From Acidobacteriota bacterium (GTDB lineage: Bacteria; Acidobacteriota; UBA890; WLXD01): a stretch of 64,000 nucleotides of DNA. Below the pieces are notes generated by a model, which worked only from the letters and a program-made list of their open reading frames with translations, did no database searches and was not told the origin of the DNA. The stretch is from positions 372,001 to 436,000 of the forward strand of contig WLXD01000002.1 in the NCBI GenBank assembly GCA_012103255.1, in the 5' to 3' direction. A program made the translations under genes and the position numbers. Shown here piece after piece: positions 1 through 64,000 of this stretch; position 1 is the stretch's first letter, and each line of letters opens with the position of its first letter.

Positions 1-107
1 TCTACCGCCTGACGCCGCGGGGTGAACAGCACCTCGATACGCAGGTAGCCAAGTGGCGCCGCTACGCCTCGGCGGTGCTCGGGATCCTCGACTCCAACGG
101 CGGCTGA
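1..107 (+). CDS. PadR family transcriptional regulator, C-terminal end (partial)
   Basis: The reading frame is open from the window edge to the TGA at 105-107 and gives about 34 residues, YRLTPRGEQHL...WRRYASAVLGIL. This is the wing and C-terminal helix typical of PadR regulators (Y-x-L-T-x-x-G followed by a W-x-x-Y-A helix), and it closely resembles the end of the PadR at 17585-17920. The ADOP permease start codon follows two bases after the stop, the same arrangement as the other PadR-ADOP pairs here. The DNA-binding helix lies outside the window. Seen: the C-terminal pattern and spacing. Inferred: repression of the downstream permease. Confidence 0.8.
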   Translation, partial: YRLTPRGEQHLDTQVAKWRRYASAVLGILDSNGG

Positions 108-109
108 GG

Positions 110-2800
110 ATGGCCGACCGACGCTTCTCAGAGTTCCCGTCGCCCACACGAAAGGGACGCGCCGCCGCCCGCGCTGAGCGCGAAGCGCAGGCGGAAGTGC
201 AGCTGCATCTCGAACTACGCGTTCAAGAGTTGATCCAGAGTGGCCACTCGCGTGACCAGGCCGAGGCGCTTGCCCGCGAACAATTTGGCGATCCCCGAGC
301 GGTCTGTCGTGACGTTGGCCGCATCGCGGCCCTTGACGCGCGCCGCACCCAACGAGAAGAACTCATGTTGAACCTCGTCTCTGACCTACGGGTCACGCTT
401 CGCAAGTTTGCGCGCCGCCCGGGCTTCGTTGCCGCAACGGTATTGACGCTTGCCCTGGGCATCGGCGCCAATTCGGCGATCTTCAGCGTCGTGCACGGCA
501 TCCTGTTGCAGCCGCTGCCATACCCCGAGGCCGATCGACTGGTTCGGCTATTCGAAGAGAGCCCGCGGGTCAGCATGTTTCCGGTGGCGCCGGGCAACTA
601 CCTGGAGTACCGCCGAGAAAACGGGGTGTTCGACAACATCGCGATCTTCACGCGCGACGATCTTCAGTTGAGCGATGGCGATCCGGCGGTGCGGCTCACC
701 GCCCTGCGCGTCTCCGCCGGCTACTTCGAGACACTCGGCTACCAGCCGGCCCTCGGGCGAACCTTCACAACCCAAGATGAACTGGCCGGCAACTCCCGCC
801 GTATCGTGATTTCCGACCGTGTCTGGCGTGAACGCTTCGATGCCGATCCGGGCGTGGTGGGTCGCGACGTTTCCATCTCGGGCGAGGCATACGAAGTGCT
901 CGGGGTCATGCCGCCGAGCGTCCAGCACGTTGGCGGGAGCTATCGCAGCACGCCCCACGGCGAGACCGTCGACGCCTGGTGGCCTCTCACGCTCGAGGAA
1001 GGCCGCGCTCCTCGCAACGCCCACTACACCAACGGTATCGGCCGCCTGCGGAGCGGCGTGGAGGTTGGCATCGCGCAGCAATCGATGGCTGCGCTGTCTC
1101 AGCGACTGTCGGACGACTACCCCGAAACCAATACCGACTGGACGGTCACGCTGGTTCCGCTACGCGATGAGATCCTCGGCACAACTGCGCCCCTGCTCTG
1201 GACGCTGCTGGGCGCGGCGGGATTCGTGCTGCTCATTGCCTGCGCGAACGTAGCCAACCTTATGCTCGCTGGCGCTACGGGCCAGAGACGCGAAGTAGCG
1301 ATCCGAGGATCCTTGGGCGCGAGCCGAGGCCGCATCGGGCGCCTGCTCCTAACGGAGGCGCTCGTCCTGGCGTCTGCCGGGGGCGCTGCGGGCCTCTTCC
1401 TCGGCTGGGCCGGAACGCGCGCTCTGCTGACCGCGGCTCCCGAGGGGCTACCGCGGCTTCACGAGATCGGGCTTCACCCGCCCGTCTTGTTCTTCACCTT
1501 GGTGGTAACACTCGCCACCGGCCTGGTGTTTGGCATAGCTCCCGCGTTGCGCGCGGTGCAGACCGACATCATGGACACCCTGCGCAACGAAGGTACGGCC
1601 GCAACGAGTTCTCGGCAGGCCGGAGGGGTGCGCAAGTTCCTAGTGGTCCTGGAGACCGCGCTCGCGTTCGCACTCATGGTCGGGGCGGGGCTGTTTCTCA
1701 GGAGCTTCCTTACGATCGTGGCGATCGAGCCTGGATTCGCTGAACACGGCACGCTGACCGCTAGCTTTGCCCTTCCGTCGACGCGGTACGGCGAGCTCGC
1801 GCAACAGGATGCGTTCTATCGGGATCTCGATACGCGCCTACGCGGAATGCCGGGCGTGCTCGACGTTGGTATCGGAAGCGACCTTCCCTGGACCGGCTAC
1901 GACGAAAACTCCAACTTTGGCATCGTCGGTTTCGAACAACCGGAAGACATGCGGCTGCTGGCCCGCTACCACTTCCGTGGACCGGGGACCTTTGCTGCAA
2001 CGGGTGTTCCGGTTATCGCTGGACGCGAGTTCGACGCCTCGGATGGCCCGCAGACGGAACCGGTGATCCTGATCAACGAAGCGGCTGCAGAGCGATACTG
2101 GAATGCACCGGAGGGAGCCGGCCCGCCGCTGGGCAGTCAGATGCAGGTCTGGGGAGATACCCGCACCGTGGTTGGTGTAGTCGGTACTGTTACCGACTCA
2201 CCAACTGACACCGAAGCGCGACCGGCCTTCTATTTCCCCATCATGCAGCGCACCATGCCTGGCGGCGGCGCCGTGTTTGTTGCAGTGCGAGCCGAGGGTG
2301 ACCCCGCCGCTCTTGTGCCCGCGTTCCGCAGGGTCCTGAATGAGATCGACCCGGCCCTCGCGCTGGCCGACGTACGCACTCTGACAGACATCGCCGGCTC
2401 CGCGCGAGCGACGGAGCGCTTCACGTCTCAACTGGTCGGCCTTTTCGCGATGCTCGCTCTCGTTCTCGCGATCGCTGGGATCTACGGAGTCCTCGCCTAC
2501 CTTGTAGGCGAGCGTTCGCGAGAGATAGGGATCCGAATGGCGCTTGGCGCCGACCGTCCACGCATGCTGCGTATGGTCGCCGCGCAGGGTCTCCGATTAG
2601 TTGCCGCCGGATTGCTCCTAGGCTGGATCGCCGCCTTCACCCTCGTGCAAGGGTTGCAGTCTCTCCTCTTCGGGATCTCGGCCCGCGATCCATGGACATT
2701 CGCCGGAGTCACCGCGATTCTGCTGGTCGTTGCTGCGGCGGCGAGCTACCTGCCAGCCAGACGAGCATCACGAGTGCCTCCGCTCGAGGTCTTGCGCTAG
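110..2800 (+). CDS. ADOP family duplicated orphan permease
   Basis: 896 residues. An N-terminal permease-prefix domain (about 1-85; HLELRVQELIQSGHSRDQA..FGDP pattern) precedes a first membrane segment at about 106-130 (LALGIGANSAIFSVV). A MacB-like periplasmic domain, a three-helix FtsX unit containing CANVANLMLAGATGQRREVA, a second periplasmic domain and a final FtsX unit ending in YLPARRASRVPPLEVLR follow. This is two MacB/FtsX halves in one chain, with no ATPase encoded beside it, which is the ADOP definition. The ATG at 110 is preferred to the upstream in-frame codon at 53 because that one lies inside the PadR gene and the prefix domain starts right after 110. The substrate is unknown; MacB relatives do mechanotransmission or efflux at the inner membrane. 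Confidence 0.93.
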   Translation: MADRRFSEFPSPTRKGRAAARAEREAQAEVQLHLELRVQELIQSGHSRDQAEALAREQFGDPRAVCRDVGRIAALDARRTQREELMLNLVSDLRVTLRKFARRPGFVAATVLTLALGIGANSAIFSVVHGILLQPLPYPEADRLVRLFEESPRVSMFPVAPGNYLEYRRENGVFDNIAIFTRDDLQLSDGDPAVRLTALRVSAGYFETLGYQPALGRTFTTQDELAGNSRRIVISDRVWRERFDADPGVVGRDVSISGEAYEVLGVMPPSVQHVGGSYRSTPHGETVDAWWPLTLEEGRAPRNAHYTNGIGRLRSGVEVGIAQQSMAALSQRLSDDYPETNTDWTVTLVPLRDEILGTTAPLLWTLLGAAGFVLLIACANVANLMLAGATGQRREVAIRGSLGASRGRIGRLLLTEALVLASAGGAAGLFLGWAGTRALLTAAPEGLPRLHEIGLHPPVLFFTLVVTLATGLVFGIAPALRAVQTDIMDTLRNEGTAATSSRQAGGVRKFLVVLETALAFALMVGAGLFLRSFLTIVAIEPGFAEHGTLTASFALPSTRYGELAQQDAFYRDLDTRLRGMPGVLDVGIGSDLPWTGYDENSNFGIVGFEQPEDMRLLARYHFRGPGTFAATGVPVIAGREFDASDGPQTEPVILINEAAAERYWNAPEGAGPPLGSQMQVWGDTRTVVGVVGTVTDSPTDTEARPAFYFPIMQRTMPGGGAVFVAVRAEGDPAALVPAFRRVLNEIDPALALADVRTLTDIAGSARATERFTSQLVGLFAMLALVLAIAGIYGVLAYLVGERSREIGIRMALGADRPRMLRMVAAQGLRLVAAGLLLGWIAAFTLVQGLQSLLFGISARDPWTFAGVTAILLVVAAAASYLPARRASRVPPLEVLR

Positions 2801-2834
2801 GCGCACAACGCATACCGAGCCAGATCAATGCCGG

Positions 2835-3824
2835 CTACGCCTCACCCGCTGCCCGGATCTGCGTTGGCGTCATCCCCGTGAATGCGCGTAGGGCGTTGCG
2901 GAGGGATTTGTCGTCGCTGTAGCGGAGGCGCTGGGCGATGGCCGCAATCGGCAGGTCCGTCTGCACGAGCAAGTCTCGCGCAAGGTCGACCCGAACTTGA
3001 TTCAGGATGGCCCGGAACCCGGTCCCCTCAGCACGAAGTCGGCGCTGCAACGTGCGCGGACTGAGGCGAAGCGTCTGCGCAACGCTCTCCAACGAGAGTT
3101 CACCGCTCCTCACCGTCTGCTCCACCATCTGACGAAGTGGTCCGGTGCACACCGGGTCGGCAGACGTCAGGTCCGCGATGAACACCAGCTGCTCATACAG
3201 CTGCGGGTCGTACAGAACCGACGTCGCGACGAGGTCGGCGTTACGAATCACGATCTCGTCGTGATCGCACCCAAACACGACCTTTGGCCCCAACGCCCGC
3301 AAGTAGCTCCGGGTGTCATCGGGCTCCGCACGCGAGCGTCGAGCCTCGACCGGTACGAAAGTCGACCCACGGACCGTCCGTAGCACGGCAACGACGGCGG
3401 CGAAGAACCCGTCGAGCACCTGCTCCTTCGTGTTCTCTGGCCAATCTGGAACCACCGATGCCCTCAACGTCGCCTCCTCGGTCGACGACGACATGGTCGC
3501 GGTGAGCACATGGTCGCAATGCACGAAGCGCCCGAACGTCTCGAGCGCCATCCCAGGGGTTGGCGCATGTGTCGCCGCCAGGCCTCCAGCACCGCCCAGG
3601 CATAGGTGGAAGTTTTCGCCCGCGTGCAGAACCACCAGCTCGTCGCTCACCAATTCTTGTGCGGCGCGAATCACTTCGGGCACTAGAGCCACGAGTGCGT
3701 GATCTTCGACCGTTTCCAACACGCCGGGCGCGAGACCCACTTCGCTGCCGACGGCAGCAGCCGTCACCCCGGATCTTCCCAGGTAATGGACGAGAAATAG
3801 CAGAATTTGCTGAAGAGAACCCAT
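2835..3824 (-). CDS. AraC family transcriptional regulator (arabinose-binding-like N-terminal domain)
   Basis: 329 residues. The first about 200 residues fit the AraC-type ligand-binding domain seen in OruR/ArgR-like regulators (predicted helical bundle; SVLYDPQLYEQLVFIADL region). The last about 90 form the two helix-turn-helix motifs: LSLESVAQTLRLSPRTLQRRL and IAAIAQRLRYSDDKSLRNALRAFTGMTP. The gene diverges from the P460 cytochrome gene with 149 bases between start codons, so that gene is the likeliest target. The 3' end is convergent with the ADOP at 110-2800, 34 bases away. The effector cannot be read from the sequence. Confidence 0.88.
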   Translation of the reverse strand: MGSLQQILLFLVHYLGRSGVTAAAVGSEVGLAPGVLETVEDHALVALVPEVIRAAQELVSDELVVLHAGENFHLCLGGAGGLAATHAPTPGMALETFGRFVHCDHVLTATMSSSTEEATLRASVVPDWPENTKEQVLDGFFAAVVAVLRTVRGSTFVPVEARRSRAEPDDTRSYLRALGPKVVFGCDHDEIVIRNADLVATSVLYDPQLYEQLVFIADLTSADPVCTGPLRQMVEQTVRSGELSLESVAQTLRLSPRTLQRRLRAEGTGFRAILNQVRVDLARDLLVQTDLPIAAIAQRLRYSDDKSLRNALRAFTGMTPTQIRAAGEA

Positions 3825-3893
3825 TTTCCGTGGCGTCTTTTACGTGTTTCTTGGCGGAAAGTATGTCATATAAATTACCATAAACATTACGGT

Positions 3894-3922
3894 TTGCGAA
3901 ACTCCGTGATTCAGACTAGAGT
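3894..3922 (+). promoter_or_regulatory. candidate sigma70-type promoter for the P460 gene
   Basis: TTGCGA at 3894-3899 and TAGAGT at 3917-3922 are separated by 17 bases, about 50 bases before the ATG at 3974. Just upstream is an AT-rich stretch (about 3860-3890) with ATTAC repeated twice at 12-base spacing, which could be a direct-repeat AraC-type site. The match to consensus is only moderate, so this is a weak call. Confidence 0.3.
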
Positions 3923-3973
3923 CCGTTGTGGCGCAAATATTCCCTTAATGCGACAACTCAGGACGGACCTCTC

Positions 3974-5029
3974 ATGAAGTTGCGAATCGCTCTTCTGGCA
4001 TGCGGATTGGCTCTCTCCGTGGCGACGATCGCTATCGGCAGCCAGTCGACGGCGGACTCGCCATACTGGACCATCACCGACAACGTCCTGGAGCGCCCTG
4101 AGGGGTATAGGAAGTGGGTGTTTGTCGGCGAACCGGTAACGCCGAACGACATGAACGGTGGTGCAGCCCCCTTCCCCGAGTTTCATACGGTCTATATCGA
4201 CCCTGAAAGCTATGACCACTACGCCAGCACCGGTGAGTTCCGCGACGGAACGATCCTGATCAAGGAACTCGTTAGCGTCGGCTCCAAAGAGGCCGTCAGC
4301 GGTAACGGCTACTTCATGGGCGAATTCATCGGGCTCGAAGCGACGATCAAGAGTTCGCGCCATTTCCCCGACGAGCCGGGCAACTGGGCGTACTTCAGCT
4401 TCACAAACGCGGGCGGCCCTACCAACCCCACCGCAGAGCCGTTCCCAACGGCCTCGTGCAACTCGTGCCATCAGCTGAGCGCCGCGGACGACTTCGTCTT
4501 CACGCAGTACTACCCGGTGCTACGGGCCGCGAAGGGCTCGGGCCCCGTGGCGGAGGCACCCCAGGATCCGTGGCAGCCCACGGCGCCGACTCCGGCAACG
4601 TCAGACGGGCTCCCGGTAAGCGAGGCGGCGTTGTTCGAATACCTCCAAGACGGCGGCTATGGCGACTTCGAGGCGAAGGAAAGCCGAACCCATCCAGGCC
4701 GTGGCCCGCATACATCGGTCACTTCGCCGGTACGCGTTTTCTACAACGACATCTTGGCCAGTTCCATGGAGGCCAACAACGCCGAGCATCCCCGCGGCGC
4801 ATCCGCCGTGAAGGAGATGTTCACCGCGGACGGCCAGCCACAGGGCTGGGCGGTGATGGTCAAGACGCATGACGAGACCGATGAAGGGCGCGGCTGGTAC
4901 TGGTACGAGGTAACGAGCGATACCGACTCATCCGCCCTCGCGGCAAACGGGAATGGCGTCCCGGGGTGTATCGCTTGTCACTCATTCCGCGACCAGGACC
5001 TGATCCTCTCGGGCTTTCCTCTCCGCTAG
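3974..5029 (+). CDS. two-haem cytochrome P460 family secreted protein
   Basis: 351 residues from the ATG at 3974, chosen because a signal peptide (MKLRIALLACGLALS, cleavage near residue 23-25) begins there; the in-frame codon at 3926 would put a polar extension in front of it. Residues about 40-190 form a P460-like domain (YRKWVFVG, FHTVYIDPESY) ending in CNSCH at 162-166. Residues about 215-350 look like a second, degenerate P460-like domain ending in CIACH at 332-336. Both CxxCH motifs predict covalent haem c, so this is probably an exported redox protein. Described P460 proteins usually have one haem per chain. Its partner and substrate are unknown. The gene is divergent from the AraC regulator and converges on the serine hydrolase, three bases away. 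Confidence 0.85.
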   Translation: MKLRIALLACGLALSVATIAIGSQSTADSPYWTITDNVLERPEGYRKWVFVGEPVTPNDMNGGAAPFPEFHTVYIDPESYDHYASTGEFRDGTILIKELVSVGSKEAVSGNGYFMGEFIGLEATIKSSRHFPDEPGNWAYFSFTNAGGPTNPTAEPFPTASCNSCHQLSAADDFVFTQYYPVLRAAKGSGPVAEAPQDPWQPTAPTPATSDGLPVSEAALFEYLQDGGYGDFEAKESRTHPGRGPHTSVTSPVRVFYNDILASSMEANNAEHPRGASAVKEMFTADGQPQGWAVMVKTHDETDEGRGWYWYEVTSDTDSSALAANGNGVPGCIACHSFRDQDLILSGFPLR

Positions 5030-5032
5030 ATG

Positions 5033-6430
5033 TCACTCTCGAACGTAGACGATCGGCTCACCATGGCGCTTTGCGGCTAGCACACCGAAGCTTACGTTTT
5101 CGCTGGCCGAGAACTCGAACGTCGTGAACTCCACTTCGTTGTAGAACTGATTCTCCGCGGTCGAGTAGAGCGGCCATTCGCTGTCGTTGTTGCCGACGAA
5201 ATACAGTGCCCCGTTCTTGCTTCTGATCTCGATGGCCGTTCCGGACGTCGACCGGTAGATCCCAGCCGCTGCTGAGACATCCGGCGCCGGAGCGATCGGC
5301 GGGAAGTACGGCTTCCCGATCGCCAATGCGGCCAGCTTCGGCGCGAGGTTCTCGAAGTCGAAGTGCTGCCAGTTGGCATTGGTCAGCGCCGCCGCGAAGA
5401 CCCTTTCTCTGGGGAGATAGACCAGAGTGCTGTAGAACCCCGTGATGCCGCCGGTGTGGCCGATAACGGGAGATCCTGCGAGGTCGCCCAGGAACCAGGC
5501 ATATCCACAGCAGCTCAACGAGCCGTCCTCCAGCCGGTAGGGACTCGTGGCCTGCTCGACGAGCGCCTGGTCGACGATTCGTCCGGACATCACGGCGTCG
5601 TACCAGGTGGCCAGATCCTCGACCGTCGATATCAGGGAGCCGGCCGCGTATGGAATCGAGTTGCTGATGTATTTGCCGTTCAGAAACCCGTCGCCCTCGG
5701 GCACGTAGCCCGAGGCTCGATTTTCGACGATTCGGCGAGAACTGTCGTAGAACGTGTTGTCCATGCCCAGAGGCGCGAAGAAGGTCTCGTCGAGATAGGT
5801 GCTGTAGGGCATTCCGGTGACCGTCGCAACGATGTGGCCGAGAAGGAAGTAGCCGGAGTTGCTGTAGCGATACTGGCTGCCAGGCTCGAACTGGAGCGGC
5901 TCGTCCTTGAAGAACTCGATGAAGTCCTCCGGCGACTGATCGACGAACTGTCGTGGATAGAAGCCGTCGATCGACGTGAAGTCGGAGATGCCCGACGTGT
6001 GGGTCAGAAGATGCTTGATCGTGATCGACCGATCGTGCGAGGGGTAGTCGGGCAGGTGCGCGCCGATCTCATCCTGGAACGACAACCTGCCTTCGTCCAC
6101 AAGTTTCGGAACCGCGGCTGCCGTGAAGGGCTTGGTATTGGAACCGATGCGGAAAACGCTGTCGGTTCCGATATCGGCATTCACCTCCAGGTTCGCCCTT
6201 CCGATGGCCCGCTCGTACACACGCTCCCCATCTCGAGTGATGAGCACGGCAACGCCCGGTGCGCTCTGTGACGGGAAGTAGTCGGAGATCACGTCGTCGA
6301 TAGCCGCCACGATGCCGGCGTCCAACCCGAGAGATGGCTGGGGTGTGTCGACGCACCCTGCCAACCCGATTACGCAGATCAAGACCAGCGTTGAGACGGA
6401 ACCCGACAGGATGGGAATTTGACTGTGCAT
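5033..6430 (-). CDS. serine hydrolase, beta-lactamase class C / penicillin-binding-like lipoprotein
   Basis: 465 residues. The N terminus is a lipoprotein signal with lipobox LAGC (Cys26). The class-C fold motifs are all present: SNTK at 97-100 (nucleophile Ser97, Lys100), YSN at 189-191 and HTGG at 325-328, the usual stand-in for KTG in esterase/peptidase members. A roughly 100-residue C-terminal beta domain follows, as in many family members. It probably acts on esters or peptides at the cell envelope; the substrate cannot be inferred, and activity as a resistance beta-lactamase is unlikely on general grounds. It is transcribed alone on the reverse strand. No strong ribosome binding site is visible before the ATG at 6430. 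Confidence 0.88.
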   Translation of the reverse strand: MHSQIPILSGSVSTLVLICVIGLAGCVDTPQPSLGLDAGIVAAIDDVISDYFPSQSAPGVAVLITRDGERVYERAIGRANLEVNADIGTDSVFRIGSNTKPFTAAAVPKLVDEGRLSFQDEIGAHLPDYPSHDRSITIKHLLTHTSGISDFTSIDGFYPRQFVDQSPEDFIEFFKDEPLQFEPGSQYRYSNSGYFLLGHIVATVTGMPYSTYLDETFFAPLGMDNTFYDSSRRIVENRASGYVPEGDGFLNGKYISNSIPYAAGSLISTVEDLATWYDAVMSGRIVDQALVEQATSPYRLEDGSLSCCGYAWFLGDLAGSPVIGHTGGITGFYSTLVYLPRERVFAAALTNANWQHFDFENLAPKLAALAIGKPYFPPIAPAPDVSAAAGIYRSTSGTAIEIRSKNGALYFVGNNDSEWPLYSTAENQFYNEVEFTTFEFSASENVSFGVLAAKRHGEPIVYVRE

Positions 6431-6698
6431 CGTGACTACACCGTGTGATCGCAGCGCACGAAGCCGGAACCAAGAACGGTGTCTTCAGAGCGCCCGAAAG
6501 GAGAGGCTGGGCCTACACGATGATCAGACGGTCGAGGACCGTGGACGGTTAGCTCCGACCGGTGAGCCGACTACCGTTCGAGCCGCCCGAGAACCTGACG
6601 ATTTCTTCCAAGACAACACTTCATGCGTGCTCTAGGTTGCCCTAACAGAACTACACTTCTACGGTTGCTCCCCAGGTACCGAAGATGAGGCAATCGCA

Positions 6699-9104
6699 TT
6701 GGGCATCCACTGGCACGACGTGAAGTACGCGCTGCGCTCGCTGCTGCGGCAGCCTGCGCACACCGCCGTTCTGCTCGCCACCCTGGCGCTCGGAATCGGC
6801 AGCAACGTGGCCATCTTCAGTGTGGTGGACGCGGTGCTGGTGCAGCCGCTGCCATATGACGACCCGGAGCAGCTGGCACTGATCTGGAATCGCATTCCGG
6901 GCACCAGCGTGGAACGCGGCCTGGTGTCCGGCCCAGACTTTGCCGACTATCGAGCAGAGACGTCGAGCTTCGAGGAGCTCGCCGGGGCGGCCGCACTTGC
7001 GGGCACGATCACCGGCGACGGGCCCGCCGAGCAGATCAACGCGGGCTACGCCACGGGCAACCTCTTCGACATGATCGGAGTGACCCCTGCGCTGGGTCGC
7101 AACCTGAAGCCGGAAGACGAGTTCGTGGTCGACCCGCAGCAGTTCGGCCAACCCGGCGCCGAACTGCCTCCGGGCACCGTGATGATCAGCTACGGGCTGT
7201 GGCAGCGACGCTACGGCGGCAGCCTCGACGTGATCGGCAAGAGCGTGGAGCTTGACGGCTGGGGCTCCACCATCGCCGGCGTACTGCCCGCCGACTTCCG
7301 CATCTACATGCCCGAGGGCACCGCCATGCCGCCGTCGGTGGACGCCTGGGGCGTGCTCCCTAGCAACATCTCTGACTTCGCCCGCACCACGCCCTGGATC
7401 ACGGTGGTGGCGCGACTGCGCGACGGCGCCACGATCACCGGCGCTCAGGGCGAGTTCGACGCGCTGGGTGCGCGGCTCATCGAGCTGCACCCGTTCCACG
7501 CCAACCAGAACACCGAGATCCTCGTGCGCGGCCTGCATCAAGAAGTGGTGGCGCACACTCGGGTCGGGCTCTACGCCCTGCTCGGGTCGGTGCTGTTTGT
7601 GCTCGCGATTGCCTGTGCCAACGTGGCCAATCTGCTGCTCGTGCGCGGCGCCGATCGCGAACGCGAGATCGCAGTGCGCTCGGCCCTAGGTAGCGGGCGC
7701 GGCCGCATCGTGAAGCAACTGCTCACCGAAAGCCTCGTGCTCAGTTCACTCGGCGCGGCACTGGGCATCCTGCTCGCCTGGTGGGGGCAGCGCGCCATCG
7801 TGGCGCTCGCGCCCAGCAACCTGCCGCGTATCGAGAACGCCGGACTCGACCTGCGCGTGCTCGGCTTCACGATTCTGCTCACTACCATCACCGCCCTGGC
7901 ATTCGGCCTGGTGCCGGCTCTGCGCGCAGCGCGCACCGACCCAGGCATGTCGCTGCGCGATCGCGGCACCGTGTCCGGTGGCCTCAAGAGCAACAAGCTG
8001 CGCGCCGCCCTGGTGATCGGCGAGGTGGCCCTGTCGATGGCCCTGCTCATCGGGGCTGGGCTCATGCTCCGCAGCTTCGCCGAACTGCAGCAGGTGCGCC
8101 CCGGCTTCGAACCCGAGCAGGTGCTCACCTTCTCCGCACCGATCTCGTTCTTCCCGTATATCGACGACGCCAGTCGCGCCGCCGTGATGACCGAGATCAC
8201 CGATCGCATCGGCGAACTCGGCGGCGTTGCCGAGGTGGGGGCCATCGGCCCGCTGCCGCTCGACGGTACCGAGCAGTTCCACGTGGGCTCCTACGGCCTC
8301 GTGACCAGCACGACCGAGGAGTACCAGGCCAACAAGGCCGACTCCGCGCCGGTGGCCGTGATCGATCGCAACATGGCTGATCGTCTGTTCGGGGGGCAGG
8401 ATCCGCTGGGCCAGGAGATCGCGGTCGACTACCTCGACCTCACCACGTTCGCCCCTGAGACACGACTCTCCCGCGTGGTCGGCGTTGTGGACAACGTGCG
8501 AGGCAGTTCGCTTGCCAGCGATAGTCGGGAGACCATCTACCAGCCGTACATCCTCGCCTCGTGGCGGCCCATGACCTTCGTGGTGAAGACGGCTGCGGCC
8601 TCCGCAGCGCTAGTTCCCCGGATACGCGAAGTCGTGACGGCCATTGATGCGGACATCCCCGTGGCAGCTGTCGCGAGCCTCGAGTCGTTCGTGGACCAGG
8701 CGCGCGCCCCCACCCGGTTCATGCTGGCGCTGATCGGCGCCTTCGCAGCGCTCGCGCTCTTGCTGGCAGCCTTCGGACTCTACGGCGTGATCTCGTATTC
8801 GGTGCAGCAGCGCGAACGTGAGATCGGCGTGCGCGTGGCCTTCGGGGCCAGCAGCAAGAGCGTGGTCGGGTTGATGCTCCGCGAGGGCACGTTTGTGGCG
8901 GTGGCCGGCATCGTGACCGGAGTCGTGGCGTCGGTCTTCCTGTCGCGGGTTGTCGCGAGTTTGTTAGTGGGCGTTTCGGCAACCGACCCGATCACCTACG
9001 TGAGCGTGCCGCTGGTGTTGTTTGCGGTGAGCTGTCTGGCCACCTACCTGCCGGCACGACGTGCGGCGCGCATCGACCCCGTCGAGGCGATCCGTGGCGA
9101 CTGA
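6699..9104 (+). CDS. ADOP family duplicated orphan permease, no prefix domain
   Basis: 801 residues. The start is TTG at 6699: no ATG or GTG lies between it and the upstream in-frame TAG at 6633, and AGATGAGG sits about 8 bases before it. The protein starts directly with the short pre-membrane helix (MGIHWHDVKYALRSLLRQP) and first membrane segment, so the prefix domain found in its relatives here is missing. The first FtsX unit carries CANVANLLLVRGADREREIA, the second half carries VALSMALLIGAGLMLRSF, and the end is YLPARRAARIDPVEAIRGD. No PadR gene precedes it. An AraC-type regulator starts 14 bases after its stop, presumably in the same transcript. Confidence 0.92.
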   Translation: MGIHWHDVKYALRSLLRQPAHTAVLLATLALGIGSNVAIFSVVDAVLVQPLPYDDPEQLALIWNRIPGTSVERGLVSGPDFADYRAETSSFEELAGAAALAGTITGDGPAEQINAGYATGNLFDMIGVTPALGRNLKPEDEFVVDPQQFGQPGAELPPGTVMISYGLWQRRYGGSLDVIGKSVELDGWGSTIAGVLPADFRIYMPEGTAMPPSVDAWGVLPSNISDFARTTPWITVVARLRDGATITGAQGEFDALGARLIELHPFHANQNTEILVRGLHQEVVAHTRVGLYALLGSVLFVLAIACANVANLLLVRGADREREIAVRSALGSGRGRIVKQLLTESLVLSSLGAALGILLAWWGQRAIVALAPSNLPRIENAGLDLRVLGFTILLTTITALAFGLVPALRAARTDPGMSLRDRGTVSGGLKSNKLRAALVIGEVALSMALLIGAGLMLRSFAELQQVRPGFEPEQVLTFSAPISFFPYIDDASRAAVMTEITDRIGELGGVAEVGAIGPLPLDGTEQFHVGSYGLVTSTTEEYQANKADSAPVAVIDRNMADRLFGGQDPLGQEIAVDYLDLTTFAPETRLSRVVGVVDNVRGSSLASDSRETIYQPYILASWRPMTFVVKTAAASAALVPRIREVVTAIDADIPVAAVASLESFVDQARAPTRFMLALIGAFAALALLLAAFGLYGVISYSVQQREREIGVRVAFGASSKSVVGLMLREGTFVAVAGIVTGVVASVFLSRVVASLLVGVSATDPITYVSVPLVLFAVSCLATYLPARRAARIDPVEAIRGD

Positions 9105-9118
9105 GCGGAGCGGCTCCA

Positions 9119-9991
9119 ATGCGCGTTGAAGCGCGGCACCCGAAGAACTGGCTGAGCCAGTACGTGGACCACGTGTGGCGATGCACGGGGTTCGCCGAGG
9201 AAGATCCAGACATCCGCGGCTGGCTGTTGCCCGAGCCCGGGTTCAACCTGGTGTTCAACCTCGGCGCCATCCATCGTGTCTGGACCGGCCCCACGCCGGA
9301 GGAGCACCGCACCAGCTGGGTGGCGGGCGAGCGCACGCGGCCGGTTGCGATCGCGATCGACGGCCCAACCGCTTACGTCGGGGTGCGGTTCCACGCCGGC
9401 GCGGCAGCGGCTTTCCTCGGTGCCGGGGCGGCCGAACTCACCGACAGGACTTTCGATCTCGACCTGCTTTGGGGCGAGTTCGCTGAAGTCACCCGACAGC
9501 GACTCTACGAAGCCCCTGACATGGACGCCGTGTCGCGGGTCATGTTCGACTCCCTCGAGCAGCGCTTCGACAACCACTGCGCTCCCCCGGCCACGCTAGG
9601 CGCGATGCTTGCTGCGCTGCGGCGGGCAGCACCCGGCGCATCAATCCGCGACGAAGCCGCCGATCTGGGCGTGTCACACAGCACACTGCTGCGGCAGTTC
9701 GACCACTGGGTGGGCACGCGCCCGAAAATGATGCATCGACTCCTTCGTTTCGAACGCGTGTTACTGGCCGAGTCGTGCGCTTCACGGCCGCGCTGGAGCG
9801 ACATCGCACTCGACACGGGCTACTACGACCAGGCCCACCTGGTGCACGACTTCCGCGCCTTCGCCCGGATGTCGCCAGCCGCGTATCGGAACGCACTGTG
9901 CCCGCTGCCGGCAAGCGTGCTCGTCGACACCGAGAACGTCGCGCGCACCGCCCAGCGCTTCAAGCGCGGCGCCGTACTCGCGCCCTCCTAG
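9119..9991 (+). CDS. AraC family regulator with DUF6597-like N-terminal domain
   Basis: 290 residues. Residues about 10-150 match the beta-rich sensor domain common in AraC proteins with DUF6597 (WLLPEPGFNLVFNLG, YVGVRFHAGAAAAFLG). Residues about 165-265 hold two helix-turn-helix motifs: IRDEAADLGVSHSTLLRQF and WSDIALDTGYYDQAHLVHDF, the second followed by the typical MSPAAYR. The gene is 14 bases downstream of an ADOP permease on the same strand, so it probably takes the place a PadR occupies at the other ADOP genes. A ribosome binding site (GGAG) lies about ten bases before the ATG. The last about 25 residues have no family match that I recognise. Confidence 0.85.
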   Translation: MRVEARHPKNWLSQYVDHVWRCTGFAEEDPDIRGWLLPEPGFNLVFNLGAIHRVWTGPTPEEHRTSWVAGERTRPVAIAIDGPTAYVGVRFHAGAAAAFLGAGAAELTDRTFDLDLLWGEFAEVTRQRLYEAPDMDAVSRVMFDSLEQRFDNHCAPPATLGAMLAALRRAAPGASIRDEAADLGVSHSTLLRQFDHWVGTRPKMMHRLLRFERVLLAESCASRPRWSDIALDTGYYDQAHLVHDFRAFARMSPAAYRNALCPLPASVLVDTENVARTAQRFKRGAVLAPS

Positions 9992-10140
9992 CCTCCGCCG
10001 CAGACAAACTGCCCACCCCCTTCGCAAAACGCGCCGACCTCCGGTTTCCAATGTAGGGGTCCCGCAGAGGGGGGTACGAGCACCGATGCGCCAGACTCCG
10101 TAAGAGGATGGACTGGCCTCGTCTTGCCAGAGGTCGTCCA

Positions 10141-10186
10141 GGGGTCGCCACGTCTCCCGCCCTCCGTGGGGGCGTGGCGACACCCC
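10141..10186. terminator. GC-rich stem-loop between convergent genes
   Basis: GGGGTCGCCACG (10141-10152) pairs with CGTGGCGACACCCC (10173-10186), with one bulged base and a 20-base loop. It lies 150 bases after the AraC stop and 34 bases beyond the ADOP stop on the other strand, a plausible place for a two-way transcription barrier. No clear U-run follows, so intrinsic termination is uncertain. I see nothing else in the 229-base gap. Confidence 0.4.
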
Positions 10187-10220
10187 TGCAGATGCCGAAA
10201 ACCGAGGGCGTAGCGAGGCG

Positions 10221-12956
10221 CTATTGGCGTAGGGCTTCGGCGGGCTCAACGAGTACCGCACGGCGGGCTGGCACCGCGGCCGCAAGGCCGCCCACGACCA
10301 CCAAGACGGCGAGCGCCACGCACCAGGTCGCAGGATCGAGCCGGCTTACGCCGTAGAGGTATCCCTCGATAAGCCGCACGCTGAATATCGACAGCCCTGC
10401 ACCTCCGAAGGCTCCCGCCAGAAGCGCTCCGAGTGCACCACGGAGAGTGGTCCCAACAACCCTCGCCCCGTTGGCGCCAAGCGCCATCCGTACCCCGATC
10501 TCACGCCGCCGCGCCGACACCGCGCGACCTGTGGCTCCGTAGACACCGAGAGCAGCAAGCGCGAGCGCCACGATCCCAAGCGAAGTGAAGAGCCGGCCTA
10601 GAAGAACTCGCTCCGATAGATGTGACTCCAGCGCCTCGCGAATGCCGGGCGAGCGGTCCATGCGGAGCAGCGGGAGCAACGGATCGACCTGAGCCCCCAC
10701 CTTCATCGCGGTATCAGCGACCGCCGCCGGCTCTTCGCCATCCACGAGTAACCAAGCCTGAGGAACGGCAAATCCCCCAGCCCCGAACGGCAAGTACACT
10801 ATGTGGGGCGCTGGCTCCACCAGATCATTGGTAAGCACATCACCGACAACCCCGACAACCCTGAAATCGCGCCCTTTTCGCCCCCGTATCGGGAATCTCA
10901 CTACCTTTCCGATCGGGGTATCGTCGTCGAACAGATGTCGAGCCACCGACTGGCTAACGATCACGACGTCAGCCTCCGCATCGGCTGCAGGGAACTGCTC
11001 GTCTGGGCGGAAAGTGCGCCCTTGAAGAACTGGTATTCCCAACATGTCGAAGTAGCCTCGGGTCACATGGAACTCCGGCATCGTCAATGGAGTCCCCTCT
11101 ACATCCGCCTTCGGGTCGGCAACGAAGGTGTACATGGCGCAGCAAGCGACGGGCACAGCAGAAGCCATGACAACGCTGTCAACTCCGGTTTCGCCCTGCA
11201 GCGCGTCGAGTAGATCCCGCTGGTAGGCGGACACCTCCGCCGGGCTGTAGCCCTGGTCGCCGGTGTTTACAACGAGCAGACGCACCGTCCCGGGTCGGAC
11301 GCCAGGATCGACTTCCGCCAGGGCTGCAAGCGTCGATGAGAACAGCAGCGCGCCGATCACCAGGGGCACTCCGATCGCCAGTTGCAATGCGATCAGAGCG
11401 GTACGCCAATGCGCGCTCCTGCGTTTCGAACGGGAACCGGCCCCGGCGATCCACCGAGCTGGATCGGCTCTGGAGATCCACAGCGCCGGAAGAATACTGG
11501 CACCGAGCGCCACAACAACACACAGGCCTGCAGTGAACGCAACTACGCGCGAATCCGTCTCAACTCGCGAGATCGGCTGGAACATCCCGCCGAGGCGAGA
11601 TCCTTCGATTGCGGACAGAAAGAACCGTGCAAGCGCCAAGCCAGCGACAGCTCCGATCGCACATAGCGTCATGGCTTCGAGCAGGCCGCGACGCACCAGG
11701 ACGGAACTGCGCGCACCCAACGCCTTGTGGAGGCAGATCTCGCCCCGACGGTCAATTGCTCGCATCAGCAGCAGGTTGGTTACGTTCGAGCATCCGACGA
11801 GCAGAACGCTTGCCGTCACGAACATGAGAAGACGTAGGCTCCGAGCCAGCATGTCTCGGCGAAGAGGATCGTTACCGATCCGGGGATAGACCACGAAAGT
11901 GCCAACCGAGAGGCCTTCATTCGCCTCTGGGTAGCGCTCGGCTAGCCCTGCGGCCAGGCTACCGAGTTCCGCTTCTGCCTGCTCCCAGGTGAACCCGGGG
12001 GCAAGTCGCGCGACGAACTCGTAGAAGCCGATCCCGTCGTCGCGACTGGTGCCTCCATTCGCGCGAGAAAAGTTGCGTACCGCATCGTGGCTCGCCCCCG
12101 GTAGCCATAGGTCAGTTTGGCCTATTCGCGTCAACCCGTGGAACCCGGGCGGCAGGACTCCAATGATCTCGACCGTATGCCGGTTCACCGAGAACTCGGC
12201 GCCGATCGCGGCGTCGGCACTCGCGAAACGCGTGGTCGCCAAACTGTGGCTCACCACCGCGACCATCGCTCCGCCCTGGGTTGGGTCGTCCTCGGCTGCA
12301 TTGAAGAAGCGCCCGGCCGACGGTCGCAACGCAAGCGCGTCGAAGTACTCCGGGGTCACGAACTCAAGCGGTACCGGCTGCCCTCGCCCTTCTTCCCACA
12401 GGAGTGTTGCAGTTCCGCCCTGGGTTGCGCCGAGGGCCTCGATCGTTTCCAGGGCCGTGGTGATCTCAAGCAAATTAGGGTACGTGATGCGTCGCGGCGA
12501 AAGGCCACCCTCTCTCGCTACCCCATGCCGCACGAATCCCAGACCTTCCGCGTCGCTCACGCCCGGTAGCGGCCGGAGGAGCAACCAGTTCGCCAGGCTG
12601 TAGACAGCCGTCGTAGGGCCCATAGATAGTGCAACCGTAACCACGACGAGTGCGGAGAACGCAGGCGCACTGGCCAGGCCTCGCCATGCGCTGCGAAACT
12701 CGCCAGGGATCCCCTTCAACGTGTCCATCGGCCCGCCGGGACGCTTGAGCCGCGAGGCGTGTTCCCGAGGGGCCGATACTGCCGTATCGCGGAGTAAGCG
12801 ACTCCAGGCCCGCCACCCTGGCTCTCCTTGCCCACCACGTGTGACCACACGCTCATAGTCCGTCAGAAGCTCATCGGCGAAACGCGCTCGGAACGCAGCC
12901 GGGTAGGCAAGCAGTAGACCGCGACGGACCAGTCGCCCAAGCCGCCGAGCCCTCAT
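10221..12956 (-). CDS. ADOP family duplicated orphan permease (prefix type 2)
   Basis: 911 residues. Residues 1-75 form the second kind of ADOP prefix (LLLAYPAAFRARFADELLTDYERVV), seen in permeases paired with short PadR proteins. Then come the first membrane segment (about 93-118), a periplasmic domain, an FtsX unit with the divergent core GCSNVTNLLLMRAIDRRGEI, a second periplasmic domain and a final FtsX unit ending in VPARRAVLVEPAEALRQ. The GPTTAVYS after the first helix replaces the usual GANTAIFS, so this copy is more divergent than its neighbours. Its ATG overlaps the PadR stop (ATGA), implying coupled translation. No ATPase is nearby. Confidence 0.92.
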   Translation of the reverse strand: MRARRLGRLVRRGLLLAYPAAFRARFADELLTDYERVVTRGGQGEPGWRAWSRLLRDTAVSAPREHASRLKRPGGPMDTLKGIPGEFRSAWRGLASAPAFSALVVVTVALSMGPTTAVYSLANWLLLRPLPGVSDAEGLGFVRHGVAREGGLSPRRITYPNLLEITTALETIEALGATQGGTATLLWEEGRGQPVPLEFVTPEYFDALALRPSAGRFFNAAEDDPTQGGAMVAVVSHSLATTRFASADAAIGAEFSVNRHTVEIIGVLPPGFHGLTRIGQTDLWLPGASHDAVRNFSRANGGTSRDDGIGFYEFVARLAPGFTWEQAEAELGSLAAGLAERYPEANEGLSVGTFVVYPRIGNDPLRRDMLARSLRLLMFVTASVLLVGCSNVTNLLLMRAIDRRGEICLHKALGARSSVLVRRGLLEAMTLCAIGAVAGLALARFFLSAIEGSRLGGMFQPISRVETDSRVVAFTAGLCVVVALGASILPALWISRADPARWIAGAGSRSKRRSAHWRTALIALQLAIGVPLVIGALLFSSTLAALAEVDPGVRPGTVRLLVVNTGDQGYSPAEVSAYQRDLLDALQGETGVDSVVMASAVPVACCAMYTFVADPKADVEGTPLTMPEFHVTRGYFDMLGIPVLQGRTFRPDEQFPAADAEADVVIVSQSVARHLFDDDTPIGKVVRFPIRGRKGRDFRVVGVVGDVLTNDLVEPAPHIVYLPFGAGGFAVPQAWLLVDGEEPAAVADTAMKVGAQVDPLLPLLRMDRSPGIREALESHLSERVLLGRLFTSLGIVALALAALGVYGATGRAVSARRREIGVRMALGANGARVVGTTLRGALGALLAGAFGGAGLSIFSVRLIEGYLYGVSRLDPATWCVALAVLVVVGGLAAAVPARRAVLVEPAEALRQ

Positions 12957-13351
12957 GAGTTGCCATCCTCGGGCAGCAAGTTCTTGGCGCCCACAAGATC
13001 TGAGAGGCGCGTGAGTCGCCCTGCCTCACCGCGCAGCGCTTCGAGCCCCCGTTCCGTGAGTCGGAAGTACTTGCGCGGACGTCCGGCACCGGTTGACTCG
13101 GGCTCCGCAGCGAGTTCGTGCGCACCAGCCTCGATCACCAGACCGGAGTCCTGCAGGCGCGCGATCGCCCCGTAGATCGTCCCGGGTCCCGTGGCAATCG
13201 ACGGTCCCGCGGCTTCAGCCACCGCTTGCATCACCGCGTACCCGTGCAGCGGGCCATCGGCGAGCGCCAGCAGGATATGAAAGACGGCCGGTGTCAGCGG
13301 TTCCGGCGCCTGGGACTTCCCCTCCGTGCCTCGAGAGCCTCTTCGCGTCAT
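12953..13351 (-). CDS. PadR family transcriptional regulator
   Basis: 132 residues. A winged helix spans about 20-110 with the PadR landmarks FHILLALADGPLHGYAVMQ, GTIYGAIARLQDSGLV and KYFRLTERGLEAL. It is a short-tailed PadR (PadR-s2-like), with only a brief C-terminal helix for dimerisation. It begins 40 bases downstream of a nested palindrome (13392-13439) and overlaps its ADOP partner by four bases at the 3' end. GGGGGA precedes the ATG. Likely an autorepressor that also controls the permease; the inducer is unknown. Its recognition-region sequence (GPGTIYGA) differs from the EEGTLYPA type found at 17585 and 23523. Confidence 0.9.
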   Translation of the reverse strand: MTRRGSRGTEGKSQAPEPLTPAVFHILLALADGPLHGYAVMQAVAEAAGPSIATGPGTIYGAIARLQDSGLVIEAGAHELAAEPESTGAGRPRKYFRLTERGLEALRGEAGRLTRLSDLVGAKNLLPEDGNS

Positions 13352-13391
13352 CGGTCCCCCATGGGTCGCAGCCTATTAGCTCGGCGAAATC

Positions 13392-13439
13392 ACTTATTAC
13401 GGCGTGCGTAGTATTAATACTACTACTGACGTAATAAGT
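13392..13439. promoter_or_regulatory. nested palindromic operator between PadR and propeller genes
   Basis: Outer arms ACTTATTACG (13392-13401) and CGTAATAAGT (13430-13439) are perfect inverted repeats. Inside them GTAGTATTAATACTAC (13408-13423) is itself a perfect 16-base palindrome. Both have the same centre, 13415.5. It is AT-rich in GC-rich surroundings and sits in the divergent gap upstream of the PadR gene, 40 bases from its ATG. This is the pattern expected for a dimeric or tetrameric repressor site. Binding by the adjacent PadR is inferred. Confidence 0.7.
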
Positions 13440-13593
13440 CTATTGATCGCCGAACGGACCACCCGGGCCCGGCCAGGAGCCGACAGCCAGGCTGATCTGC
13501 TACTGCTCTGCCGTTGCCAGTACCATCACCGTGCGTGGCGGCCCTGTGGAGCCAGCCGCACGAGGATCCGGCGCCTTCGGAGTAACTCAGCCC

Positions 13594-14904
13594 TTGCCCA
13601 CAAAGATCGACCTCTTCACTAGCGCTAGTTGGCAACAAGGAACGCGTCTCGTACTTCCGGTTGTGATCGTCGCGCTCGTGGCCTGCTCACGCCCCACTGG
13701 GGTGGCCAGCCCCTACCACAGCTGGGTCGGAGAGGTCGAGAACAATCGTGGGAACCTCGTGATCACAAACCGCGCCGGGTACACCCTCGCGGAAAGATCG
13801 ACGCTCAGACCGATCGCCACAATTGGACTTGCCGAAGGGCCCGATGAATACATGCTCGGCAGGACCTGGGCGCTGGCCGTGGATCGCCAACATGTCGTCG
13901 TCGTCGACCCATCGGTGCCCAGGATCGGAGTCTACGATCACGCAGGAGTCCACCTATTCGACCTGGGAAGGGCGGGGCAAGGCCCCGGTGAATTCCTCGC
14001 GCCGGACAGCGCCGGAATCTCCGCTGACGGGAGAATAATCGTTCGCGATCGCGCTGGCCCGAAGTTCGAAGTCTTCGGGGTAGATGGGACTCATCTGGAC
14101 AGTTGGCGCATCACCCCCTCACACATGAGAAACAGTCCTGGGCATCGAATCCGCGTGGCGTCAGACGGGACTGCGTACATGCCGGGTTTCCGCACCGAAC
14201 CTGACGGCACCCAATTGCGGACTATCTGGGCCTACTCCGAAGAGTCGACTCCATCACCCCACGTCTCAGCGCCTGTGAAGGAGGAGGAGTTGGGCCATCA
14301 GTGGATGGGCATCGGGCCGATAAGAGTGCCATTCGCTCCAGAACCGGTCTGGGCCACCGGTCCTGATGGTGCTCTTGTCAAGGCAGGCCGAGCGGGGTAT
14401 TCGATCACCCTGCAGGCCGCTGACGGAACGTGGACAACCATCCGGCGCGAGGCCGACCCTGTACCGACCACATCGGACGAACGAGATTGGCACCGTCGCT
14501 TTGCCACGTATCAGGCACGCGCCGCCAACGGGACACACCTAACCTGGCAAGGGCCAGACATCCCGTCCGGCAAACCGTTCGTTCGTTCTATCCACGTAGA
14601 TCGGTCGGGCCGAATCTGGGTTCTTCGTCCTGGGCCCGGGAAGCCTCAGTCGCCGTGCGACGAGTCGCCCGAACAGACGCTCCGAAAGTGGCCGATCACG
14701 CCCTGTTGGGTAGACAGGATGCTCATTGACGTGGTCGACGCGGACGGCCGGCTGGCCACCTCAATTGCGGACCCCGACGGAGACTTCTTTGCTGGACGCC
14801 AAGGCATCATCGCAACGTCGGGCGATGTAGTTGCCCGGTCCGGCGAGCACGACGGCATCTACCAAGTGAGGCTCTATCGCCTGGAACCCCAGCCCGAGCC
14901 GTAA
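13594..14904 (+). CDS. six-bladed beta-propeller lipoprotein (group B)
   Basis: About 436 residues from a TTG at 13594; the frame extends back to GTG 13531 and no ATG is available, so the start is uncertain. A lipoprotein signal ends in ALVAC, so the mature protein is anchored in an envelope membrane. Propeller-type repeats follow, with the recurring phrase GRAGQGPGEFLAPDSAGIS and several D-x-D-G-x-x turns. A late cysteine pair (SPCDESPE...TPCWVD) matches the same feature in the propeller at 53991-55289, so the two form one subgroup. It diverges from the PadR-ADOP pair across the nested palindrome and may be co-controlled. Function is unknown; such propellers usually bind ligands or partners. 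Confidence 0.75.
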   Translation: MPTKIDLFTSASWQQGTRLVLPVVIVALVACSRPTGVASPYHSWVGEVENNRGNLVITNRAGYTLAERSTLRPIATIGLAEGPDEYMLGRTWALAVDRQHVVVVDPSVPRIGVYDHAGVHLFDLGRAGQGPGEFLAPDSAGISADGRIIVRDRAGPKFEVFGVDGTHLDSWRITPSHMRNSPGHRIRVASDGTAYMPGFRTEPDGTQLRTIWAYSEESTPSPHVSAPVKEEELGHQWMGIGPIRVPFAPEPVWATGPDGALVKAGRAGYSITLQAADGTWTTIRREADPVPTTSDERDWHRRFATYQARAANGTHLTWQGPDIPSGKPFVRSIHVDRSGRIWVLRPGPGKPQSPCDESPEQTLRKWPITPCWVDRMLIDVVDADGRLATSIADPDGDFFAGRQGIIATSGDVVARSGEHDGIYQVRLYRLEPQPEP

Positions 14905-14943
14905 CCATCGGCACTCATTCGCACGGCCGGGGTCGATCTTCCG

Positions 14944-17592
14944 CTACTCCTCTACCATCGCGGAGCGCGCCGGTATCCTCAGTGCTCGTCGTGCCGGGAG
15001 CCAGGCGGCAGCGACGGCGACCGTCGCGAGGACGAGAGGGACCGCGGCCCACGTCGTCGGATCGAGCGGGGTCACGCCATACAAGAGCGAGGTCATCAAT
15101 CGCGTGGTCCCGAAGGCGAGGGCCAGGCCCCCGAGGATTCCGAGGATCGCGAAGCCAAGGGAGGATCGAAGGATCAGGGCGACCACACCCGCGGGTCGGG
15201 CGCCGAGAGCGACGCGCAGGCCGATCTCTCGACGTCGTGACGTCACTCCGAAGGCAGTGACCCCGAAGATACCTAGTGCCGCGAGAAGGAGGGCGGCGGC
15301 ACTGAACGCCGACAGGATGCCCATGGTGAATCGAGGCCAGGCCACGGCGTCGCGCACCGAGTCCTGCACCCGCACCGGGTCGATGAGCGGCACGGCGGGC
15401 AGCATTCGAGCCGTCGTCTCGCGCAGCTGGGGAATCACCTGCGACGTCGACCCGGGCGCGACCCTGACGATGACGCCCGGGTTGTACCAGGCGACTGACC
15501 CGTAGGAGCGGTAGATGCGCGGTCGGGTATCGGCGTCCATCCGCTCATCCTGCGCCGGCTCCACGATCCCGATCACTTCGTACTGTCGCCCCCCGGGCAT
15601 GAACCAGGTGAGTCGCTCGCCGACCGGATCCGAACTCGAGCCCCAGATCGTGTCGGCCAGTCCCCGGTCGATGATCACTCGATGCGAGCCGTCCGATTCC
15701 ATGTCTCTTCGCTCGAAGGTGCGCCCGGAAAGGAGCGTGAGTCCGGCCGCCGTGAAGTAGTTCTCACTGACCGCACGCCAGCTGACCCGTTGAAAGTCCT
15801 CCTGCCGATCGGGTTCGTTCTCCGAGTCGGCCACGAAGTTGCTCGGCTGCATCCACCCAAACGGAGGCGCGTGGGTGACGCCGGCTGCGACGACGCCGGG
15901 GATGGCCTCCAGCTCATCCATGAGGCGGCCGACGTGCTGCACGCGCTCCTCCGGGGCGTACTCATTGACTGGCATCCGAATCGAGGCAACTACCATCCCC
16001 TCCAGCTCAATGCCCAGATCCCGAGCCGTCATGGCCGTGAAGCTCCGCATCATGAGTCCGGCGCTCAGCACGACCGCCACAGCGAGGGCGAACTGCACCG
16101 AAACGAGCGCTCCACGGACGCGGCTACCCGCGCCGCGTGACGAGCGATCTCGCAGGGCACCCGACCCTCCATCCTTCTCGAGCATGAGCGCCGGCGCGAG
16201 GCCGGACGCCAGAATCGTGATCACACCTGCAGCCAGCGCCACGCCGAGCACAGGCAGCCCGACCGTCGCGTCATCAAGACGCCCCATGCTCGAGGAACCG
16301 AGCGCGCGCACGAGGGGCAGGGCCGCTTTGGCGAACAGGATCGCGAACGGGCCGGCGATCAGAGCCAGAACCGCACCCTCTACGAGAAGCTGCGAGCGAA
16401 GCCGACGTCGGTCGGCCCCCAGGGCCGCCCGGACCCGGATCTCGTGTCGGCGCCCGGACGCCTGCGCAATACGAAGGTTGGTGATGCTGGCGCACGCCAT
16501 GAGGAGGAGAAGGCCTACCGCCCCCAGCAGAAGGTTCCCGAAGCGCGTCTGTCGCCCTCCCACGAAGTAGGTCTGGAGCGGGCGGACGCTCGCTCCCCAC
16601 CCGTCGTTCGCGTCCGGGTACAGCTCGGCTAATGCGGCAGCGATGACATCCATCTCCGACTGCACGTCCTCGACCGATACGCCCGGCCGCATCCGCCCGA
16701 TCGCCTCGATGTCCTGGCTGCCGCGTTCCTCGACCTCGAGCGGAGCAAGCGGTGTGAAGACCCCAACACCCGGCCAGCCACGATCCGATGGCACGACGCC
16801 GATGATGGATCGGGACACGCCGTTGACAACCAGTTCCGTACCGAGAATGTCGGGGTCGGCGCCCCAGCGGCGTCTCCACTCCCCTTCCGATATAACGACG
16901 ACCCTCGCGTCCGCACCCTCGACATCTTCCTGGGCCAGAAAGGCGCGACCCAGCAGGGGATCCAGACCGAGAAGGCCGAAAAAGGTGTGGGAAACTCGCA
17001 TGCCAGCGGCGCTTTCGGCCCGATCATCAAAGGTCAGGACGGGACGTTCGACGGCCATCCCCGCCATCTCCACGAGCGTCGTCTGGCGCAGTCGGAAGTC
17101 CACAAAATTCGCCTCGGAGATCGAGTGGATGCGGCCTTGGGGAGAGGTCTGGCCCACGCGCACCAAACGCTCATCGTCGGGGAACGGGAGGCCGCTGAGC
17201 ACCACGGCATGCACTACCGAGTAGACGAGCGCGGTCGCGCCGACGCCGAGTGTGAGCGTTGCCACCGCAAGACCATTCGTGGTCGGCCGGCGCACCAGCT
17301 GGCGTATGGCGAAGGCCACGTCCTGGCGCACTCCGTCCACCCAATTCACGAACCCCTTCATCCCCGCCTCCCGTCGTTTCCGTTCACGTTCTCGCTCTCG
17401 TAGGCACGCCCCGGAGTGGAGGTCCGGGTCCCCGAAGCGTCGCCGCGCCTCGTTCTTGGCCTCCTCCCGCGACCACCCCGCGGCCACCAGTTCGTCCACG
17501 ATCATCTCGAGATGAAACTGGAACTCCTCGCCCAACTCGGTCCGACGGCGGTTCGGACTAACCACATCGTTCCCGCGCCGTTGATCAGCCAT
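14944..17592 (-). CDS. ADOP family duplicated orphan permease (prefix type 1)
   Basis: 882 residues from the ATG at 17592, which overlaps the PadR stop by eight bases (ATGGCTGA); the in-frame codon at 17616 would lie deeper inside the PadR gene. The prefix domain (LGEEFQFHLEMIVDELVAAGWSREEA..RFGDP) spans about 15-75 and is followed by a charged RERERERKRRE linker. The first membrane segment contains LTLGVGATALVYSVV. The first FtsX unit reads MACASITNLRIAQASGRRHEIRVRAALGA, less conserved than the usual CANVANL. The second half carries FALAVAVVLSAGLMMRSF and the end is LPARRALRIPARSAM. No ATPase gene is adjacent. Confidence 0.92.
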   Translation of the reverse strand: MADQRRGNDVVSPNRRRTELGEEFQFHLEMIVDELVAAGWSREEAKNEARRRFGDPDLHSGACLRERERERKRREAGMKGFVNWVDGVRQDVAFAIRQLVRRPTTNGLAVATLTLGVGATALVYSVVHAVVLSGLPFPDDERLVRVGQTSPQGRIHSISEANFVDFRLRQTTLVEMAGMAVERPVLTFDDRAESAAGMRVSHTFFGLLGLDPLLGRAFLAQEDVEGADARVVVISEGEWRRRWGADPDILGTELVVNGVSRSIIGVVPSDRGWPGVGVFTPLAPLEVEERGSQDIEAIGRMRPGVSVEDVQSEMDVIAAALAELYPDANDGWGASVRPLQTYFVGGRQTRFGNLLLGAVGLLLLMACASITNLRIAQASGRRHEIRVRAALGADRRRLRSQLLVEGAVLALIAGPFAILFAKAALPLVRALGSSSMGRLDDATVGLPVLGVALAAGVITILASGLAPALMLEKDGGSGALRDRSSRGAGSRVRGALVSVQFALAVAVVLSAGLMMRSFTAMTARDLGIELEGMVVASIRMPVNEYAPEERVQHVGRLMDELEAIPGVVAAGVTHAPPFGWMQPSNFVADSENEPDRQEDFQRVSWRAVSENYFTAAGLTLLSGRTFERRDMESDGSHRVIIDRGLADTIWGSSSDPVGERLTWFMPGGRQYEVIGIVEPAQDERMDADTRPRIYRSYGSVAWYNPGVIVRVAPGSTSQVIPQLRETTARMLPAVPLIDPVRVQDSVRDAVAWPRFTMGILSAFSAAALLLAALGIFGVTAFGVTSRRREIGLRVALGARPAGVVALILRSSLGFAILGILGGLALAFGTTRLMTSLLYGVTPLDPTTWAAVPLVLATVAVAAAWLPARRALRIPARSAMVEE

Positions 17593-17920
17593 CGGACTCG
17601 GCGTTGAGCACCCCACCGACCGCTGCGGCGTAGCGTTCCCAGGAAGAGCGACGCTCGGTTAGCTGCGCTTCGCCCTCTCCCGTGAGGGAGTAGAACTTCG
17701 CCCGCCGGTTGTTCTCCGAAAGGCCCCACTCGCTCATCACCCACCCGCGTTCGGCGAGCCGGTGCAGGGCCGGGTAGAGCGCGCCCTCCTCGAGGAGAAG
17801 TTCCTCGTTGGAGGTCGCCCGAATCCACTGCGCCACGGCGTATCCATGCTTGGGAGCGTCGACGAGCGCCCGGAGAACCAGCATGTCGACGGTGCCGCGG
17901 ATGAGTTCGAGATTGGACAT
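17585..17920 (-). CDS. PadR family transcriptional regulator
   Basis: 111 residues. The winged helix starts at residue 5 (IRGTVDMLVLRALVDAPKHGYAVAQWI), with the recognition region LLLEEGALYPALHRLAERGWV and wing KFYSLTGEGEAQL. A WERYAAAVGGVL helix closes the protein and closely resembles the PadR fragment at the left edge of the window. Its stop overlaps the permease start. Two direct repeats of a CCCTTAGGTTTC element lie 22-66 bases before its ATG. Probably an autoregulator of the PadR-ADOP pair. Confidence 0.92.
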   Translation of the reverse strand: MSNLELIRGTVDMLVLRALVDAPKHGYAVAQWIRATSNEELLLEEGALYPALHRLAERGWVMSEWGLSENNRRAKFYSLTGEGEAQLTERRSSWERYAAAVGGVLNAESDG

Positions 17921-17941
17921 TGATGCTTCTCCTCGCCGGTA

Positions 17942-17986
17942 CCCTTAGGTTTCATGGGGAAGATATCAGGCTTCCCCTTAGGTTTC
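17942..17986. promoter_or_regulatory. direct-repeat operator with CCTAAG core upstream of PadR
   Basis: CCCTTAGGTTTC occurs at 17942-17953 and again at 17975-17986, exactly 33 bases apart (about three helical turns). Between and overlapping them, GGGGAAG (17956-17962) and CTTCCCC (17971-17977) form an inverted repeat. On the gene's own strand the repeat reads GAAACCTAAGGG, whose ACCTAAG core also occurs as an inverted repeat in front of the PadR at 23523. The rest of the 405-base gap (17921-18325) holds only the short tandem repeats listed separately. Confidence 0.6.
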
Positions 17987-18062
17987 TAGGGAACAACTTC
18001 GCGCGCCCGAAAGGTGGCGTCTCTGACTGCGCTTCCAGCGGCGCCCGGCGGGTCCCCGAACG

Positions 18063-18131
18063 ATGCCCGGCGCAATGCGTCGCGCATGCCCGAAGCATTG
18101 CCTGACGCATGCCCGAAGCAATGCCTGAGCA
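18063..18131. repeat. three tandem 23-base repeats
   Basis: Three contiguous 23-base units begin at 18063, 18086 and 18109. Each starts ATGCCCG and carries GCAATGC or GCATTGC in the middle. The second and third differ at only a few positions; the first is more diverged. The alternating GCATTGC/GCAATGC also gives imperfect dyad symmetry. No gene that I can support covers the repeats. Confidence 0.7.
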
Positions 18132-18139
18132 ATGCCCTT

Positions 18140-18196
18140 CAACGTCAACGTCAACGTCAACGTCATCTTCGACAGTAGAAACGATTCGATTCGATT
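18140..18196. repeat. short tandem repeats (AACGTC x4, CGATT x3)
   Basis: AACGTC is repeated four times at 18141-18164, and about 20 bases later CGATT is repeated three times at 18182-18196. They lie directly after the 23-base repeats and 130-185 bases before the gene at 18326. One frame through them stays open and would encode a Ser-Thr run, but it has no recognisable domain, so I treat this as non-coding. Confidence 0.65.
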
Positions 18197-18325
18197 CGAA
18201 GACGACGCTGCTGCTGGTGAGGTCATGGAGTCCAGGAACGACCTCACGAAGCGAGGGACTTCGGAAAACAGTTGGCCCGACGGTTTTAGATGGTGAATTG
18301 TTCGTGAACGATCGGAGATCCAGCC

Positions 18326-19063
18326 ATGAAAAGAATGCTCGTCGCGGCGACGATCACTTGCGCCGCGTTCGTCGCGAGCTCCGGCACAGCCCCTGAAGCG
18401 GCTGAGATAGAGCAGCAGGAAGCAATGGCGCCCGCTGCCGTCGAAACCTTGGACTGCTCCGTGTTCGGTTACCCGCGCGGCGTCGTGGGCAACCGTCCCA
18501 ACGGCGAAACTCAGCAACTCTACAAGGGCAACAAACGGTTGCTTTACTACTACGCCCCAACCGATGGCACGGCAAACATCGAACACATCGGCGACGTAGT
18601 CGGGCCGTCTGCAGGGTCGATCGGCGAGTACAGTCGCGTCTACTCCAACCCGCACCAACATGACGACGCCACAGTCTGGATCATGGTCGCGGAGCCGGGC
18701 CGCGTGGTTGTCAACAGCACTGAGAAGTACTGCCAGATCAAGCATCAGAACGTCACGGTCGCGCCTAACACGCGTGGAGAACTGTGGCGCGGAGACGACA
18801 ACATCTTCGTGGTCAACGAGGGGCCAGGGACGGTCACGCTGCAAGACGTCAACGGCAACGATGTCGCGGGAAAACTCCCCGCCGGCGCGTCCGTCGCACT
18901 CGGCGGCATGAACCAGCTCTATGCGAAGAACGTAAACAACCCAGCCGCAGTGAACGCGACGGTCTACACGTTCATCGGATATGACCCGATCCGGATCGCC
19001 AGCATCGAGGCAGAAATCGCCCGGATCACTGCCGCGAACGCGGAGACTCACCGGGAGCGGTAG
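18326..19063 (+). CDS. secreted protein of unknown function
   Basis: 245 residues. A signal peptide (MKRMLVAATITCAAFVASSGTA, cleavage near residue 22-25) indicates export. I do not recognise the family. The mature part is rich in Asn, Gly and Val and looks all-beta (WIMVAEPGRVVVNST, IFVVNEGPGTVTLQDVNGN, AVNATVYTFIGYDP), with two cysteines (CSVFGYP near residue 44 and YCQIKHQ near 136) that could pair. The last 25 residues form a charged helix (ASIEAEIARITAANAETHRER). A ribosome binding site (GGAGAT) is visible about ten bases before the ATG. It stands alone downstream of the repeat region. Confidence 0.7.
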   Translation: MKRMLVAATITCAAFVASSGTAPEAAEIEQQEAMAPAAVETLDCSVFGYPRGVVGNRPNGETQQLYKGNKRLLYYYAPTDGTANIEHIGDVVGPSAGSIGEYSRVYSNPHQHDDATVWIMVAEPGRVVVNSTEKYCQIKHQNVTVAPNTRGELWRGDDNIFVVNEGPGTVTLQDVNGNDVAGKLPAGASVALGGMNQLYAKNVNNPAAVNATVYTFIGYDPIRIASIEAEIARITAANAETHRER

Positions 19064-19279
19064 TCACGCGCCTCGACCCCATCTACAAGGCCCCGTGACC
19101 TTCGGGTTATGAGTTCTCTGCTGGGCGTGGCGCGCCCCCAGTTCGGCAGCGTTGCTGGGCACCACCAGGGTCTGCAGTGGCAACGAGTGGTGTGGCGCGG
19201 CACACCGGGTGGCACCCGTCGTCCGCCAGGCGGCGGTTCCCTGCGAACACGGTGGGGTGATGTACTCGCGTGGTACGAG

Positions 19280-20368
19280 CTAGCCGGTGGGCGCGACGGT
19301 CACGAAGAAGAAGAAAGGCTCGGAGGGATCGAAGTTCCCACCTTTCGGCGTCACATTGATATCGAGCACGTCGTCGACCTCGACCTTGACTGCGCCGAAG
19401 GACTTCGTCTGCGAAGCCACGTTGTTGCCGTTGACGGTGAGCTTGTACTGCACCGACAGCTTCTTCTTCCCGTTCTTGTCCTTGAGCGTGACCGCGACCT
19501 TAATCGTCTTCGGTGCTGAGGAGCGCCCCTCGCGAGTCCCGATGAAGGCCCCGCCGAGCTGAACATCTGCTGACACCGTATCGAACGCAACGCCGGATCT
19601 GACTCGCACGAGCCGCGTCTTGGCCCGCGCCTGTGCAGCGTCGACCGCAGGGAACACGACCGGAATCACCATCGCGTTGTCGGGCACCGCACCCAGCACG
19701 TCCCGCCCGGCTCCGGCGGCTCCAAGCCCGATCCGGCCATACTCGCTCAGGGCTGTTAGAGCTCCCCGCGCCGACGGCTTGTAGCCAAGTGCCAGCTGTG
19801 CGGTCTGGTCATTGGCGAGATCGCCACCCTTGGGCTTGGCTCTGAGGATTACCGCGTCGTTGACGTCGGCGACGAAGCCCGTCAGGTTCATCGACTGATT
19901 GATTTTCCCCTTCTTGATCTTGATCGTGGACTTCAGGACGGTGTCGCCGACGCGCTGCCCGCGCTCGCCGGCGGGCACGTGCTCGACTTCAACATCGATC
20001 TTCTTCGGGAGCTTGCTTCGGCTTGAACTATCGACCGAGACGTCGCCGCTAAGGTCGATCAGGCCGTCGGGGAAAAAGATTCCGACGCCCGGGATAAAGC
20101 GGAAGAGGTTGGTCCGCTTCTTGTTGGGAACGATGGCAGTGCCGTCGGGGCTCGGGAACGAGATCGTCGTGGACGCCGAGAGGAAGCCGAAGGTGAAGAA
20201 ATCGGAGGCGCCATCGGTGTCGACGCTGCAATTGCAGCAGAAGGACGAAGTGGCCGAAGAACCGATCAAAGCAAGCGGCAGCATCACAGCAACTACGAAT
20301 GCGCGAAGCAAAGTACGGCTCGCTGGAAGCCTCAGCGTAGGCTGGTCGTGAGAGCTGTCGTCGCGCAT
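19280..20368 (-). CDS. secreted protein of unknown function, Lys-rich beta domain
   Basis: 362 residues from the ATG at 20368, which has GGAGG eight bases upstream; the in-frame start at 20449 has no such support. A signal-like hydrophobic segment (LLRAFVVAVMLPLALIGSSA) is followed at once by SSFCCNCS, three cysteines in four residues. The remainder looks beta-rich with basic strands (STIKIKKGKINQSM, KVAVTLKDKNGKKKLSVQYKL, AVKVEVDDVLDINVTPKGG). It resembles a surface or structural exoprotein more than an enzyme, but I do not recognise a family. The 216-base gap to the convergent gene ending at 19063 shows no other feature. Confidence 0.7.
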   Translation of the reverse strand: MRDDSSHDQPTLRLPASRTLLRAFVVAVMLPLALIGSSATSSFCCNCSVDTDGASDFFTFGFLSASTTISFPSPDGTAIVPNKKRTNLFRFIPGVGIFFPDGLIDLSGDVSVDSSSRSKLPKKIDVEVEHVPAGERGQRVGDTVLKSTIKIKKGKINQSMNLTGFVADVNDAVILRAKPKGGDLANDQTAQLALGYKPSARGALTALSEYGRIGLGAAGAGRDVLGAVPDNAMVIPVVFPAVDAAQARAKTRLVRVRSGVAFDTVSADVQLGGAFIGTREGRSSAPKTIKVAVTLKDKNGKKKLSVQYKLTVNGNNVASQTKSFGAVKVEVDDVLDINVTPKGGNFDPSEPFFFFVTVAPTG

Positions 20369-20527
20369 CGATCTGACCTCCGGAACGGGCGTCGCTCTGA
20401 GCGAACGGCTGGAACCGGGAAAGTAGCGCGGCGGCCAGGACAGTGACAAGTGCCGGGCCTCAATTTCCCGTCATGTGGCGCGCATGCGCCAGCCCTGCAT
20501 CGAGGGTGGGTCGCATAGGATGTGCGC

Positions 20528-21346
20528 ATGCCGCAGCCTTTCGACCCTATCTTCTACGTGTTGCCGCTCGCCGCGGGAGAAGCACTCCCTCTCTACACCT
20601 ACGGAGTCGCGCGCGGTCTCGCGATCATCGCCGTCGTGCTCGTGTGGCGCTACGGCTTCAGGCGTCGCGGCATCGACCCGGATCATGCCTACATGGCCTT
20701 CCTCTGGGTTGCCCCGATTACGCTGCTCGCCACGGCGATGTTCAGCTTCGGTCAGTTCGCGGCCCTGCTCGGTGAGGGCGCTGACCCCTGGCGGGTCTTT
20801 CTACTGGCGATCACTCGGCCCGGCGGGAGCTCGCTTATCGCCATACCTGTGGGACTGCTGGCGGTGCTGCAGTACGCCCGACTCTACGGAGTCCCCACAC
20901 GGCGCTTCCTCGATGTCGCCGCCCTTAGCGCCGCGTTGGCGCTGCCCATTCAGCGGGTCGGCTGCTCGGCCGCCGGTTGCTGCTACGGCGGCGCCACGGA
21001 AGTCCCCTGGGCCGTCACCTACGACCTCCTGCTTCTTGCCTACCCGCGAGTAGCCCCGCTCGGCGTGCCGATCCATCCGACGCAGCTGTACGAAGCGGCC
21101 GCGACTCTGGCGTTGTTCATCACTCTGATCTGGATGTTTCGCCGGAACTCGCCCGATGGCTCGGTCTTCTGGTCATTCCTCGGCGGCTACGGAGCGATCC
21201 GATTCGCCGTGGATATCCTCCGCGACGACCCGCACCCGTTCGGTGAATGGAACGGCCTCTGGGGCGCCCATCTGATCTACGCGGGAGCGGTCTTGGCCGC
21301 GTTCGTCGCGCTGCGCCGGATCCGGCGGGACTCACGATCCGACTGA
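20528..21346 (+). CDS. prolipoprotein diacylglyceryl transferase family protein (divergent)
   Basis: 272 residues from ATG 20528 (an in-frame GTG lies two codons earlier). There are about seven membrane segments. The Lgt-family signatures are QRVGCSAAGCCYGG (about residues 147-160) and HPTQLYE (about 183-189), followed by a GGYGAIRFAVDILRDD block corresponding to the conserved Arg region. True Lgt also has an H-G-G motif near its third membrane helix; here that position reads PGGSSLIAIPVG, without the histidine. It may therefore be an Lgt paralogue with a different job rather than the housekeeping enzyme that lipidates the many lipoproteins in this window. Confidence 0.75.
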   Translation: MPQPFDPIFYVLPLAAGEALPLYTYGVARGLAIIAVVLVWRYGFRRRGIDPDHAYMAFLWVAPITLLATAMFSFGQFAALLGEGADPWRVFLLAITRPGGSSLIAIPVGLLAVLQYARLYGVPTRRFLDVAALSAALALPIQRVGCSAAGCCYGGATEVPWAVTYDLLLLAYPRVAPLGVPIHPTQLYEAAATLALFITLIWMFRRNSPDGSVFWSFLGGYGAIRFAVDILRDDPHPFGEWNGLWGAHLIYAGAVLAAFVALRRIRRDSRSD

Positions 21347-21519
21347 CTCTAGCCGTCACGACCGGTGGCCCCCTTGGGTGATCTACGTAGGTCGAAATAC
21401 GCAATCTCTTGGAATCGAGGCTCCCGGCACCGTCACGGGTGTAGGGTCAGAAGCACGGCAACTTGGTAACAGCCAGCAGGGACGACTAGCTCCCGCTACG
21501 CGGAAGGACTTCAGCAACC

Positions 21520-22068
21520 ATGAACTGCCCCGAGTGTGGAGCCTCTCTCGAGCGTCGGAATCTGGCGAGCGTCATCGTTGACGAATGCGTGGAATGCGGC
21601 GGCATTTGGTTCGATCGCGACGAGTTGAGGCGTGCCAAGGATGCGGCCGAACCCGACGCCAATTGGCTCGACTTCGAGGCTTGGAAGCACACCGACAGCG
21701 TCCACGGCAAACCAGCCGGGATGGACTGTCCATCTTGCGAAGTGCCACTGCTCGAACTGACCTATGGGGACACCGGCGTTGAGATCGACCACTGCCCAGG
21801 CTGCTGGGGCGTCTGGCTCGCCAAAGGCAGGTTCCGTGCCATCGTCGAAGCGCTCGACAAACAGATCGACTCGATGCCTGCGGCAGAGTTGTTCCAAGCC
21901 ACGCTCCGCGAAGCGCGCTCGCTGATCGAGGGCACCGAGGAGAACCTCGGCTCAGACTGGCACGACTTCGCGACTGTGCTGAGGCTGTTGGAATACCGCT
22001 TCCTGGTGGACAACCCGAGTGTGGCGGCCGCACTCGCGAGATTCCAAGGTGGCAGTCCGTTCAGGTAG
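21520..22068 (+). CDS. TFIIB-type zinc-ribbon protein, two CxxC pairs repeated
   Basis: 182 residues. Two zinc-ribbon units are visible: CPECGA...DECVECGGIWFDRDEL (residues about 3-37) and CPSCEVPL...DHCPGCWGVWLAKGRF (about 69-106). Each has the CxxC...CxxCxGxW pattern of the zf-TFIIB family. The remaining about 75 residues are helical (AAELFQATLREARSLIEGTEENL). Proteins of this family are often of unknown function. No operon partner is evident: the gaps on both sides exceed 170 bases. GGAAGGA about ten bases before the ATG is a reasonable ribosome binding site. Confidence 0.85.
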   Translation: MNCPECGASLERRNLASVIVDECVECGGIWFDRDELRRAKDAAEPDANWLDFEAWKHTDSVHGKPAGMDCPSCEVPLLELTYGDTGVEIDHCPGCWGVWLAKGRFRAIVEALDKQIDSMPAAELFQATLREARSLIEGTEENLGSDWHDFATVLRLLEYRFLVDNPSVAAALARFQGGSPFR

Positions 22069-22249
22069 CCTCCTCTAGGTGCTCTGCGCACCAATCTCCG
22101 GTATGGCCCCGTCACCGTAGCTAGAGCTGGCCGGCCAGTAGGGGCGACACGACCCGTGGACAGTTCGCGACAGGCGCTGCTACGGTGAGGTTCGGGTCTA
22201 CGCCGCTTGGGCGCGGAGTCCTCGTCGAGGCCCAAAGGAAGAAGGAGCC

Positions 22250-22510
22250 ATGTTTGAGTCCCTAGCCGCTTGGTTTGACTCGCCGTTCTCGGGAGGGTTG
22301 GCCGGAGGCTTCCTTTATGCGGGCCTGTTCGCCGCCGCCCTAGTGCTGCTCGACCGCGGCGCGACGATCCTGAAGGTCGGCACCGCCAGCTTCGATTTGG
22401 GGCCGTCTGGTATCGAGATCGCTGGGGATAGGGCGCGAGTGATCGGCTATGCGTTCCTGGGATCCGGCTCGCTGGCATTCATCGCCTGCGCCGCCTTGCT
22501 ACTGACCTAG
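22250..22510 (+). CDS. small membrane protein of unknown function
   Basis: 86 residues with two predicted membrane segments (GGLAGGFLYAGLFAAALVLL and VIGYAFLGSGSLAFIACAAL) joined by a short polar loop with a GTASFDLGPSGIEI beta-hairpin-like stretch. AAGGAG lies just before the ATG. I do not recognise the family. The upstream gap is 181 bases and the downstream gap to the adaptor-like gene is 191 bases. Confidence 0.65.
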   Translation: MFESLAAWFDSPFSGGLAGGFLYAGLFAAALVLLDRGATILKVGTASFDLGPSGIEIAGDRARVIGYAFLGSGSLAFIACAALLLT

Positions 22511-22701
22511 GAAGCAGACTCGCGGCGCCCATTCCGGAAACGACCGCCCCGTCCCAGCGACGCGACATGTCGCCTTCGATCGGGGCCTCAACGATCCCGG
22601 AATGCGGCGTCCTGGTGGTCTGGCACGAGCCTTGCTCTAGACAATCGACAACAAGGCCGTATGCCTCACTCGGGAGGTTCGGCAAGCGCACGGAGGTGAC
22701 C

Positions 22702-23346
22702 ATGTCACGAACCCTCAGAACCGGCGCGGTGCTCGCGATCGCCCTCGTAGCGCCCGTCGCGGCGTTCGCGCAGGAAGAAACGGCGGCGCTCGAAGAAGTC
22801 GACGCGCGGATCATCTGGGTTGGTACGGTCGAGCGCGGCTCGGTGGTGCAGCAGGTACGCGGCCCGGGGACCATGGAGCGTTTTGGCCGCGGATTCCACG
22901 CCCACGTACGCGTGATGGCGAATCACGCAGCCGCGCTGCAACTCGACCAGGAAGCCACTGTCGACACGCGCTCTGAGAAGCTTGTCGGTCGTGTAGTGCA
23001 TATAGACGATCGCATTGAAGAAGGCACACTTCGCGTGATCGTGGAGGTCACCGATGCGATTCCGGACAGCGTCCGGCCAGGCCTGAGCATCGACGCGCGA
23101 ATCCGCACAGGTGTTCTCGAAAACGTCGTGTACGTCGATCGCCCGGCCTACGGCCAGACCGGTCAGACCATCGGAATCTTCAAGCTCACTTCCGACGGCT
23201 CGATTGCCGAACGCATCCCGGTGACCTTCGGCGCCTCGTCAGTCGACAAGATCGTGGTCGCCGACGGCCTCATGCCCGGCGATCAGATCATCCTGTCGGA
23301 CATGTCGCGCTACGACGCCTCGCACAAGGTCCGCCTGATCCAATAG
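22702..23346 (+). CDS. truncated RND/HlyD-type periplasmic adaptor protein
   Basis: 214 residues from ATG 22702, chosen for its GGAGGTGACC ribosome binding site and the signal peptide that begins there (LAIALVAPVAAFAQ); the in-frame ATG at 22567 lacks both. The mature part matches only the beta-barrel and membrane-proximal end of membrane-fusion proteins (IPDSVRPGLSIDARIRTGVL, VYVDRPAYGQTGQTIGIFKL, VADGLMPGDQIILSDMSRYD). The lipoyl domain and alpha-helical hairpin needed to meet an outer-membrane channel are absent. It may be a remnant, or a reduced adaptor that works with an ADOP. A strong hairpin follows the stop. Confidence 0.75.
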   Translation: MSRTLRTGAVLAIALVAPVAAFAQEETAALEEVDARIIWVGTVERGSVVQQVRGPGTMERFGRGFHAHVRVMANHAAALQLDQEATVDTRSEKLVGRVVHIDDRIEEGTLRVIVEVTDAIPDSVRPGLSIDARIRTGVLENVVYVDRPAYGQTGQTIGIFKLTSDGSIAERIPVTFGASSVDKIVVADGLMPGDQIILSDMSRYDASHKVRLIQ

Positions 23347-23375
23347 CAAGAGTCCCGCCGCAAGGCAGGAACCCG

Positions 23376-23412
23376 CCGGCCCGCACGTGATCGCCTACGT
23401 GCGGGCCGGTTT
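23376..23412 (+). terminator. intrinsic terminator after the adaptor-like gene
   Basis: CCGGCCCGCACGT (23376-23388) and ACGTGCGGGCCGG (23397-23409) form a perfect 13-base-pair stem with an 8-base loop, followed by TTT. It lies 30 bases after the stop at 23346 and insulates the PadR-ADOP operon that follows. Confidence 0.8.
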
Positions 23413-23462
23413 CTGCGTCTGAAGTTCGTGGCCATGTCGGCGTCCTCCGCGTCTCGCACTTG

Positions 23463-23501
23463 ACTTCTAACCTAAGAAGTTAATATAAACAGCTTAGGTT
23501 A
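23463..23501. promoter_or_regulatory. inverted-repeat operator with CCTAAG core upstream of PadR
   Basis: TAACCTAAG (23468-23476) and CTTAGGTTA (23493-23501) are perfect inverted repeats with 16 bases between, 22 bases before the PadR ATG. ACTTCT (23463-23468) and AGAAGT (23475-23480) form a second dyad overlapping the left arm. The AT-rich spacer could hold a -10 element. The ACCTAAG core is shared with the repeat upstream of the PadR at 17585-17920. Confidence 0.7.
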
Positions 23502-23522
23502 CGAATTCAGGAGCGACCAAAC

Positions 23523-23873
23523 ATGACTCGTGTACGCGCGAACCGGCTGTATGGCGCGGTGGAATTGCTGATCCTGCGGAGCATCGATCGGCATGGCCCG
23601 CTGCACGGACTCGACATCGCCCGTGCGATCGCCACGGGCTCAGATGCCACGATCCAGATCGAGGAAGGGACGCTCTACCCCGCCCTGCACCGGATGCAGA
23701 AGCGCGGCGTGCTGCGCGGTGAGTGGCAGAAGTCGGACAAGGGGCGTCGTGCGCGGGTCTACGACCTGACCGCCGAGGGCCGCGCCGAACTCGCGAACGA
23801 ACTCGACTCCTGGGTTCGCCACACTGCTGCCATCCGACAGGTTCTCGATATCCCCGAGGAAGAAGTGTCTTGA
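23523..23873 (+). CDS. PadR family transcriptional regulator
   Basis: 116 residues. Winged-helix landmarks are AVELLILRSIDRHGPLHGLDIARAI, the recognition region IQIEEGTLYPALHRMQKRGVL, and wing RVYDLTAEGRAEL, followed by a C-terminal helix ending VLDIPEEEVS. AGGAG lies about eight bases before the ATG. The stop overlaps the TTG start of the downstream permease (TTGA). It shares the EEG[TA]LYPALHR recognition region and a CCTAAG-type operator with the PadR at 17585. Likely autorepressor of the pair. Confidence 0.92.
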   Translation: MTRVRANRLYGAVELLILRSIDRHGPLHGLDIARAIATGSDATIQIEEGTLYPALHRMQKRGVLRGEWQKSDKGRRARVYDLTAEGRAELANELDSWVRHTAAIRQVLDIPEEEVS

Positions 23874-26491
23874 AAGACAAACGCACTCCTCTCCCCTGGC
23901 GCCCGAGCCGCGACGAGATCGACGAAGAGATCCTGCACCACATGCGGGGCCGGATTGACGACCTGGTGCGAGCCGGCCGCTCGCGCGAGGACGCCGAACG
24001 TGAGGTGCGCCAGCGCTTCGGGAACCCTGGCTCGGTCCGCAAACAGACTGAGCGCGTGTACGCGCCGGAACGCGGCAGCTTCTTCGGCACACTGGTCTCT
24101 GAAATTGTCGGCGCCGCGCGATCCCTGCGCCATCGGCCCGCGTTCGCTCTCACGGCCATCCTGCTCGTCGCGGTGGGCATCGGCGCCACCACGGTGATGC
24201 TTGCAGTCGTCGACGCGTACCTCCTGCGCGGCATGCCGTTCCCGCATGCTGAGCGCCTCGCCTGGATCAACGAAACGCCGCCGCAGAACGAGCGCGTGCG
24301 ATCGCGACCGGCGGAGGTGAACTGGCGCGAGGCTGACGACGTGGGACTGGCCGTCAGCTGGGACCGCGACGCATTCACCTTGCTCGGCGACGGCCCTCCG
24401 CAGACCGTCTCGGGCGTCTGGGTGCCACCCGATTTCTTCGAAGCCTTCGGCATCACCACCGCGATGGGCCGCAGCTTCGCTCCCGACGAGATCGGCCCCA
24501 ACGCAGCACCCGTCGCGATTATCAGCCACGACCTGTGGCAGACGCGTTTCGGTGGAGCGGAGGATGTGCTCGGCCACACGATACGGATGTACGCGTCCGA
24601 CCGCCCGGATGATGCGCAGGCTCTCACCGTCATCGGCGTGCTGGCGGCCGACTGGTGGCACATGTACGAGTCCACGCAAATTCTCACCCCGCTCGGGTCG
24701 CACGATCATCCGACCTACGTGGTGCGCATCGAGACGGGTGTTGAGATGCACGAGGCGGCGCAACGTATGACGGCGTTCGCACGCCAGTCATGGGGGCCCG
24801 AATTCTCCGATTGGAACGTCGAACTCAGCCCGATGCACGAGCAACACGTCGAAGAGGTTCGCCCTCTCTTGCAGACGCTCGGCGCGGGCGTGTCGCTCGT
24901 GCTCCTCATCGCGTGCGCCAACGTGGCTGTGCTCTTCCTCGTGCAAGCGGTCGGTCGAACCCGTGAGTTCGCGCTGCGGGCGGCGCTGGGAGCTGCTCGA
25001 TCACGCCTCGCGTTGCGCCTTGTCGCTGAGGCCGCTGTGGTCGGTTTGGCTGGAGCAGTCGTCGGCGCGCTGATCTCCTCGCAGGTACTTGCCGTGCTCG
25101 GCTCAGCCATTGAAGTCCGCCTCGGCGCCTCCGTGCCGGGTGGCACCACCGCGCTCGCCCTTCAGCCGCGCGTGTTGCTGGTAAGCATCGGCATCACCGG
25201 TGTGGTCACGCTGCTGTTCGGGCTCGCTCCCCTGCTCGCCGGGATCGGCGGCAATCTGTCCGGCACGCTCACCGGCAGCGGCCGCTCATCCACCGGGACC
25301 GCGCGGCACCGCACGCTCCGCACCGGGCTGATCGTGCTCGAGGTTGCTCTGTCGGTGGCACTGCTGGTCGGTGCAGGACTCACGATGCGCTCGGCGATTC
25401 ATCTGTCTAACGTGGAACTCGGATTCCAGCCTGAAGGTCTGATCCGCATGGGATTCGGCATGTCATCGGTGCGCTACCCAAGTGCCGCCGAGTGGCATCA
25501 GCGAATCGAAGAAACCGTCACCGCGTTCCGCGAAGTTCCAGGCGTTGAGTCGGTCGCCGCCGCGAACCCGGGCGCGTTCTCTTTTGCCGCCAACCTGGTC
25601 ACAGCTGTCGACGGCCCGATGGCCGAATCCGACACGCGACTACGCGCCGCCGTGCGCTACATCGGCGTCGACTACCTCGAGACGCTCGATATCCAGCAAC
25701 TGGACGGACGCGACTTCGCCACAAGCGACAACGTGGACAACGAGCCGGTTGCCCTGGTGAGCGACGAGTTCGCCGCCACGATGTGGCCGGGCGAAGACCC
25801 GATGGGCAAGGAGATCCGCATCGCCGACCCGATGGGCGACGGAAGTCCCACTCAGCGGCGAGTTGTCGGCGTGGTGGGCGACACTCGCGAGAGCCTCACC
25901 GGCGAGCGCGAGCTCCCGGACGCGTACATTCCGCTGGCCCAGGTGCCATTCCCCTACGTATTCCTGACGGTGCGGGCGCAGGTGGCGCCGGAGACTCTGA
26001 TGCCGACGCTAGAACAGATCGTCTGGAACGACGACCCTGAGCAGCCGCTCAACCGGCCGGGGCTTCTCCAGCGCGTCATCGACGATGCTGCCGCCACGCC
26101 GCAGGCACTGGCGCGACTGCTGACGGTATTCGCATCGTTCGGAGCCCTGCTCGCCGTGGTCGGCGTCTACGGAGTGATCGCCTTCGCCGCGCGCCAGCGA
26201 CGCCGGGAACTCGCCGTGCGCGTCGCCCTCGGTGCCGCACGCAACGACGTCCTCCAAATCGTCCTCGGCCACGGCGCCCGCGTCGTGGCGGTCGGACTCG
26301 CCCTCGGCCTGTTCGGCGCTTGGTTCATGGCGCAAACCCTCGCCAGCCAGATCTACGGAGTGTCCCCCACCGACCCGATCACCTTCGGCGGTGTGGCCAC
26401 GATGCTCGGGCTGGTGGCCCTCGGCGCTGTGCTCATCCCAGCGCGGAAGGCTGCGGCTACCGACCCGATGAGTTTGCTGCGCGAGGACTAG
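23870..26491 (+). CDS. ADOP family duplicated orphan permease (prefix type 1)
   Basis: 873 residues from TTG 23870, which overlaps the PadR TGA as TTGA and follows GAGGAAG; the longer frame back to 23723 runs inside PadR. The prefix domain (about 12-65; IDEEILHHMRGRIDDLVRAG..FGNP) is followed by the first membrane segment (ILLVAVGIGATTVMLAVV). The first FtsX unit reads CANVAVLFLVQAVGRTREFALRAALGAAR, the second half begins VALSVALLVGAGLTMRS, and the C terminus is IPARKAAATDPMSLLRED. The AVGIGATT and LFLVQAVG variants mark it as a divergent member. No ATPase is adjacent. Confidence 0.92.
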   Translation: MKDKRTPLPWRPSRDEIDEEILHHMRGRIDDLVRAGRSREDAEREVRQRFGNPGSVRKQTERVYAPERGSFFGTLVSEIVGAARSLRHRPAFALTAILLVAVGIGATTVMLAVVDAYLLRGMPFPHAERLAWINETPPQNERVRSRPAEVNWREADDVGLAVSWDRDAFTLLGDGPPQTVSGVWVPPDFFEAFGITTAMGRSFAPDEIGPNAAPVAIISHDLWQTRFGGAEDVLGHTIRMYASDRPDDAQALTVIGVLAADWWHMYESTQILTPLGSHDHPTYVVRIETGVEMHEAAQRMTAFARQSWGPEFSDWNVELSPMHEQHVEEVRPLLQTLGAGVSLVLLIACANVAVLFLVQAVGRTREFALRAALGAARSRLALRLVAEAAVVGLAGAVVGALISSQVLAVLGSAIEVRLGASVPGGTTALALQPRVLLVSIGITGVVTLLFGLAPLLAGIGGNLSGTLTGSGRSSTGTARHRTLRTGLIVLEVALSVALLVGAGLTMRSAIHLSNVELGFQPEGLIRMGFGMSSVRYPSAAEWHQRIEETVTAFREVPGVESVAAANPGAFSFAANLVTAVDGPMAESDTRLRAAVRYIGVDYLETLDIQQLDGRDFATSDNVDNEPVALVSDEFAATMWPGEDPMGKEIRIADPMGDGSPTQRRVVGVVGDTRESLTGERELPDAYIPLAQVPFPYVFLTVRAQVAPETLMPTLEQIVWNDDPEQPLNRPGLLQRVIDDAAATPQALARLLTVFASFGALLAVVGVYGVIAFAARQRRRELAVRVALGAARNDVLQIVLGHGARVVAVGLALGLFGAWFMAQTLASQIYGVSPTDPITFGGVATMLGLVALGAVLIPARKAAATDPMSLLRED

Positions 26492-26510
26492 CTCCTGATC
26501 GATTGACGAT

Positions 26511-26535
26511 CAATGTATAGATGGGTTATACATTG
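26511..26535. promoter_or_regulatory. AT-rich inverted-repeat operator upstream of PadR
   Basis: CAATGTATA (26511-26519) and TATACATTG (26527-26535) are perfect inverted repeats with a 7-base spacer, 30 bases before the GTG start of the PadR gene. The outer ATGT...ACAT resembles the general half-site described for PadR proteins, although the spacing here is longer than the usual 8 bases. Confidence 0.7.
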
Positions 26536-26564
26536 CTCGGAAACTCAAAGATCAGGAGCCGCAT

Positions 26565-26915
26565 GTGGCCACAAAGAAGCCAAGCACCTCGCCCACTCCG
26601 CTCACGCTGCAGATCCTCCTTGCTGTAGTCGACAAGCCTCGACACGGATACGGCATCATCAAGGAGATCACCGCTGCGACCGACGGCCGGCTCGTACCGG
26701 CCACGGGTACGATCTACCTCGCGCTGCGGCGAATGATCGACGACAAGCTCATCCGCAACGCAGCGAGACCAGCCGGCGACGACGAACGGCGCCGCTACTA
26801 CTCGCCAACCGCACTCGGCAGGACTGTGCTGGAAGGCGAACTGCGGCAGATGAACGGCGTTCTGGAGGTTGCGCGCCGCAAGCACGCCCTTCAGGAACCG
26901 GAAGGTTCGGCGTGA
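26565..26915 (+). CDS. PadR family transcriptional regulator
   Basis: 116 residues from GTG 26565, preceded by AGGAG. Winged-helix landmarks are LTLQILLAVVDKPRHGYGIIKEI, recognition region PATGTIYLALRRMIDDKLI and wing RRYYSPTALGRTVL. The short C-terminal helix is typical of the PadR-s2 form. The 3' end overlaps the next permease start as GTGA. Its operator (26511-26535) differs from the CCTAAG type, in line with its different recognition region. Confidence 0.9.
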   Translation: MATKKPSTSPTPLTLQILLAVVDKPRHGYGIIKEITAATDGRLVPATGTIYLALRRMIDDKLIRNAARPAGDDERRRYYSPTALGRTVLEGELRQMNGVLEVARRKHALQEPEGSA

Positions 26916-29593
26916 CGAAAGTGCCGCTGCTCTTTCGTCTCCTGCTGCGTTGTTACCCATCGAGAGTTCGACGACTCGACGGGGTTGATATGTGGTTCAC
27001 GCTACGCGACCGGCTCAGCGATGCCCGGCAGGCGTCGCTCGTCGCAGCCACCGGGGTGTTGATACGCGAGGTGCTGAACGCCCTGCGAGTTGGTGTCTGG
27101 GAGCGCCCCCTCGGCGTCTTCGCGAGCCTCACTCCCGACCCTCTAGTGCAGGACGTCCGCTCAGCGGCGAGATCGCTCGCTGCAACCCGAGTTGTCTCCC
27201 TCGCGACAATCGCCACGATCGCTCTCGGTATCGGAGCGAGCATCGCGGTATTCACGATCGTCTACGCGGCTCTCTGGCGCAGTCCCTCCGGTGTCACGGA
27301 CGCAGGTCGCCTCGTATCCCTGAGCGCCAGCTATCAAGGACAGCCCATGTTGCTGTCCTACCCCCGCTACGTGGCCTACCGCGACCATGATCGTCCGTTC
27401 TCATCGCTCCTCGCATACGAAGACACCGTTGCTCATCTGAACCATGGCGACTCCACATCCCGGCTGCGCACCACGCTGGCAAGCGGCAACTACTTCACCA
27501 CCCTCCAAGTTCGGCCTGCACTGGGTCGGTTGCTCATGCCTGCCGATGACACCGACGGTGTGGCGCCCGTGGCGGTCGTATCCCACCGAGTGTGGGACAC
27601 CGTATTCGGACAAGATCCCGGCGTGGTGGGCCGAGTTGTTTCCTTTGGCGGCCTCAGCGCGCGAATCGTCGGCGTGGCGCCGGCACGTTTCCACGGAATC
27701 GTGGCCGGCGCGTCCACGGATGTGTGGCTGCCGATTGCAGCGAGGACGACTCTCCGGTCGATGGACGATGAATGGCGCACCAACGTCTACTCGGGATGGT
27801 TGAGAGTGGTCGGCAGGCTGGCCCCCGACGAGACACCGCAGAGCGCTGCGGCAGCGCTCGAAACCGCTCCGCTCGGCGCCGCGGGCGAGCACCCGCTTAT
27901 TGACGGGGCGATCTTGACGGATCGCGTCTGGGTACCGCTCTACCAGCGCGACCAGCTTGAAGGGTTGGCCGTTCTCATGCTCGGATCGGTTGGGCTGGTG
28001 GTCGTGATCGTTTGCGCCAACCTCGCCGGGCTGATGCTCGTTCGGGGCTCGATGCGACGGCGCGAACTGACCGTCCGAGCGGCCCTCGGCGCCACACGCC
28101 CGAGAATCATCCAACAGCTGCTTGCCGAAGGGCTTGTGCTGGCGGCGCTGGGCGGTGCGCTGGGAATGGGGCTAGCACGGCTGCTTGTCGCGCGGCTCGG
28201 GAGTACAGAGGTCGTCTCGGGTGTACGGGCTGACGGACTGGACCTGTCCTTGGACCCAGCGCTACTCCTGTTTGCCGGCATTCTGGTGGTCGCCGCCGGG
28301 CTGACGTTCAGTCTTTTCCCGGCCCTCGTCGCCTCGCGGGCCGGAACGGGCTCCAGTCTTCGGTCGCGAGTCGGTGGAAGTCCGGGCCGGCGCGCCCGTT
28401 CCCTATTCACTATTGGACAGTTGGGTGCCAGCGTGACTCTGCTTGTACTCGCGGGGACGTTGCTCGCGAGCATCGTCGAACTTCAGCGAGTCGATCCAGG
28501 GTTCGAGCCCGCAGGAGTACTCCGAGCGTCTGTCGACTTGGACCTAGATGCGGTAGACGATCAATCCGACCACGGCGGCGGCTTCATCAGCCGAGTTGTC
28601 AGTTGGGGCCGCGTTTTCAAGGACACCGTTGAGGCTTCAGCGGCCGCGGATCGAGTGCCGCTCGGACCGTCACATCGCGGGAGCGGCATGACGTTCGCGC
28701 ACGCTCCTGACGGCCGGACGCCTAGCGCGCCGCCGGAGCTGATACGGCCTGACGGTGGGCTTCTCGTTGCGCTGACTAGCGTTTCCGAGAGGTACCACTG
28801 GACGCTTCGCATCCCCATCCTTGACGGCAGGGTCTTCTATGAGCAGGACCGAGCGCAAACCGAACAGGTCGCGATCGTTAGTCAGGCGCTTGCGGATGCG
28901 TACTGGCCGGGCGAACGAGCCGTCGGCAACACCCTCGTCATCGATGAATCGAGTCGAACCGCGGTGCGGGTCGTCGGTGTCGCTGGCAATCTCCGACGGA
29001 TCCGAGGCGATGGTGACCCCATCTTCGAGATCTATCGACCGCTCTGGCAGCGCCCCGCCCGCGCCGTCACGTTCTTCTGGCGGACAGCGGATCGCGATGA
29101 GGCCACCGCCAGCCTGCTCGAAGTGGCGCGCGGACTTCATCCGGACGCGACGATCTATGACATTCGGCCGCTGTCCGATCTGTTCAATGAGGCGATCGCC
29201 ACAGAACAACTCATCGCCCGGGTGATGATCGCGTTCGCGGCCATTGCACTATGCCTCGCCGCTATTGGCCTCTACGGGGTGCTCGCCCAGATCGCGCTGG
29301 CGCGTCGCCGGGAATTCGGCATCCGTCTGGCTCTCGGTGCGCAACCACGGGCCATCGTGTCGGCGGTATTGCGCACAGCCGGTCTGCATTCGCTAGGCGG
29401 GATCGCGATCGGTCTCGCTGGCGCCTGGTTCGCCACCCGGGCCCTCGAGAGTCAGTTACCGGATCTTGGCGCTCTCCCCCCACTTTGGTGGGCTGTGATC
29501 GGCCTGAGCTTCGGCGCGATCACCGTGGTCTCAACATTTGGACCGGCGCGTTCGACGACCCTGGTCGCGCCGACCGAGGCGCTGCGCGAGTAG
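26912..29593 (+). CDS. ADOP family duplicated orphan permease (prefix type 2)
   Basis: 893 residues from GTG 26912, which overlaps the PadR stop (GTGA); the open frame back to 26513 has no support. The prefix is the second kind (LLFRLLLRCYPSRVRRLDGVDMW..LRDRL, about residues 4-60). The first membrane segment carries IALGIGASIAVFTIVYAALW, the first FtsX unit CANLAGLMLVRGSMRRRELTVRAALGA, and the last unit ends in a shortened FGPARSTTLVAPTEALRE in place of the usual LPARRA motif. Three secreted propeller genes on the same strand begin 93 bases later, so they may share a transcript. Confidence 0.92.
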   Translation: MTKVPLLFRLLLRCYPSRVRRLDGVDMWFTLRDRLSDARQASLVAATGVLIREVLNALRVGVWERPLGVFASLTPDPLVQDVRSAARSLAATRVVSLATIATIALGIGASIAVFTIVYAALWRSPSGVTDAGRLVSLSASYQGQPMLLSYPRYVAYRDHDRPFSSLLAYEDTVAHLNHGDSTSRLRTTLASGNYFTTLQVRPALGRLLMPADDTDGVAPVAVVSHRVWDTVFGQDPGVVGRVVSFGGLSARIVGVAPARFHGIVAGASTDVWLPIAARTTLRSMDDEWRTNVYSGWLRVVGRLAPDETPQSAAAALETAPLGAAGEHPLIDGAILTDRVWVPLYQRDQLEGLAVLMLGSVGLVVVIVCANLAGLMLVRGSMRRRELTVRAALGATRPRIIQQLLAEGLVLAALGGALGMGLARLLVARLGSTEVVSGVRADGLDLSLDPALLLFAGILVVAAGLTFSLFPALVASRAGTGSSLRSRVGGSPGRRARSLFTIGQLGASVTLLVLAGTLLASIVELQRVDPGFEPAGVLRASVDLDLDAVDDQSDHGGGFISRVVSWGRVFKDTVEASAAADRVPLGPSHRGSGMTFAHAPDGRTPSAPPELIRPDGGLLVALTSVSERYHWTLRIPILDGRVFYEQDRAQTEQVAIVSQALADAYWPGERAVGNTLVIDESSRTAVRVVGVAGNLRRIRGDGDPIFEIYRPLWQRPARAVTFFWRTADRDEATASLLEVARGLHPDATIYDIRPLSDLFNEAIATEQLIARVMIAFAAIALCLAAIGLYGVLAQIALARRREFGIRLALGAQPRAIVSAVLRTAGLHSLGGIAIGLAGAWFATRALESQLPDLGALPPLWWAVIGLSFGAITVVSTFGPARSTTLVAPTEALRE

Positions 29594-29686
29594 TTCAGCT
29601 CGGAAACGGCATGGCCGCGGGGTTACTACCCATAAGCTGTTTCGAGTTCACCGCGAGAGTTGGCCGAGCCAGGCGGGATGGTGTGA

Positions 29687-30859
29687 GTGACAAGATCGCG
29701 TACCGTCCTCGTAATCGTCGCCTGCGCACTCCTCCCGGTTACGAGTTCTGGGCAAGAGTCGTGGCGTGGCGCGACCGAAGAGCGTGATGGCGCAACCTGG
29801 GTAGTTAATCCAGAACAACCTCTCTGGCCCGACGATGGACAGCCGCGATTCGATTTCGAACTAGAACAGGTCTTTGGCGCGGACGAATCGCCCGAAGAGG
29901 CCATGCTCGGTTCTGCTCCCTGGGTCACGGTCGATGATCAAGGAAACATCTATGTCATCGACGGTCGGGGAAGCGATCTCGTTTCGTTCGCACCGGACGG
30001 GATGCTCAGGTGGCGAGTGTCAGGCCCAGGCCAGGGGCCCCGCGATATTCAGCGGCCTCAGGCTATTGCCTGGGATGGGCGGGATCGGGTGCTCATCCTC
30101 AATCAGTCGGGATCGAGGCTCGATAGCTGGAGTCCCGATGGCACCTATGTGACGTCATTCCGCCTCGAGCATCTGGGGCTGAGTGGTGCGAGGGCAATGA
30201 CGGTGCGAGACCCATCCGAACTCACCCTTGCCGACCAGGTCGGTAGCGCGATCGAACTCGATCACCTGGTCGACGGTCCCGACTGGGCTCTCAAGTCGAA
30301 TTCGAAACCCCGGCTCGCGTGGCGCGAGTCCGTTTCGTTCTTGCAGAACGCGTTCGCCGGGATCGCGTTCTCCGGCGGTGCGCTGATGACCGGCAACGTG
30401 GCGAGCCACGACTTCGCCGTCGTGGACCCGAACAACGGGAGAGTGCGCCGTGTCATGCGCCCCAACACCGAGTTCCGCCCCTCAATCAGCCAGGGCGAGA
30501 ACGGCGCCGGAGGCGGCAGCTACATGAATCGCGGAATCGTCTCGCCACCGATATCGCTAGCCGGGGCCTATTGGTTGTCAGCCGTGATGTGGGTGACGAA
30601 CCTCGACACGGAACGGGCGATCAGCGAGGCGCGAGCGGACGAGGACTTCGAGCGCAAGCTGCACTGGGAGTGGGAGCTGTACGACCGCGACGGACGTTGG
30701 CTCACATCGCGCGTTTGGGACACGCCGGAGTTCCCCGAGTTCGGCACCCCGAAGCTCATGGGCCCCGACGGCAAGTTCTACACCACTCGATCAGAACCGT
30801 TTCCTCATGTGCGGCGCTACCGGATGACGTTGCGCCCGCCAGCTGGATGGTCCCAATGA
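29687..30859 (+). CDS. six-bladed beta-propeller secreted protein, triplet copy 1
   Basis: 390 residues from GTG 29687. A signal peptide (LVIVACALLPVTSSGQ) ends near residue 22. The mature protein opens with the triplet's signature ESWRGATEERDGATWVVNP, then NHL-like repeats (GNIYVIDGRGSDLVSFAPDG, SGPGQGPRDIQRPQAIAWDG) and closes with FPHVRRYRMTLRPPAG. The same opening and closing phrases occur in the next two genes, showing tandem duplication. Its stop overlaps the next ATG (ATGA). Function is unknown; propellers of this family are usually ligand- or partner-binding exoproteins. Confidence 0.82.
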   Translation: MTRSRTVLVIVACALLPVTSSGQESWRGATEERDGATWVVNPEQPLWPDDGQPRFDFELEQVFGADESPEEAMLGSAPWVTVDDQGNIYVIDGRGSDLVSFAPDGMLRWRVSGPGQGPRDIQRPQAIAWDGRDRVLILNQSGSRLDSWSPDGTYVTSFRLEHLGLSGARAMTVRDPSELTLADQVGSAIELDHLVDGPDWALKSNSKPRLAWRESVSFLQNAFAGIAFSGGALMTGNVASHDFAVVDPNNGRVRRVMRPNTEFRPSISQGENGAGGGSYMNRGIVSPPISLAGAYWLSAVMWVTNLDTERAISEARADEDFERKLHWEWELYDRDGRWLTSRVWDTPEFPEFGTPKLMGPDGKFYTTRSEPFPHVRRYRMTLRPPAGWSQ

Positions 30860-32025
30860 ACAGGTCAAGAACTACCATCGCTCTCGTCATCGGTGTGCTG
30901 TTGTCTGCGCCGGGCTCAGCTCAAGAATCCTGGGGCGGCTCCATAGACGAACGCGATGGCGTGCGCTGGGTCAGCAATCCGGACGAGCCGCTCTGGCCGG
31001 ACGATGGTGCACCGCGGATCACACTCGAACTTGAGCAGGTCTACGGGTCCGATGAGTCGCCCGAGATCGGAATACTGGCACGGCCGCAGTTCGTGGATGT
31101 CGACGGCGCTGGCAATGTCTACGTCTTCGACGGCCAGGACCACAATCTCATTGCGTTCGAGCCTAACGGCGACGTTCTGTGGCGAGCAGGGCAGCAGGGT
31201 CAGGGGCCCGGCGAGCTGAATAGAGTCAGAGGGCTCGTCTGGAACGGGGCAAACCGGCTGTATGTCGCGACGCAAGCGGGTACCCGCATCGATGCCTGGG
31301 ACCTCAAAGGCAACTACCTATCGAGCCTTGCGCTCTCGGACTTCGAAATCGGGGACGCGTCGTTCTTCAGTTTTGCACAGCCCGGTGAGCTCTTTCTGTT
31401 ACCTATGACGTCGCCTGCGGCTCAGGGTCACGTACTGACGATCGGGCCACCCTGGCGACTCGACCGATCGTTCACGATGGCGGCAGCTCCAGAGGTCGAT
31501 ATGCCCGGCCGGAGCCGGGTTGGAAGCGCGGCGCGGCTAACGGGCGGGCACATCACGTTTGGGAGCGTCTTCGACTACGAATTCAGGATCTTCGGTCTCG
31601 ACGGCACACTCGGTGCTGTCGTGAAGCGCCCCGCGGAAGGATTTGTTCCCGCGGCAATCGACATGGAGCGAGGATCCGTCGGTTCGATGGGAAACGCATC
31701 GCCACCGCTACGCCTTCCGGACGGCGAGTGGTTCGTGACCGCCTCCTGGCCGACCAACGTCACCAACGGGATTGCCGCTCTACGGGAGAGCACTCAGATG
31801 CGCCGGCCAATGACCGGAAACGGCAAACCACGTGAGACGCGTACCGTGCTCGATCTCTTCGACGCCGGGGGTCGATGGCTAACCGGCCTAGTATGGGAGC
31901 ATCCGGATCGCCCGGATTTCGGCACCCTGCACATGTTCGGCTTGGACGGTCGCCTCTACACAACCGTCTGGGACCCGTTCCCGCAGATCCGCCGTTATCA
32001 CGTCACTCTTCGCCCGTCCGACTGA
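30856..32025 (+). CDS. six-bladed beta-propeller secreted protein, triplet copy 2
   Basis: 389 residues from ATG 30856, which overlaps the stop of copy 1. Signal peptide: ALVIGVLLSAPGSAQ. It repeats the family phrases: ESWGGSIDERDGVRWVSNP, EPLWPDDGAPRITLELEQVYG, GNVYVFDGQDHNLIAFEPNG, QQGQGPGELNRVRGLVWNG and FPQIRRYHVTLRPSD. Copy 3 follows after 29 bases. The longer open frame back to 30319 lies inside copy 1 and is rejected. Confidence 0.82.
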   Translation: MNRSRTTIALVIGVLLSAPGSAQESWGGSIDERDGVRWVSNPDEPLWPDDGAPRITLELEQVYGSDESPEIGILARPQFVDVDGAGNVYVFDGQDHNLIAFEPNGDVLWRAGQQGQGPGELNRVRGLVWNGANRLYVATQAGTRIDAWDLKGNYLSSLALSDFEIGDASFFSFAQPGELFLLPMTSPAAQGHVLTIGPPWRLDRSFTMAAAPEVDMPGRSRVGSAARLTGGHITFGSVFDYEFRIFGLDGTLGAVVKRPAEGFVPAAIDMERGSVGSMGNASPPLRLPDGEWFVTASWPTNVTNGIAALRESTQMRRPMTGNGKPRETRTVLDLFDAGGRWLTGLVWEHPDRPDFGTLHMFGLDGRLYTTVWDPFPQIRRYHVTLRPSD

Positions 32026-32054
32026 CTCCGCCCGAACCGCACCTCTCGATTGGA

Positions 32055-33258
32055 ATGCTGGTCGTGACCACTAACCGTACCGTGCGTCATCTCGACGTCG
32101 CAGCAACAACGATGGTCCTCTTGGGCGTCGTGCAACTTGCCGGCTGTGGCGGCACGTCCCAACGCGATCTCCCCTGGGCGGGAAACGTCGAAACACGTGA
32201 TGGCGTGGAATGGATCGCCAATCCGGCCGAGCCGCTCTGGACCGACGATGACTCGCCACGGCTGACCCTCGAACTAGAACAGAGCTTCGGATCAGAGGAA
32301 GGCCCCGCCGAAACCATGCTGACGTGGGCACGGCATCTCACCGTGGACGGCGACGGCAACGTCTACGTGTATGACGGTCGCGACAACCGCATCGTGGCGT
32401 TCCGACGCCCATGGCGAACTGCTTTGGAGCGCCGGCCGATCCGGCCAGGGCCCCTCGGAGTTGTCCATGGCGCGGGGCCTGGAATGGAACGGCGACGACG
32501 GTCTCTACATTTCCAACCAATCAGGCACGCGGATCGATGAGTGGGGCCTGACGGGCGAATATCGCCGCTCGATCGCACTGTCCGACCTCGGTATCCCTGC
32601 CCAGTTCTCGTTCGGCTTCGTTGCACCGGATTTGGCTTTCGTCTTCCCGACTGCGGAGCCACACGCGGAGGGATACGCGCTCTCGACTGGTGCGGACTGG
32701 AGGCTACTTCGAACTCTATCGATGAGTGCCGCCCCGGACGTACGGATGCCCGCAACCGCGGGCGCCGGGACCGGGGCCAATGTAACGGGCGGCAAAATTG
32801 TTTGCGGAAGCGTGTTTGATCACGAGTTCCGCGTCTTCGGCCTCGACGGTCGTCTCGAACGCGTGGTCCAGCGGCCGGATATCGGGTTTCTCCCGGTCGG
32901 CATCGATCTCGAACGTAGGATCGTGGCCTCGAACGGGTGGACCAGTCCGCCGCTACTTGTGAACGGCAAGTACTGGCTCGCGAGTTCTCGATGGCCGACC
33001 AACATGAGCGACCCCCTGGCGGGCGTTCGAGAATCCGCGGATGGCAGCAAAATACGAGCCGAATGGAGGCACGTGCTGGATCTGTTCGACGACCGCGGCC
33101 GATGGCTCACAGGCCTGATGTGGGACCACCCCGATCGGCCGGGCTGGGGTGATCTACAGAAGATCGGCCCCGACAGTCGGCTCTACACGGCCGTGCGCGA
33201 CCCGTTCCCGCAGGTGCGGCGGTACAGGATAACGATCCGGCCGCCGACGGTGAACTGA
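32055..33258 (+). pseudogene. six-bladed beta-propeller lipoprotein, triplet copy 3, frameshifted
   Basis: The frame from ATG 32055 (or GTG 32064) gives a lipoprotein signal (VVQLAGC), the signature NVETRDGVEWIANPAEPLW and GNVYVYDGRDNRIVAF, then becomes nonsense. The correct sequence continues in the next frame (AHGELLWSAGRSGQGPSEL...FPQVRRYRITIRPP). Removing one C at about 32403 restores A-F-D-A-H-G, which aligns with A-F-E-P-N-G in copy 2. The repaired protein would be 400 residues. Copies 1 and 2 carry plain secretion signals while this one has a lipobox. No slippery heptamer is visible, so this is a mutation or an assembly error. Confidence 0.8.
32402..32403 (+). other. single-base insertion (frameshift) in propeller copy 3
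   Basis: GCGTTC is followed by an extra C before GACGCC. Reading GCG TTC (C) GAC GCC CAT GGC restores alignment with the two upstream paralogues over the rest of the gene. Confidence 0.75.
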
Positions 33259-33265
33259 CGGCGCG

Positions 33266-34504
33266 CTAGTGATAGGCAAAGTCTGTCACTGGGTCGAGGC
33301 GAAACACCCTGAGTCGGGCTTCATCCGTATCCGGATGACGGTCCCGCGCGAAGATCATGCCGTCTTGAACTCGGAAGTCCGTGAAAGCCAGGTGGACAGC
33401 GCCGAGGTACTCCCCGTCTGGAGAGAAGATCTCGTAGCGCGTGTCTTCGCCTTCTGCTGCAGTACTTTGCTGGTTGGCATCGGCGAACCAGAAATAGCCG
33501 CGATCGTCTCGGCGAGGGCTGCGCCACCACGCCGCGGTATCGGGGAACCAGAGATCCGGGACCGGCGCCGGATACGTTCGTCCCTCCTCGACGTCCCGCT
33601 CAAGGCGGAGTCGATGATGCTCGCGAACACGCTCCTTCATGGGTTCGTTCACCGGGACGGGCTCGCGGTCGACGGAAACACGTCGCCGCACCGTTCCGTC
33701 CATATCCAGCCACTCGATGAGGCCGCGTGTGCCGTCCACGAGGATCGCAGCGGAGCCATCCCGAAATCCGCCTCCATCGCCACTGAATGGGATCTGAAGC
33801 ACTACTCGGGCCACACCGCCGCCCTCCAGCTCCGTTTCGCTCAGACTGCCAAAGGGCGCGGACTCTGTGGCCACCCGACGGACGGATCCGCCTGAGGACA
33901 TCAGGCCGAGGACAGCGGCCTGCCGGTAGATCACGCCATCAATCTCGAACTCACGTTCCGTGAATGCGAATCCGCCGCCGCTCGTGCGAGCCAGGGTATC
34001 GAGCCGGCCTTCCGTCGGCACAGAGTAGGCGTCGACCAGTGCGCCATCCAATGTGAACACCTGAGTTCGTTGGAGTACGCGATCGAAGACCCTGACCTCG
34101 CCATCGATCGCTCCGATCAGCACCAAGTTCCCCTCGAACTCGCCCGGGCCCTGTCCGACGTTGCCGATGGTGGCCGAGTAGTTACCCGCTGCATCGAACA
34201 CTGCGATCCTGTTGTTGCCCGTGTCGGCAACGTAGTAGCGGCCGTCTGCACCGCGGGCGAAGTCGGTCGGCTGATGCACCAGGGACTCCGCAACATCAGG
34301 CATCTGTCGCAGCGTGAGCCCTTCGTCGATCGTGAACAACGGTTCCGCGAACTTCGGACCGCCCCGATTTGTGGCCTCTTCAACTCCGTCCACGATCTCG
34401 ACTGTGAACTCATGCGTCGTTTCAGCGGTGTCGCCTGCGCACCCCGCGACCACGATCGTCAGGGCCATCGCAAGCGATCCGCTGACCCGGCGCCTGCTAC
34501 TCAC
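33266..34504 (-). CDS. six-bladed beta-propeller lipoprotein (group A)
   Basis: 412 residues from GTG 34504, which overlaps the stop of the upstream hydrolase-fold gene by eight bases (GTGAGTAG). The longer frame to 34549 runs inside that gene. The lipobox is VVAGC. The strongest repeat is GRYYVADTGNNRIAVFDAAG followed by IGNVGQGPGEFEG, a classical NHL/6-bladed blade; the propeller at 58494 has almost the same blade (GRYYVADYGNHRVAIFDADG). Late tryptophan-rich segments (WFPDTAAWWRSPRRDDRGYF) and FRLDPVTDFAYH close the protein. Coupled translation with the hydrolase-fold lipoprotein suggests both are envelope proteins with a shared role. Confidence 0.83.
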   Translation of the reverse strand: MSSRRRVSGSLAMALTIVVAGCAGDTAETTHEFTVEIVDGVEEATNRGGPKFAEPLFTIDEGLTLRQMPDVAESLVHQPTDFARGADGRYYVADTGNNRIAVFDAAGNYSATIGNVGQGPGEFEGNLVLIGAIDGEVRVFDRVLQRTQVFTLDGALVDAYSVPTEGRLDTLARTSGGGFAFTEREFEIDGVIYRQAAVLGLMSSGGSVRRVATESAPFGSLSETELEGGGVARVVLQIPFSGDGGGFRDGSAAILVDGTRGLIEWLDMDGTVRRRVSVDREPVPVNEPMKERVREHHRLRLERDVEEGRTYPAPVPDLWFPDTAAWWRSPRRDDRGYFWFADANQQSTAAEGEDTRYEIFSPDGEYLGAVHLAFTDFRVQDGMIFARDRHPDTDEARLRVFRLDPVTDFAYH

Positions 34505-36350
34505 TGAGCAACAACGCCAGGGCTGCTTCCAGGAACTGAACCCGGGCATCCGCGTAGGAGAATCGCCCCGCGCGGGGCAGGATCACGAGCTCCGACTCGG
34601 GTAGCGCCGCGTGGTAGCGCGTCGCCACTTCTGGAGCGGCCTCCGCGCCTGCGACGATCAGCGTTGATGCTTCGATTCCTGCCAGGAGCTCGGTGACGTC
34701 CCAGTCGCCGAGATCGATGCGGACGAGTTCTGCCGTGGCCTCGATATTGGTGCGAACGAACTCATCGGCCACGAGTCCGTAGTGCTCGGCTTCCTCGAAG
34801 CTCAGTTCGGGGCGTGTCGACGAGACGCGGTCCCACTCGTTTCGCGAGATCGGGTCGGGATCGACCAGCACGAGCTTGCCGATGCGGCCGGGATAGGCGG
34901 CCTCGTAGTGCACGGCGATCAGAGCGCCGAAGCCGTGCGCCAGCACGTCGAGCTGTTCGAGTTCGGCTCGCCGTCGGAGCCGTTCCATGTCGTCGACCAT
35001 CCGGCGCATGGTGATGCCGGTCGGATCGTCGGCGCCATCGGAGTAGCCGGCGCCGCGTTGGTCCCAGAACACGAGCTGGTGAGTGCTTCCGATCGTCCGA
35101 GCGAGCGGGTCGCGGAGGTATCGACTGCCCAGGCCGGGCTCGCCATGCACCACGAACAGCGGATCACCCTCGGGATTGCCTGCGCGATACACCGACAGGC
35201 GAGCTCCGGCTATCTCGGGACGGTCCGAATTGCTCAAGATACGGCCGAGAGGCTTGAAGTAGACGGGCTCGGAGCCTCTCTCGGCGGCCTCTGCCATCCG
35301 CATAGCGTTCAGCTCCTGCCAGGGCACCGTTTCGAACGTCTCTTCGGGCGCCATCGTCCACGGATCGGCATCGTCCCACCCGAGGCGCACCCAGAGCAGC
35401 GTGTCGAGATTGTCGGCTGGGAAACAGCAGTCGGCCGGGACGGGGATCACGCGACCCTCCCCTCCCCAGATCCAGAGCTTCGGCCGTGATCCGGTGCCAA
35501 TGGCAAGGACCGTGACCGTCTGGTCGGCGCGAAGCACGAGGTTCCAGGAATCCAGGAAGTCGAGACTCCCGTCATCTGCCAGCGTGTAGCGCGCCACCAC
35601 CTGCACGTAGTCGCTGCGGGCGCGGGCGAAACCTGCACGGCGCACCTGCAGCCGGTAGTCGCTGCTGTCGAGGATCTCTCCTTCGGCGAGCGCACGGGCC
35701 CCGATCAAGCCCTGCGAACCCGGCACCGGGAACAATGGCCACCCGACGTGATCTTCGAGGGCCCGCAGCGTCGTACTCCAGGATCCCGGCTTGAAGATCA
35801 GCCCCTCGGGCGGTGCGTCTGCAACCACGAACTCGGCCTCGCCGAGCCCGCCCAGGTTGTCCCTGGCGGCCACCCCACGAAGCTCCTCGATATCGTCCAG
35901 ATAGTCGTCGTCCCATCGGGCTGTTGCCGGCAAGGCCGCGCGTTCCGGGAACGTCTCGACAAAGGCAAGCAGACTCACACCCGCCCAATGCGCCAAATCG
36001 CCGCGCGTACTGCCGGGCCGTCGCAGGCGAAGAGCCGACTGCAGCTCTTCGAATTCATCCTCGTGGTCGTCCAGAACCGTCTCGAGCTCATCGACGTCCG
36101 TCACTCCGGCTGCCGACATGACGATGCGCAGCTCTTCGATATCGCCTGGAACGCCGGCGAGCCAGCCCTCCCCCACCGCCGCCATTCGAATCGCACCGGC
36201 CGTGTCCGATTCGAGGAGCCATCGCTCGAGTGGATCAACCGGACCAGCAGGTGGATCGGGCGCCGGCTGGGGTGGTGACGGGCTGCATGCTGCCACAGCC
36301 GCAAGGAGAGCCAATGCTGCGGACACACGAATTCGCGGGGTCGAACGCAT
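34497..36350 (-). CDS. alpha/beta-hydrolase-fold lipoprotein, catalytic residues lost
   Basis: 617 residues, lipobox AVAAC. The first about 370 residues have no family that I recognise. The C-terminal part has the alpha/beta hydrolase fold: oxyanion loop VVHGEPGLGSRYL, strand FWDQRGAGYSDG (the proline-iminopeptidase style), elbow AHGFGALIA and last strand ELVILPRAGRFSYADA. The elbow should read G-x-S-x-G but has Gly473 in place of Ser. The final His position is Arg596 (AGRF for AGHF), and the acid region (IVAGAEAAPEV) lacks the usual Asp. All three catalytic positions appear replaced, so it is more likely a binding protein than an enzyme. It is translationally coupled to the propeller at 33266. 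Confidence 0.8.
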   Translation of the reverse strand: MRSTPRIRVSAALALLAAVAACSPSPPQPAPDPPAGPVDPLERWLLESDTAGAIRMAAVGEGWLAGVPGDIEELRIVMSAAGVTDVDELETVLDDHEDEFEELQSALRLRRPGSTRGDLAHWAGVSLLAFVETFPERAALPATARWDDDYLDDIEELRGVAARDNLGGLGEAEFVVADAPPEGLIFKPGSWSTTLRALEDHVGWPLFPVPGSQGLIGARALAEGEILDSSDYRLQVRRAGFARARSDYVQVVARYTLADDGSLDFLDSWNLVLRADQTVTVLAIGTGSRPKLWIWGGEGRVIPVPADCCFPADNLDTLLWVRLGWDDADPWTMAPEETFETVPWQELNAMRMAEAAERGSEPVYFKPLGRILSNSDRPEIAGARLSVYRAGNPEGDPLFVVHGEPGLGSRYLRDPLARTIGSTHQLVFWDQRGAGYSDGADDPTGITMRRMVDDMERLRRRAELEQLDVLAHGFGALIAVHYEAAYPGRIGKLVLVDPDPISRNEWDRVSSTRPELSFEEAEHYGLVADEFVRTNIEATAELVRIDLGDWDVTELLAGIEASTLIVAGAEAAPEVATRYHAALPESELVILPRAGRFSYADARVQFLEAALALLLSE

Positions 36351-36459
36351 GACTCATTGATACCGAGTCGCCGGCAGTCTCCGCAAGGGAGTTTCTGGAG
36401 TCCTGCGCGCACCTCCGCAAAACGCGCGCGCTGTGGGTCTTCCGTATCGGCGTCGCGAC

Positions 36460-37212
36460 CTAGTTCAGGAAACGCTCGCGGCGCTCCATGCGACGCAGGC
36501 CGAGGAAGACCAGCATGGCGGCGAAGGCCAGGTAGCCGAGCCGGTTCATGATGATCCGATCCGTCCAGAACAGGTCCGTGCCGCCTACCGGGTCGGCGAA
36601 CGGGTTGAGGAACAGCCAGTAGGTGGTGTTCTCAAACTCCTCGGTGAGACTCAGCACGAAGAAGAATATCCCGACCGAGATCATCCCCGCGGTGTTGGCA
36701 CCGCGCGTCCACCAAGCCGCATAGAACGTCACCGCCACCATCACGGCGGCCGGCACGAACGCGTTGAAGGCGCCCCTGATGAACGGGAACTCGGCAAAGA
36801 TGAAGTAGGAGACGGTGCTGAGGATCAGGAGCGTGGAGAGCACGACGGCGAAAACCGACATGAGCCGCACCATCCAGATCATGTAGTGCGAACTGGCGGT
36901 GCTGTAGAGCGTCTCGAGCGTCTGCCGATCGCGCTCTTTGGCCACGAGATCCATCGTCAGGTAGATCGCCGCGATGGCACCAGGCATCTCCACGAAGATG
37001 ATCAGTGCGTCTTCCACGCCGAAGCCCGGATTGGGCTCGTAGACCGCGATCGTGTAGATGAAGGCATAGAACAGCCCGACCGCGCCGAACATGAACAGGA
37101 ACTTCCGCTGGAACGTCACGCGAGCGCTGAGACGCAGCAGTCGAGTGGCACTCTGCAGCAGCTGACTCCAGGTGAGAACGTCGGTCTGCGCGCTAACTTC
37201 AGGTGCGCTCAT
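36460..37212 (-). CDS. ABC-2 type transporter permease subunit
   Basis: 250 residues with six predicted membrane segments, for example FLFMFGAVGLFYAFIYTI, LILSTVSYFIF and LGYLAFAAMLVFLGL. Segment 2 is followed by the ABC-2 coupling region DLVAKERDRQTLETLYSTA, the E-R-x-x-x-T-L-E pattern that contacts an ATPase. Its ATG overlaps the stop of the RND-ABC fusion gene (ATGA), so the natural partner is the ATPase domain at the end of that protein. It is the last gene of the reverse-strand export operon. The substrate is unknown. Confidence 0.85.
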   Translation of the reverse strand: MSAPEVSAQTDVLTWSQLLQSATRLLRLSARVTFQRKFLFMFGAVGLFYAFIYTIAVYEPNPGFGVEDALIIFVEMPGAIAAIYLTMDLVAKERDRQTLETLYSTASSHYMIWMVRLMSVFAVVLSTLLILSTVSYFIFAEFPFIRGAFNAFVPAAVMVAVTFYAAWWTRGANTAGMISVGIFFFVLSLTEEFENTTYWLFLNPFADPVGGTDLFWTDRIIMNRLGYLAFAAMLVFLGLRRMERRERFLN

Positions 37213-40200
37213 GCCATGGCCCGGTGTTGATCGAGAAGGTGAACGTAGGCGTCTTCGAGAGTTGCCCGCACGGGCTCGGCATCGGGAGTGTCGCTCGCGT
37301 CCGCGGCAAGGAACCGGGCGCGGATGCCGTCCTGTGTGCGCAGCTGGTTGACGACACGATGCCGCTCCTCGAGCGCATCGAGTTCATCGATGTCGACCAG
37401 CACCTCCCAGACCAACCCTTCCGCAAGCACACGCATCGCCTCGGGGTCACCCGAGTAGCGCAGCTGCCCCTGTTCCAGGACGGCGAGCTGATTGCAGCTA
37501 CCGGCGATGTCTTCAACGATGTGCGTGGAGAAGATCACGATGCGGTCCTGACTCAGACGCGCGAGCAGGTTGCGGAAGCGAATGCGTTCCACGGGATCGA
37601 GACCCGCGGTGGGCTCATCCACGACGACTACGGCCGGGGCGTGAATCAGCGTCTGGGCGATGCCGACGCGCTGCTTCATGCCACCTGAGAAGGAGCCGAT
37701 GAGATCGTGCTGGCGGTCGGTGAGATGAACCTGTTCGAGGCACCAGTCCACGCGCTCCTTGCGCTCATCGCCAGCGCGGAAGCCTTCGAGAAGAGCTCGA
37801 TAGTCGAGGTAGTCTCGCGCGGTCATGTGGTCATACAAGCCGAATCGCTGCGGCAGGTAGCCGATCACGCCGTGCCGATAGCCGTAGTCCTTCATGTTGC
37901 GGCCGTTGACGCTCACCGACCCGTGGGTCGACTCGAGCACCTGGCAAACGATGCGCATCATCGTGGTCTTGCCGGCGCCATTCGGACCCAGCAGACCGAA
38001 CATGCCACGGCGGATCTCAATGCTTACACCTGCCAGCGCGGTGAATGGCGGTCGGCGTGGGCCGAGGCCCGGGAGTTTCGAAACCACGAGGTAGATCAGC
38101 CGCCGCGTGCGGCGCAGCCGGCCGGTGATGTTGTCGAGATCCACCTTCCCTGTCGCGAGGCGATCGGCAAGGGCCCGCAGGCCGCGATAGGCAAACCAGA
38201 CGAGCGCCGTCATCACGGTGATCGACGTGGCTCCAATGCGAGTCTGGAGATAGACGCAGAAGCCGACGACCAGCGAGGTTCTCGCCAGCCAGCGCAGCAG
38301 CCGGAGAAGCCGTCCGGGGCGAACCTCTTCCCCGCCCTCCGTCTGTGGACCGAAGAGCCGAGGCACGAGCAAGTAGCCGATGCACCAGGCGACGTGCGCT
38401 ACGACGACACAGGTGAACGCGCCGAACACGTAGATCCATAGCCAGTCTTCGAAGAACAGATCGATCGCGACGAGCAAAGCAAGGAGCGGGACCTTCCAGC
38501 TCAGGCTCTGGGCGAGCTCGCCGCGATCGACCGGATCGAGGCCGCGCTGGACGCGCAACATGGCGGCGCGCTCGAAGCGCCCCCACTCGCGCCGCAGGCG
38601 GCCGGGCGCACCGTAGATCTTCGTGAGGGTGTGGAGTCGAATCGAGTGAATCGCTTCCGCCGGACGCTTCGCCGCGGCACGTGATCGATGCAGACTCTGA
38701 ACGCTCCATACGATGAAGAGCGCGGCGAGCCAGAAGGGCACGGCCACCAGGTAGGTCCAGAAGTTGCTGTCGTAGCGCAACTCCACGCCGTAGGTGGCCG
38801 CCGCCGCCGCACCGAGCGACAAGGTCAGCCCGACCACACCCACCTGTCGAAGCCAGTCGGCAACCTGGCCGATGCCCATGTAGGCCACCGGCACGAACAC
38901 CAGTGTCGAGATCGCCGACACGGAGAGGCCGCCCAGGATCACCATGGCGAATGGCGGCCAGATCTCGAAATCGCCACCAAGCTGAAGCGACAACGGCAAC
39001 ACGCCGAGAAGAGTCGTGGCGGTGGTCATCACGATCGGGCGTACGCACGTCCGCCCCGCGCTCAGGACTGCTCGTTCGATGCGGTAGCCGCGACGACGCA
39101 AAGAGGCGATGTTGTCGATCAGGATGATGCCGTTGTTCACCGCGATACCGATCAGCACGATGAAGCCCATCAGCGCCATCGGCCCGGCAGTCGAGGTGAG
39201 CCCCATGCCGGCCAGCAATAGGGCTCCGAGCCCGCCGATCGCCGCGGTTGGAAGTGTGCACAGGGCCACGATCGGCGACGTGAGCGACTCGAACAAAGAC
39301 GCCAGAATCATGAACACGAGAAGCGCCGCGATCGCCATCATCCAGTAGTAGACGTTGTTGTTGGCAGCCTCGATGGTCTCGATCGTGTACCCCTCGGGCA
39401 AGGCCATGCCTTGCACCACGGTCTGCACAGCGGACTTCGCAGCCGTGAGCCGCGGCTGCGACTGCTGCACCTCATCGAGGAAGCCGTAGCTCACCATCAG
39501 ACGACGTGTTTGATCCGTGCGCTGAATCGAAGCTCGCCCTTCATCGGTTCGAACGCGAGCCACCTGGGTGAGTTGAATGGACTCGCCACCCGGCGTGGCC
39601 ACGGGCAAGGCGCGTAGATCGGCCACTTCGAGCCCTTCGGTTTCCGGGTCGGCCACCGGACGAACTTCGATAGACGTCTCGGTGCCATCGGCTTCCAGAT
39701 AGCCGGCGCTCGTGGTGAACCCCTCTACGTCCGAGTCGCTAATCGCGCCGAGCACCGTGTCGAGTTCGATCTGTCGATCGAACAGCGAGATCGAGTCGGG
39801 CACGATCTGCACCTCGGGCGCCCCGCGATCCACGTCGACTCGCACCGAACCGGGCTGCACGTCGTCCACAACTCCAAGCCGGAAACTCAGGTCGTCGGCG
39901 ATCATCTGCAAAGTGCCTAGATCGGCACCGCGGATCCTGAGGCTCTGGTCGCCGCCCGAGCCCTGTAGCCCGGTTCCGCCACCACCGCCACCGCCCTGTG
40001 CCGCAGGTGGGGTGTAGGTAATCGTGGCGTTGTCGATATCCGCGGTAGCGGCGGTTAGCTGACGCTGCAGACCACGAACCGAGACGCCATCTGGGCGCTC
40101 GTCCGGGGGGAGCAACTGCACTGTGATGCTGGCCTCGGCGGCCTGCACGCTCGACTGGAAGGTGTCGATTCCCTCCAGCTGCCCGATCGCGGCCTCCACC

Positions 40201-41914
40201 GTGGCTACGATCTGGTCGGTGGCCTCGAGCGTTGCCCCTTCCGGCAGCTCCACGAATACCGGGAATTCGCTGGCCATCGATACGTCCTGCTGCTGCAGCA
40301 GCAACGCCGAGGCGACCACCGCCGTGAAGAGGAACACGATCCCTACGGTTACGGCAACGCGGATCCGGTGCCGCAGGCAGGCCTTGAGCACGATCATGTA
40401 GGCCGAAAGCAGCGTCTGGGTTTTCAGCGGCGCCGATCGCGTGGATGCAATGGCTCGAGCTCCGAGCATCGGCACCAGCGTGATGGCCACAAGCAGGGAG
40501 GCACTGAGCGGCAACATGATCGCCAGCGAGAGGTCGCGGAGAATCGTCTCGAAGTCGCTCTGCACGAACAGCACGGGGAGAAAGACCGCCGCCGTCGTGG
40601 CCGTCGACGCGATCACCGGCCGGCTAACTGCTGCCGTCCCGTCGCGCGCAGCCCGAGCGGCGGTGCAGCCGCGTTCGTAGTGCTTGAAGATGCTCTCGAG
40701 CACCACAATCGCATTGTCGGCGAGAAGTCCCATCGCCAGGGCGATGCCACACAGCGTGAGGACATTGATCGACATGTCCCACGCGTACATCAGGTTGAAC
40801 GTAAGCAGCAGCGAAGCCGGAATCGATACGGTCAGCACCGACACGAACCGTAGGTTGCGCAGGAATAGGAACAGCACGACCAGCCCGAGCACCAACCCGA
40901 TCACGGCTGCCTTGATCAGAGCCGACAGCGCGCCCTGCATCAGGTCGGCCTGGCTACTGACGACGATCAACTCCATGCCAGTGGGCGCAATCTCCACGTT
41001 GATTCGTTCCACCGCCGACCGTATGGCATCGGCCGTTTCGATCAGATTGGCCTCGTCTTCCTTGATCACCCGGATGCCCACAGCCGACAGCCCGTTGACA
41101 CGGTTCAGATCGGTGCGTCGCTGCAGTCCGCCGCGCACCTCGGCCACGTCGCCGAGCCGCAACGGAATAGAGGAATCGATCACGACATCGCGGATCTGCT
41201 GCAGCGTGGTGAATTGGCCACGCAGACTCACCGGATACGCGTTCGAACGATCCCGCACCTCGCTTACATAGGCGCGCGGTTGGTTCGCTTGATCGAGCGC
41301 AGCCCGCAGACGCTGAGACGTCATGCCGTACGCCTCCATCGCGTCACCATTGAGGACGATCTCGATCGCGCGGCGCTGTCCGCCCAAAGGCGCTGCGCTC
41401 ACCACACCGTTGACGGCCTCGATCTCGGGCCGGATGTTGAGCTCTGCGTATTCGCGCAACCAGTTGACGTCGCCCTCACCCAAGAGGCCGATCGTCATCA
41501 TCGACTGCGTGAGCAACGACGAATCGAATCGCTGCACGACGATCTGCGTTTGGGGCGGAAGCGTGGGCTGGAGTCGATCCATCCGGCTCTGCACCTGCAG
41601 CAACGCAAACTGCATGTCGGTTTCCGGTGCGAACACGATCGAGATCTGTGCCTGGCCCTGACGAGCCATGGATCGAGGGTGACCGCGCCTTCCACAGTGC
41701 CCACTGCGCCCTCTGCGGGGAGCACCAGCTCGCGCTCTACCTGCTCCGGACTCATCGCCCGTTGCTGCAGTACCACAACGACTTCCGGGAAGACCACCTC
41801 GGGGATCAACTCCACACGCAGTTGATCCAGCGAGATCAGCCCGAGGAGCCCCGTACCCAGGAAGAACATCACTGTCGTGACCGGTCGACGGATCGCGACG
41901 GCAATGAGGTTCAT
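37209..41914 (-). CDS. RND permease fused to an ABC ATPase (frameshifted near the N terminus)
   Basis: The N terminus MNLIAVAIRRPVTTVMFF... starts at ATG 41914, one base overlapping the upstream RND stop. The frame breaks at 41670-41671 and resumes as MARQGQAQISIVF. With one base restored the protein is about 1568 residues. About 1-1020 is a full RND transporter: TM4 motif GLLADNAIVVLESIF, second-half GFIVLIGIAVNNGIILIDN. About 1020-1260 adds roughly six membrane helices. About 1270-1568 is a complete ABC ATPase: Walker A GPNGAGKTT (about 1308), Q-loop YLPQRFGLY, signature FSGGMKQR, Walker B VVVVDEPTAGLD, H-loop STHIVED. RND pumps run on proton motive force, so a covalent ATPase is unusual. 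The following ABC-2 permease overlaps it by four bases. Confidence 0.85.
41670..41671 (-). other. probable one-base deletion in the RND-ABC gene
   Basis: Reverse-strand reading is ACC CTC GAT, then CC, then ATG GCT CGT CAG GGC. Two bases separate the GAT and ATG codons where three are needed. Restoring one gives L-D-x-M-A-R-Q-G-Q-A-Q-I, the normal RND sequence around the first porter subdomain. Both flanking frames are otherwise open for the whole gene. Confidence 0.75.
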
Positions 41915-44900
41915 CAGTCGTCCAGGTCGGTGTAGCGACTCGATGCCGCGGCGCGTACACGGGCCGGGCGGACACGATCGATGAGCTCGTAGGCCACAGG
42001 GATGAAGATCAGGGTCATGAGCGTTGAGGTCACCAGCCCGCTGATCACAGCAATCGCCATCGGCGCTCTGAGCTGGGCGCCCTCGCCCACCCCGTTCGCC
42101 ATCGGGAGCAACGCGAGAATTGTCGTCGCACTGGTCATCAGGATCGGCCGGAGACGGTCCTGCGCGGCGCGGACCACGGCGTCACGAAGACTCTCCGCGC
42201 CAACCCGCAGCTGATTGATGTGGTCCACCAGAATGATGGCGTCGTTCACCGCGATCCCAGCAAGCATGATGACGCCGATGAAGGCCATGACGCTCAACGG
42301 CTCGCCGAGCACCCAGAAGGCCGCCACCACACCGACCCCAGCCAGCGGCACTGTGAGCATCACGGTGAGCGGGTGCACGATGGACTCGAAGAGCGAAGCC
42401 ATCACCATGTAAACGAGCAGCACCGACAGCCCTAGGGCGAAGCCAAGGCCGGCGAATGACTCCTCACGCTGCTGCTCCTGGCCTCCAAGGTGCGCCTGGT
42501 AGCCGGGCGGCAGGGCAACCTGATCCAACAAAACTTCGACTTCGGCGGCAGCGTCTCCCAGCACGGCGCCATCCACCAGATACCCGCTGATCCGTCCGAT
42601 GCGGCGTTGGCGATCCCGCAGGATCTCCCGCGGCCCCTCGACAATCCGTGGCTCCGCAACGTCGCCCAGCGTGAGAACCGCGCCGTCTGCGGTCTCGATG
42701 CGCATCGCTTCCAGTTCGCGCAGGTCGATCTTCTCGTAGGCCACGCGAATCGTTCGGGCACGCTGGTTGCGCGAGAGCTCGCCGGCCACCGACCCGGCCA
42801 ATCGTTGCTCGATCGTCTCGGCCAGCGCCTGCGGCGTTAGCCCGAAAGCCGCGGCAATTTGTGGTTTGAGGGCGAGGTCCACTTCGGGACGTCCGCCCTG
42901 GAAGTTGGTGGTGATGTTGTAGATCGATGGCAATTCGGCGATTCGAGTCGCGACCTCGTCGGTGAGCCTTCGCAGTTCATCGAGGTCATCGCCCACGACG
43001 TCGATTTCGATCGGTGCCACCTGCGCACCCATAACGCCCTCGAGCGCTGTCGTGTGCAGCCGATACGTGATCTCGAGATCCGGTATGGCGGATAGGTGCG
43101 GATCCATATGCTCGACCATTCCCGCGAGGCTGATCTCGGCCTCCGGGCGCAGTGACACCGACACCGTGGCGCGATTCGGACCGGTCGGATCGCCGGCGCT
43201 AGCCACCCGCGTGGGGTCAATGCCGGAGCGCGAATAGAGCGTCGCAATGTCGTCCTGGCCCACCTCGGACGCGATCTCGCGCACGCGACCGGCCACACGA
43301 TCCGTCACCTCGATGCGCGTGCTCTCGGGCAGCGCAATGTCGATGTGCAGCAAGCCCTGATCGTCACCAGGAATGAACTCGCTCGGAATGTTCACGGCGA
43401 GATAGCCGGCGCCACCTAGAATCGTGACGGCCAACACCGCCGCGATTGCACGATGACGAAGCACGCCGTGCAGGAATCTGCCAAACCGCTCGCCACCTGC
43501 CGGGCGTCCCTTTGCCTTGTGCAGCAGACGCGCGCTCAGTGCCGGCACTACGGTGAGCGCGACCACCAGCGAAGACATCAACGAGAACGTCACCGTCCAC
43601 GCCTGTTCCTTGAACAACTCGCCCACCAAACCGCGCAGGTAGACGATCGGCACGAAGACGGAGATCGTGGTGAGCGTGGAGGCCAGAATGGCCGTGCCCA
43701 CCTCGCCGGCGCCCCGGCTCGCCGCGGTGGCGGGATCCTCACCGCGCTCCGCGTGCCTGAAGATGTTCTCGATCACGATGATGGCGTTGTCGACCAACAT
43801 CCCCGCACCCAGTGCGAGTCCGCCCAGCGTCATGATGTTGAGGGTCAAATTCTGGAAGTACATCAGCGTGAACGTGGCGAGAATCGAGATCGGGATCGCC
43901 AGGCCAATCACCAACGTGACCGTCCAACTCCGCAGGAATACGAGCAGAACGATTACCGCCAGAACCGCACCGTAGAGCGCCGCCTCTTCCACCTCACGAA
44001 CCGCGTTCTCGATGAACTTCGCCTGGTTCTCGACGGTTGTGAACGACACGTCCGCCAGGTCGAGATCGAGACCGTTCACGGCTTCAAGCGCGATCTCCAT
44101 CACGTCCACCGTGCTCGCATCAGCCTCCTTGTAGAGGGCAATGCCCACGCACTCGACTCCGTCGAGGCGAACAATCGTCTGCCGCTCCTGCACCGCAAGG
44201 CTCACCGTTGCCACTTCGCCAAGGCGCACGGGAATGCGCCTCCCGGCCTCGGAGGCAGCGGCGCCGGCGCTCGCGCCCCCCGACGGCGCGGCCGAGGAAG
44301 CTGTTTGCCCGCCTCCCGTTTCGCGCTCGCCCACGATCAGGCTGGCGATGTCGGCGGCGGTCTGAATCCGCGCCATCCCCTTCACCTGGAAGGAGCGACC
44401 TTCGTCCTCGATAGTGCCGCCAGAAACGTCCTGATTGGCCTGCTGAATGCGGGTCACGATGTCGGATGCGGCAAGGTCGAACGCCTCGAGCATGTACGGG
44501 TCGAGCTCGATGCGGATCTCCTTCTCTCCATCGCCCTCGATCTGGGCCGACGCCACGCCTTCGAGGGCCTCGAGCTTCGGTTTCACCAGCGACTCGACGA
44601 TCCCGAGCAGCGCGTCCGGATCCGTATCACCGTCGCTGGACGTCACCGCAATTCGGGCAATCGGAAGCGCTTGCGGGTCCTCCTGCACCACGTCGAGAGT
44701 GTCGACGTCCGGATCCACCGCGTAGGGTCCGGTGCGCTTCTGGATCTCGAGGAGTGCGAACGCCATGTCCGTATCCCACGAGAACGTCGCGACCACGACG
44801 CTCTGGCCGGGCCTCGTTACCGAGTAGACACGATCAACGCCGGCGAGCGTGTTGATGTCGCGTTCGAGGCTGCGCGAGTAGCGCTCCTCCATCTCCTGCG

Positions 44901-45066
44901 AGGACTTGCCGGGCGCCCGCAGGTCGACCGTGATAACCGGCGTGTCCAGATTCGGCAGCAGATCGGTGCCCAGTTCACGGAATGAGATCCAGCCCAGAAG
45001 CACGATCGCCAACGTGGCCATCGCGATCGTGACTGGCTGGCGCGTAGCGAAAGAGGTTAGGCGCAT
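41914..45066 (-). CDS. RND efflux permease (AcrB/MdtB-like)
   Basis: 1050 residues, the usual RND length. There are twelve membrane segments in the 1+5/1+5 pattern: TM1 PVTIAMATLAIVLLGWISF, TM4 GGLALGAGMLVDNAIIVIEN with a single relay Asp, and TM10 GVIMLAGIAVNDAIILVDHI. Both large periplasmic loops are present (PN1 about 35-330 and PC1 about 560-870). A Gly/Ala/Ser linker (TASSAAPSGGASAGAAASEA) is inserted in the first loop. It is the second gene of the operon, 22 bases after the adaptor, and shares one base with the RND-ABC gene. Two consecutive, different RND genes behind one adaptor recall the MdtABC arrangement, where the two permeases form a mixed trimer. No TolC-type channel gene is present. 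Confidence 0.92.
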   Translation of the reverse strand: MRLTSFATRQPVTIAMATLAIVLLGWISFRELGTDLLPNLDTPVITVDLRAPGKSSQEMEERYSRSLERDINTLAGVDRVYSVTRPGQSVVVATFSWDTDMAFALLEIQKRTGPYAVDPDVDTLDVVQEDPQALPIARIAVTSSDGDTDPDALLGIVESLVKPKLEALEGVASAQIEGDGEKEIRIELDPYMLEAFDLAASDIVTRIQQANQDVSGGTIEDEGRSFQVKGMARIQTAADIASLIVGERETGGGQTASSAAPSGGASAGAAASEAGRRIPVRLGEVATVSLAVQERQTIVRLDGVECVGIALYKEADASTVDVMEIALEAVNGLDLDLADVSFTTVENQAKFIENAVREVEEAALYGAVLAVIVLLVFLRSWTVTLVIGLAIPISILATFTLMYFQNLTLNIMTLGGLALGAGMLVDNAIIVIENIFRHAERGEDPATAASRGAGEVGTAILASTLTTISVFVPIVYLRGLVGELFKEQAWTVTFSLMSSLVVALTVVPALSARLLHKAKGRPAGGERFGRFLHGVLRHRAIAAVLAVTILGGAGYLAVNIPSEFIPGDDQGLLHIDIALPESTRIEVTDRVAGRVREIASEVGQDDIATLYSRSGIDPTRVASAGDPTGPNRATVSVSLRPEAEISLAGMVEHMDPHLSAIPDLEITYRLHTTALEGVMGAQVAPIEIDVVGDDLDELRRLTDEVATRIAELPSIYNITTNFQGGRPEVDLALKPQIAAAFGLTPQALAETIEQRLAGSVAGELSRNQRARTIRVAYEKIDLRELEAMRIETADGAVLTLGDVAEPRIVEGPREILRDRQRRIGRISGYLVDGAVLGDAAAEVEVLLDQVALPPGYQAHLGGQEQQREESFAGLGFALGLSVLLVYMVMASLFESIVHPLTVMLTVPLAGVGVVAAFWVLGEPLSVMAFIGVIMLAGIAVNDAIILVDHINQLRVGAESLRDAVVRAAQDRLRPILMTSATTILALLPMANGVGEGAQLRAPMAIAVISGLVTSTLMTLIFIPVAYELIDRVRPARVRAAASSRYTDLDD

Positions 45067-45088
45067 GCTGCTCTTCGGAGGTTGGGAG

Positions 45089-46171
45089 TCAGCTTCCTGG
45101 ACCGTCTCGGCCGGTAACCCGTACCGGTGTTCGGGTGCGCAGAGTCTCGTAGTTGCTGGTGATCACTCGATCACCCACCTCGAGGCCGCTCAACACCTCG
45201 ACAACCGTATCGTCCTCGAGGCCGACCTCGATCGGGCGCATCTCGGCTCTGCCGTCGACCTCGACGAACACGACGTCACGGTTTTGTCGCGTGAGCACCA
45301 ACTCGCGAGCCACCACCACGATGCCTTCGCGCACTTCGGTGACGATGTCGGCCTTCACGAACATGCCCGGGCGTAGTGCCAACTCGGGATTCTCGAGCTG
45401 CACCTCGACGTGAAAAGTGCGCGTCGACGGATCGAGGGTCGGATCGATCATCACGACGCGGCCTTCGAACAATCGGTCGCCGAATGCGGAGTTGGCAACG
45501 CGGACGATCTGGCCCCGTTCAACGGAGGCGATGTCCGAGTTCGGAATGCTGAGGTCGGCGATGACGCCCGAGTAGTCGACGATCTTGCCGATCACGTCGT
45601 TCGCCTCGACCATCGTCGACTCAGTGGCCTCGCTCAGTTCTGCGAGATAGCCGTCGATGGGCGCCAGAATCCTTTGCTTGAGGAGCCGGACCTCCGCGTC
45701 CGCCAGGTCGGTCTCGGCGTCGATGAGAGTCTTGCGCGCCGCGTCTACCTCCGAAGGAACGGTCAGCCCCTCGTCATGCTCGCGCTCCTTCTCGGCCACG
45801 TGACGCCGCGCGTTGTCGACTGCCTGGCGGCGCGAGTCGAGTCGGAGACCGATGACGTACTCATCGCTCTCCAGTCGGGCTACCTGTTCGCCGGCGGTCA
45901 CGGCCACGCCTTCGGCGGGCCGGCCGGCGGCCAACGTGTCGTAGAAGAGCTGCCCTCGGATCTCTGCACGAAGCTCGGCCTCGCGCGTGGAGCGCAGCGT
46001 TCCGGTGGACTGCACGGCCGTTTCCATCGTGGCGGTGCCCACGGGCTGCACGGTTACCGGCACCACCAGATCGACAACGCGCTCAACCGGCTCGTCGCTG
46101 CAGCCGGCAATCGCCGTCGCGGCTACGAGGATCGCGAGGCCTGCGACTCCGCGGAGTCTGAGATTCAGCAT
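45089..46171 (-). CDS. RND efflux periplasmic adaptor lipoprotein (HlyD/AcrA family)
   Basis: 360 residues with lipobox AIAGC (Cys24), so it is tethered to the inner membrane. Order of domains: membrane-proximal strands (TVQPVGTATMETAVQSTGTL), a half lipoyl domain (about 65-105), a helical hairpin (VDNARRHVAEKEREHDEG...DAARKTLIDAETDLADAEVRL, about 115-165), the second lipoyl half (ILAPIDGYLAELS), a beta-barrel (IDPTLDPSTRTFHVEVQL, ALRPGMFVKADIV) and a C-terminal membrane-proximal domain (VLSGLEVGDRVITSN). It is first in the reverse-strand operon and bridges the pump to an outer-membrane channel encoded elsewhere. The 249-base divergent region upstream contains two dyads. Confidence 0.93.
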   Translation of the reverse strand: MLNLRLRGVAGLAILVAATAIAGCSDEPVERVVDLVVPVTVQPVGTATMETAVQSTGTLRSTREAELRAEIRGQLFYDTLAAGRPAEGVAVTAGEQVARLESDEYVIGLRLDSRRQAVDNARRHVAEKEREHDEGLTVPSEVDAARKTLIDAETDLADAEVRLLKQRILAPIDGYLAELSEATESTMVEANDVIGKIVDYSGVIADLSIPNSDIASVERGQIVRVANSAFGDRLFEGRVVMIDPTLDPSTRTFHVEVQLENPELALRPGMFVKADIVTEVREGIVVVARELVLTRQNRDVVFVEVDGRAEMRPIEVGLEDDTVVEVLSGLEVGDRVITSNYETLRTRTPVRVTGRDGPGS

Positions 46172-46251
46172 CGGGCAGCGGGGCGACGAACAGTCATCTT
46201 GGCCTCTCGACGGAAGGAAACTCGTTCAATTCGATGCAGCAGCACGCAGAG

Positions 46252-46328
46252 TACTTTAAACTGCAAAGTAGAGATAGTCCTGAAATGCAACTCTCAGGGG
46301 CTTGTACGCGTAGGAACTCTAAAGAGTT
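46252..46328. promoter_or_regulatory. divergent regulatory region of the export island
   Basis: This AT-richer region lies between the adaptor start (46171) and the ABC ATPase start (46421). TACTTT (46252-46257) with AAAGTA (46265-46270) form one dyad, and AACTCT (46315-46320) with AGAGTT (46323-46328) form another. TTGACA on the reverse strand just beyond (about 46350) could be a -35 element. No regulator gene is linked, so the binding protein is unknown. Confidence 0.45.
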
Positions 46329-46420
46329 TCCTCTTCTTCGAATATTGTCGACATTGTCAACTTTAGTACACTGCTCTTTTTGAGACTCATTCGCCGCCCA
46401 ACGGGATTCGCGTTCGCACC

Positions 46421-47311
46421 ATGCGCATTGAGATCAACGACCTGACAAAACGGTACTCGCGCGGGGCCGTGCCGGCTCTCGACGGTCTCAATCTATCAAT
46501 CGATCGCGGGACTTTCGGCCTGCTGGGTCCGAACGGTGCTGGCAAAACGACCCTGATCCGGATCCTGTCGACGCAGTTGTCGCCCACCGCCGGAACCGTG
46601 ACGATCGACGGGCTCGACCTGTCGCGGCAGCGTGCGGAGGTGAGATCGCGCCTCGGATATCTACCGCAGGCCTTCGGCGCCTACCCAAGTCTCACTGCCT
46701 TCGAGTTTCTCGACTACGTCGGACGGCTCGCCGGCATGCACAAGCGCCGCGCACGTCACGAGCGGATCGAGGAGGCACTGGAAGACGTCGGCCTCACCAA
46801 GGTGAGGGATCGGCGCTCGGGCACGTTCTCCGGAGGAATGCTCCGTCGCCTCGGCATCGCTCAGGCAGTGCTGGCGAACCCTGATTTCCTGATCGTCGAT
46901 GAACCCACCGTCGGCCTCGACCCCGAGGAGCGACTTCGGTTCCGCGCCCTGCTATCGCGCCTGAGCCGTGATCGGGCGATCCTGATCTCGACTCACATCG
47001 TGGGCGACGTCTCGAGCACATGTGAAGAGATCGGCGTGCTGGATCGAGGCAAACTCCGTTATCTCGGAGCGCCCGAGGGCCTGGTGAGCGTGGCCGACGG
47101 GAAGGCCTGGGAGGTCACCGTGGACGACGCCGGCTTCATCGAAATGTCGGAGCGTTTCCACGTGGTCGGCGTGGTCCCAGACGGCGACGCGCTGGCCCTC
47201 CGCATGGTGGGCGATGCGGAGCCGCCGGCTGGTGCGTCTCCAGTCGCCCCCAATCTTGAAGACGCCTACGTCTACTTCATCGAATCCGAGATCGACGGGA
47301 CGGCAGCATGA
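46421..47311 (+). CDS. ABC transporter ATP-binding protein
   Basis: 296 residues with a complete nucleotide-binding domain: Walker A GPNGAGKTT (36-44), Q-loop YLPQ (Gln83), signature FSGGM (136-140), Walker B FLIVDE (156-161) and switch His192. The C-terminal about 80 residues (AWEVTVDDAGFIEMSERFHVV...APNLEDAYVYFI) match the tail of ATPases that serve large ABC-2 permeases. It is a clear paralogue of the ATPase domain fused to the RND protein at 37209: the same LEDAYV ending and the same RLRFR/RIRFR-LLxRLS segment. Its stop overlaps the next gene (ATGA), so it should power the permease at 47308. Confidence 0.93.
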   Translation: MRIEINDLTKRYSRGAVPALDGLNLSIDRGTFGLLGPNGAGKTTLIRILSTQLSPTAGTVTIDGLDLSRQRAEVRSRLGYLPQAFGAYPSLTAFEFLDYVGRLAGMHKRRARHERIEEALEDVGLTKVRDRRSGTFSGGMLRRLGIAQAVLANPDFLIVDEPTVGLDPEERLRFRALLSRLSRDRAILISTHIVGDVSSTCEEIGVLDRGKLRYLGAPEGLVSVADGKAWEVTVDDAGFIEMSERFHVVGVVPDGDALALRMVGDAEPPAGASPVAPNLEDAYVYFIESEIDGTAA

Positions 47312-50300
47312 GCGGTTTGCGAGGCTTGCTGAGTGTGGCGCGCTACGAGCGGACGCTGTTGATGCGCACTACGCGGTACCGCGTGCTGGGCGCGGCGGGC
47401 ATCGGCATTCCGATCTTCATCGGCGTGATCCTCGCGATTGCCGAGGCCCGCGGTGGAGAAGCAGGAACGATGTTCGGGGTCGGCGCGTTCGTCCCCTTCT
47501 ACGTCTACAGCTTCTTGCAGACCGTTGTGATCGCCTTCATCGCCGGCGACTTCCGCGCGGCCGACGAACGAGCACAGGTCTACGAAGTGATCGCCGTGCG
47601 TCCGCTGTCTACGACTCAGCTCGTGGTCGGCAAGTACCTGGGTATCCTGCAGGGGCTCATGGTGCTGAGCTTCGCGGTGATGGGGGTAACAGTCCTCGTG
47701 CAGGCGGCGAAGCTCAGCGTTCTGGGTACGCCGTTCCGGCTGGAGCCTTATCTGGGCTATCTCCTGCTCATGAACCTGCCCGGGCTTATCTACATGACCG
47801 CGCTGACGTTCTGTCTTGGAGCCATCCTTCGCAACCGGACCGCGGCGGCCCTCGTCGCTCTGGCCTACGCGCTGGGCTGTCTGATCTTCCTGGGCGAACG
47901 CTACGGCGGAGTCTTCGACTACGGCGCCTTCTACGCCCCGCTGTTCTACTCCGACATTCTCGGATTCGGCGATCTCTCCCGTGTAATCGAGCTACGACTG
48001 CTCTACATGGCGTTGGCTGTGGCGCTTCTCGGGCTGGCTGTGGAGCGGTATCCGCGTCTGGCGCAGGCCGGACTGTGGCGCTGGGGTGGTCGAGTCGTCG
48101 CGCTGGCCGCGCTCGCCGTCTGCGTCGGCATCGGGTTTGGCATCCAGCGTTCCGACGAGGCCAGTCAGGCCGAACGTGTCGATTTCCTACGAGCGCACGT
48201 GACCCGTGCCGCAGAACCCATCGCGTCGCTCGTTCACTACGACATGAGCCTGCAGCTGCACACCGAGCAAGCACCGCTCGTCGCCGACGTTCGGTTGCGT
48301 GTTGGCAACACGCACGACGTCGCTCTCGGCCAGGTGGTGGTGAGCCTCAACTCCGGACTCACAGTCGACTCGATCGCCGACAACGCCGGCTCGCCCCTGG
48401 ACTTCGAACACGACGGATCGGTGCTCGCGATCACCCTCGGCGCGCCGCTCGAACCCGGTGCTGAAACTCAGCTTCGCCTGAAGTATGCCGGCGACATCGA
48501 CCGCAACGGCTTTGATCTCATTCGCACCGCGCCACGCCGCGACCGATCAGATGGGCCGCTGCGGATGCCGCAGCTGACATCGTGGATCCGCGAAGACACC
48601 GTCTTCCTCCCCGCACGGGCGGGCTGGTACCCACGTGCCGGAGTTGACTACGGCTACGACGAGCCGCCGGCACCGTCCTTTGCGACGGCCAACATCGAGG
48701 TCGACTCTCCGGCGGACATGCGAATCGTCACGCAGGGCTCACCGTCCTCGCCCGACTCGGCCTCTTCGAATACCGGCTCGCGCAGAACCAGTCTCTTCAC
48801 GGTCGATCGTCCGGTACCTGTCTTCACGCTCAATGGCGGGCGCTACAACGTGTACGAGGCTCGCATCGGCGGTGTCGACATGGCGCTCTACCTGTATCCC
48901 GAGCACATGACCGCTGTGTCCTTCTTTGACGATGCCGCGGACGAGGCGCGCGCCGCCCTGGAGCAGATGCTCGGGGCGATCGTTCGCGAGACCGGCCTCC
49001 CCTACCCGTACGAACGCCTCAATCTTGTTGAAGTGCCGCTGGTGGTGCAGTGGTACTACGAGGGTTGGCGCGAAGCGGGAGGCCTCACGGGCCCCGGCGT
49101 GCTCATGATCGAAGAGGACGTACTGACGTCGCAGAACCTGCAGCGCAGCTTCAACCGCCGCCAGCGCGGCGCCGACGGCGAGTTCGACGCCGCCGCGGTG
49201 AAACGCGACCTTTTCGTGCAGGAGATCTTCGAGCTGTTCATGAGCCCGGAGAGCGAACGCTATGGCATCTTCCGCAGCCCACTCGTGCAATTGTGGTCCT
49301 ACGACCGGGCATTCGTCGGCGACCGGTCCAATCTGCTCGAGCGCGCCATGCCGGTGTACCTGCAGCAGGACGTCGGCTCTGAAGTTCGATCGATGATGCT
49401 GTCCGGCGGGAATAGCCGTCCGCGAGGCCGCGAAGAATCGACCGTGGCCAGTGCAGAGATGCTCGCCGCCGTGAGCGACTCCGGCCAATCCCAGGCGCGA
49501 ACAGGCTCCGACTGGAACGCGGTGCTCGATGCCATGCAGAAAGAGACCTTCGCCGACATGAACCCGGATGCCGACCCCGAGCTGTATCGGTCAGTCGTCG
49601 ACGCCAAGGGTGTGTCCGTCTTCCGCATGATGCGCGCGGTGACCAGTTCCGACGCCTTCGTGAATGCCATCGAAGGATTCGCCGAGGAGTCACGCCACGA
49701 GGGCGTCGACTTTGACGATTTCGAAGCTGCCGTAGGTACAGACCAGGTCACCGCCGAAGGACCGAGCGCTGCCGAGTCCGACTCATCCGGCGAGCCCGAT
49801 ATGCAACGCCTCGTGCAGTCGTGGCTCGAAGGCACTGCCGTGCCCGGCTACACGATCACCCGCGCGAACGTTCGCAAGCTCGAGGATGGACGCGGCAATC
49901 CGGTGCATCAGGTGATCGTCCGGGTTCGCAATGGCGAGGCGGCACTCGGCTTCGTGCGCATCAACGCGATCGGGTTCGAGGATGAGGTATCGAAGGGCGT
50001 ACAGATCGAGGGCAACTCCGAGGTTGAGGTGGCATTGCTCATCGGCGACCGGCCCGCACGCGTCACCGTCGACCCCTTCTTCGCCAAGAACCGACGTTCG
50101 TTGGTTGCCCCGCTTCGTGTGCCCGACTTCATTCAACCCGACCAACCGGCCGAATACGTGCGTCTCGTGACGCAGGAGGCTTCGAACCTGGTCGAGATCG
50201 TGGTCGACAATGAGGACGAGGGCTTCTCGCTGCCGACTCGCCGCGTACAGCGTTACCTCCGGCCGGGCCTTCAGGGCGGAGGTTGGTGGGTCCGCTCCAC

Positions 50301-50736
50301 TCTGTTCTCCTATGGTCGGTACGCGAACAACTACCGGATGAAGAACGGCAGCGATGGCGCCGAACCAGCAATCTGGTCAGCGACCATGCCGCGCGAAGGC
50401 GAATATGACGTCGCCTACTACTTCCTGCCCGAGGCAACAGCCTGGGCACGCTCTGGGGTGTGGGGCCTCGCCTCGCGTATCGAGTTGACGATCCATCACC
50501 GGAACGAGGTCCACACCGTCGAACTCGATACCACCGAACTTAACGCCGGGTGGAACTTGCTCGGTCGCTTCGATTTCGAGGCCGGTGCCGAAGTTCGCGT
50601 GGAGCTCTCCGACAAGGCCAGTGGACGCCTGTACGCGGATGCCGTGCGATGGCGACTGGCCGACTCCGACCTCGTCTACGAGGAAGACGTCTCCCCCTGG
50701 GAGGTGCAGACGGGCTCACTCTCCGGGCGCCGCTAG
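47308..50736 (+). CDS. ABC-2 permease fused to a degenerate M1-peptidase-like domain and golvesin-like C-terminal domain
   Basis: 1142 residues. About 1-290 has seven membrane helices with the ABC-2 coupling stretch FRAADERAQVYEVIAVRPLS. About 300-780 resembles the N-terminal beta and catalytic domains of M1 aminopeptidases (LPARAGWYPRAG, YPYERLNLVEVPL, LLERAMPVYLQ). However, the zinc site HExxH is replaced by QEIFE at 638-642, so peptidase activity is not expected. The last about 130 residues (VELDTTELNAGWNLLGRFDF...RLYADAVRWRL) match the golvesin/Xly carbohydrate-binding-like domain. It appears to be a transporter with a large exterior binding module. Its stop shares CTAG with the stop of the convergent ADOP gene. 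Confidence 0.82.
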   Translation: MSGLRGLLSVARYERTLLMRTTRYRVLGAAGIGIPIFIGVILAIAEARGGEAGTMFGVGAFVPFYVYSFLQTVVIAFIAGDFRAADERAQVYEVIAVRPLSTTQLVVGKYLGILQGLMVLSFAVMGVTVLVQAAKLSVLGTPFRLEPYLGYLLLMNLPGLIYMTALTFCLGAILRNRTAAALVALAYALGCLIFLGERYGGVFDYGAFYAPLFYSDILGFGDLSRVIELRLLYMALAVALLGLAVERYPRLAQAGLWRWGGRVVALAALAVCVGIGFGIQRSDEASQAERVDFLRAHVTRAAEPIASLVHYDMSLQLHTEQAPLVADVRLRVGNTHDVALGQVVVSLNSGLTVDSIADNAGSPLDFEHDGSVLAITLGAPLEPGAETQLRLKYAGDIDRNGFDLIRTAPRRDRSDGPLRMPQLTSWIREDTVFLPARAGWYPRAGVDYGYDEPPAPSFATANIEVDSPADMRIVTQGSPSSPDSASSNTGSRRTSLFTVDRPVPVFTLNGGRYNVYEARIGGVDMALYLYPEHMTAVSFFDDAADEARAALEQMLGAIVRETGLPYPYERLNLVEVPLVVQWYYEGWREAGGLTGPGVLMIEEDVLTSQNLQRSFNRRQRGADGEFDAAAVKRDLFVQEIFELFMSPESERYGIFRSPLVQLWSYDRAFVGDRSNLLERAMPVYLQQDVGSEVRSMMLSGGNSRPRGREESTVASAEMLAAVSDSGQSQARTGSDWNAVLDAMQKETFADMNPDADPELYRSVVDAKGVSVFRMMRAVTSSDAFVNAIEGFAEESRHEGVDFDDFEAAVGTDQVTAEGPSAAESDSSGEPDMQRLVQSWLEGTAVPGYTITRANVRKLEDGRGNPVHQVIVRVRNGEAALGFVRINAIGFEDEVSKGVQIEGNSEVEVALLIGDRPARVTVDPFFAKNRRSLVAPLRVPDFIQPDQPAEYVRLVTQEASNLVEIVVDNEDEGFSLPTRRVQRYLRPGLQGGGWWVRSTLFSYGRYANNYRMKNGSDGAEPAIWSATMPREGEYDVAYYFLPEATAWARSGVWGLASRIELTIHHRNEVHTVELDTTELNAGWNLLGRFDFEAGAEVRVELSDKASGRLYADAVRWRLADSDLVYEEDVSPWEVQTGSLSGRR

Positions 50737-53477
50737 TCGTCCCGCAACGTCGACATTGGATCGACGCGTGCGGCCCTCCGCGCGGGTAGCCATGATGCCA
50801 ACGCCGCCACGGAAAGCAGAACCGCCGGGACAGCGCCAAAGCTGACCGGATCGAGCGGCGTTGTGTTGAACAGCAAAGTCTCGATCGCGCGAGCCGTCAT
50901 GAAGGCGCCCACCAGGCCAAGCACGGTGCCAAGGGCCACCGGAGCAAGCCCGGTGGCCAGCACGTGCCGGATCACACGAGAGCGGTCGGCCCCCAGGGCC
51001 ACGCGGATCGCCACGTTGCGCAGGTGCCGCGCTACATGAAATGCCACCACCCCGTAAACACCCAGCGCTGCCAGCAGCAGCGCCGTGAACGCAAACATCC
51101 CGATCAGGAGAGCCCGAAAGCGGGGCGCGCGGATGTTGTCGGCCAGCACCGTGTCCATCGTGCGGAAGTCGGAAGCCGGCAGATTCGGGTCAATGGCCTT
51201 CACTGCATCGCGAGCCGCGTCCACCAAGCTCAGCGGAGGCACCGTGGCGCGCACCACCACGTTGGCCCTTCCTCCGTGCCAGTACATGATCCCCTGTGGC
51301 AGGGACACGTACATCGCCGTCGTCGGACTCTCGTCGGGGCTCATGTGTTTGAGGTCCCTGACTACACCGATCACCCGCAGCGGCTCTTGGCGCCAGGTGA
51401 TGATCTGACGGCCCAGCGGGTCCTGGCCGGGCCACAATTCCTCCGCGAACGTCTCGTTGATCACGACGACGAACTCGGTCTCAGCGGTGTCCGTTTCTGT
51501 GAACCAGCGTCCGGCCGCCAGCCTCATCCCCATCGCTTCCAGGTAGCCCGGCATCACGGTTCGGGTCTGAGGACTCGAGCCGCCGTGGGCATTGGGTTCG
51601 GGCTGGTCCGCAGCGTAGGCCCCCATGCTGTCGAAGCTCCGCCCCAGGGGCAGAACATGGGTCGTACCCATCGCCACAACGCCGGGAACAGTAGCGAGCC
51701 GATCGCTCAGTTCCTGATAGAAGGCAGCGTGGTCCGCAACCTCGGAGTAGCTGGCGTACGGGAGCGTAATGTCGAACACGAGCGCGCCATCGGTCTGCAT
51801 GCCCAGGTCGACGTCCTCGAGGGCCGCGAAACTTCGTATGAGCAGCATCGCGCCCACCAGCAAGACCACCGCGAGCGCCACTTCGCCGACCACGAGAGCT
51901 CGTCGCGTTAGTGAGTCTTCCGCCGTGCCGCCAGTCCGGCCGCCGGCACGCAGAGCGGATTGCGGATCGGTGCGCAGCGCACGGCCGAGCGGGGCCAGGC
52001 CACAGATGACACCAGCCAACAAGCTCTCGAGGGCCGTAAACCCGAGCACCGTGAGGTCTATCGATACCTGTGCGGTCCGTGGCAAAGCACTGCCCGCCAA
52101 TCCGAGCAACACGCCCTGCAGGGCATAGGCCGTGAGCACGCCGAGCGTTCCTCCGCCAAGGGCAAGCAGCAGCCCCTCGACGAGATTCAACTGAAGGAGT
52201 CGAATCCGCGAGGCCCCGAGCGCCAGCCTGACAGCGGTCTCGCGACTCCGATCGGCAGCGCGCGACATCATCAAGCTCGCTACGTTGACAGCGGCGATGG
52301 TCAACAGCAGCGCCACCGCGCCGAGCAGCAACATCAACGAAGGTCGCGACTCACGCACCATGGTTTCGCGGATCGGGATGAGTTTCATGCCCTCGCCAGG
52401 CGAGTTCTGCTCCGGATACTCGGTCACGAGCCCCGCCATAAGAGCGTCTACCTCCGCGGCTGCAGCTTCGAGGGTCACCCCGTCGCGTAGCCTGCCAATC
52501 GCGATGTAGGAATCCGAGCCGCGGCTCGGCTGATCCTCGAGTGCCACACCCTCGTACCCGAGCGGCCGCCAGATCTGCGGGTCTCTCCAGGACATGCCCG
52601 ACAGAAGTGGATCCTCGAAGTCGGCGGGCGCCACCCCAACCACGGTGTGCGGATTGCCGTTGAGAGTCATGGTCGAGCCGACGGCCGCAGGGTCGCGGCC
52701 GAACTTGCGGGTCCACAACGCATGGCTCAATACCACCACCCGATCCTGGCCATCGCGGTCCTCCTCGGGAGCGAAGAACCGGCCAGCTGCTGGCTGAATT
52801 CCGAAGACGTCGAAGTACTGCACGTTGACCGTCGCACCGGCGACCCGCTCCGGCTCGCCCGTGCCCGTGATGCTGGCGCGCCACTCGTCGTATGCCGCGG
52901 CGGTCTCGAACGCATCCGACGCCTCGCGCACGTCGATGAAGTTGAGGTAGGCCAGTGTGCCGCCCTCCTCCTCAACGCCGTTATCCGTGCCCCAGAACAC
53001 CACGATACGGTCGGCGTCCTGGTAGCCCAGTGGTGTGATGAGCACACCGTTCACCAGGCTGAACATCGCCGTGTTCGCCCCGATGCCCATCGCCAGGGTG
53101 GCCAGCACGACGAGAGTGTAGGCGGGACTCTTGCTCAGGCTCACGAGAGCGTGACGGATATCGGTGCGAAGTGAAGACAAAGGCTGAGACCTGCGACGGG
53201 GAGGCGGAGGTGAAACGGAGAACGCGGGCGGCTCGCGACGCTCGCGGCGAGACTGTCGGAACAGATCGGCAAGGCTGAAGAGCAATACCGATACGACCCC
53301 GCGAAGCCCGCGATCGTGGTGGGCTCTCAAAGCGAGTTCCTCGAACATGGCGCGCAGGTCGGCCGAGATCAGCCGGCGAGACGCCCGCGGCAGCAGTACC
53401 TGGGCACGCGCGAACACCTCGGAGGCAAAACGCACGGACCCCGGCGAATTGGCAGGCGCTACAGCGGAGGCGTTCAC
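50733..53477 (-). CDS. ADOP family duplicated orphan permease (prefix type 2)
   Basis: 914 residues. A longer prefix (about 1-100) includes FARAQVLLPRASRRLISADL and a hydrophobic stretch GVVSVLLFSLADLF, then the first membrane segment (TLAMGIGANTAMFSLVNGVL). The first FtsX unit carries AAVNVASLMMSRAADRSRETAVRLALGAS, the second half carries VALAVVLLVGAMLLIRSF, and the end is WLPARRAARVDPMSTLRDD. Its ATG overlaps the PadR stop (ATGA) and its own stop overlaps the convergent gene by four bases. The substrate is unknown and no ATPase is fused or adjacent in its own operon. Confidence 0.92.
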   Translation of the reverse strand: MNASAVAPANSPGSVRFASEVFARAQVLLPRASRRLISADLRAMFEELALRAHHDRGLRGVVSVLLFSLADLFRQSRRERREPPAFSVSPPPPRRRSQPLSSLRTDIRHALVSLSKSPAYTLVVLATLAMGIGANTAMFSLVNGVLITPLGYQDADRIVVFWGTDNGVEEEGGTLAYLNFIDVREASDAFETAAAYDEWRASITGTGEPERVAGATVNVQYFDVFGIQPAAGRFFAPEEDRDGQDRVVVLSHALWTRKFGRDPAAVGSTMTLNGNPHTVVGVAPADFEDPLLSGMSWRDPQIWRPLGYEGVALEDQPSRGSDSYIAIGRLRDGVTLEAAAAEVDALMAGLVTEYPEQNSPGEGMKLIPIRETMVRESRPSLMLLLGAVALLLTIAAVNVASLMMSRAADRSRETAVRLALGASRIRLLQLNLVEGLLLALGGGTLGVLTAYALQGVLLGLAGSALPRTAQVSIDLTVLGFTALESLLAGVICGLAPLGRALRTDPQSALRAGGRTGGTAEDSLTRRALVVGEVALAVVLLVGAMLLIRSFAALEDVDLGMQTDGALVFDITLPYASYSEVADHAAFYQELSDRLATVPGVVAMGTTHVLPLGRSFDSMGAYAADQPEPNAHGGSSPQTRTVMPGYLEAMGMRLAAGRWFTETDTAETEFVVVINETFAEELWPGQDPLGRQIITWRQEPLRVIGVVRDLKHMSPDESPTTAMYVSLPQGIMYWHGGRANVVVRATVPPLSLVDAARDAVKAIDPNLPASDFRTMDTVLADNIRAPRFRALLIGMFAFTALLLAALGVYGVVAFHVARHLRNVAIRVALGADRSRVIRHVLATGLAPVALGTVLGLVGAFMTARAIETLLFNTTPLDPVSFGAVPAVLLSVAALASWLPARRAARVDPMSTLRDD

Positions 53478-53851
53478 TGGGAGTCACCGGCCGCAACCGC
53501 GGCGCGTCCGAGGGCCACGAGAGCCTCGAGACGTTTCGTTTCGGCTGCGAGCACCGCGCTCCCCTCGGGCGTGATCCGGAAGATGCGCTTGCCGCGCGGA
53601 TCATCGGTCGCCGGGTGCTCCTCGAGCAGGCCGGCTTCCGACATGCGCTGGAGCGCACCGTAGAGCGTGGCCGGCCATAGGCGCATTGAACCCTGGGTTC
53701 GAGCCTCCACCGACTCGCGAATCGCGTAGCCGTGATGATCCCCCGTGGCAACAGACAGCAGGATCTGGTGCCAGACAGGCTTCATGGGCACGTGTGTCTG
53801 GACGGTCGCGGCGAGTTCTTGTGCGGTTCGCATGCGGAGCCTCAGGGTCAT
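53474..53851 (-). CDS. PadR family transcriptional regulator
   Basis: 125 residues. The winged-helix landmarks are VWHQILLSVATGDHHGYAIRESV, recognition region RLWPATLYGALQRMSEAGLL and wing RIFRITPEGSAVL, followed by one helix. The first about 20 residues are extra, and translation could instead begin at Met7 or Met23. A perfect AT-rich dyad lies about 60 bases upstream (53911-53932). It is coupled to the ADOP by a four-base overlap. Its recognition region is of the non-EEG type. Confidence 0.88.
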   Translation of the reverse strand: MTLRLRMRTAQELAATVQTHVPMKPVWHQILLSVATGDHHGYAIRESVEARTQGSMRLWPATLYGALQRMSEAGLLEEHPATDDPRGKRIFRITPEGSAVLAAETKRLEALVALGRAAVAAGDSQ

Positions 53852-53910
53852 CCGGATCGTTGTGTTGTGGGGTTCTGAACGATTGGATGTCGTTTTATGG
53901 CTATTGGTTT

Positions 53911-53932
53911 ATAGATATAAAAATATATCTAT
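53911..53932. promoter_or_regulatory. AT-only inverted-repeat operator upstream of PadR
   Basis: ATAGATATA (53911-53919) and TATATCTAT (53924-53932) are perfect inverted repeats around AAAA. CTATT (53901-53905) and AATAG (53934-53938) form an outer pair with a nearly common centre. The site is almost free of G and C in a GC-rich genome and lies between the propeller stop (53991) and the PadR start (53851). Confidence 0.65.
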
Positions 53933-53990
53933 TAATAGCTAACTACGCCAGCCTCGTGATGTGGCAGGCGATCATCGCGCTGGACGCCGG

Positions 53991-55289
53991 CTAGCCCGTG
54001 ACGAGCCGATAGAGCTTCAGGCGGATCGCGCCAGAAACGTCTTCCGTCACTGCCAGCACCACGTCACCCCTGACGTGGATTGGCGTGTCCGTGCGCCAGT
54101 CGGCAGGGACATCCAGGGCGCCAAGGAATCGACCGTCTTCACCGAAGACGTCGTATACGAACGGCTGGCGCCAGCATGGCCGATTCAGATAGCCGTTCAG
54201 GTCTTCGGGATCGCTATCACATTCCTCCACCCGCTCACCGGCGAGCTCGCGCAGGACCCAGACGCGTCCGAGGTCGTCGAGTGTGACCCGGGCGTAGGAG
54301 CGCTTCACCATCGGCAGCTCCGCCTCCCAGACGAAATCCTGCCGCACCTCGCGCCAGAAGGCGATCAGTCGGTCGCGATACCAGTCGGCCTCATCGTCTT
54401 CGAGCGCGACCGGCGGAATGTCGCGGCGGACCTGAATCTCGGTACCATCAAGCGACCGGCGCCAGAATGCATACTCATGCCCCTCACCGAGCACGAGCTC
54501 ACCGGCCACGCTGAAGGTCCAGGTTCGCTGCGGCGAGAACGGAATCAGATGCACGCCTTGCATCCCCCGGGAGCGCCCTTGCACGACCGCGATCTCCAGC
54601 CCGCGTCGATCTTCGCTCACAAACGCAGGATCCGGCGTCGCCGGCAGCAGCACATGGTCTCCCGATCCCGCTGGCGATTGGTGCAGCATCGACCAGTTGA
54701 CCATGCCGGTGGCTGTACGCTCCTCGACGCGCGTGTAGACCCAGACTGTTCCGTCACGCTGCCAAACGGCCTGCCCGGCTCCACCCACACGCCAGTCGCG
54801 AACGAGTTGGCCATCGTCGATCGAAAACTCGTTCATGCGCTGCTGCGCTGTGTCGCGAACGAAGAGGCGGCCGTCGTCACCCAATCCAATCGCGGTCGGA
54901 GCGCGGAACTCACCGGGCCCTTCGCCGGGGCCGCCAACATCGAATCGGTGTCGCCCGTCGCGTCCGTAGACTCGCACCACTGCCGCCGCGCGATCGAGCA
55001 CGTAGATCTGCCCGGCATCCAACGCGAGTGCGCGGATGTCGGCAAAGACGTAGGCATCGTCGCCATCGATCGTTCCGATCGACAGCTCCTCGATCAGGCT
55101 CGGGGCGGTCCAAACCTGACCGCTCTCATTGACGACGGTCGTGACGGCGCCCTCGGTTGAGACGCTGCCGAGCCACTCCGAGTCGGACACCACCGCGCCG
55201 TCTTCTCCGCTACAGGCCGCGACACCCAACAAAACGAGCACAGACCAGTTCGCGAGCCGCGGACCGGTCTGTGCTCGATAGATCTTCAC
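53991..55289 (-). CDS. six-bladed beta-propeller lipoprotein (group B)
   Basis: 432 residues with lipobox GVAAC (Cys26). Typical blades include VVRVYGRDGRHRFDVGG followed by GEGPGEFRAPTAIGLGDDG, and DLGRVWVLRELAG. A late cysteine pair (EECDSDPEDLNGYLNRPCW) matches the propeller at 13594, which is also next to a PadR gene. It starts 60 bases after the M56 gene on the same strand and ends 139 bases before the PadR gene, so it may be the third gene of the BlaI/M56 operon. Ligand unknown. Confidence 0.83.
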   Translation of the reverse strand: MKIYRAQTGPRLANWSVLVLLGVAACSGEDGAVVSDSEWLGSVSTEGAVTTVVNESGQVWTAPSLIEELSIGTIDGDDAYVFADIRALALDAGQIYVLDRAAAVVRVYGRDGRHRFDVGGPGEGPGEFRAPTAIGLGDDGRLFVRDTAQQRMNEFSIDDGQLVRDWRVGGAGQAVWQRDGTVWVYTRVEERTATGMVNWSMLHQSPAGSGDHVLLPATPDPAFVSEDRRGLEIAVVQGRSRGMQGVHLIPFSPQRTWTFSVAGELVLGEGHEYAFWRRSLDGTEIQVRRDIPPVALEDDEADWYRDRLIAFWREVRQDFVWEAELPMVKRSYARVTLDDLGRVWVLRELAGERVEECDSDPEDLNGYLNRPCWRQPFVYDVFGEDGRFLGALDVPADWRTDTPIHVRGDVVLAVTEDVSGAIRLKLYRLVTG

Positions 55290-55349
55290 GTGGTCACCTT
55301 CGTTAGATCGAGCAGGTGTACCACATGGATGGTGGCGGTGGGACGGAGT

Positions 55350-57917
55350 CTAGCGAGTTCGGCTCGACGCTCGCTCCAGTCGTTCGAGGGCCGGCGCCAG
55401 TTGGCGTTCGATCTCGGCCATCACCTCGTCGACGCGCATTGCGGCGATCTCCGCCTCCACGCGCTCGATGTTCTCTTGTACTTGCAATGCCTCGACCTCG
55501 CGGTCCAGGGCGGCGAGACGCTCCTCGAGCTCATAGGCTGCGATGCGTTCCTGCACCTCGGCGACCTCGGCCTCCACATCGCCGCTCTGCTCCTGCACCT
55601 CGGCGGCTTCGAGCTCAGCCGCCCGTTGCGCCTCCACCAGCTGAGCCCGCATCTCTTCCACGCGCCGCTCGGCTGCCTCCATCAGCGCGTCGATATGAAC
55701 GAGCTCTTCGTCCGTCGCGTAGCGACGTTGGGCTCGCAGCGCGTTCATGGTGCCAGCATGGGTGGCCATCCGACCACGTATGGTTGCTGCGCGGCCGCGC
55801 GCCGTGGCGACCTCGCCCCTGGCCGTCGCATGACGACCGTGAATCGTGGCGATCTCGCCGCGCATCGTTGCTACCTGGCCACGAGCCGTAGCCATCTGAC
55901 CGCGAATCGTGGCGGCCTCCCCGCGAATCGTGGCGATCTCACCCCGCTTGGTGGCTACCTCGCCCCGGACCCGGGAAATCTGCCAGCGAGTGCTCACCAC
56001 GTCCTGGATCGCGGAATACCACTCGCGTGCCGCCTCGTCGAAGGGTCGCTCCTCGCCATCAACCTGCCAGGTGTAGTCATTGCCGGCGCGCACCTCGAGC
56101 CAGCGGCGCCCCGCGTCGTTGCGCGTCTCATAAACGATCACCGCATCCGGACCCATGTCGATCACGCGGCCGGTGTCTTCGTCGAGTTCGACTGCGCCGT
56201 AGGTACGCATGCAAGCCAACTCGCCATCACTGTGGTGGACGGACGAGTAGTTGTAACGGCCGTTCGAGTTGCGTCCGCGCGTATCAGCGGACGCGTCGAT
56301 CGCGCATGCATCATGCCGTCCTCGTTGCGCGCTGGGCGCAGGAGCGAGGGCAGGCACCGGCACGCCGGGCAAGGTCGGCACCACGGATGTGGCGGGCGCA
56401 TCGGCCTGAGGCACGATCCCGGTCCAGGTATAAAGAGCTGGCAAGACCACCGGCACTCCACTCGGCGTAGCCACCGCGGCGGGCTGAGGAGCCGGAACGG
56501 CCGCGGGTGAGGCAATCGCAGCGGTCGAGTCGGCGCGCGGCGCAGCCGTCGGCACAACGGCCTCGGATTGAATATCGGAACGCACCCGAATGACTGGTCG
56601 CTGTTTCACCACGACTCGGGGAGCGTCCTGGACGTCGACCTTCACGTTCGGCCGCACCTTCACCTGCGAATTGACCTTCATCTCAAGTCGCGACTCGGTC
56701 TTCACCACCGGGGCGACCTTGATGTGGACCTTGTCCTTGACCTGTACCTCGACCTTGGGCTTGACGGTCACCTTTACCTTGTCGGGTTCTTGCGGCGCCG
56801 CTGCGGCCACGGACAGGGTGGTGATGCTCGCGAACACAGCCAGGGCAACCGCCGTCTGGCGACGGAGAGGTCGCCGGTCTTTGCGGAGGATATTCATCAG
56901 TCGTTTCTCCATAAGGGAGCGTTGAACCATCGGGAGTGCGGCGATTGCCGCGGTGTTGGCCGGCTGAAGTGCATCGTGCAAATGCAACAGTTCGCGGGCG
57001 TAGCTCGACGGCCTGGCGCCCAGTGCGAGAACGGTCTCATCACATGCTTCCTCTCGCGCCGACATGGCCCGATGCGCTGCCAACCACGCGAGCGGGTTGG
57101 GCCAGTGCATCGCCAACGCGAGACGTGCAATGAGGTGACGCACGGGATCCCAGTGCGCTACGTGCACCAGTTCATGCAGAAGAACAAAGCGACGTCGCTC
57201 GGCACTCCACCGGCGAGCCAGCTCGGGCACGAGCACCACACTGCGCAGGAGGCCGCCGGCCATTGGCGTCCCCACACATGTGCTCGTGCGCAACCTGACG
57301 TTCTCGCGCATACCTAGGAGCGCGCGAGAGTTCCGCAGGTCGGTTCGCCAAGCGACGTCGAGAAGGTCACCGGCGCGCGCCATCAGGCTGGCAGCGCGTC
57401 GGAAAGCCAGAAAGACGAACAGGAGTGCGAGAGCCGTGCCTGCCGACCAGACGATGAGAACGGCCGTCTCGGACGAATTCACCAACCAGTCGCCGGCCCG
57501 CTCGGCCTGCGCGACAAGACCCACAAGCGCCGCGGCGGCGCGGCTGCGCCTCGTATCCGCGAACCTCGATTCGTCCGAGTACGCGGTCGCGCGCCCGTCG
57601 GCCGAGACGGTTTGCACATCAGCGACTGCGGTCCGCTCGGCTTGCTTCGCCACTGGTTCGGGGGCCGGCAAGTTTGTGGCGACTGGATGCCTTTCAGCGA
57701 CCCCCGCCTCTAGAACAGGAAGTCCCGGCACCGGCAGAGTCGGCAAGACGAGGGTGAGAATCGGGAGAGCCAACAGGGCCACGAAACTCGCAGTCCACAA
57801 CGCGTGTCGCGTCTGAGCGGGCGCGCGACGCAGGGCCCAGTCGAAACCCAAAGCCAGCAACAGAATCGCGCTCGATTTCGCCATCAGGGCGACTACCCAT
57901 GCGAAGACGACACTCAT
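55350..57917 (-). CDS. M56 family BlaR1-like membrane metallopeptidase with repeat-rich C-terminal part
   Basis: 855 residues. The N-terminal about 350 residues are the BlaR1/MecR1 metallopeptidase: membrane helices, then HELVH (248-252) with HWD, and the second-shell EEACDE near 290. In BlaR1 this domain triggers removal of the BlaI-type repressor. The usual penicillin-binding sensor domain is missing. In its place are a Lys/Val alternating strand-rich stretch (about 377-427; KVKVTVKPKVEVQVKDKV), a Pro/Ala linker, a beta domain, ten 7-residue repeats (651-720) and a long charged coiled coil (about 735-850). Its ATG overlaps the BlaI stop (ATGA). The signal sensed is unknown; the tail suggests it is mechanical or polymeric. 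Confidence 0.82.
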   Translation of the reverse strand: MSVVFAWVVALMAKSSAILLLALGFDWALRRAPAQTRHALWTASFVALLALPILTLVLPTLPVPGLPVLEAGVAERHPVATNLPAPEPVAKQAERTAVADVQTVSADGRATAYSDESRFADTRRSRAAAALVGLVAQAERAGDWLVNSSETAVLIVWSAGTALALLFVFLAFRRAASLMARAGDLLDVAWRTDLRNSRALLGMRENVRLRTSTCVGTPMAGGLLRSVVLVPELARRWSAERRRFVLLHELVHVAHWDPVRHLIARLALAMHWPNPLAWLAAHRAMSAREEACDETVLALGARPSSYARELLHLHDALQPANTAAIAALPMVQRSLMEKRLMNILRKDRRPLRRQTAVALAVFASITTLSVAAAAPQEPDKVKVTVKPKVEVQVKDKVHIKVAPVVKTESRLEMKVNSQVKVRPNVKVDVQDAPRVVVKQRPVIRVRSDIQSEAVVPTAAPRADSTAAIASPAAVPAPQPAAVATPSGVPVVLPALYTWTGIVPQADAPATSVVPTLPGVPVPALAPAPSAQRGRHDACAIDASADTRGRNSNGRYNYSSVHHSDGELACMRTYGAVELDEDTGRVIDMGPDAVIVYETRNDAGRRWLEVRAGNDYTWQVDGEERPFDEAAREWYSAIQDVVSTRWQISRVRGEVATKRGEIATIRGEAATIRGQMATARGQVATMRGEIATIHGRHATARGEVATARGRAATIRGRMATHAGTMNALRAQRRYATDEELVHIDALMEAAERRVEEMRAQLVEAQRAAELEAAEVQEQSGDVEAEVAEVQERIAAYELEERLAALDREVEALQVQENIERVEAEIAAMRVDEVMAEIERQLAPALERLERASSRTR
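55758..55967 (-). repeat. ten in-frame 21-base repeats in the M56 gene
   Basis: Ten consecutive 21-base units encode the 7-residue pattern R-G-x-x-A-T-x (RGEVATK, RGEIATI, RGEAATI, RGQMATA, RGQVATM, RGEIATI, HGRHATA, RGEVATA, RGRAATI, RGRMATH). The A-T pair is invariant and the R-G pair nearly so, with one H-G. The period suits a heptad coiled coil leading into the charged coiled coil that follows. Confidence 0.85.
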
Positions 57918-58300
57918 CGCCCTTCCTCCACGGCTTCGTCGATCAGGAGCTTCAGTCGATTGCGCTCCTCTTCAGACAACTCGTTGCCGCCAAGCTCGAG
58001 CAACGTGGTCATCGCGCTCTCGGTCGAGCCGCCGAAGAAAGTATTGAGGACATGCTCGAGTTCCGAGCGTCGGGCGGCCGCGCGTGGAACCGTCGGTGAG
58101 TAGACGTAGCGGCGACCGTCGCGCGCCGTCTTGACGTGTCCCTTCTCGAGCAACGCCCTCAGCGTGGTGCGCACCGCCGCGTCGGTGGGCGGGTCGGGCA
58201 TGGCTTCGCGAACTTCCGCTGCCGTGGCGAGGCCGCGGGCGTAGATGATGTCCATCACCTCTTGCTCGCGTCGGCTCAGCCGAGTCTTGGATTCCGTCAC
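57914..58300 (-). CDS. BlaI/MecI/CopY family transcriptional repressor
   Basis: 128 residues from GTG 58300, where the family's N terminus begins (VTESKTRLSRREQEVMDIIYARG). The alternative ATG at 58348 would place the start codon inside the operator dyad. The winged helix is clear (ATAAEVREAMPDPPTDAAVRTTLRALLEKGHV, RRYVYSPTVPRAAARR), as is the C-terminal dimerisation helix (LSEEERNRLKLLIDEAVEEGR). Its stop overlaps the M56 protease gene, the standard blaI-blaR1 order. A perfect double dyad lies immediately upstream. No beta-lactamase gene is adjacent, so the pair controls something else. Confidence 0.9.
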   Translation of the reverse strand: MTESKTRLSRREQEVMDIIYARGLATAAEVREAMPDPPTDAAVRTTLRALLEKGHVKTARDGRRYVYSPTVPRAAARRSELEHVLNTFFGGSTESAMTTLLELGGNELSEEERNRLKLLIDEAVEEGR

Positions 58301-58346
58301 GCTGTTGAACTCTTGGGGATCGTTCAGAACCGAGACTACGCACCAC

Positions 58347-58386
58347 ATGTTGGAAAATCAACAGTTAATTGTTGATTTTCCAACAT
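58347..58386. promoter_or_regulatory. double BlaI-type operator dyad
   Basis: A 17-base arm (58347-58363) is repeated in perfect inverted form at 58370-58386, separated by GTTAAT. Each arm is itself a dyad, TGTTG-N6-CAACA, centred at 58355.5 and 58377.5, so there are two repressor sites 22 bases (about two turns) apart on the same helix face. It lies between the BlaI gene and the divergent propeller gene at 58494, so both may be controlled. Confidence 0.8.
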
Positions 58387-58493
58387 TTCTCGAATCATCG
58401 CGTCTGGGCCGGCTCAATCGCAAAGCGCCGCCTGGTCAGGTTACCTTCCCAACCATCCGGTCCACGGCGCTCCCCGCCGAACGGAGGTGCGCT

Positions 58494-59765
58494 TTGTCGC
58501 AAACCACGCGTAGCCTGATCCACTGCGTCGTACCGGCGCTCCTGCTGCCTTGCCTGGCCTGCTCCAGCCCGGCCGACAACGGACACACGTTCGAGACGAT
58601 CGTCGAGGACGGGATTCCCGTGGCGGTGAACTCCGCGATCCCGAAGTTCACGGGTGAACTGTTCGAGTACGAGAAGGCCGTTGAGATCCGGGTCGATCCC
58701 GACAACGAAGAGACCATGCTGTACCGACCCTTCTCCTTGTCGCGTGGTCCCGACGGCCGCTACTACGTTGCCGACTACGGCAACCACCGCGTCGCGATCT
58801 TCGACGCCGACGGCAACTACGTCGAATCCATCGGCCGCGAAGGCGAAGGCCCCGGCGAGATCATGAATCCACGAGTGATCTCGTTCGACGGTGAGGTGAT
58901 GTCCGTCGAAGGCAACTGGCTCAGCCGCTTCACCCTCGAGGGGGAGTTCATCGACGAGGAGCGTGGCCGCCGCGTGGCGGATCGATCTCGCGACGGACAT
59001 CTCATCTCGTTTCCCATGCCGCAGGGCGACGATGGCACCGGCACCTACATGCTCAGCATGCTGGCCAACGTCCGAAGCGTCGATGGCGCCGAGATCGGCG
59101 AACTGGAAACCGAGACCGTTGCTTTCTCGAAGGTTGGTTCGGACAAGACTCGCCATGAGTTCCACTATGCGGCCCGACCGTCGATTCACTACTACGCTCC
59201 GACGGACGAACTCATGCTCGTACCCGCGTCGAGTCCCGAATTACGCTGGTTCACCCTCGACGGCACTGAGTCACGCCAGGCCCGCATCGATCTTGGGCCA
59301 TCCGAGCTCACGGAGTTCGATCGCAAGCGCGTTCTAGACCACTACGACTCGCTGATCCAGGCTGCGATCGGCGCCGGCGGAGAGGATCTCGCGGAAGATC
59401 TGCGAAACAGGAAACGATTGGTCGAGTTCGCCGACCCGAAGGCCTATTGGACGCGGCCGCGTGTTGAGCGATCCGGATGGCTCTGGCTCCGCCTGCCGGC
59501 TCCTGACATCGGGATCTACGTCGTCGGTTCACAGCCGGTCGAACAACCGCAGTCGTTCCGCATCATGGACTCAAACGGCGAGTACATCGGCGACACGAAC
59601 TGGCCCCGCGAGGTCATCCGCTTCGGGGCGAGACTCGAAGACGGGTACTTGATGAGCATGATCCCCGATCGAGAAACCGGCGAGACCATTCCAACTGCCT
59701 ACCGAATCATCCCCGCCGTGCCCGGCCTGGTCTATCCACCAGGGACTGACGCCCCCGACAGCTGA
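58494..59765 (+). CDS. six-bladed beta-propeller lipoprotein (group A)
   Basis: 423 residues from TTG 58494, chosen because GGAGG lies six bases before it and the lipoprotein signal (LLPCLAC) starts there; upstream in-frame codons run through the operator. The strongest blade is GRYYVADYGNHRVAIFDADG followed by IGREGEGPGEI, nearly the same as in the propeller at 33266. Other blade-like parts include VMSVEGNWLSRFTLEG and SFRIMDSNGEYIGDTNWP. It diverges from the BlaI/M56 pair across the double dyad and is probably a regulated target. A stem-loop follows the stop at once. Function unknown. Confidence 0.83.
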   Translation: MSQTTRSLIHCVVPALLLPCLACSSPADNGHTFETIVEDGIPVAVNSAIPKFTGELFEYEKAVEIRVDPDNEETMLYRPFSLSRGPDGRYYVADYGNHRVAIFDADGNYVESIGREGEGPGEIMNPRVISFDGEVMSVEGNWLSRFTLEGEFIDEERGRRVADRSRDGHLISFPMPQGDDGTGTYMLSMLANVRSVDGAEIGELETETVAFSKVGSDKTRHEFHYAARPSIHYYAPTDELMLVPASSPELRWFTLDGTESRQARIDLGPSELTEFDRKRVLDHYDSLIQAAIGAGGEDLAEDLRNRKRLVEFADPKAYWTRPRVERSGWLWLRLPAPDIGIYVVGSQPVEQPQSFRIMDSNGEYIGDTNWPREVIRFGARLEDGYLMSMIPDRETGETIPTAYRIIPAVPGLVYPPGTDAPDS

Positions 59766-59797
59766 TCTGCCGACGGTCCGGGGTAGACCGGGGCAGA
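59766..59797 (+). terminator. stem-loop after the propeller gene
   Basis: TCTGCC (59766-59771) and GGTC (59775-59778) pair with GACC (59786-59789) and GGCAGA (59792-59797), with small internal mismatches, starting at the base after the stop codon. No U-run follows, so termination strength is uncertain. Confidence 0.4.
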
Positions 59798-59886
59798 GTC
59801 CACTAAGATGCGCTTGGCGTTGCGCGAGGAAAAGGCCGGCCGCGTGAACGTCGGACGCGACCGTCACCGGCCGTCAGGAGTGCACC

Positions 59887-60681
59887 ATGCGGACTCGTTC
59901 CATTGCCGTCGCGCTAGCTGGGGTTGTCCTCTTCCTCCCCCTTTCGGCTTTCGGTCAGGAGTCCGATTTCCTGATTCGCCGGGTTCAGGACCTGGAGGAG
60001 AGCGTCAAGATCCAGTTGAGCGTGGAGTCTCAGGGCGCTGTCGATGCCTGTTTGTTCGGGACCGTGTCTGTGGGATACGTCGGCTGGGCAGCGGGTACCG
60101 ATCGTTCCGTGATCGAGGTCACGCAGCCGGCGCCGGGAACCGTCAACGTATTCGTCAAGAAGGCCACGGGGCCTCAGGGCCTCCTGCGGTTGCGCGTCCG
60201 CTGTTCTGTGGAGTCTGTTGGCGGAACCATGACGTGGGAGGACACATTCGACTTGAGCGGCGGCGGCCTGGTTCGAAATCCACGCGGCCCCTCCGGCCCC
60301 CCAGGCCCGCCAGGTCCGGTGGGACCCGCTGGCCCGCCAGGTCCGGCGGGAGACGCTGGCAATCTGGTTTCGGTGTACACACGGTTTGCAAACGTTGTGG
60401 CGCCAGCGGTGGTCAACCCTGGCGACGGTGCGGGCCCGGTCGTTTCAGCCGACGTTGCGTGCCGGAGCGGAGATACTGCTCTGAGCGGAGGGTTCTTCAA
60501 CGGCAGTAGCGACCCCAGCGTCACTCTTTTCAGTAGCGTCCCGCTCACCATCGGAACCCGCCCTTCCGGCTGGCGCTGCACCTTCCGCAACCTGGCCGAC
60601 GTCGATCAGGCTGTCGACTGCATCGCGCTGTGTCGAGCAGACTCCGAGGCCGCCGCTGCGCCGCCACAGCCACGGCAGTAG
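59887..60681 (+). CDS. secreted protein with a short collagen-like segment
   Basis: 264 residues. The signal peptide (MRTRSIAVALAGVVLFLPLSAFG) is cleaved near residue 23. A beta-like N-terminal domain (about 30-135) leads into about eight G-x-y triplets (GPSGPPGPPGPVGPAGPPG, about 139-163), then a cysteine-containing domain of about 100 residues (DVACRSGDTALSGGFFNG, GWRCTFRNLADVDQAVDCIALC). Eight triplets are few, so a trimeric stalk is possible but unproven. Domains with this SGGF/C pattern after collagen-like repeats occur in bacterial surface proteins of unknown function. AGGAG sits seven bases before the ATG. Confidence 0.8.
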   Translation: MRTRSIAVALAGVVLFLPLSAFGQESDFLIRRVQDLEESVKIQLSVESQGAVDACLFGTVSVGYVGWAAGTDRSVIEVTQPAPGTVNVFVKKATGPQGLLRLRVRCSVESVGGTMTWEDTFDLSGGGLVRNPRGPSGPPGPPGPVGPAGPPGPAGDAGNLVSVYTRFANVVAPAVVNPGDGAGPVVSADVACRSGDTALSGGFFNGSSDPSVTLFSSVPLTIGTRPSGWRCTFRNLADVDQAVDCIALCRADSEAAAAPPQPRQ

Positions 60682-60770
60682 CTCCCGAAGCACAACGACA
60701 CCACCACCCGACGGAGCTAGCGGCACATGGTCGCCATCCGCACGCGGGCTGCCGGGAAACGGAGACTCGC

Positions 60771-61955
60771 CTAGCAGCTCTGCGCTGAGCGATCTTCGCC
60801 AGCGTCGAGTCGGGCTACGTAGTAGCGGTAGAGCTTGAACCCAAGGGCGACGGCGAGGATGAGCCCACAGGCCAGAGCCGGCTCGCCCGAATACGGGGTG
60901 AGCAGTACCGCAACCACGCCGATGGGCAGCACCAGATGTTGGGTGAGCGAGTTGCCGGGACGGAAGTGCATGGCCCACAGGCTGATCAGGAAGATCGCAA
61001 CCGGAACGGCAAGCGCGTATCCGGCAGTGACACCGCTGATTTCTGCGTGACCGGTGTCGTAGTCGACCAGTACCGCGAGTCCGGCGCCGACCGCGGCACC
61101 GGATCCGAAGATGAAGTAGTGACCATAGCCCCAGAAGAACGCGCTGCCCATGTTCGCCAGTCGATCGGTCATCGGGCGACCGAAATAGAGCCACCAGAGC
61201 GAAAAGACCACGAGCAGCCCGCCAATGATCGTGGGCAGGATCTCGCGCCACGGCACCGATGCGTCGGACGCGGTGTCGATAGCTGCCGATGCCGCCAGGA
61301 TCGATTCACCCAGAACGATGATCGTGAACAGACCGTAGCGTTCGGCGATATGCCCGTCGTGCCAGGGCGCGCCGTCGATGGCTCGGGACGCCCACACCGG
61401 CACCGCGAGCTCACCGATCGCTCCCCCGACGAAGAGCGCCACGATGTATTCCGGAGGCGCCTGTAGCAATGCCACCCAGTAGATCTGCATCACTGTGATA
61501 CCCATGGCGTAGCGGTAGGCGGCAGCGCGACCCTCCGGATGGTGCGCGGCGGCGCGGAGCCACTGGAACACCATCGCAGCCCGCATCACCACGAAGCCAT
61601 ACGTCACCACGGTCCAGTCGCCACCGAACGCATCCGGCACCCCGGCGGCCAGCATGAGGGCCCCGGTGATCTGGATGAAGATCACGATGCGATAGGGCAC
61701 ATCGTCCGTGTCGTAGGTCGTGGCGAACCACGTGAAGCCCATCCACGCCCACCAGATCGCGAAGAACACCAAGGCGTAGTTCAGTAGGCCGTCGGCAACG
61801 TGATCCGCCGAGATCGCGTGATGCAGCTGACCGGCGGCGGCGGCCACGGCCACCACGAAGACAAGGTCGAAGAACAGCTCGAGCGGAGTCGCAGCGCGGT
61901 GGACCTCCTCGGGATCGCGAGGTGGCATCGGCGCGAAGAGCCTGCGAACGGGCAT
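60771..61955 (-). CDS. low temperature requirement protein A (LtrA) family membrane protein
   Basis: 394 residues from ATG 61955, which has AGGGAG seven bases upstream; an in-frame ATG at 62006 has no such site. The LtrA family signatures are TPLELFFDLVFVVAVAAAAGQLHH at the first helix, ERYGLFTIIVLGESILA in the middle and LYFGRPM after it, with about twelve membrane segments. The family's biochemical role is not established, although it was named for growth of Listeria at low temperature. It stands between the collagen-like gene and the ADOP on the same strand, 61 bases after the ADOP stop. Confidence 0.88.
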   Translation of the reverse strand: MPVRRLFAPMPPRDPEEVHRAATPLELFFDLVFVVAVAAAAGQLHHAISADHVADGLLNYALVFFAIWWAWMGFTWFATTYDTDDVPYRIVIFIQITGALMLAAGVPDAFGGDWTVVTYGFVVMRAAMVFQWLRAAAHHPEGRAAAYRYAMGITVMQIYWVALLQAPPEYIVALFVGGAIGELAVPVWASRAIDGAPWHDGHIAERYGLFTIIVLGESILAASAAIDTASDASVPWREILPTIIGGLLVVFSLWWLYFGRPMTDRLANMGSAFFWGYGHYFIFGSGAAVGAGLAVLVDYDTGHAEISGVTAGYALAVPVAIFLISLWAMHFRPGNSLTQHLVLPIGVVAVLLTPYSGEPALACGLILAVALGFKLYRYYVARLDAGEDRSAQSC

Positions 61956-62016
61956 TGGGGGCTCCCTGAAGCGGGTCGCTAGTTCGTTGATTCCGCGCCG
62001 GAGCATACCGCGCTGG

Positions 62017-64000
62017 CTATTCGGCGCGCATCGCCTTCACCGGATCAACCCGGACGGCCCGCCGGGCGGGCACCAGCGAAGCGCCCGCCGCCATGACAAG
62101 CAGCACGGCAACAAGCGCCCCCAGCGTCGCCGCGTCCCAGGGACGCACCTCGTAAAGGATCTGCTCCAGCCGCGGCTGAAGCCACGCCGCCAGCACGAGC
62201 CCGATCAGGGTCCCGGTCCCAACTTGAGCCAACGCCTGCCGCACCACCAGACCAGCCACCGAGCTGGCGTCCGCCCCGAGTGCGATGCGGGTACCAATCT
62301 CAGCGCGGCGCCGCCCGACGGTCTGCGCCAGGACGCCGTAGAGCCCGACGCCAGCGAGCAGAATCGCAACGCCCCCGAGCAGCAGATAGAAGCTGCCGTG
62401 CACGCGAAACCGCTGAGCACCGCGCCCTGCCAGAGATTCGACGGATTCGAACATGGAAACGGGCGCGCGATCATCGAGGCCCGCCACGATCCGGCGCAGA
62501 GCACGCTCGACCTCGGCAGAGGAGCCGCGTGAGCGCAGGATCACGCGGTTGAACGACAGCGACAACGACGCCCCGTTGACGGTCGACTGTCGTAGCGGCA
62601 CGTAGATCCCCTCCGGCTCTCGACCTCCAACCCCGTTCATTCGGAGATCTGGCACCACGCCCACGACGCGTAGCCAGGGACTGCTGTCGCCTGGTCGCCC
62701 GAGCCGGAGCCGCTGGTTCAGCGCGCCGCTCGGGAAATACCGTGCGGCGAACGGCGCGTTGACCACAGCAACCAGATCCTGGTCCCGTTGACCAAAGATG
62801 CGACCCGACAGCGCCGCAGCGCCCAGCACGTCGAAGTAGTTGTCCGCGACTGTTGCGTAACGCGCTGTGGGTATGTCGGCATCCGCGTCGGTCTCGACGA
62901 GCGTGAATCGGGTGCGATGCGACCCGCTGACCGGCAGTGCGCTCCCGAGCGTGTGCGCCGCAACGTCGGGACTCGCATCGAGTGCGGTCGACAGCGCATC
63001 CCATAGCCCCAACCGCGACTCGAGATCGTCGTAGCGATGCTGGGTAGGCACGACACCGCCGGATCCGTCGAAGATCGTCGTGGTGGGCAGACTCACACGC
63101 GCCGCCTGAAGGCCGGCGAAGTCGAGCGACTGCGCCACTCCATCGAGATTGCTGTAGCTACGGACCACGAGTCCGGCGCTGATGACCAGCGCGGTGCACA
63201 AGGCCATCTCGCCGACGACTACCCAGTTGGCCCAGCGCCGCGAGGCTGGACTGCTCGCGGCTCCGCGTTGACTCCTGAGCACGCCGTGGAGATCCGCACG
63301 CCGGAGGTGCCAGAGGGGGGCGAGACCCGCGAGCAGAGCTGACACCAGGGTCACGGCGCCGCAGAACAGGACGACGGTCGAGTCGACCTGGAACGCCCAC
63401 CACGATGGCGCGTCCGGCCCATGCGGCAGCTGGAAGATGGTCGTCCCCGCCCAGAAGCGAGCGATGAGGCGCAAACCCAGTGCTGCCAACGCTAGCCCAG
63501 CGATCCCGCCCGCAGCGGTCAGCAGCACGGTTTCCACGAGGAGCTGCCGAGCGATGCGGATGCGCCCGGCTCCGAGCGCTACGCGAACGGCCAACTCCGC
63601 ACCGCGCGAGCTCGCCCTGGCAACCAACAGACTGGTGATGTTGAGACAGGACAGCGCGAGCACCATCACGGCGGCCAACAACATCGCCCAGACCCGGGCG
63701 GTGAACTCCTCGCCCACATACTCCTCGACGAAACTCCCAAGGCGCGGTTCAACTCCCTCATTGGTCTCCGGGAACTCTGCGGCCAGCGACGCTCCCACGG
63801 CCCCGATATCGGCCCGAGCCTGCTGAATCGACACGCCCGACCGGAGACGTCCGAAGGCATCCAGCCGCCCTCCGCCACGCTCGTGTTCGGCCAGGTCCAC
63901 ACGCAGAGGACGCCATAGCTGTTCGACCAATGGAAAACCGAACTCTGGCGGCATGATGCCGACCACCGTGGTTGGGAGCCCGTTGATCTGAACCTCCGAA
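62017..64000 (-). CDS. ADOP family duplicated orphan permease (partial, 5' end beyond window)
   Basis: About 660 residues are in the window and the frame stays open through position 64000 (VQINGLPTTVVGIMPPEFGFP precedes the first internal Met). Visible are part of the first periplasmic domain, the first FtsX unit (LNITSLLVARASSRGAELAVRVALGAGR), the second half (MALCTALVISAGLVVRSYSNL), and the last unit ending LVPARRAVRVDPVKAMRAE. The prefix and first membrane helix lie outside. Whether a PadR precedes it cannot be seen. Confidence 0.9.
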   Translation of the reverse strand, partial: SEVQINGLPTTVVGIMPPEFGFPLVEQLWRPLRVDLAEHERGGGRLDAFGRLRSGVSIQQARADIGAVGASLAAEFPETNEGVEPRLGSFVEEYVGEEFTARVWAMLLAAVMVLALSCLNITSLLVARASSRGAELAVRVALGAGRIRIARQLLVETVLLTAAGGIAGLALAALGLRLIARFWAGTTIFQLPHGPDAPSWWAFQVDSTVVLFCGAVTLVSALLAGLAPLWHLRRADLHGVLRSQRGAASSPASRRWANWVVVGEMALCTALVISAGLVVRSYSNLDGVAQSLDFAGLQAARVSLPTTTIFDGSGGVVPTQHRYDDLESRLGLWDALSTALDASPDVAAHTLGSALPVSGSHRTRFTLVETDADADIPTARYATVADNYFDVLGAAALSGRIFGQRDQDLVAVVNAPFAARYFPSGALNQRLRLGRPGDSSPWLRVVGVVPDLRMNGVGGREPEGIYVPLRQSTVNGASLSLSFNRVILRSRGSSAEVERALRRIVAGLDDRAPVSMFESVESLAGRGAQRFRVHGSFYLLLGGVAILLAGVGLYGVLAQTVGRRRAEIGTRIALGADASSVAGLVVRQALAQVGTGTLIGLVLAAWLQPRLEQILYEVRPWDAATLGALVAVLLVMAAGASLVPARRAVRVDPVKAMRAE

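Follow-up and report, generated by a model that had tools for sequence, protein, structure and literature searches.

Residue 44 of the recognition helix and a base of the predicted operator in PadR–ADOP pairs of Acidobacteriota

Sequence comparisons support a relation between the recognition helix of PadR repressors and the operators upstream of their genes, and sharpen it to one residue and one base: residue 44, the position after the conserved glycine in the numbering of bcPadR1, and position 5 of the operator half-site. Across about 170 related proteins this single helix residue predicts one target base, which may amount to a simple code in a large and unstudied family of repressors. The reading that best accounts for the whole, to which we give a probability of roughly three in four, is that PadR–ADOP pairs are self-contained, autorepressed units whose half-sites are set by helix 3. 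The starting point was a pair of PadR genes in a 64,000-nucleotide stretch of an Acidobacteriota genome, here called the window, for which an original prediction had proposed a shared CCTAAG operator.

Two PadR genes and their promoters

Among the matches listed, at least 150 PadR genes are found in the 4.8 Mb genome, and a correlation between helix and operator is therefore testable within a single genome. An ADOP-like permease gene lies downstream on the same strand in 138 of the 150 listed. The features of the window that concern the two modules, and the PadRs used for comparison, are as follows.

14944–17616, minus strand: ADOP-type permease after H038, overlapping the H038 end (MacB_PCD and FtsX)
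17585–17920, minus strand: PadR H038 (PF03551, E 7.6e-18; helix 3 LLLEEGALYPALHRL)
17943–17957, minus strand: proposed H038 dimer site 2, CCATG-AAACC-TAAGG, containing the second ACCTAAG, 33 bp downstream of the first; one mismatch to CCTW-N7-WAGG
17976–17990, minus strand: proposed H038 dimer site 1, CCTAG-AAACC-TAAGG, containing the first ACCTAAG; exact CCTW-N7-WAGG
23460–23465, plus strand: putative -35-like TTGACT of the H016/ADOP promoter, read from the sequence
23470–23499, no strand: putative H016 operator ACCTAAG-N16-CTTAGGT (inverted repeat, p=0.007 against shuffles; CCTAA-N18-TTAGG kept in relatives)
23484–23489, plus strand: putative -10-like TATAAA of the H016/ADOP promoter, read from the sequence
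23523–23873, plus strand: PadR H016 (PF03551, E 2.7e-20; helix 3 QIEEGTLYPALHRM)
23723–26491, plus strand: ADOP-type permease after H016, as an open reading frame (Pfam MacB_PCD and FtsX); the actual start probably lies close to the end of the PadR gene, at about 23870
12953–13351, minus strand: comparison PadR H089, helix GPGTIYGA, with an unrelated dyad at about 13392–13439 (Pfam and dyad search)
26565–26915, plus strand: comparison PadR H063, helix ATGTIYLA, with an unrelated dyad at about 26507–26539 (open reading frame and dyad search)
53474–53851, minus strand: comparison PadR H080, helix PATLYGA, with an unrelated dyad upstream (Pfam and dyad search)

The PF03551 scores of H038 and H016, 64.7 and 72.6 bits, compare with a curated cut-off of 27. 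The PadR-s2 short form fits both proteins, which have 111 and 116 amino acids, respectively, no separate C-terminal domain, and the motif segments EGALYPALHRLA and EGTLYPALHRMQ. Each PadR gene is followed on the same strand by a large MacB_PCD/FtsX permease gene. The helix 3 segments read from these PF03551 proteins, EEGALYPALHR in H038 and EEGTLYPALHR in H016, are the recognition regions that the original prediction named, and the three other PadRs that start in the window do differ from them in helix and in dyad, as it had said.

The repeats are also present as described, direct before H038 and inverted before H016. The sequence CTTAGGT is found on the plus strand at 17944–17950 and 17977–17983, i.e. 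as an ACCTAAG direct repeat 33 bp apart upstream of H038, and the inverted repeat upstream of H016 consists of ACCTAAG at 23470–23476 and CTTAGGT at 23493–23499. The pattern ACCTAAG-N6..30-CTTAGGT occurs at just two places in the genome. The second copy (C4:175393) was considered as a PadR operator and rejected, as no PadR adjoins it in the 2-kb locus. A scan of genome contigs with H016 as the single query sequence detected no relative. CCTAA-N18-TTAGG, spacing included, is conserved in two H016 relatives from the same genus (L121/L181 and L122/L182; 56% and 49% identity), where the rest of the promoter has diverged. The H016 operator can be read as a pair of dimer sites that overlap, CCTAA-GAAGT-TAATA (23471–23485) and TATAA-ACAGC-TTAGG (23484–23498).

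The best inverted repeat upstream of H038 is not significant (p=0.17 against shuffles). Support for the H038 site comes from the direct repeat, whose 33-bp spacing falls within the 31–35 bp that usually separate paired sites of the class. In the H038 promoter ACCTAAG is probably part spacer and part half-site, and in that of H016 CCTAA is an outer half-site, such that the register probably differs. The H038 register is inferred; class-wide searches for an H038 orthologue that might confirm it gave none, just 49–53% paralogue-level matches with other operators.

The proposal that EEG-type PadRs share CCTAAG applies to the two window PadRs and does not extend to the type in general. CCTAAG is found upstream of 4 of the 150 listed PadRs, with 6.2 expected from shuffles. 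Since it is not enriched, the hexamer cannot by itself be the general operator of EEG PadRs, and its absence upstream of the remaining xEG PadRs of the genome rules it out as a marker of the whole EEG type. The published consensus of the PadR-s2 recognition helix is EGT(L/I)YPxLxRLE (PMC3506622). As this is the consensus of the whole subfamily, EEG..LYPALHR is near the default and not a rare type.

With 150 PadRs in one genome, and a hexamer that straddles spacer and half-site at 17585, the sharing of CCTAAG by H038 and H016 could be a coincidence of letters. The lack of genome-wide enrichment, the differing registers and the lack of an H038 orthologue confirming the site are in keeping with this. 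On the other hand, two or more copies are expected in 0.2 PadRs, and both H038 and H016 have two (copies counted by eye). In addition, both belong to a type that favors CCTAA in other genomes, where it is found upstream of 10 of 13 PadRs with EEG[AT]LYPALHR and of 1 of 17 with EEGS. Coincidence is a minority reading, if a sizeable one. We find it less plausible still that H016 and H038 each bind the promoter of the other. Their third helices are similar, the heptamer is common to both and the modules are 5.5 kb apart, but the geometry is unlike, with a spaced 33-bp pair at H038 and an overlapping pair offset by 13 bp at H016, a difference to which cooperative dimers should be sensitive. Residue 44 also differs (Ala in H038, Thr in H016).

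Upstream dyads and operator classes

The best inverted repeat was sought at -110 to 0 of each of the 150 PadR genes, with the stretch 220–330 bases upstream as control. A dyad with p<=0.05 is present in 77 of the 150, against 5 of 150 in the control stretch, and the dyads vary from one PadR gene to the next. The operator unit appears to be 15–16 bp long, half-site-N7/8-half-site, and often occurs twice, 31–35 bp apart. Dyads overlie -35/-10-like elements, and self-repression of the PadR–ADOP operon is therefore a likely outcome.

Among the PadRs of the genome there is a weak correlation between operator similarity and helix 3 similarity (Mantel r=0.087, a value reached by 0 of 2000 permutations). 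The correlation with whole-domain identity is about as good (r=0.104); the two being alike, code and descent are inseparable at this level. The outcome that would have told against the original prediction, motifs unrelated to helix type, was nevertheless not what was found, either here or in the comparison of EEG[AT]LYPALHR with EEGS. Other helices of the EEG type keep dyads of their own. EEGVLYPALHR (H012, L123) has the unlike dyad ACCTATGTTxTCTAGG..CCTGGTTAGCATAGG, and DEGSMYPALYR (H011, L129–L131) has the unlike dyad TGTCTAAGGAA..TCCC[TC][TC]AGACA. The non-YPAL classes, which are the majority of the PadRs of the genome, appear to have shared elements of their own; CTACA, for example, is present in 13 of 29 members of the G[AG]VY class and in 12 of 121 others.

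The YPAL class has two operator patterns. In this genome together with class relatives, an exact CCTW-N7/8-WAGG is found in 19 of 37 xEG PadRs and in 1 of 143 from other classes, with about 0.02 in shuffles. The 89 PadRs of a held-out set come from Gemmatimonadota, Verrucomicrobia, other lineages of Acidobacteriota and further groups. Here CCTW-N7/8-WAGG is found in 17 of 34 xEG PadRs, with none in the far-upstream control, and in 12 of 50 xQG PadRs, and CTTG-N8-CAAG (with at most one mismatch) in 25 of 50 xQG and 0 of 34 xEG. The canonical ATGT-N8-ACAT was also considered as the operator of the YPAL class and was not found; exact ATGT-N7/8-ACAT is present in 0 of 37 xEG and 0 of 15 xQG PadRs.

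Residue 42, the Glu or Gln before the glycine, was tried as the main determinant of CCTW versus CTTG, with the rule fixed beforehand, and was rejected. The direction was right, yet 11 of about 13 xQG proteins with Tyr or Phe after PAL carry CCTW. PadRs with [EQ]QGALYP[AG]L[YF]R have CCTAA in 6 of 6 cases, and EEG is thus not the discriminating feature. Accordingly, the predicted protein-to-DNA specificity relation stands in that helix type tracks motif, but it is residue 44, Ala versus Ser, and not EEG, that tracks CCTAA versus CCTAG.

Residue 44, the fifth base and common descent

In the CCTA class of the held-out set, CCTAA accompanies Ala or Thr at residue 44 in 16 of 21 PadRs and Ser in 1 of 29 (p=6e-8). 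Conversely, CCTAG is found with Ser in 20 of 29 and with Ala or Thr in 5 of 21 (p=0.004). Having emerged from this set, the Ala/Ser rule was then fixed before further genomes were fetched, and 28 new PadRs were collected from 386-genome samples of the phylum. Of the Ala/Thr proteins, 21 of 23 have CCTAA/TTAGG, one of them with CCTAG also, and among the Ser proteins none of five has CCTAA and all five have CCTAG/CTAGG (p=2e-4). A few loci of this prospective set are near-identical orthologues from a single family, and some repeat loci of the held-out set, such that the effective number is smaller and the clustered figures given below are safer. A near-isogenic contrast is seen between L330, with QQGALYPALYR and CCTTGACAACTTAGGAGAG, and L349, with QQGSLYPALYR and CCTTGACAGACTAGGAGAG.

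Covariation points to the same column. When 117 non-redundant promoters are aligned by their -35 box CTTG alone, with later bases ignored, the strongest covariation of residue 44 is with the base immediately preceding TAGG (z=10.6); this is C in 66 of 74 promoters of Ser proteins and T in 15 of 28 of Ala proteins. Residue 50 covaries with position 13 (z=8.5), Tyr or Phe having mostly G and the Gln42-His50 combination mostly A. These z-scores are relative to column shuffles and ignore kinship. The rule has exceptions. Thr44 is ambiguous (H016 has CCTAA, L327 has CTAGG), many of the Ala/Ser contrasts differ at residue 50 as well, some Ala-type PadRs have CCATAA-N5-TTATGG instead, and about a third of Ser-type PadRs have neither CCTAA nor CCTAG.

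Perhaps residue 44 is only a clade marker that does not read the base, and related PadRs have simply inherited related promoters. Operator similarity does correlate with whole-domain identity as well as with helix similarity, and Ala-type PadRs fall into few clades. With one sequence per identity cluster, however, the Ala/Ser–CCTAA association has p=3e-8 at 70% identity, 3e-5 at 60% and 0.003 at 55%. A tree built without the helix 3 columns requires at least 12 changes of residue 44 and at least 10 of operator class. Supported branches provide about 4 independent contrasts, of which an average of 2.6 go the same way, 0 the opposite way and 1.4 show no difference. The best tree, itself weakly supported, gives 8 concordant, 0 discordant and 4 no-difference contrasts when the closest pairs are taken first, and two of the four no-difference pairs belong to the xQG-His class, which does not use CCTA sites. 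Moreover, two distinct clades, [EQ]QGA..[YF] and EEGA..H, show the shift at the same base column. Operators otherwise diverge fast, and passive retention of one base is therefore less expected. Descent alone is for these reasons an improbable explanation, and the phylogenetic case for the residue 44 rule is consistent, if not closed.

On the preferred reading, that of autorepressed units with half-sites set by helix 3, a PadR dimer would bind one, or more often two, 15–16 bp dyads over the -35/-10 region of its own promoter. PadR-s2 proteins are dimers, and helix 3 is their recognition helix in the major groove (PMC3506622). In the YPAL class, helix 3 residues would set both half-sites. Residue 44 would read position 5, Ala going with A (CCTAA-N5-TTAGG) and Ser with G (CCTAG-N5-CTAGG); chemically, it would make sense for the methyl of Ala to face that of thymine and for the hydroxyl of Ser to face a G:C pair. 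The outer bases, i.e. the CCTA versus the CTTG/TCGACA type, would be set by residue 50 (Tyr/Phe versus His) together with residue 42 (Glu/Gln). The CCTAA-containing operators common to H016 and H038 are proposed to follow from the helix type of the two proteins, with Glu42, Ala/Thr44 and His50. What we infer from these patterns is that the dyads serve as PadR operators, that they mediate repression and that bases are contacted by residues 44 and 50. The effect of Glu or Gln at 42 may lie more in affinity or posture than in the choice of base, which agrees with the position of Glu42 in bcPadR1 at a sulfate that stands in for a DNA phosphate (PMC3506622).

The stronger proposal is a modular code, in which single helix 3 residues set single half-site bases (residue 44, Ala to A and Ser to G at position 5; residues 50 and 42, the outer bases) and so let one genome hold more than 100 separate, self-addressed repressor–operator pairs. 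This is put forward tentatively, its chances being a little short of even.

Significance and relation to known systems

PadR–ADOP pairs number hundreds to thousands in Acidobacteriota and Gemmatimonadota and are without assigned function. In the literature searched, with most subscription journals outside it, there is no earlier description of a helix-to-operator relation, nor of an operator for the PadR–ADOP pairs of these phyla. A residue-to-base rule would allow operators, and hence regulons and likely orthogonality, to be predicted from sequence, and is small enough to be tested by a few residue exchanges and gel shifts. The set also offers natural material on the insulation of paralogous repressors, and ready parts for orthogonal repressors.

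One other type of repressor gene in the window invites comparison.

57914–58348: MecI/BlaI-type repressor (PF03965)

The MecI/BlaI penicillinase repressors are likewise winged-helix dimers that act on dyads, but they belong to a different Pfam family, PF03965. VanR of Corynebacterium glutamicum is a PadR-type protein with TTAGG in one operator half, but it is an aromatic acid regulator and controls a catabolic operon. The PadR-s2 autoregulators LmrR, LftR and bcPadR1/2 resemble the proteins described here in being single-domain winged-helix proteins of about 110 amino acids with an EGTLYPxLxRLE helix 3, a dyad over their own promoter and an adjoining transport gene (PMC3506622, PMC6457526). 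The operators differ: those reported for PadR-s2 are ATGT/ACAT with 8–10 bp between, whereas CCTW-N7/8-WAGG or CTTG-N8-CAAG is found in the YPAL class. Operator sequence is not a defining feature of the PadR-s2 family.

Compact palindromes of the G[AG]VY PadRs

In the source genome, compact palindromes of the CTACA-N-TGTAG or CCACATTGTGG type are found upstream of PadR genes whose helix reads G[AG]VY[TAV]TL (H087, H093, H110, H133, H147 and others). CTACA is present in 13 of 29 members of this class vs 12 of 121 other PadRs of the genome. These palindromes appear to be a separate class of putative operators.

Putative operator dyads, start codons and window features

In-frame PadR start codons at comparison loci L302, L245 and L354-L358 apparently lie within or directly behind the proposed CCTAA-N5-TTAGG operator, as in L302 (CCTAACATGATTAGG). 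This placement would mean that these PadR mRNAs are leaderless.

A perfect ACCTAAG-N11-CTTAGGT dyad is found at C4:175393-175417 of the source genome, and no recognisable PadR lies within the surrounding 2-kb locus; the dyad could be a chance occurrence.

Other features in and at the window (C2:372001-436000) are:
C2:371817-372038, YPAL PadR (helix EEGQLYPALQR), straddling the left edge and covering window 1-38; upstream dyad CCTACTCCTAATAGG
18060-18200, short repeats (ATGCCCGAAGCATTGCC-like, CGTCAA and GATTC units) immediately upstream of the 17585 promoter
57914-58348, BlaI/MecI-type penicillinase repressor (PF03965), amid PadR-ADOP modules

PadR number in the genome

The 4.8 Mb genome has at least 150 PadR genes, and an ADOP-like permease adjoins 138 of the 150 listed. 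When first-look candidates are counted, no other genome in a sample of 386 from the phylum has as large a PadR set (162-173 here vs at most 96 elsewhere).
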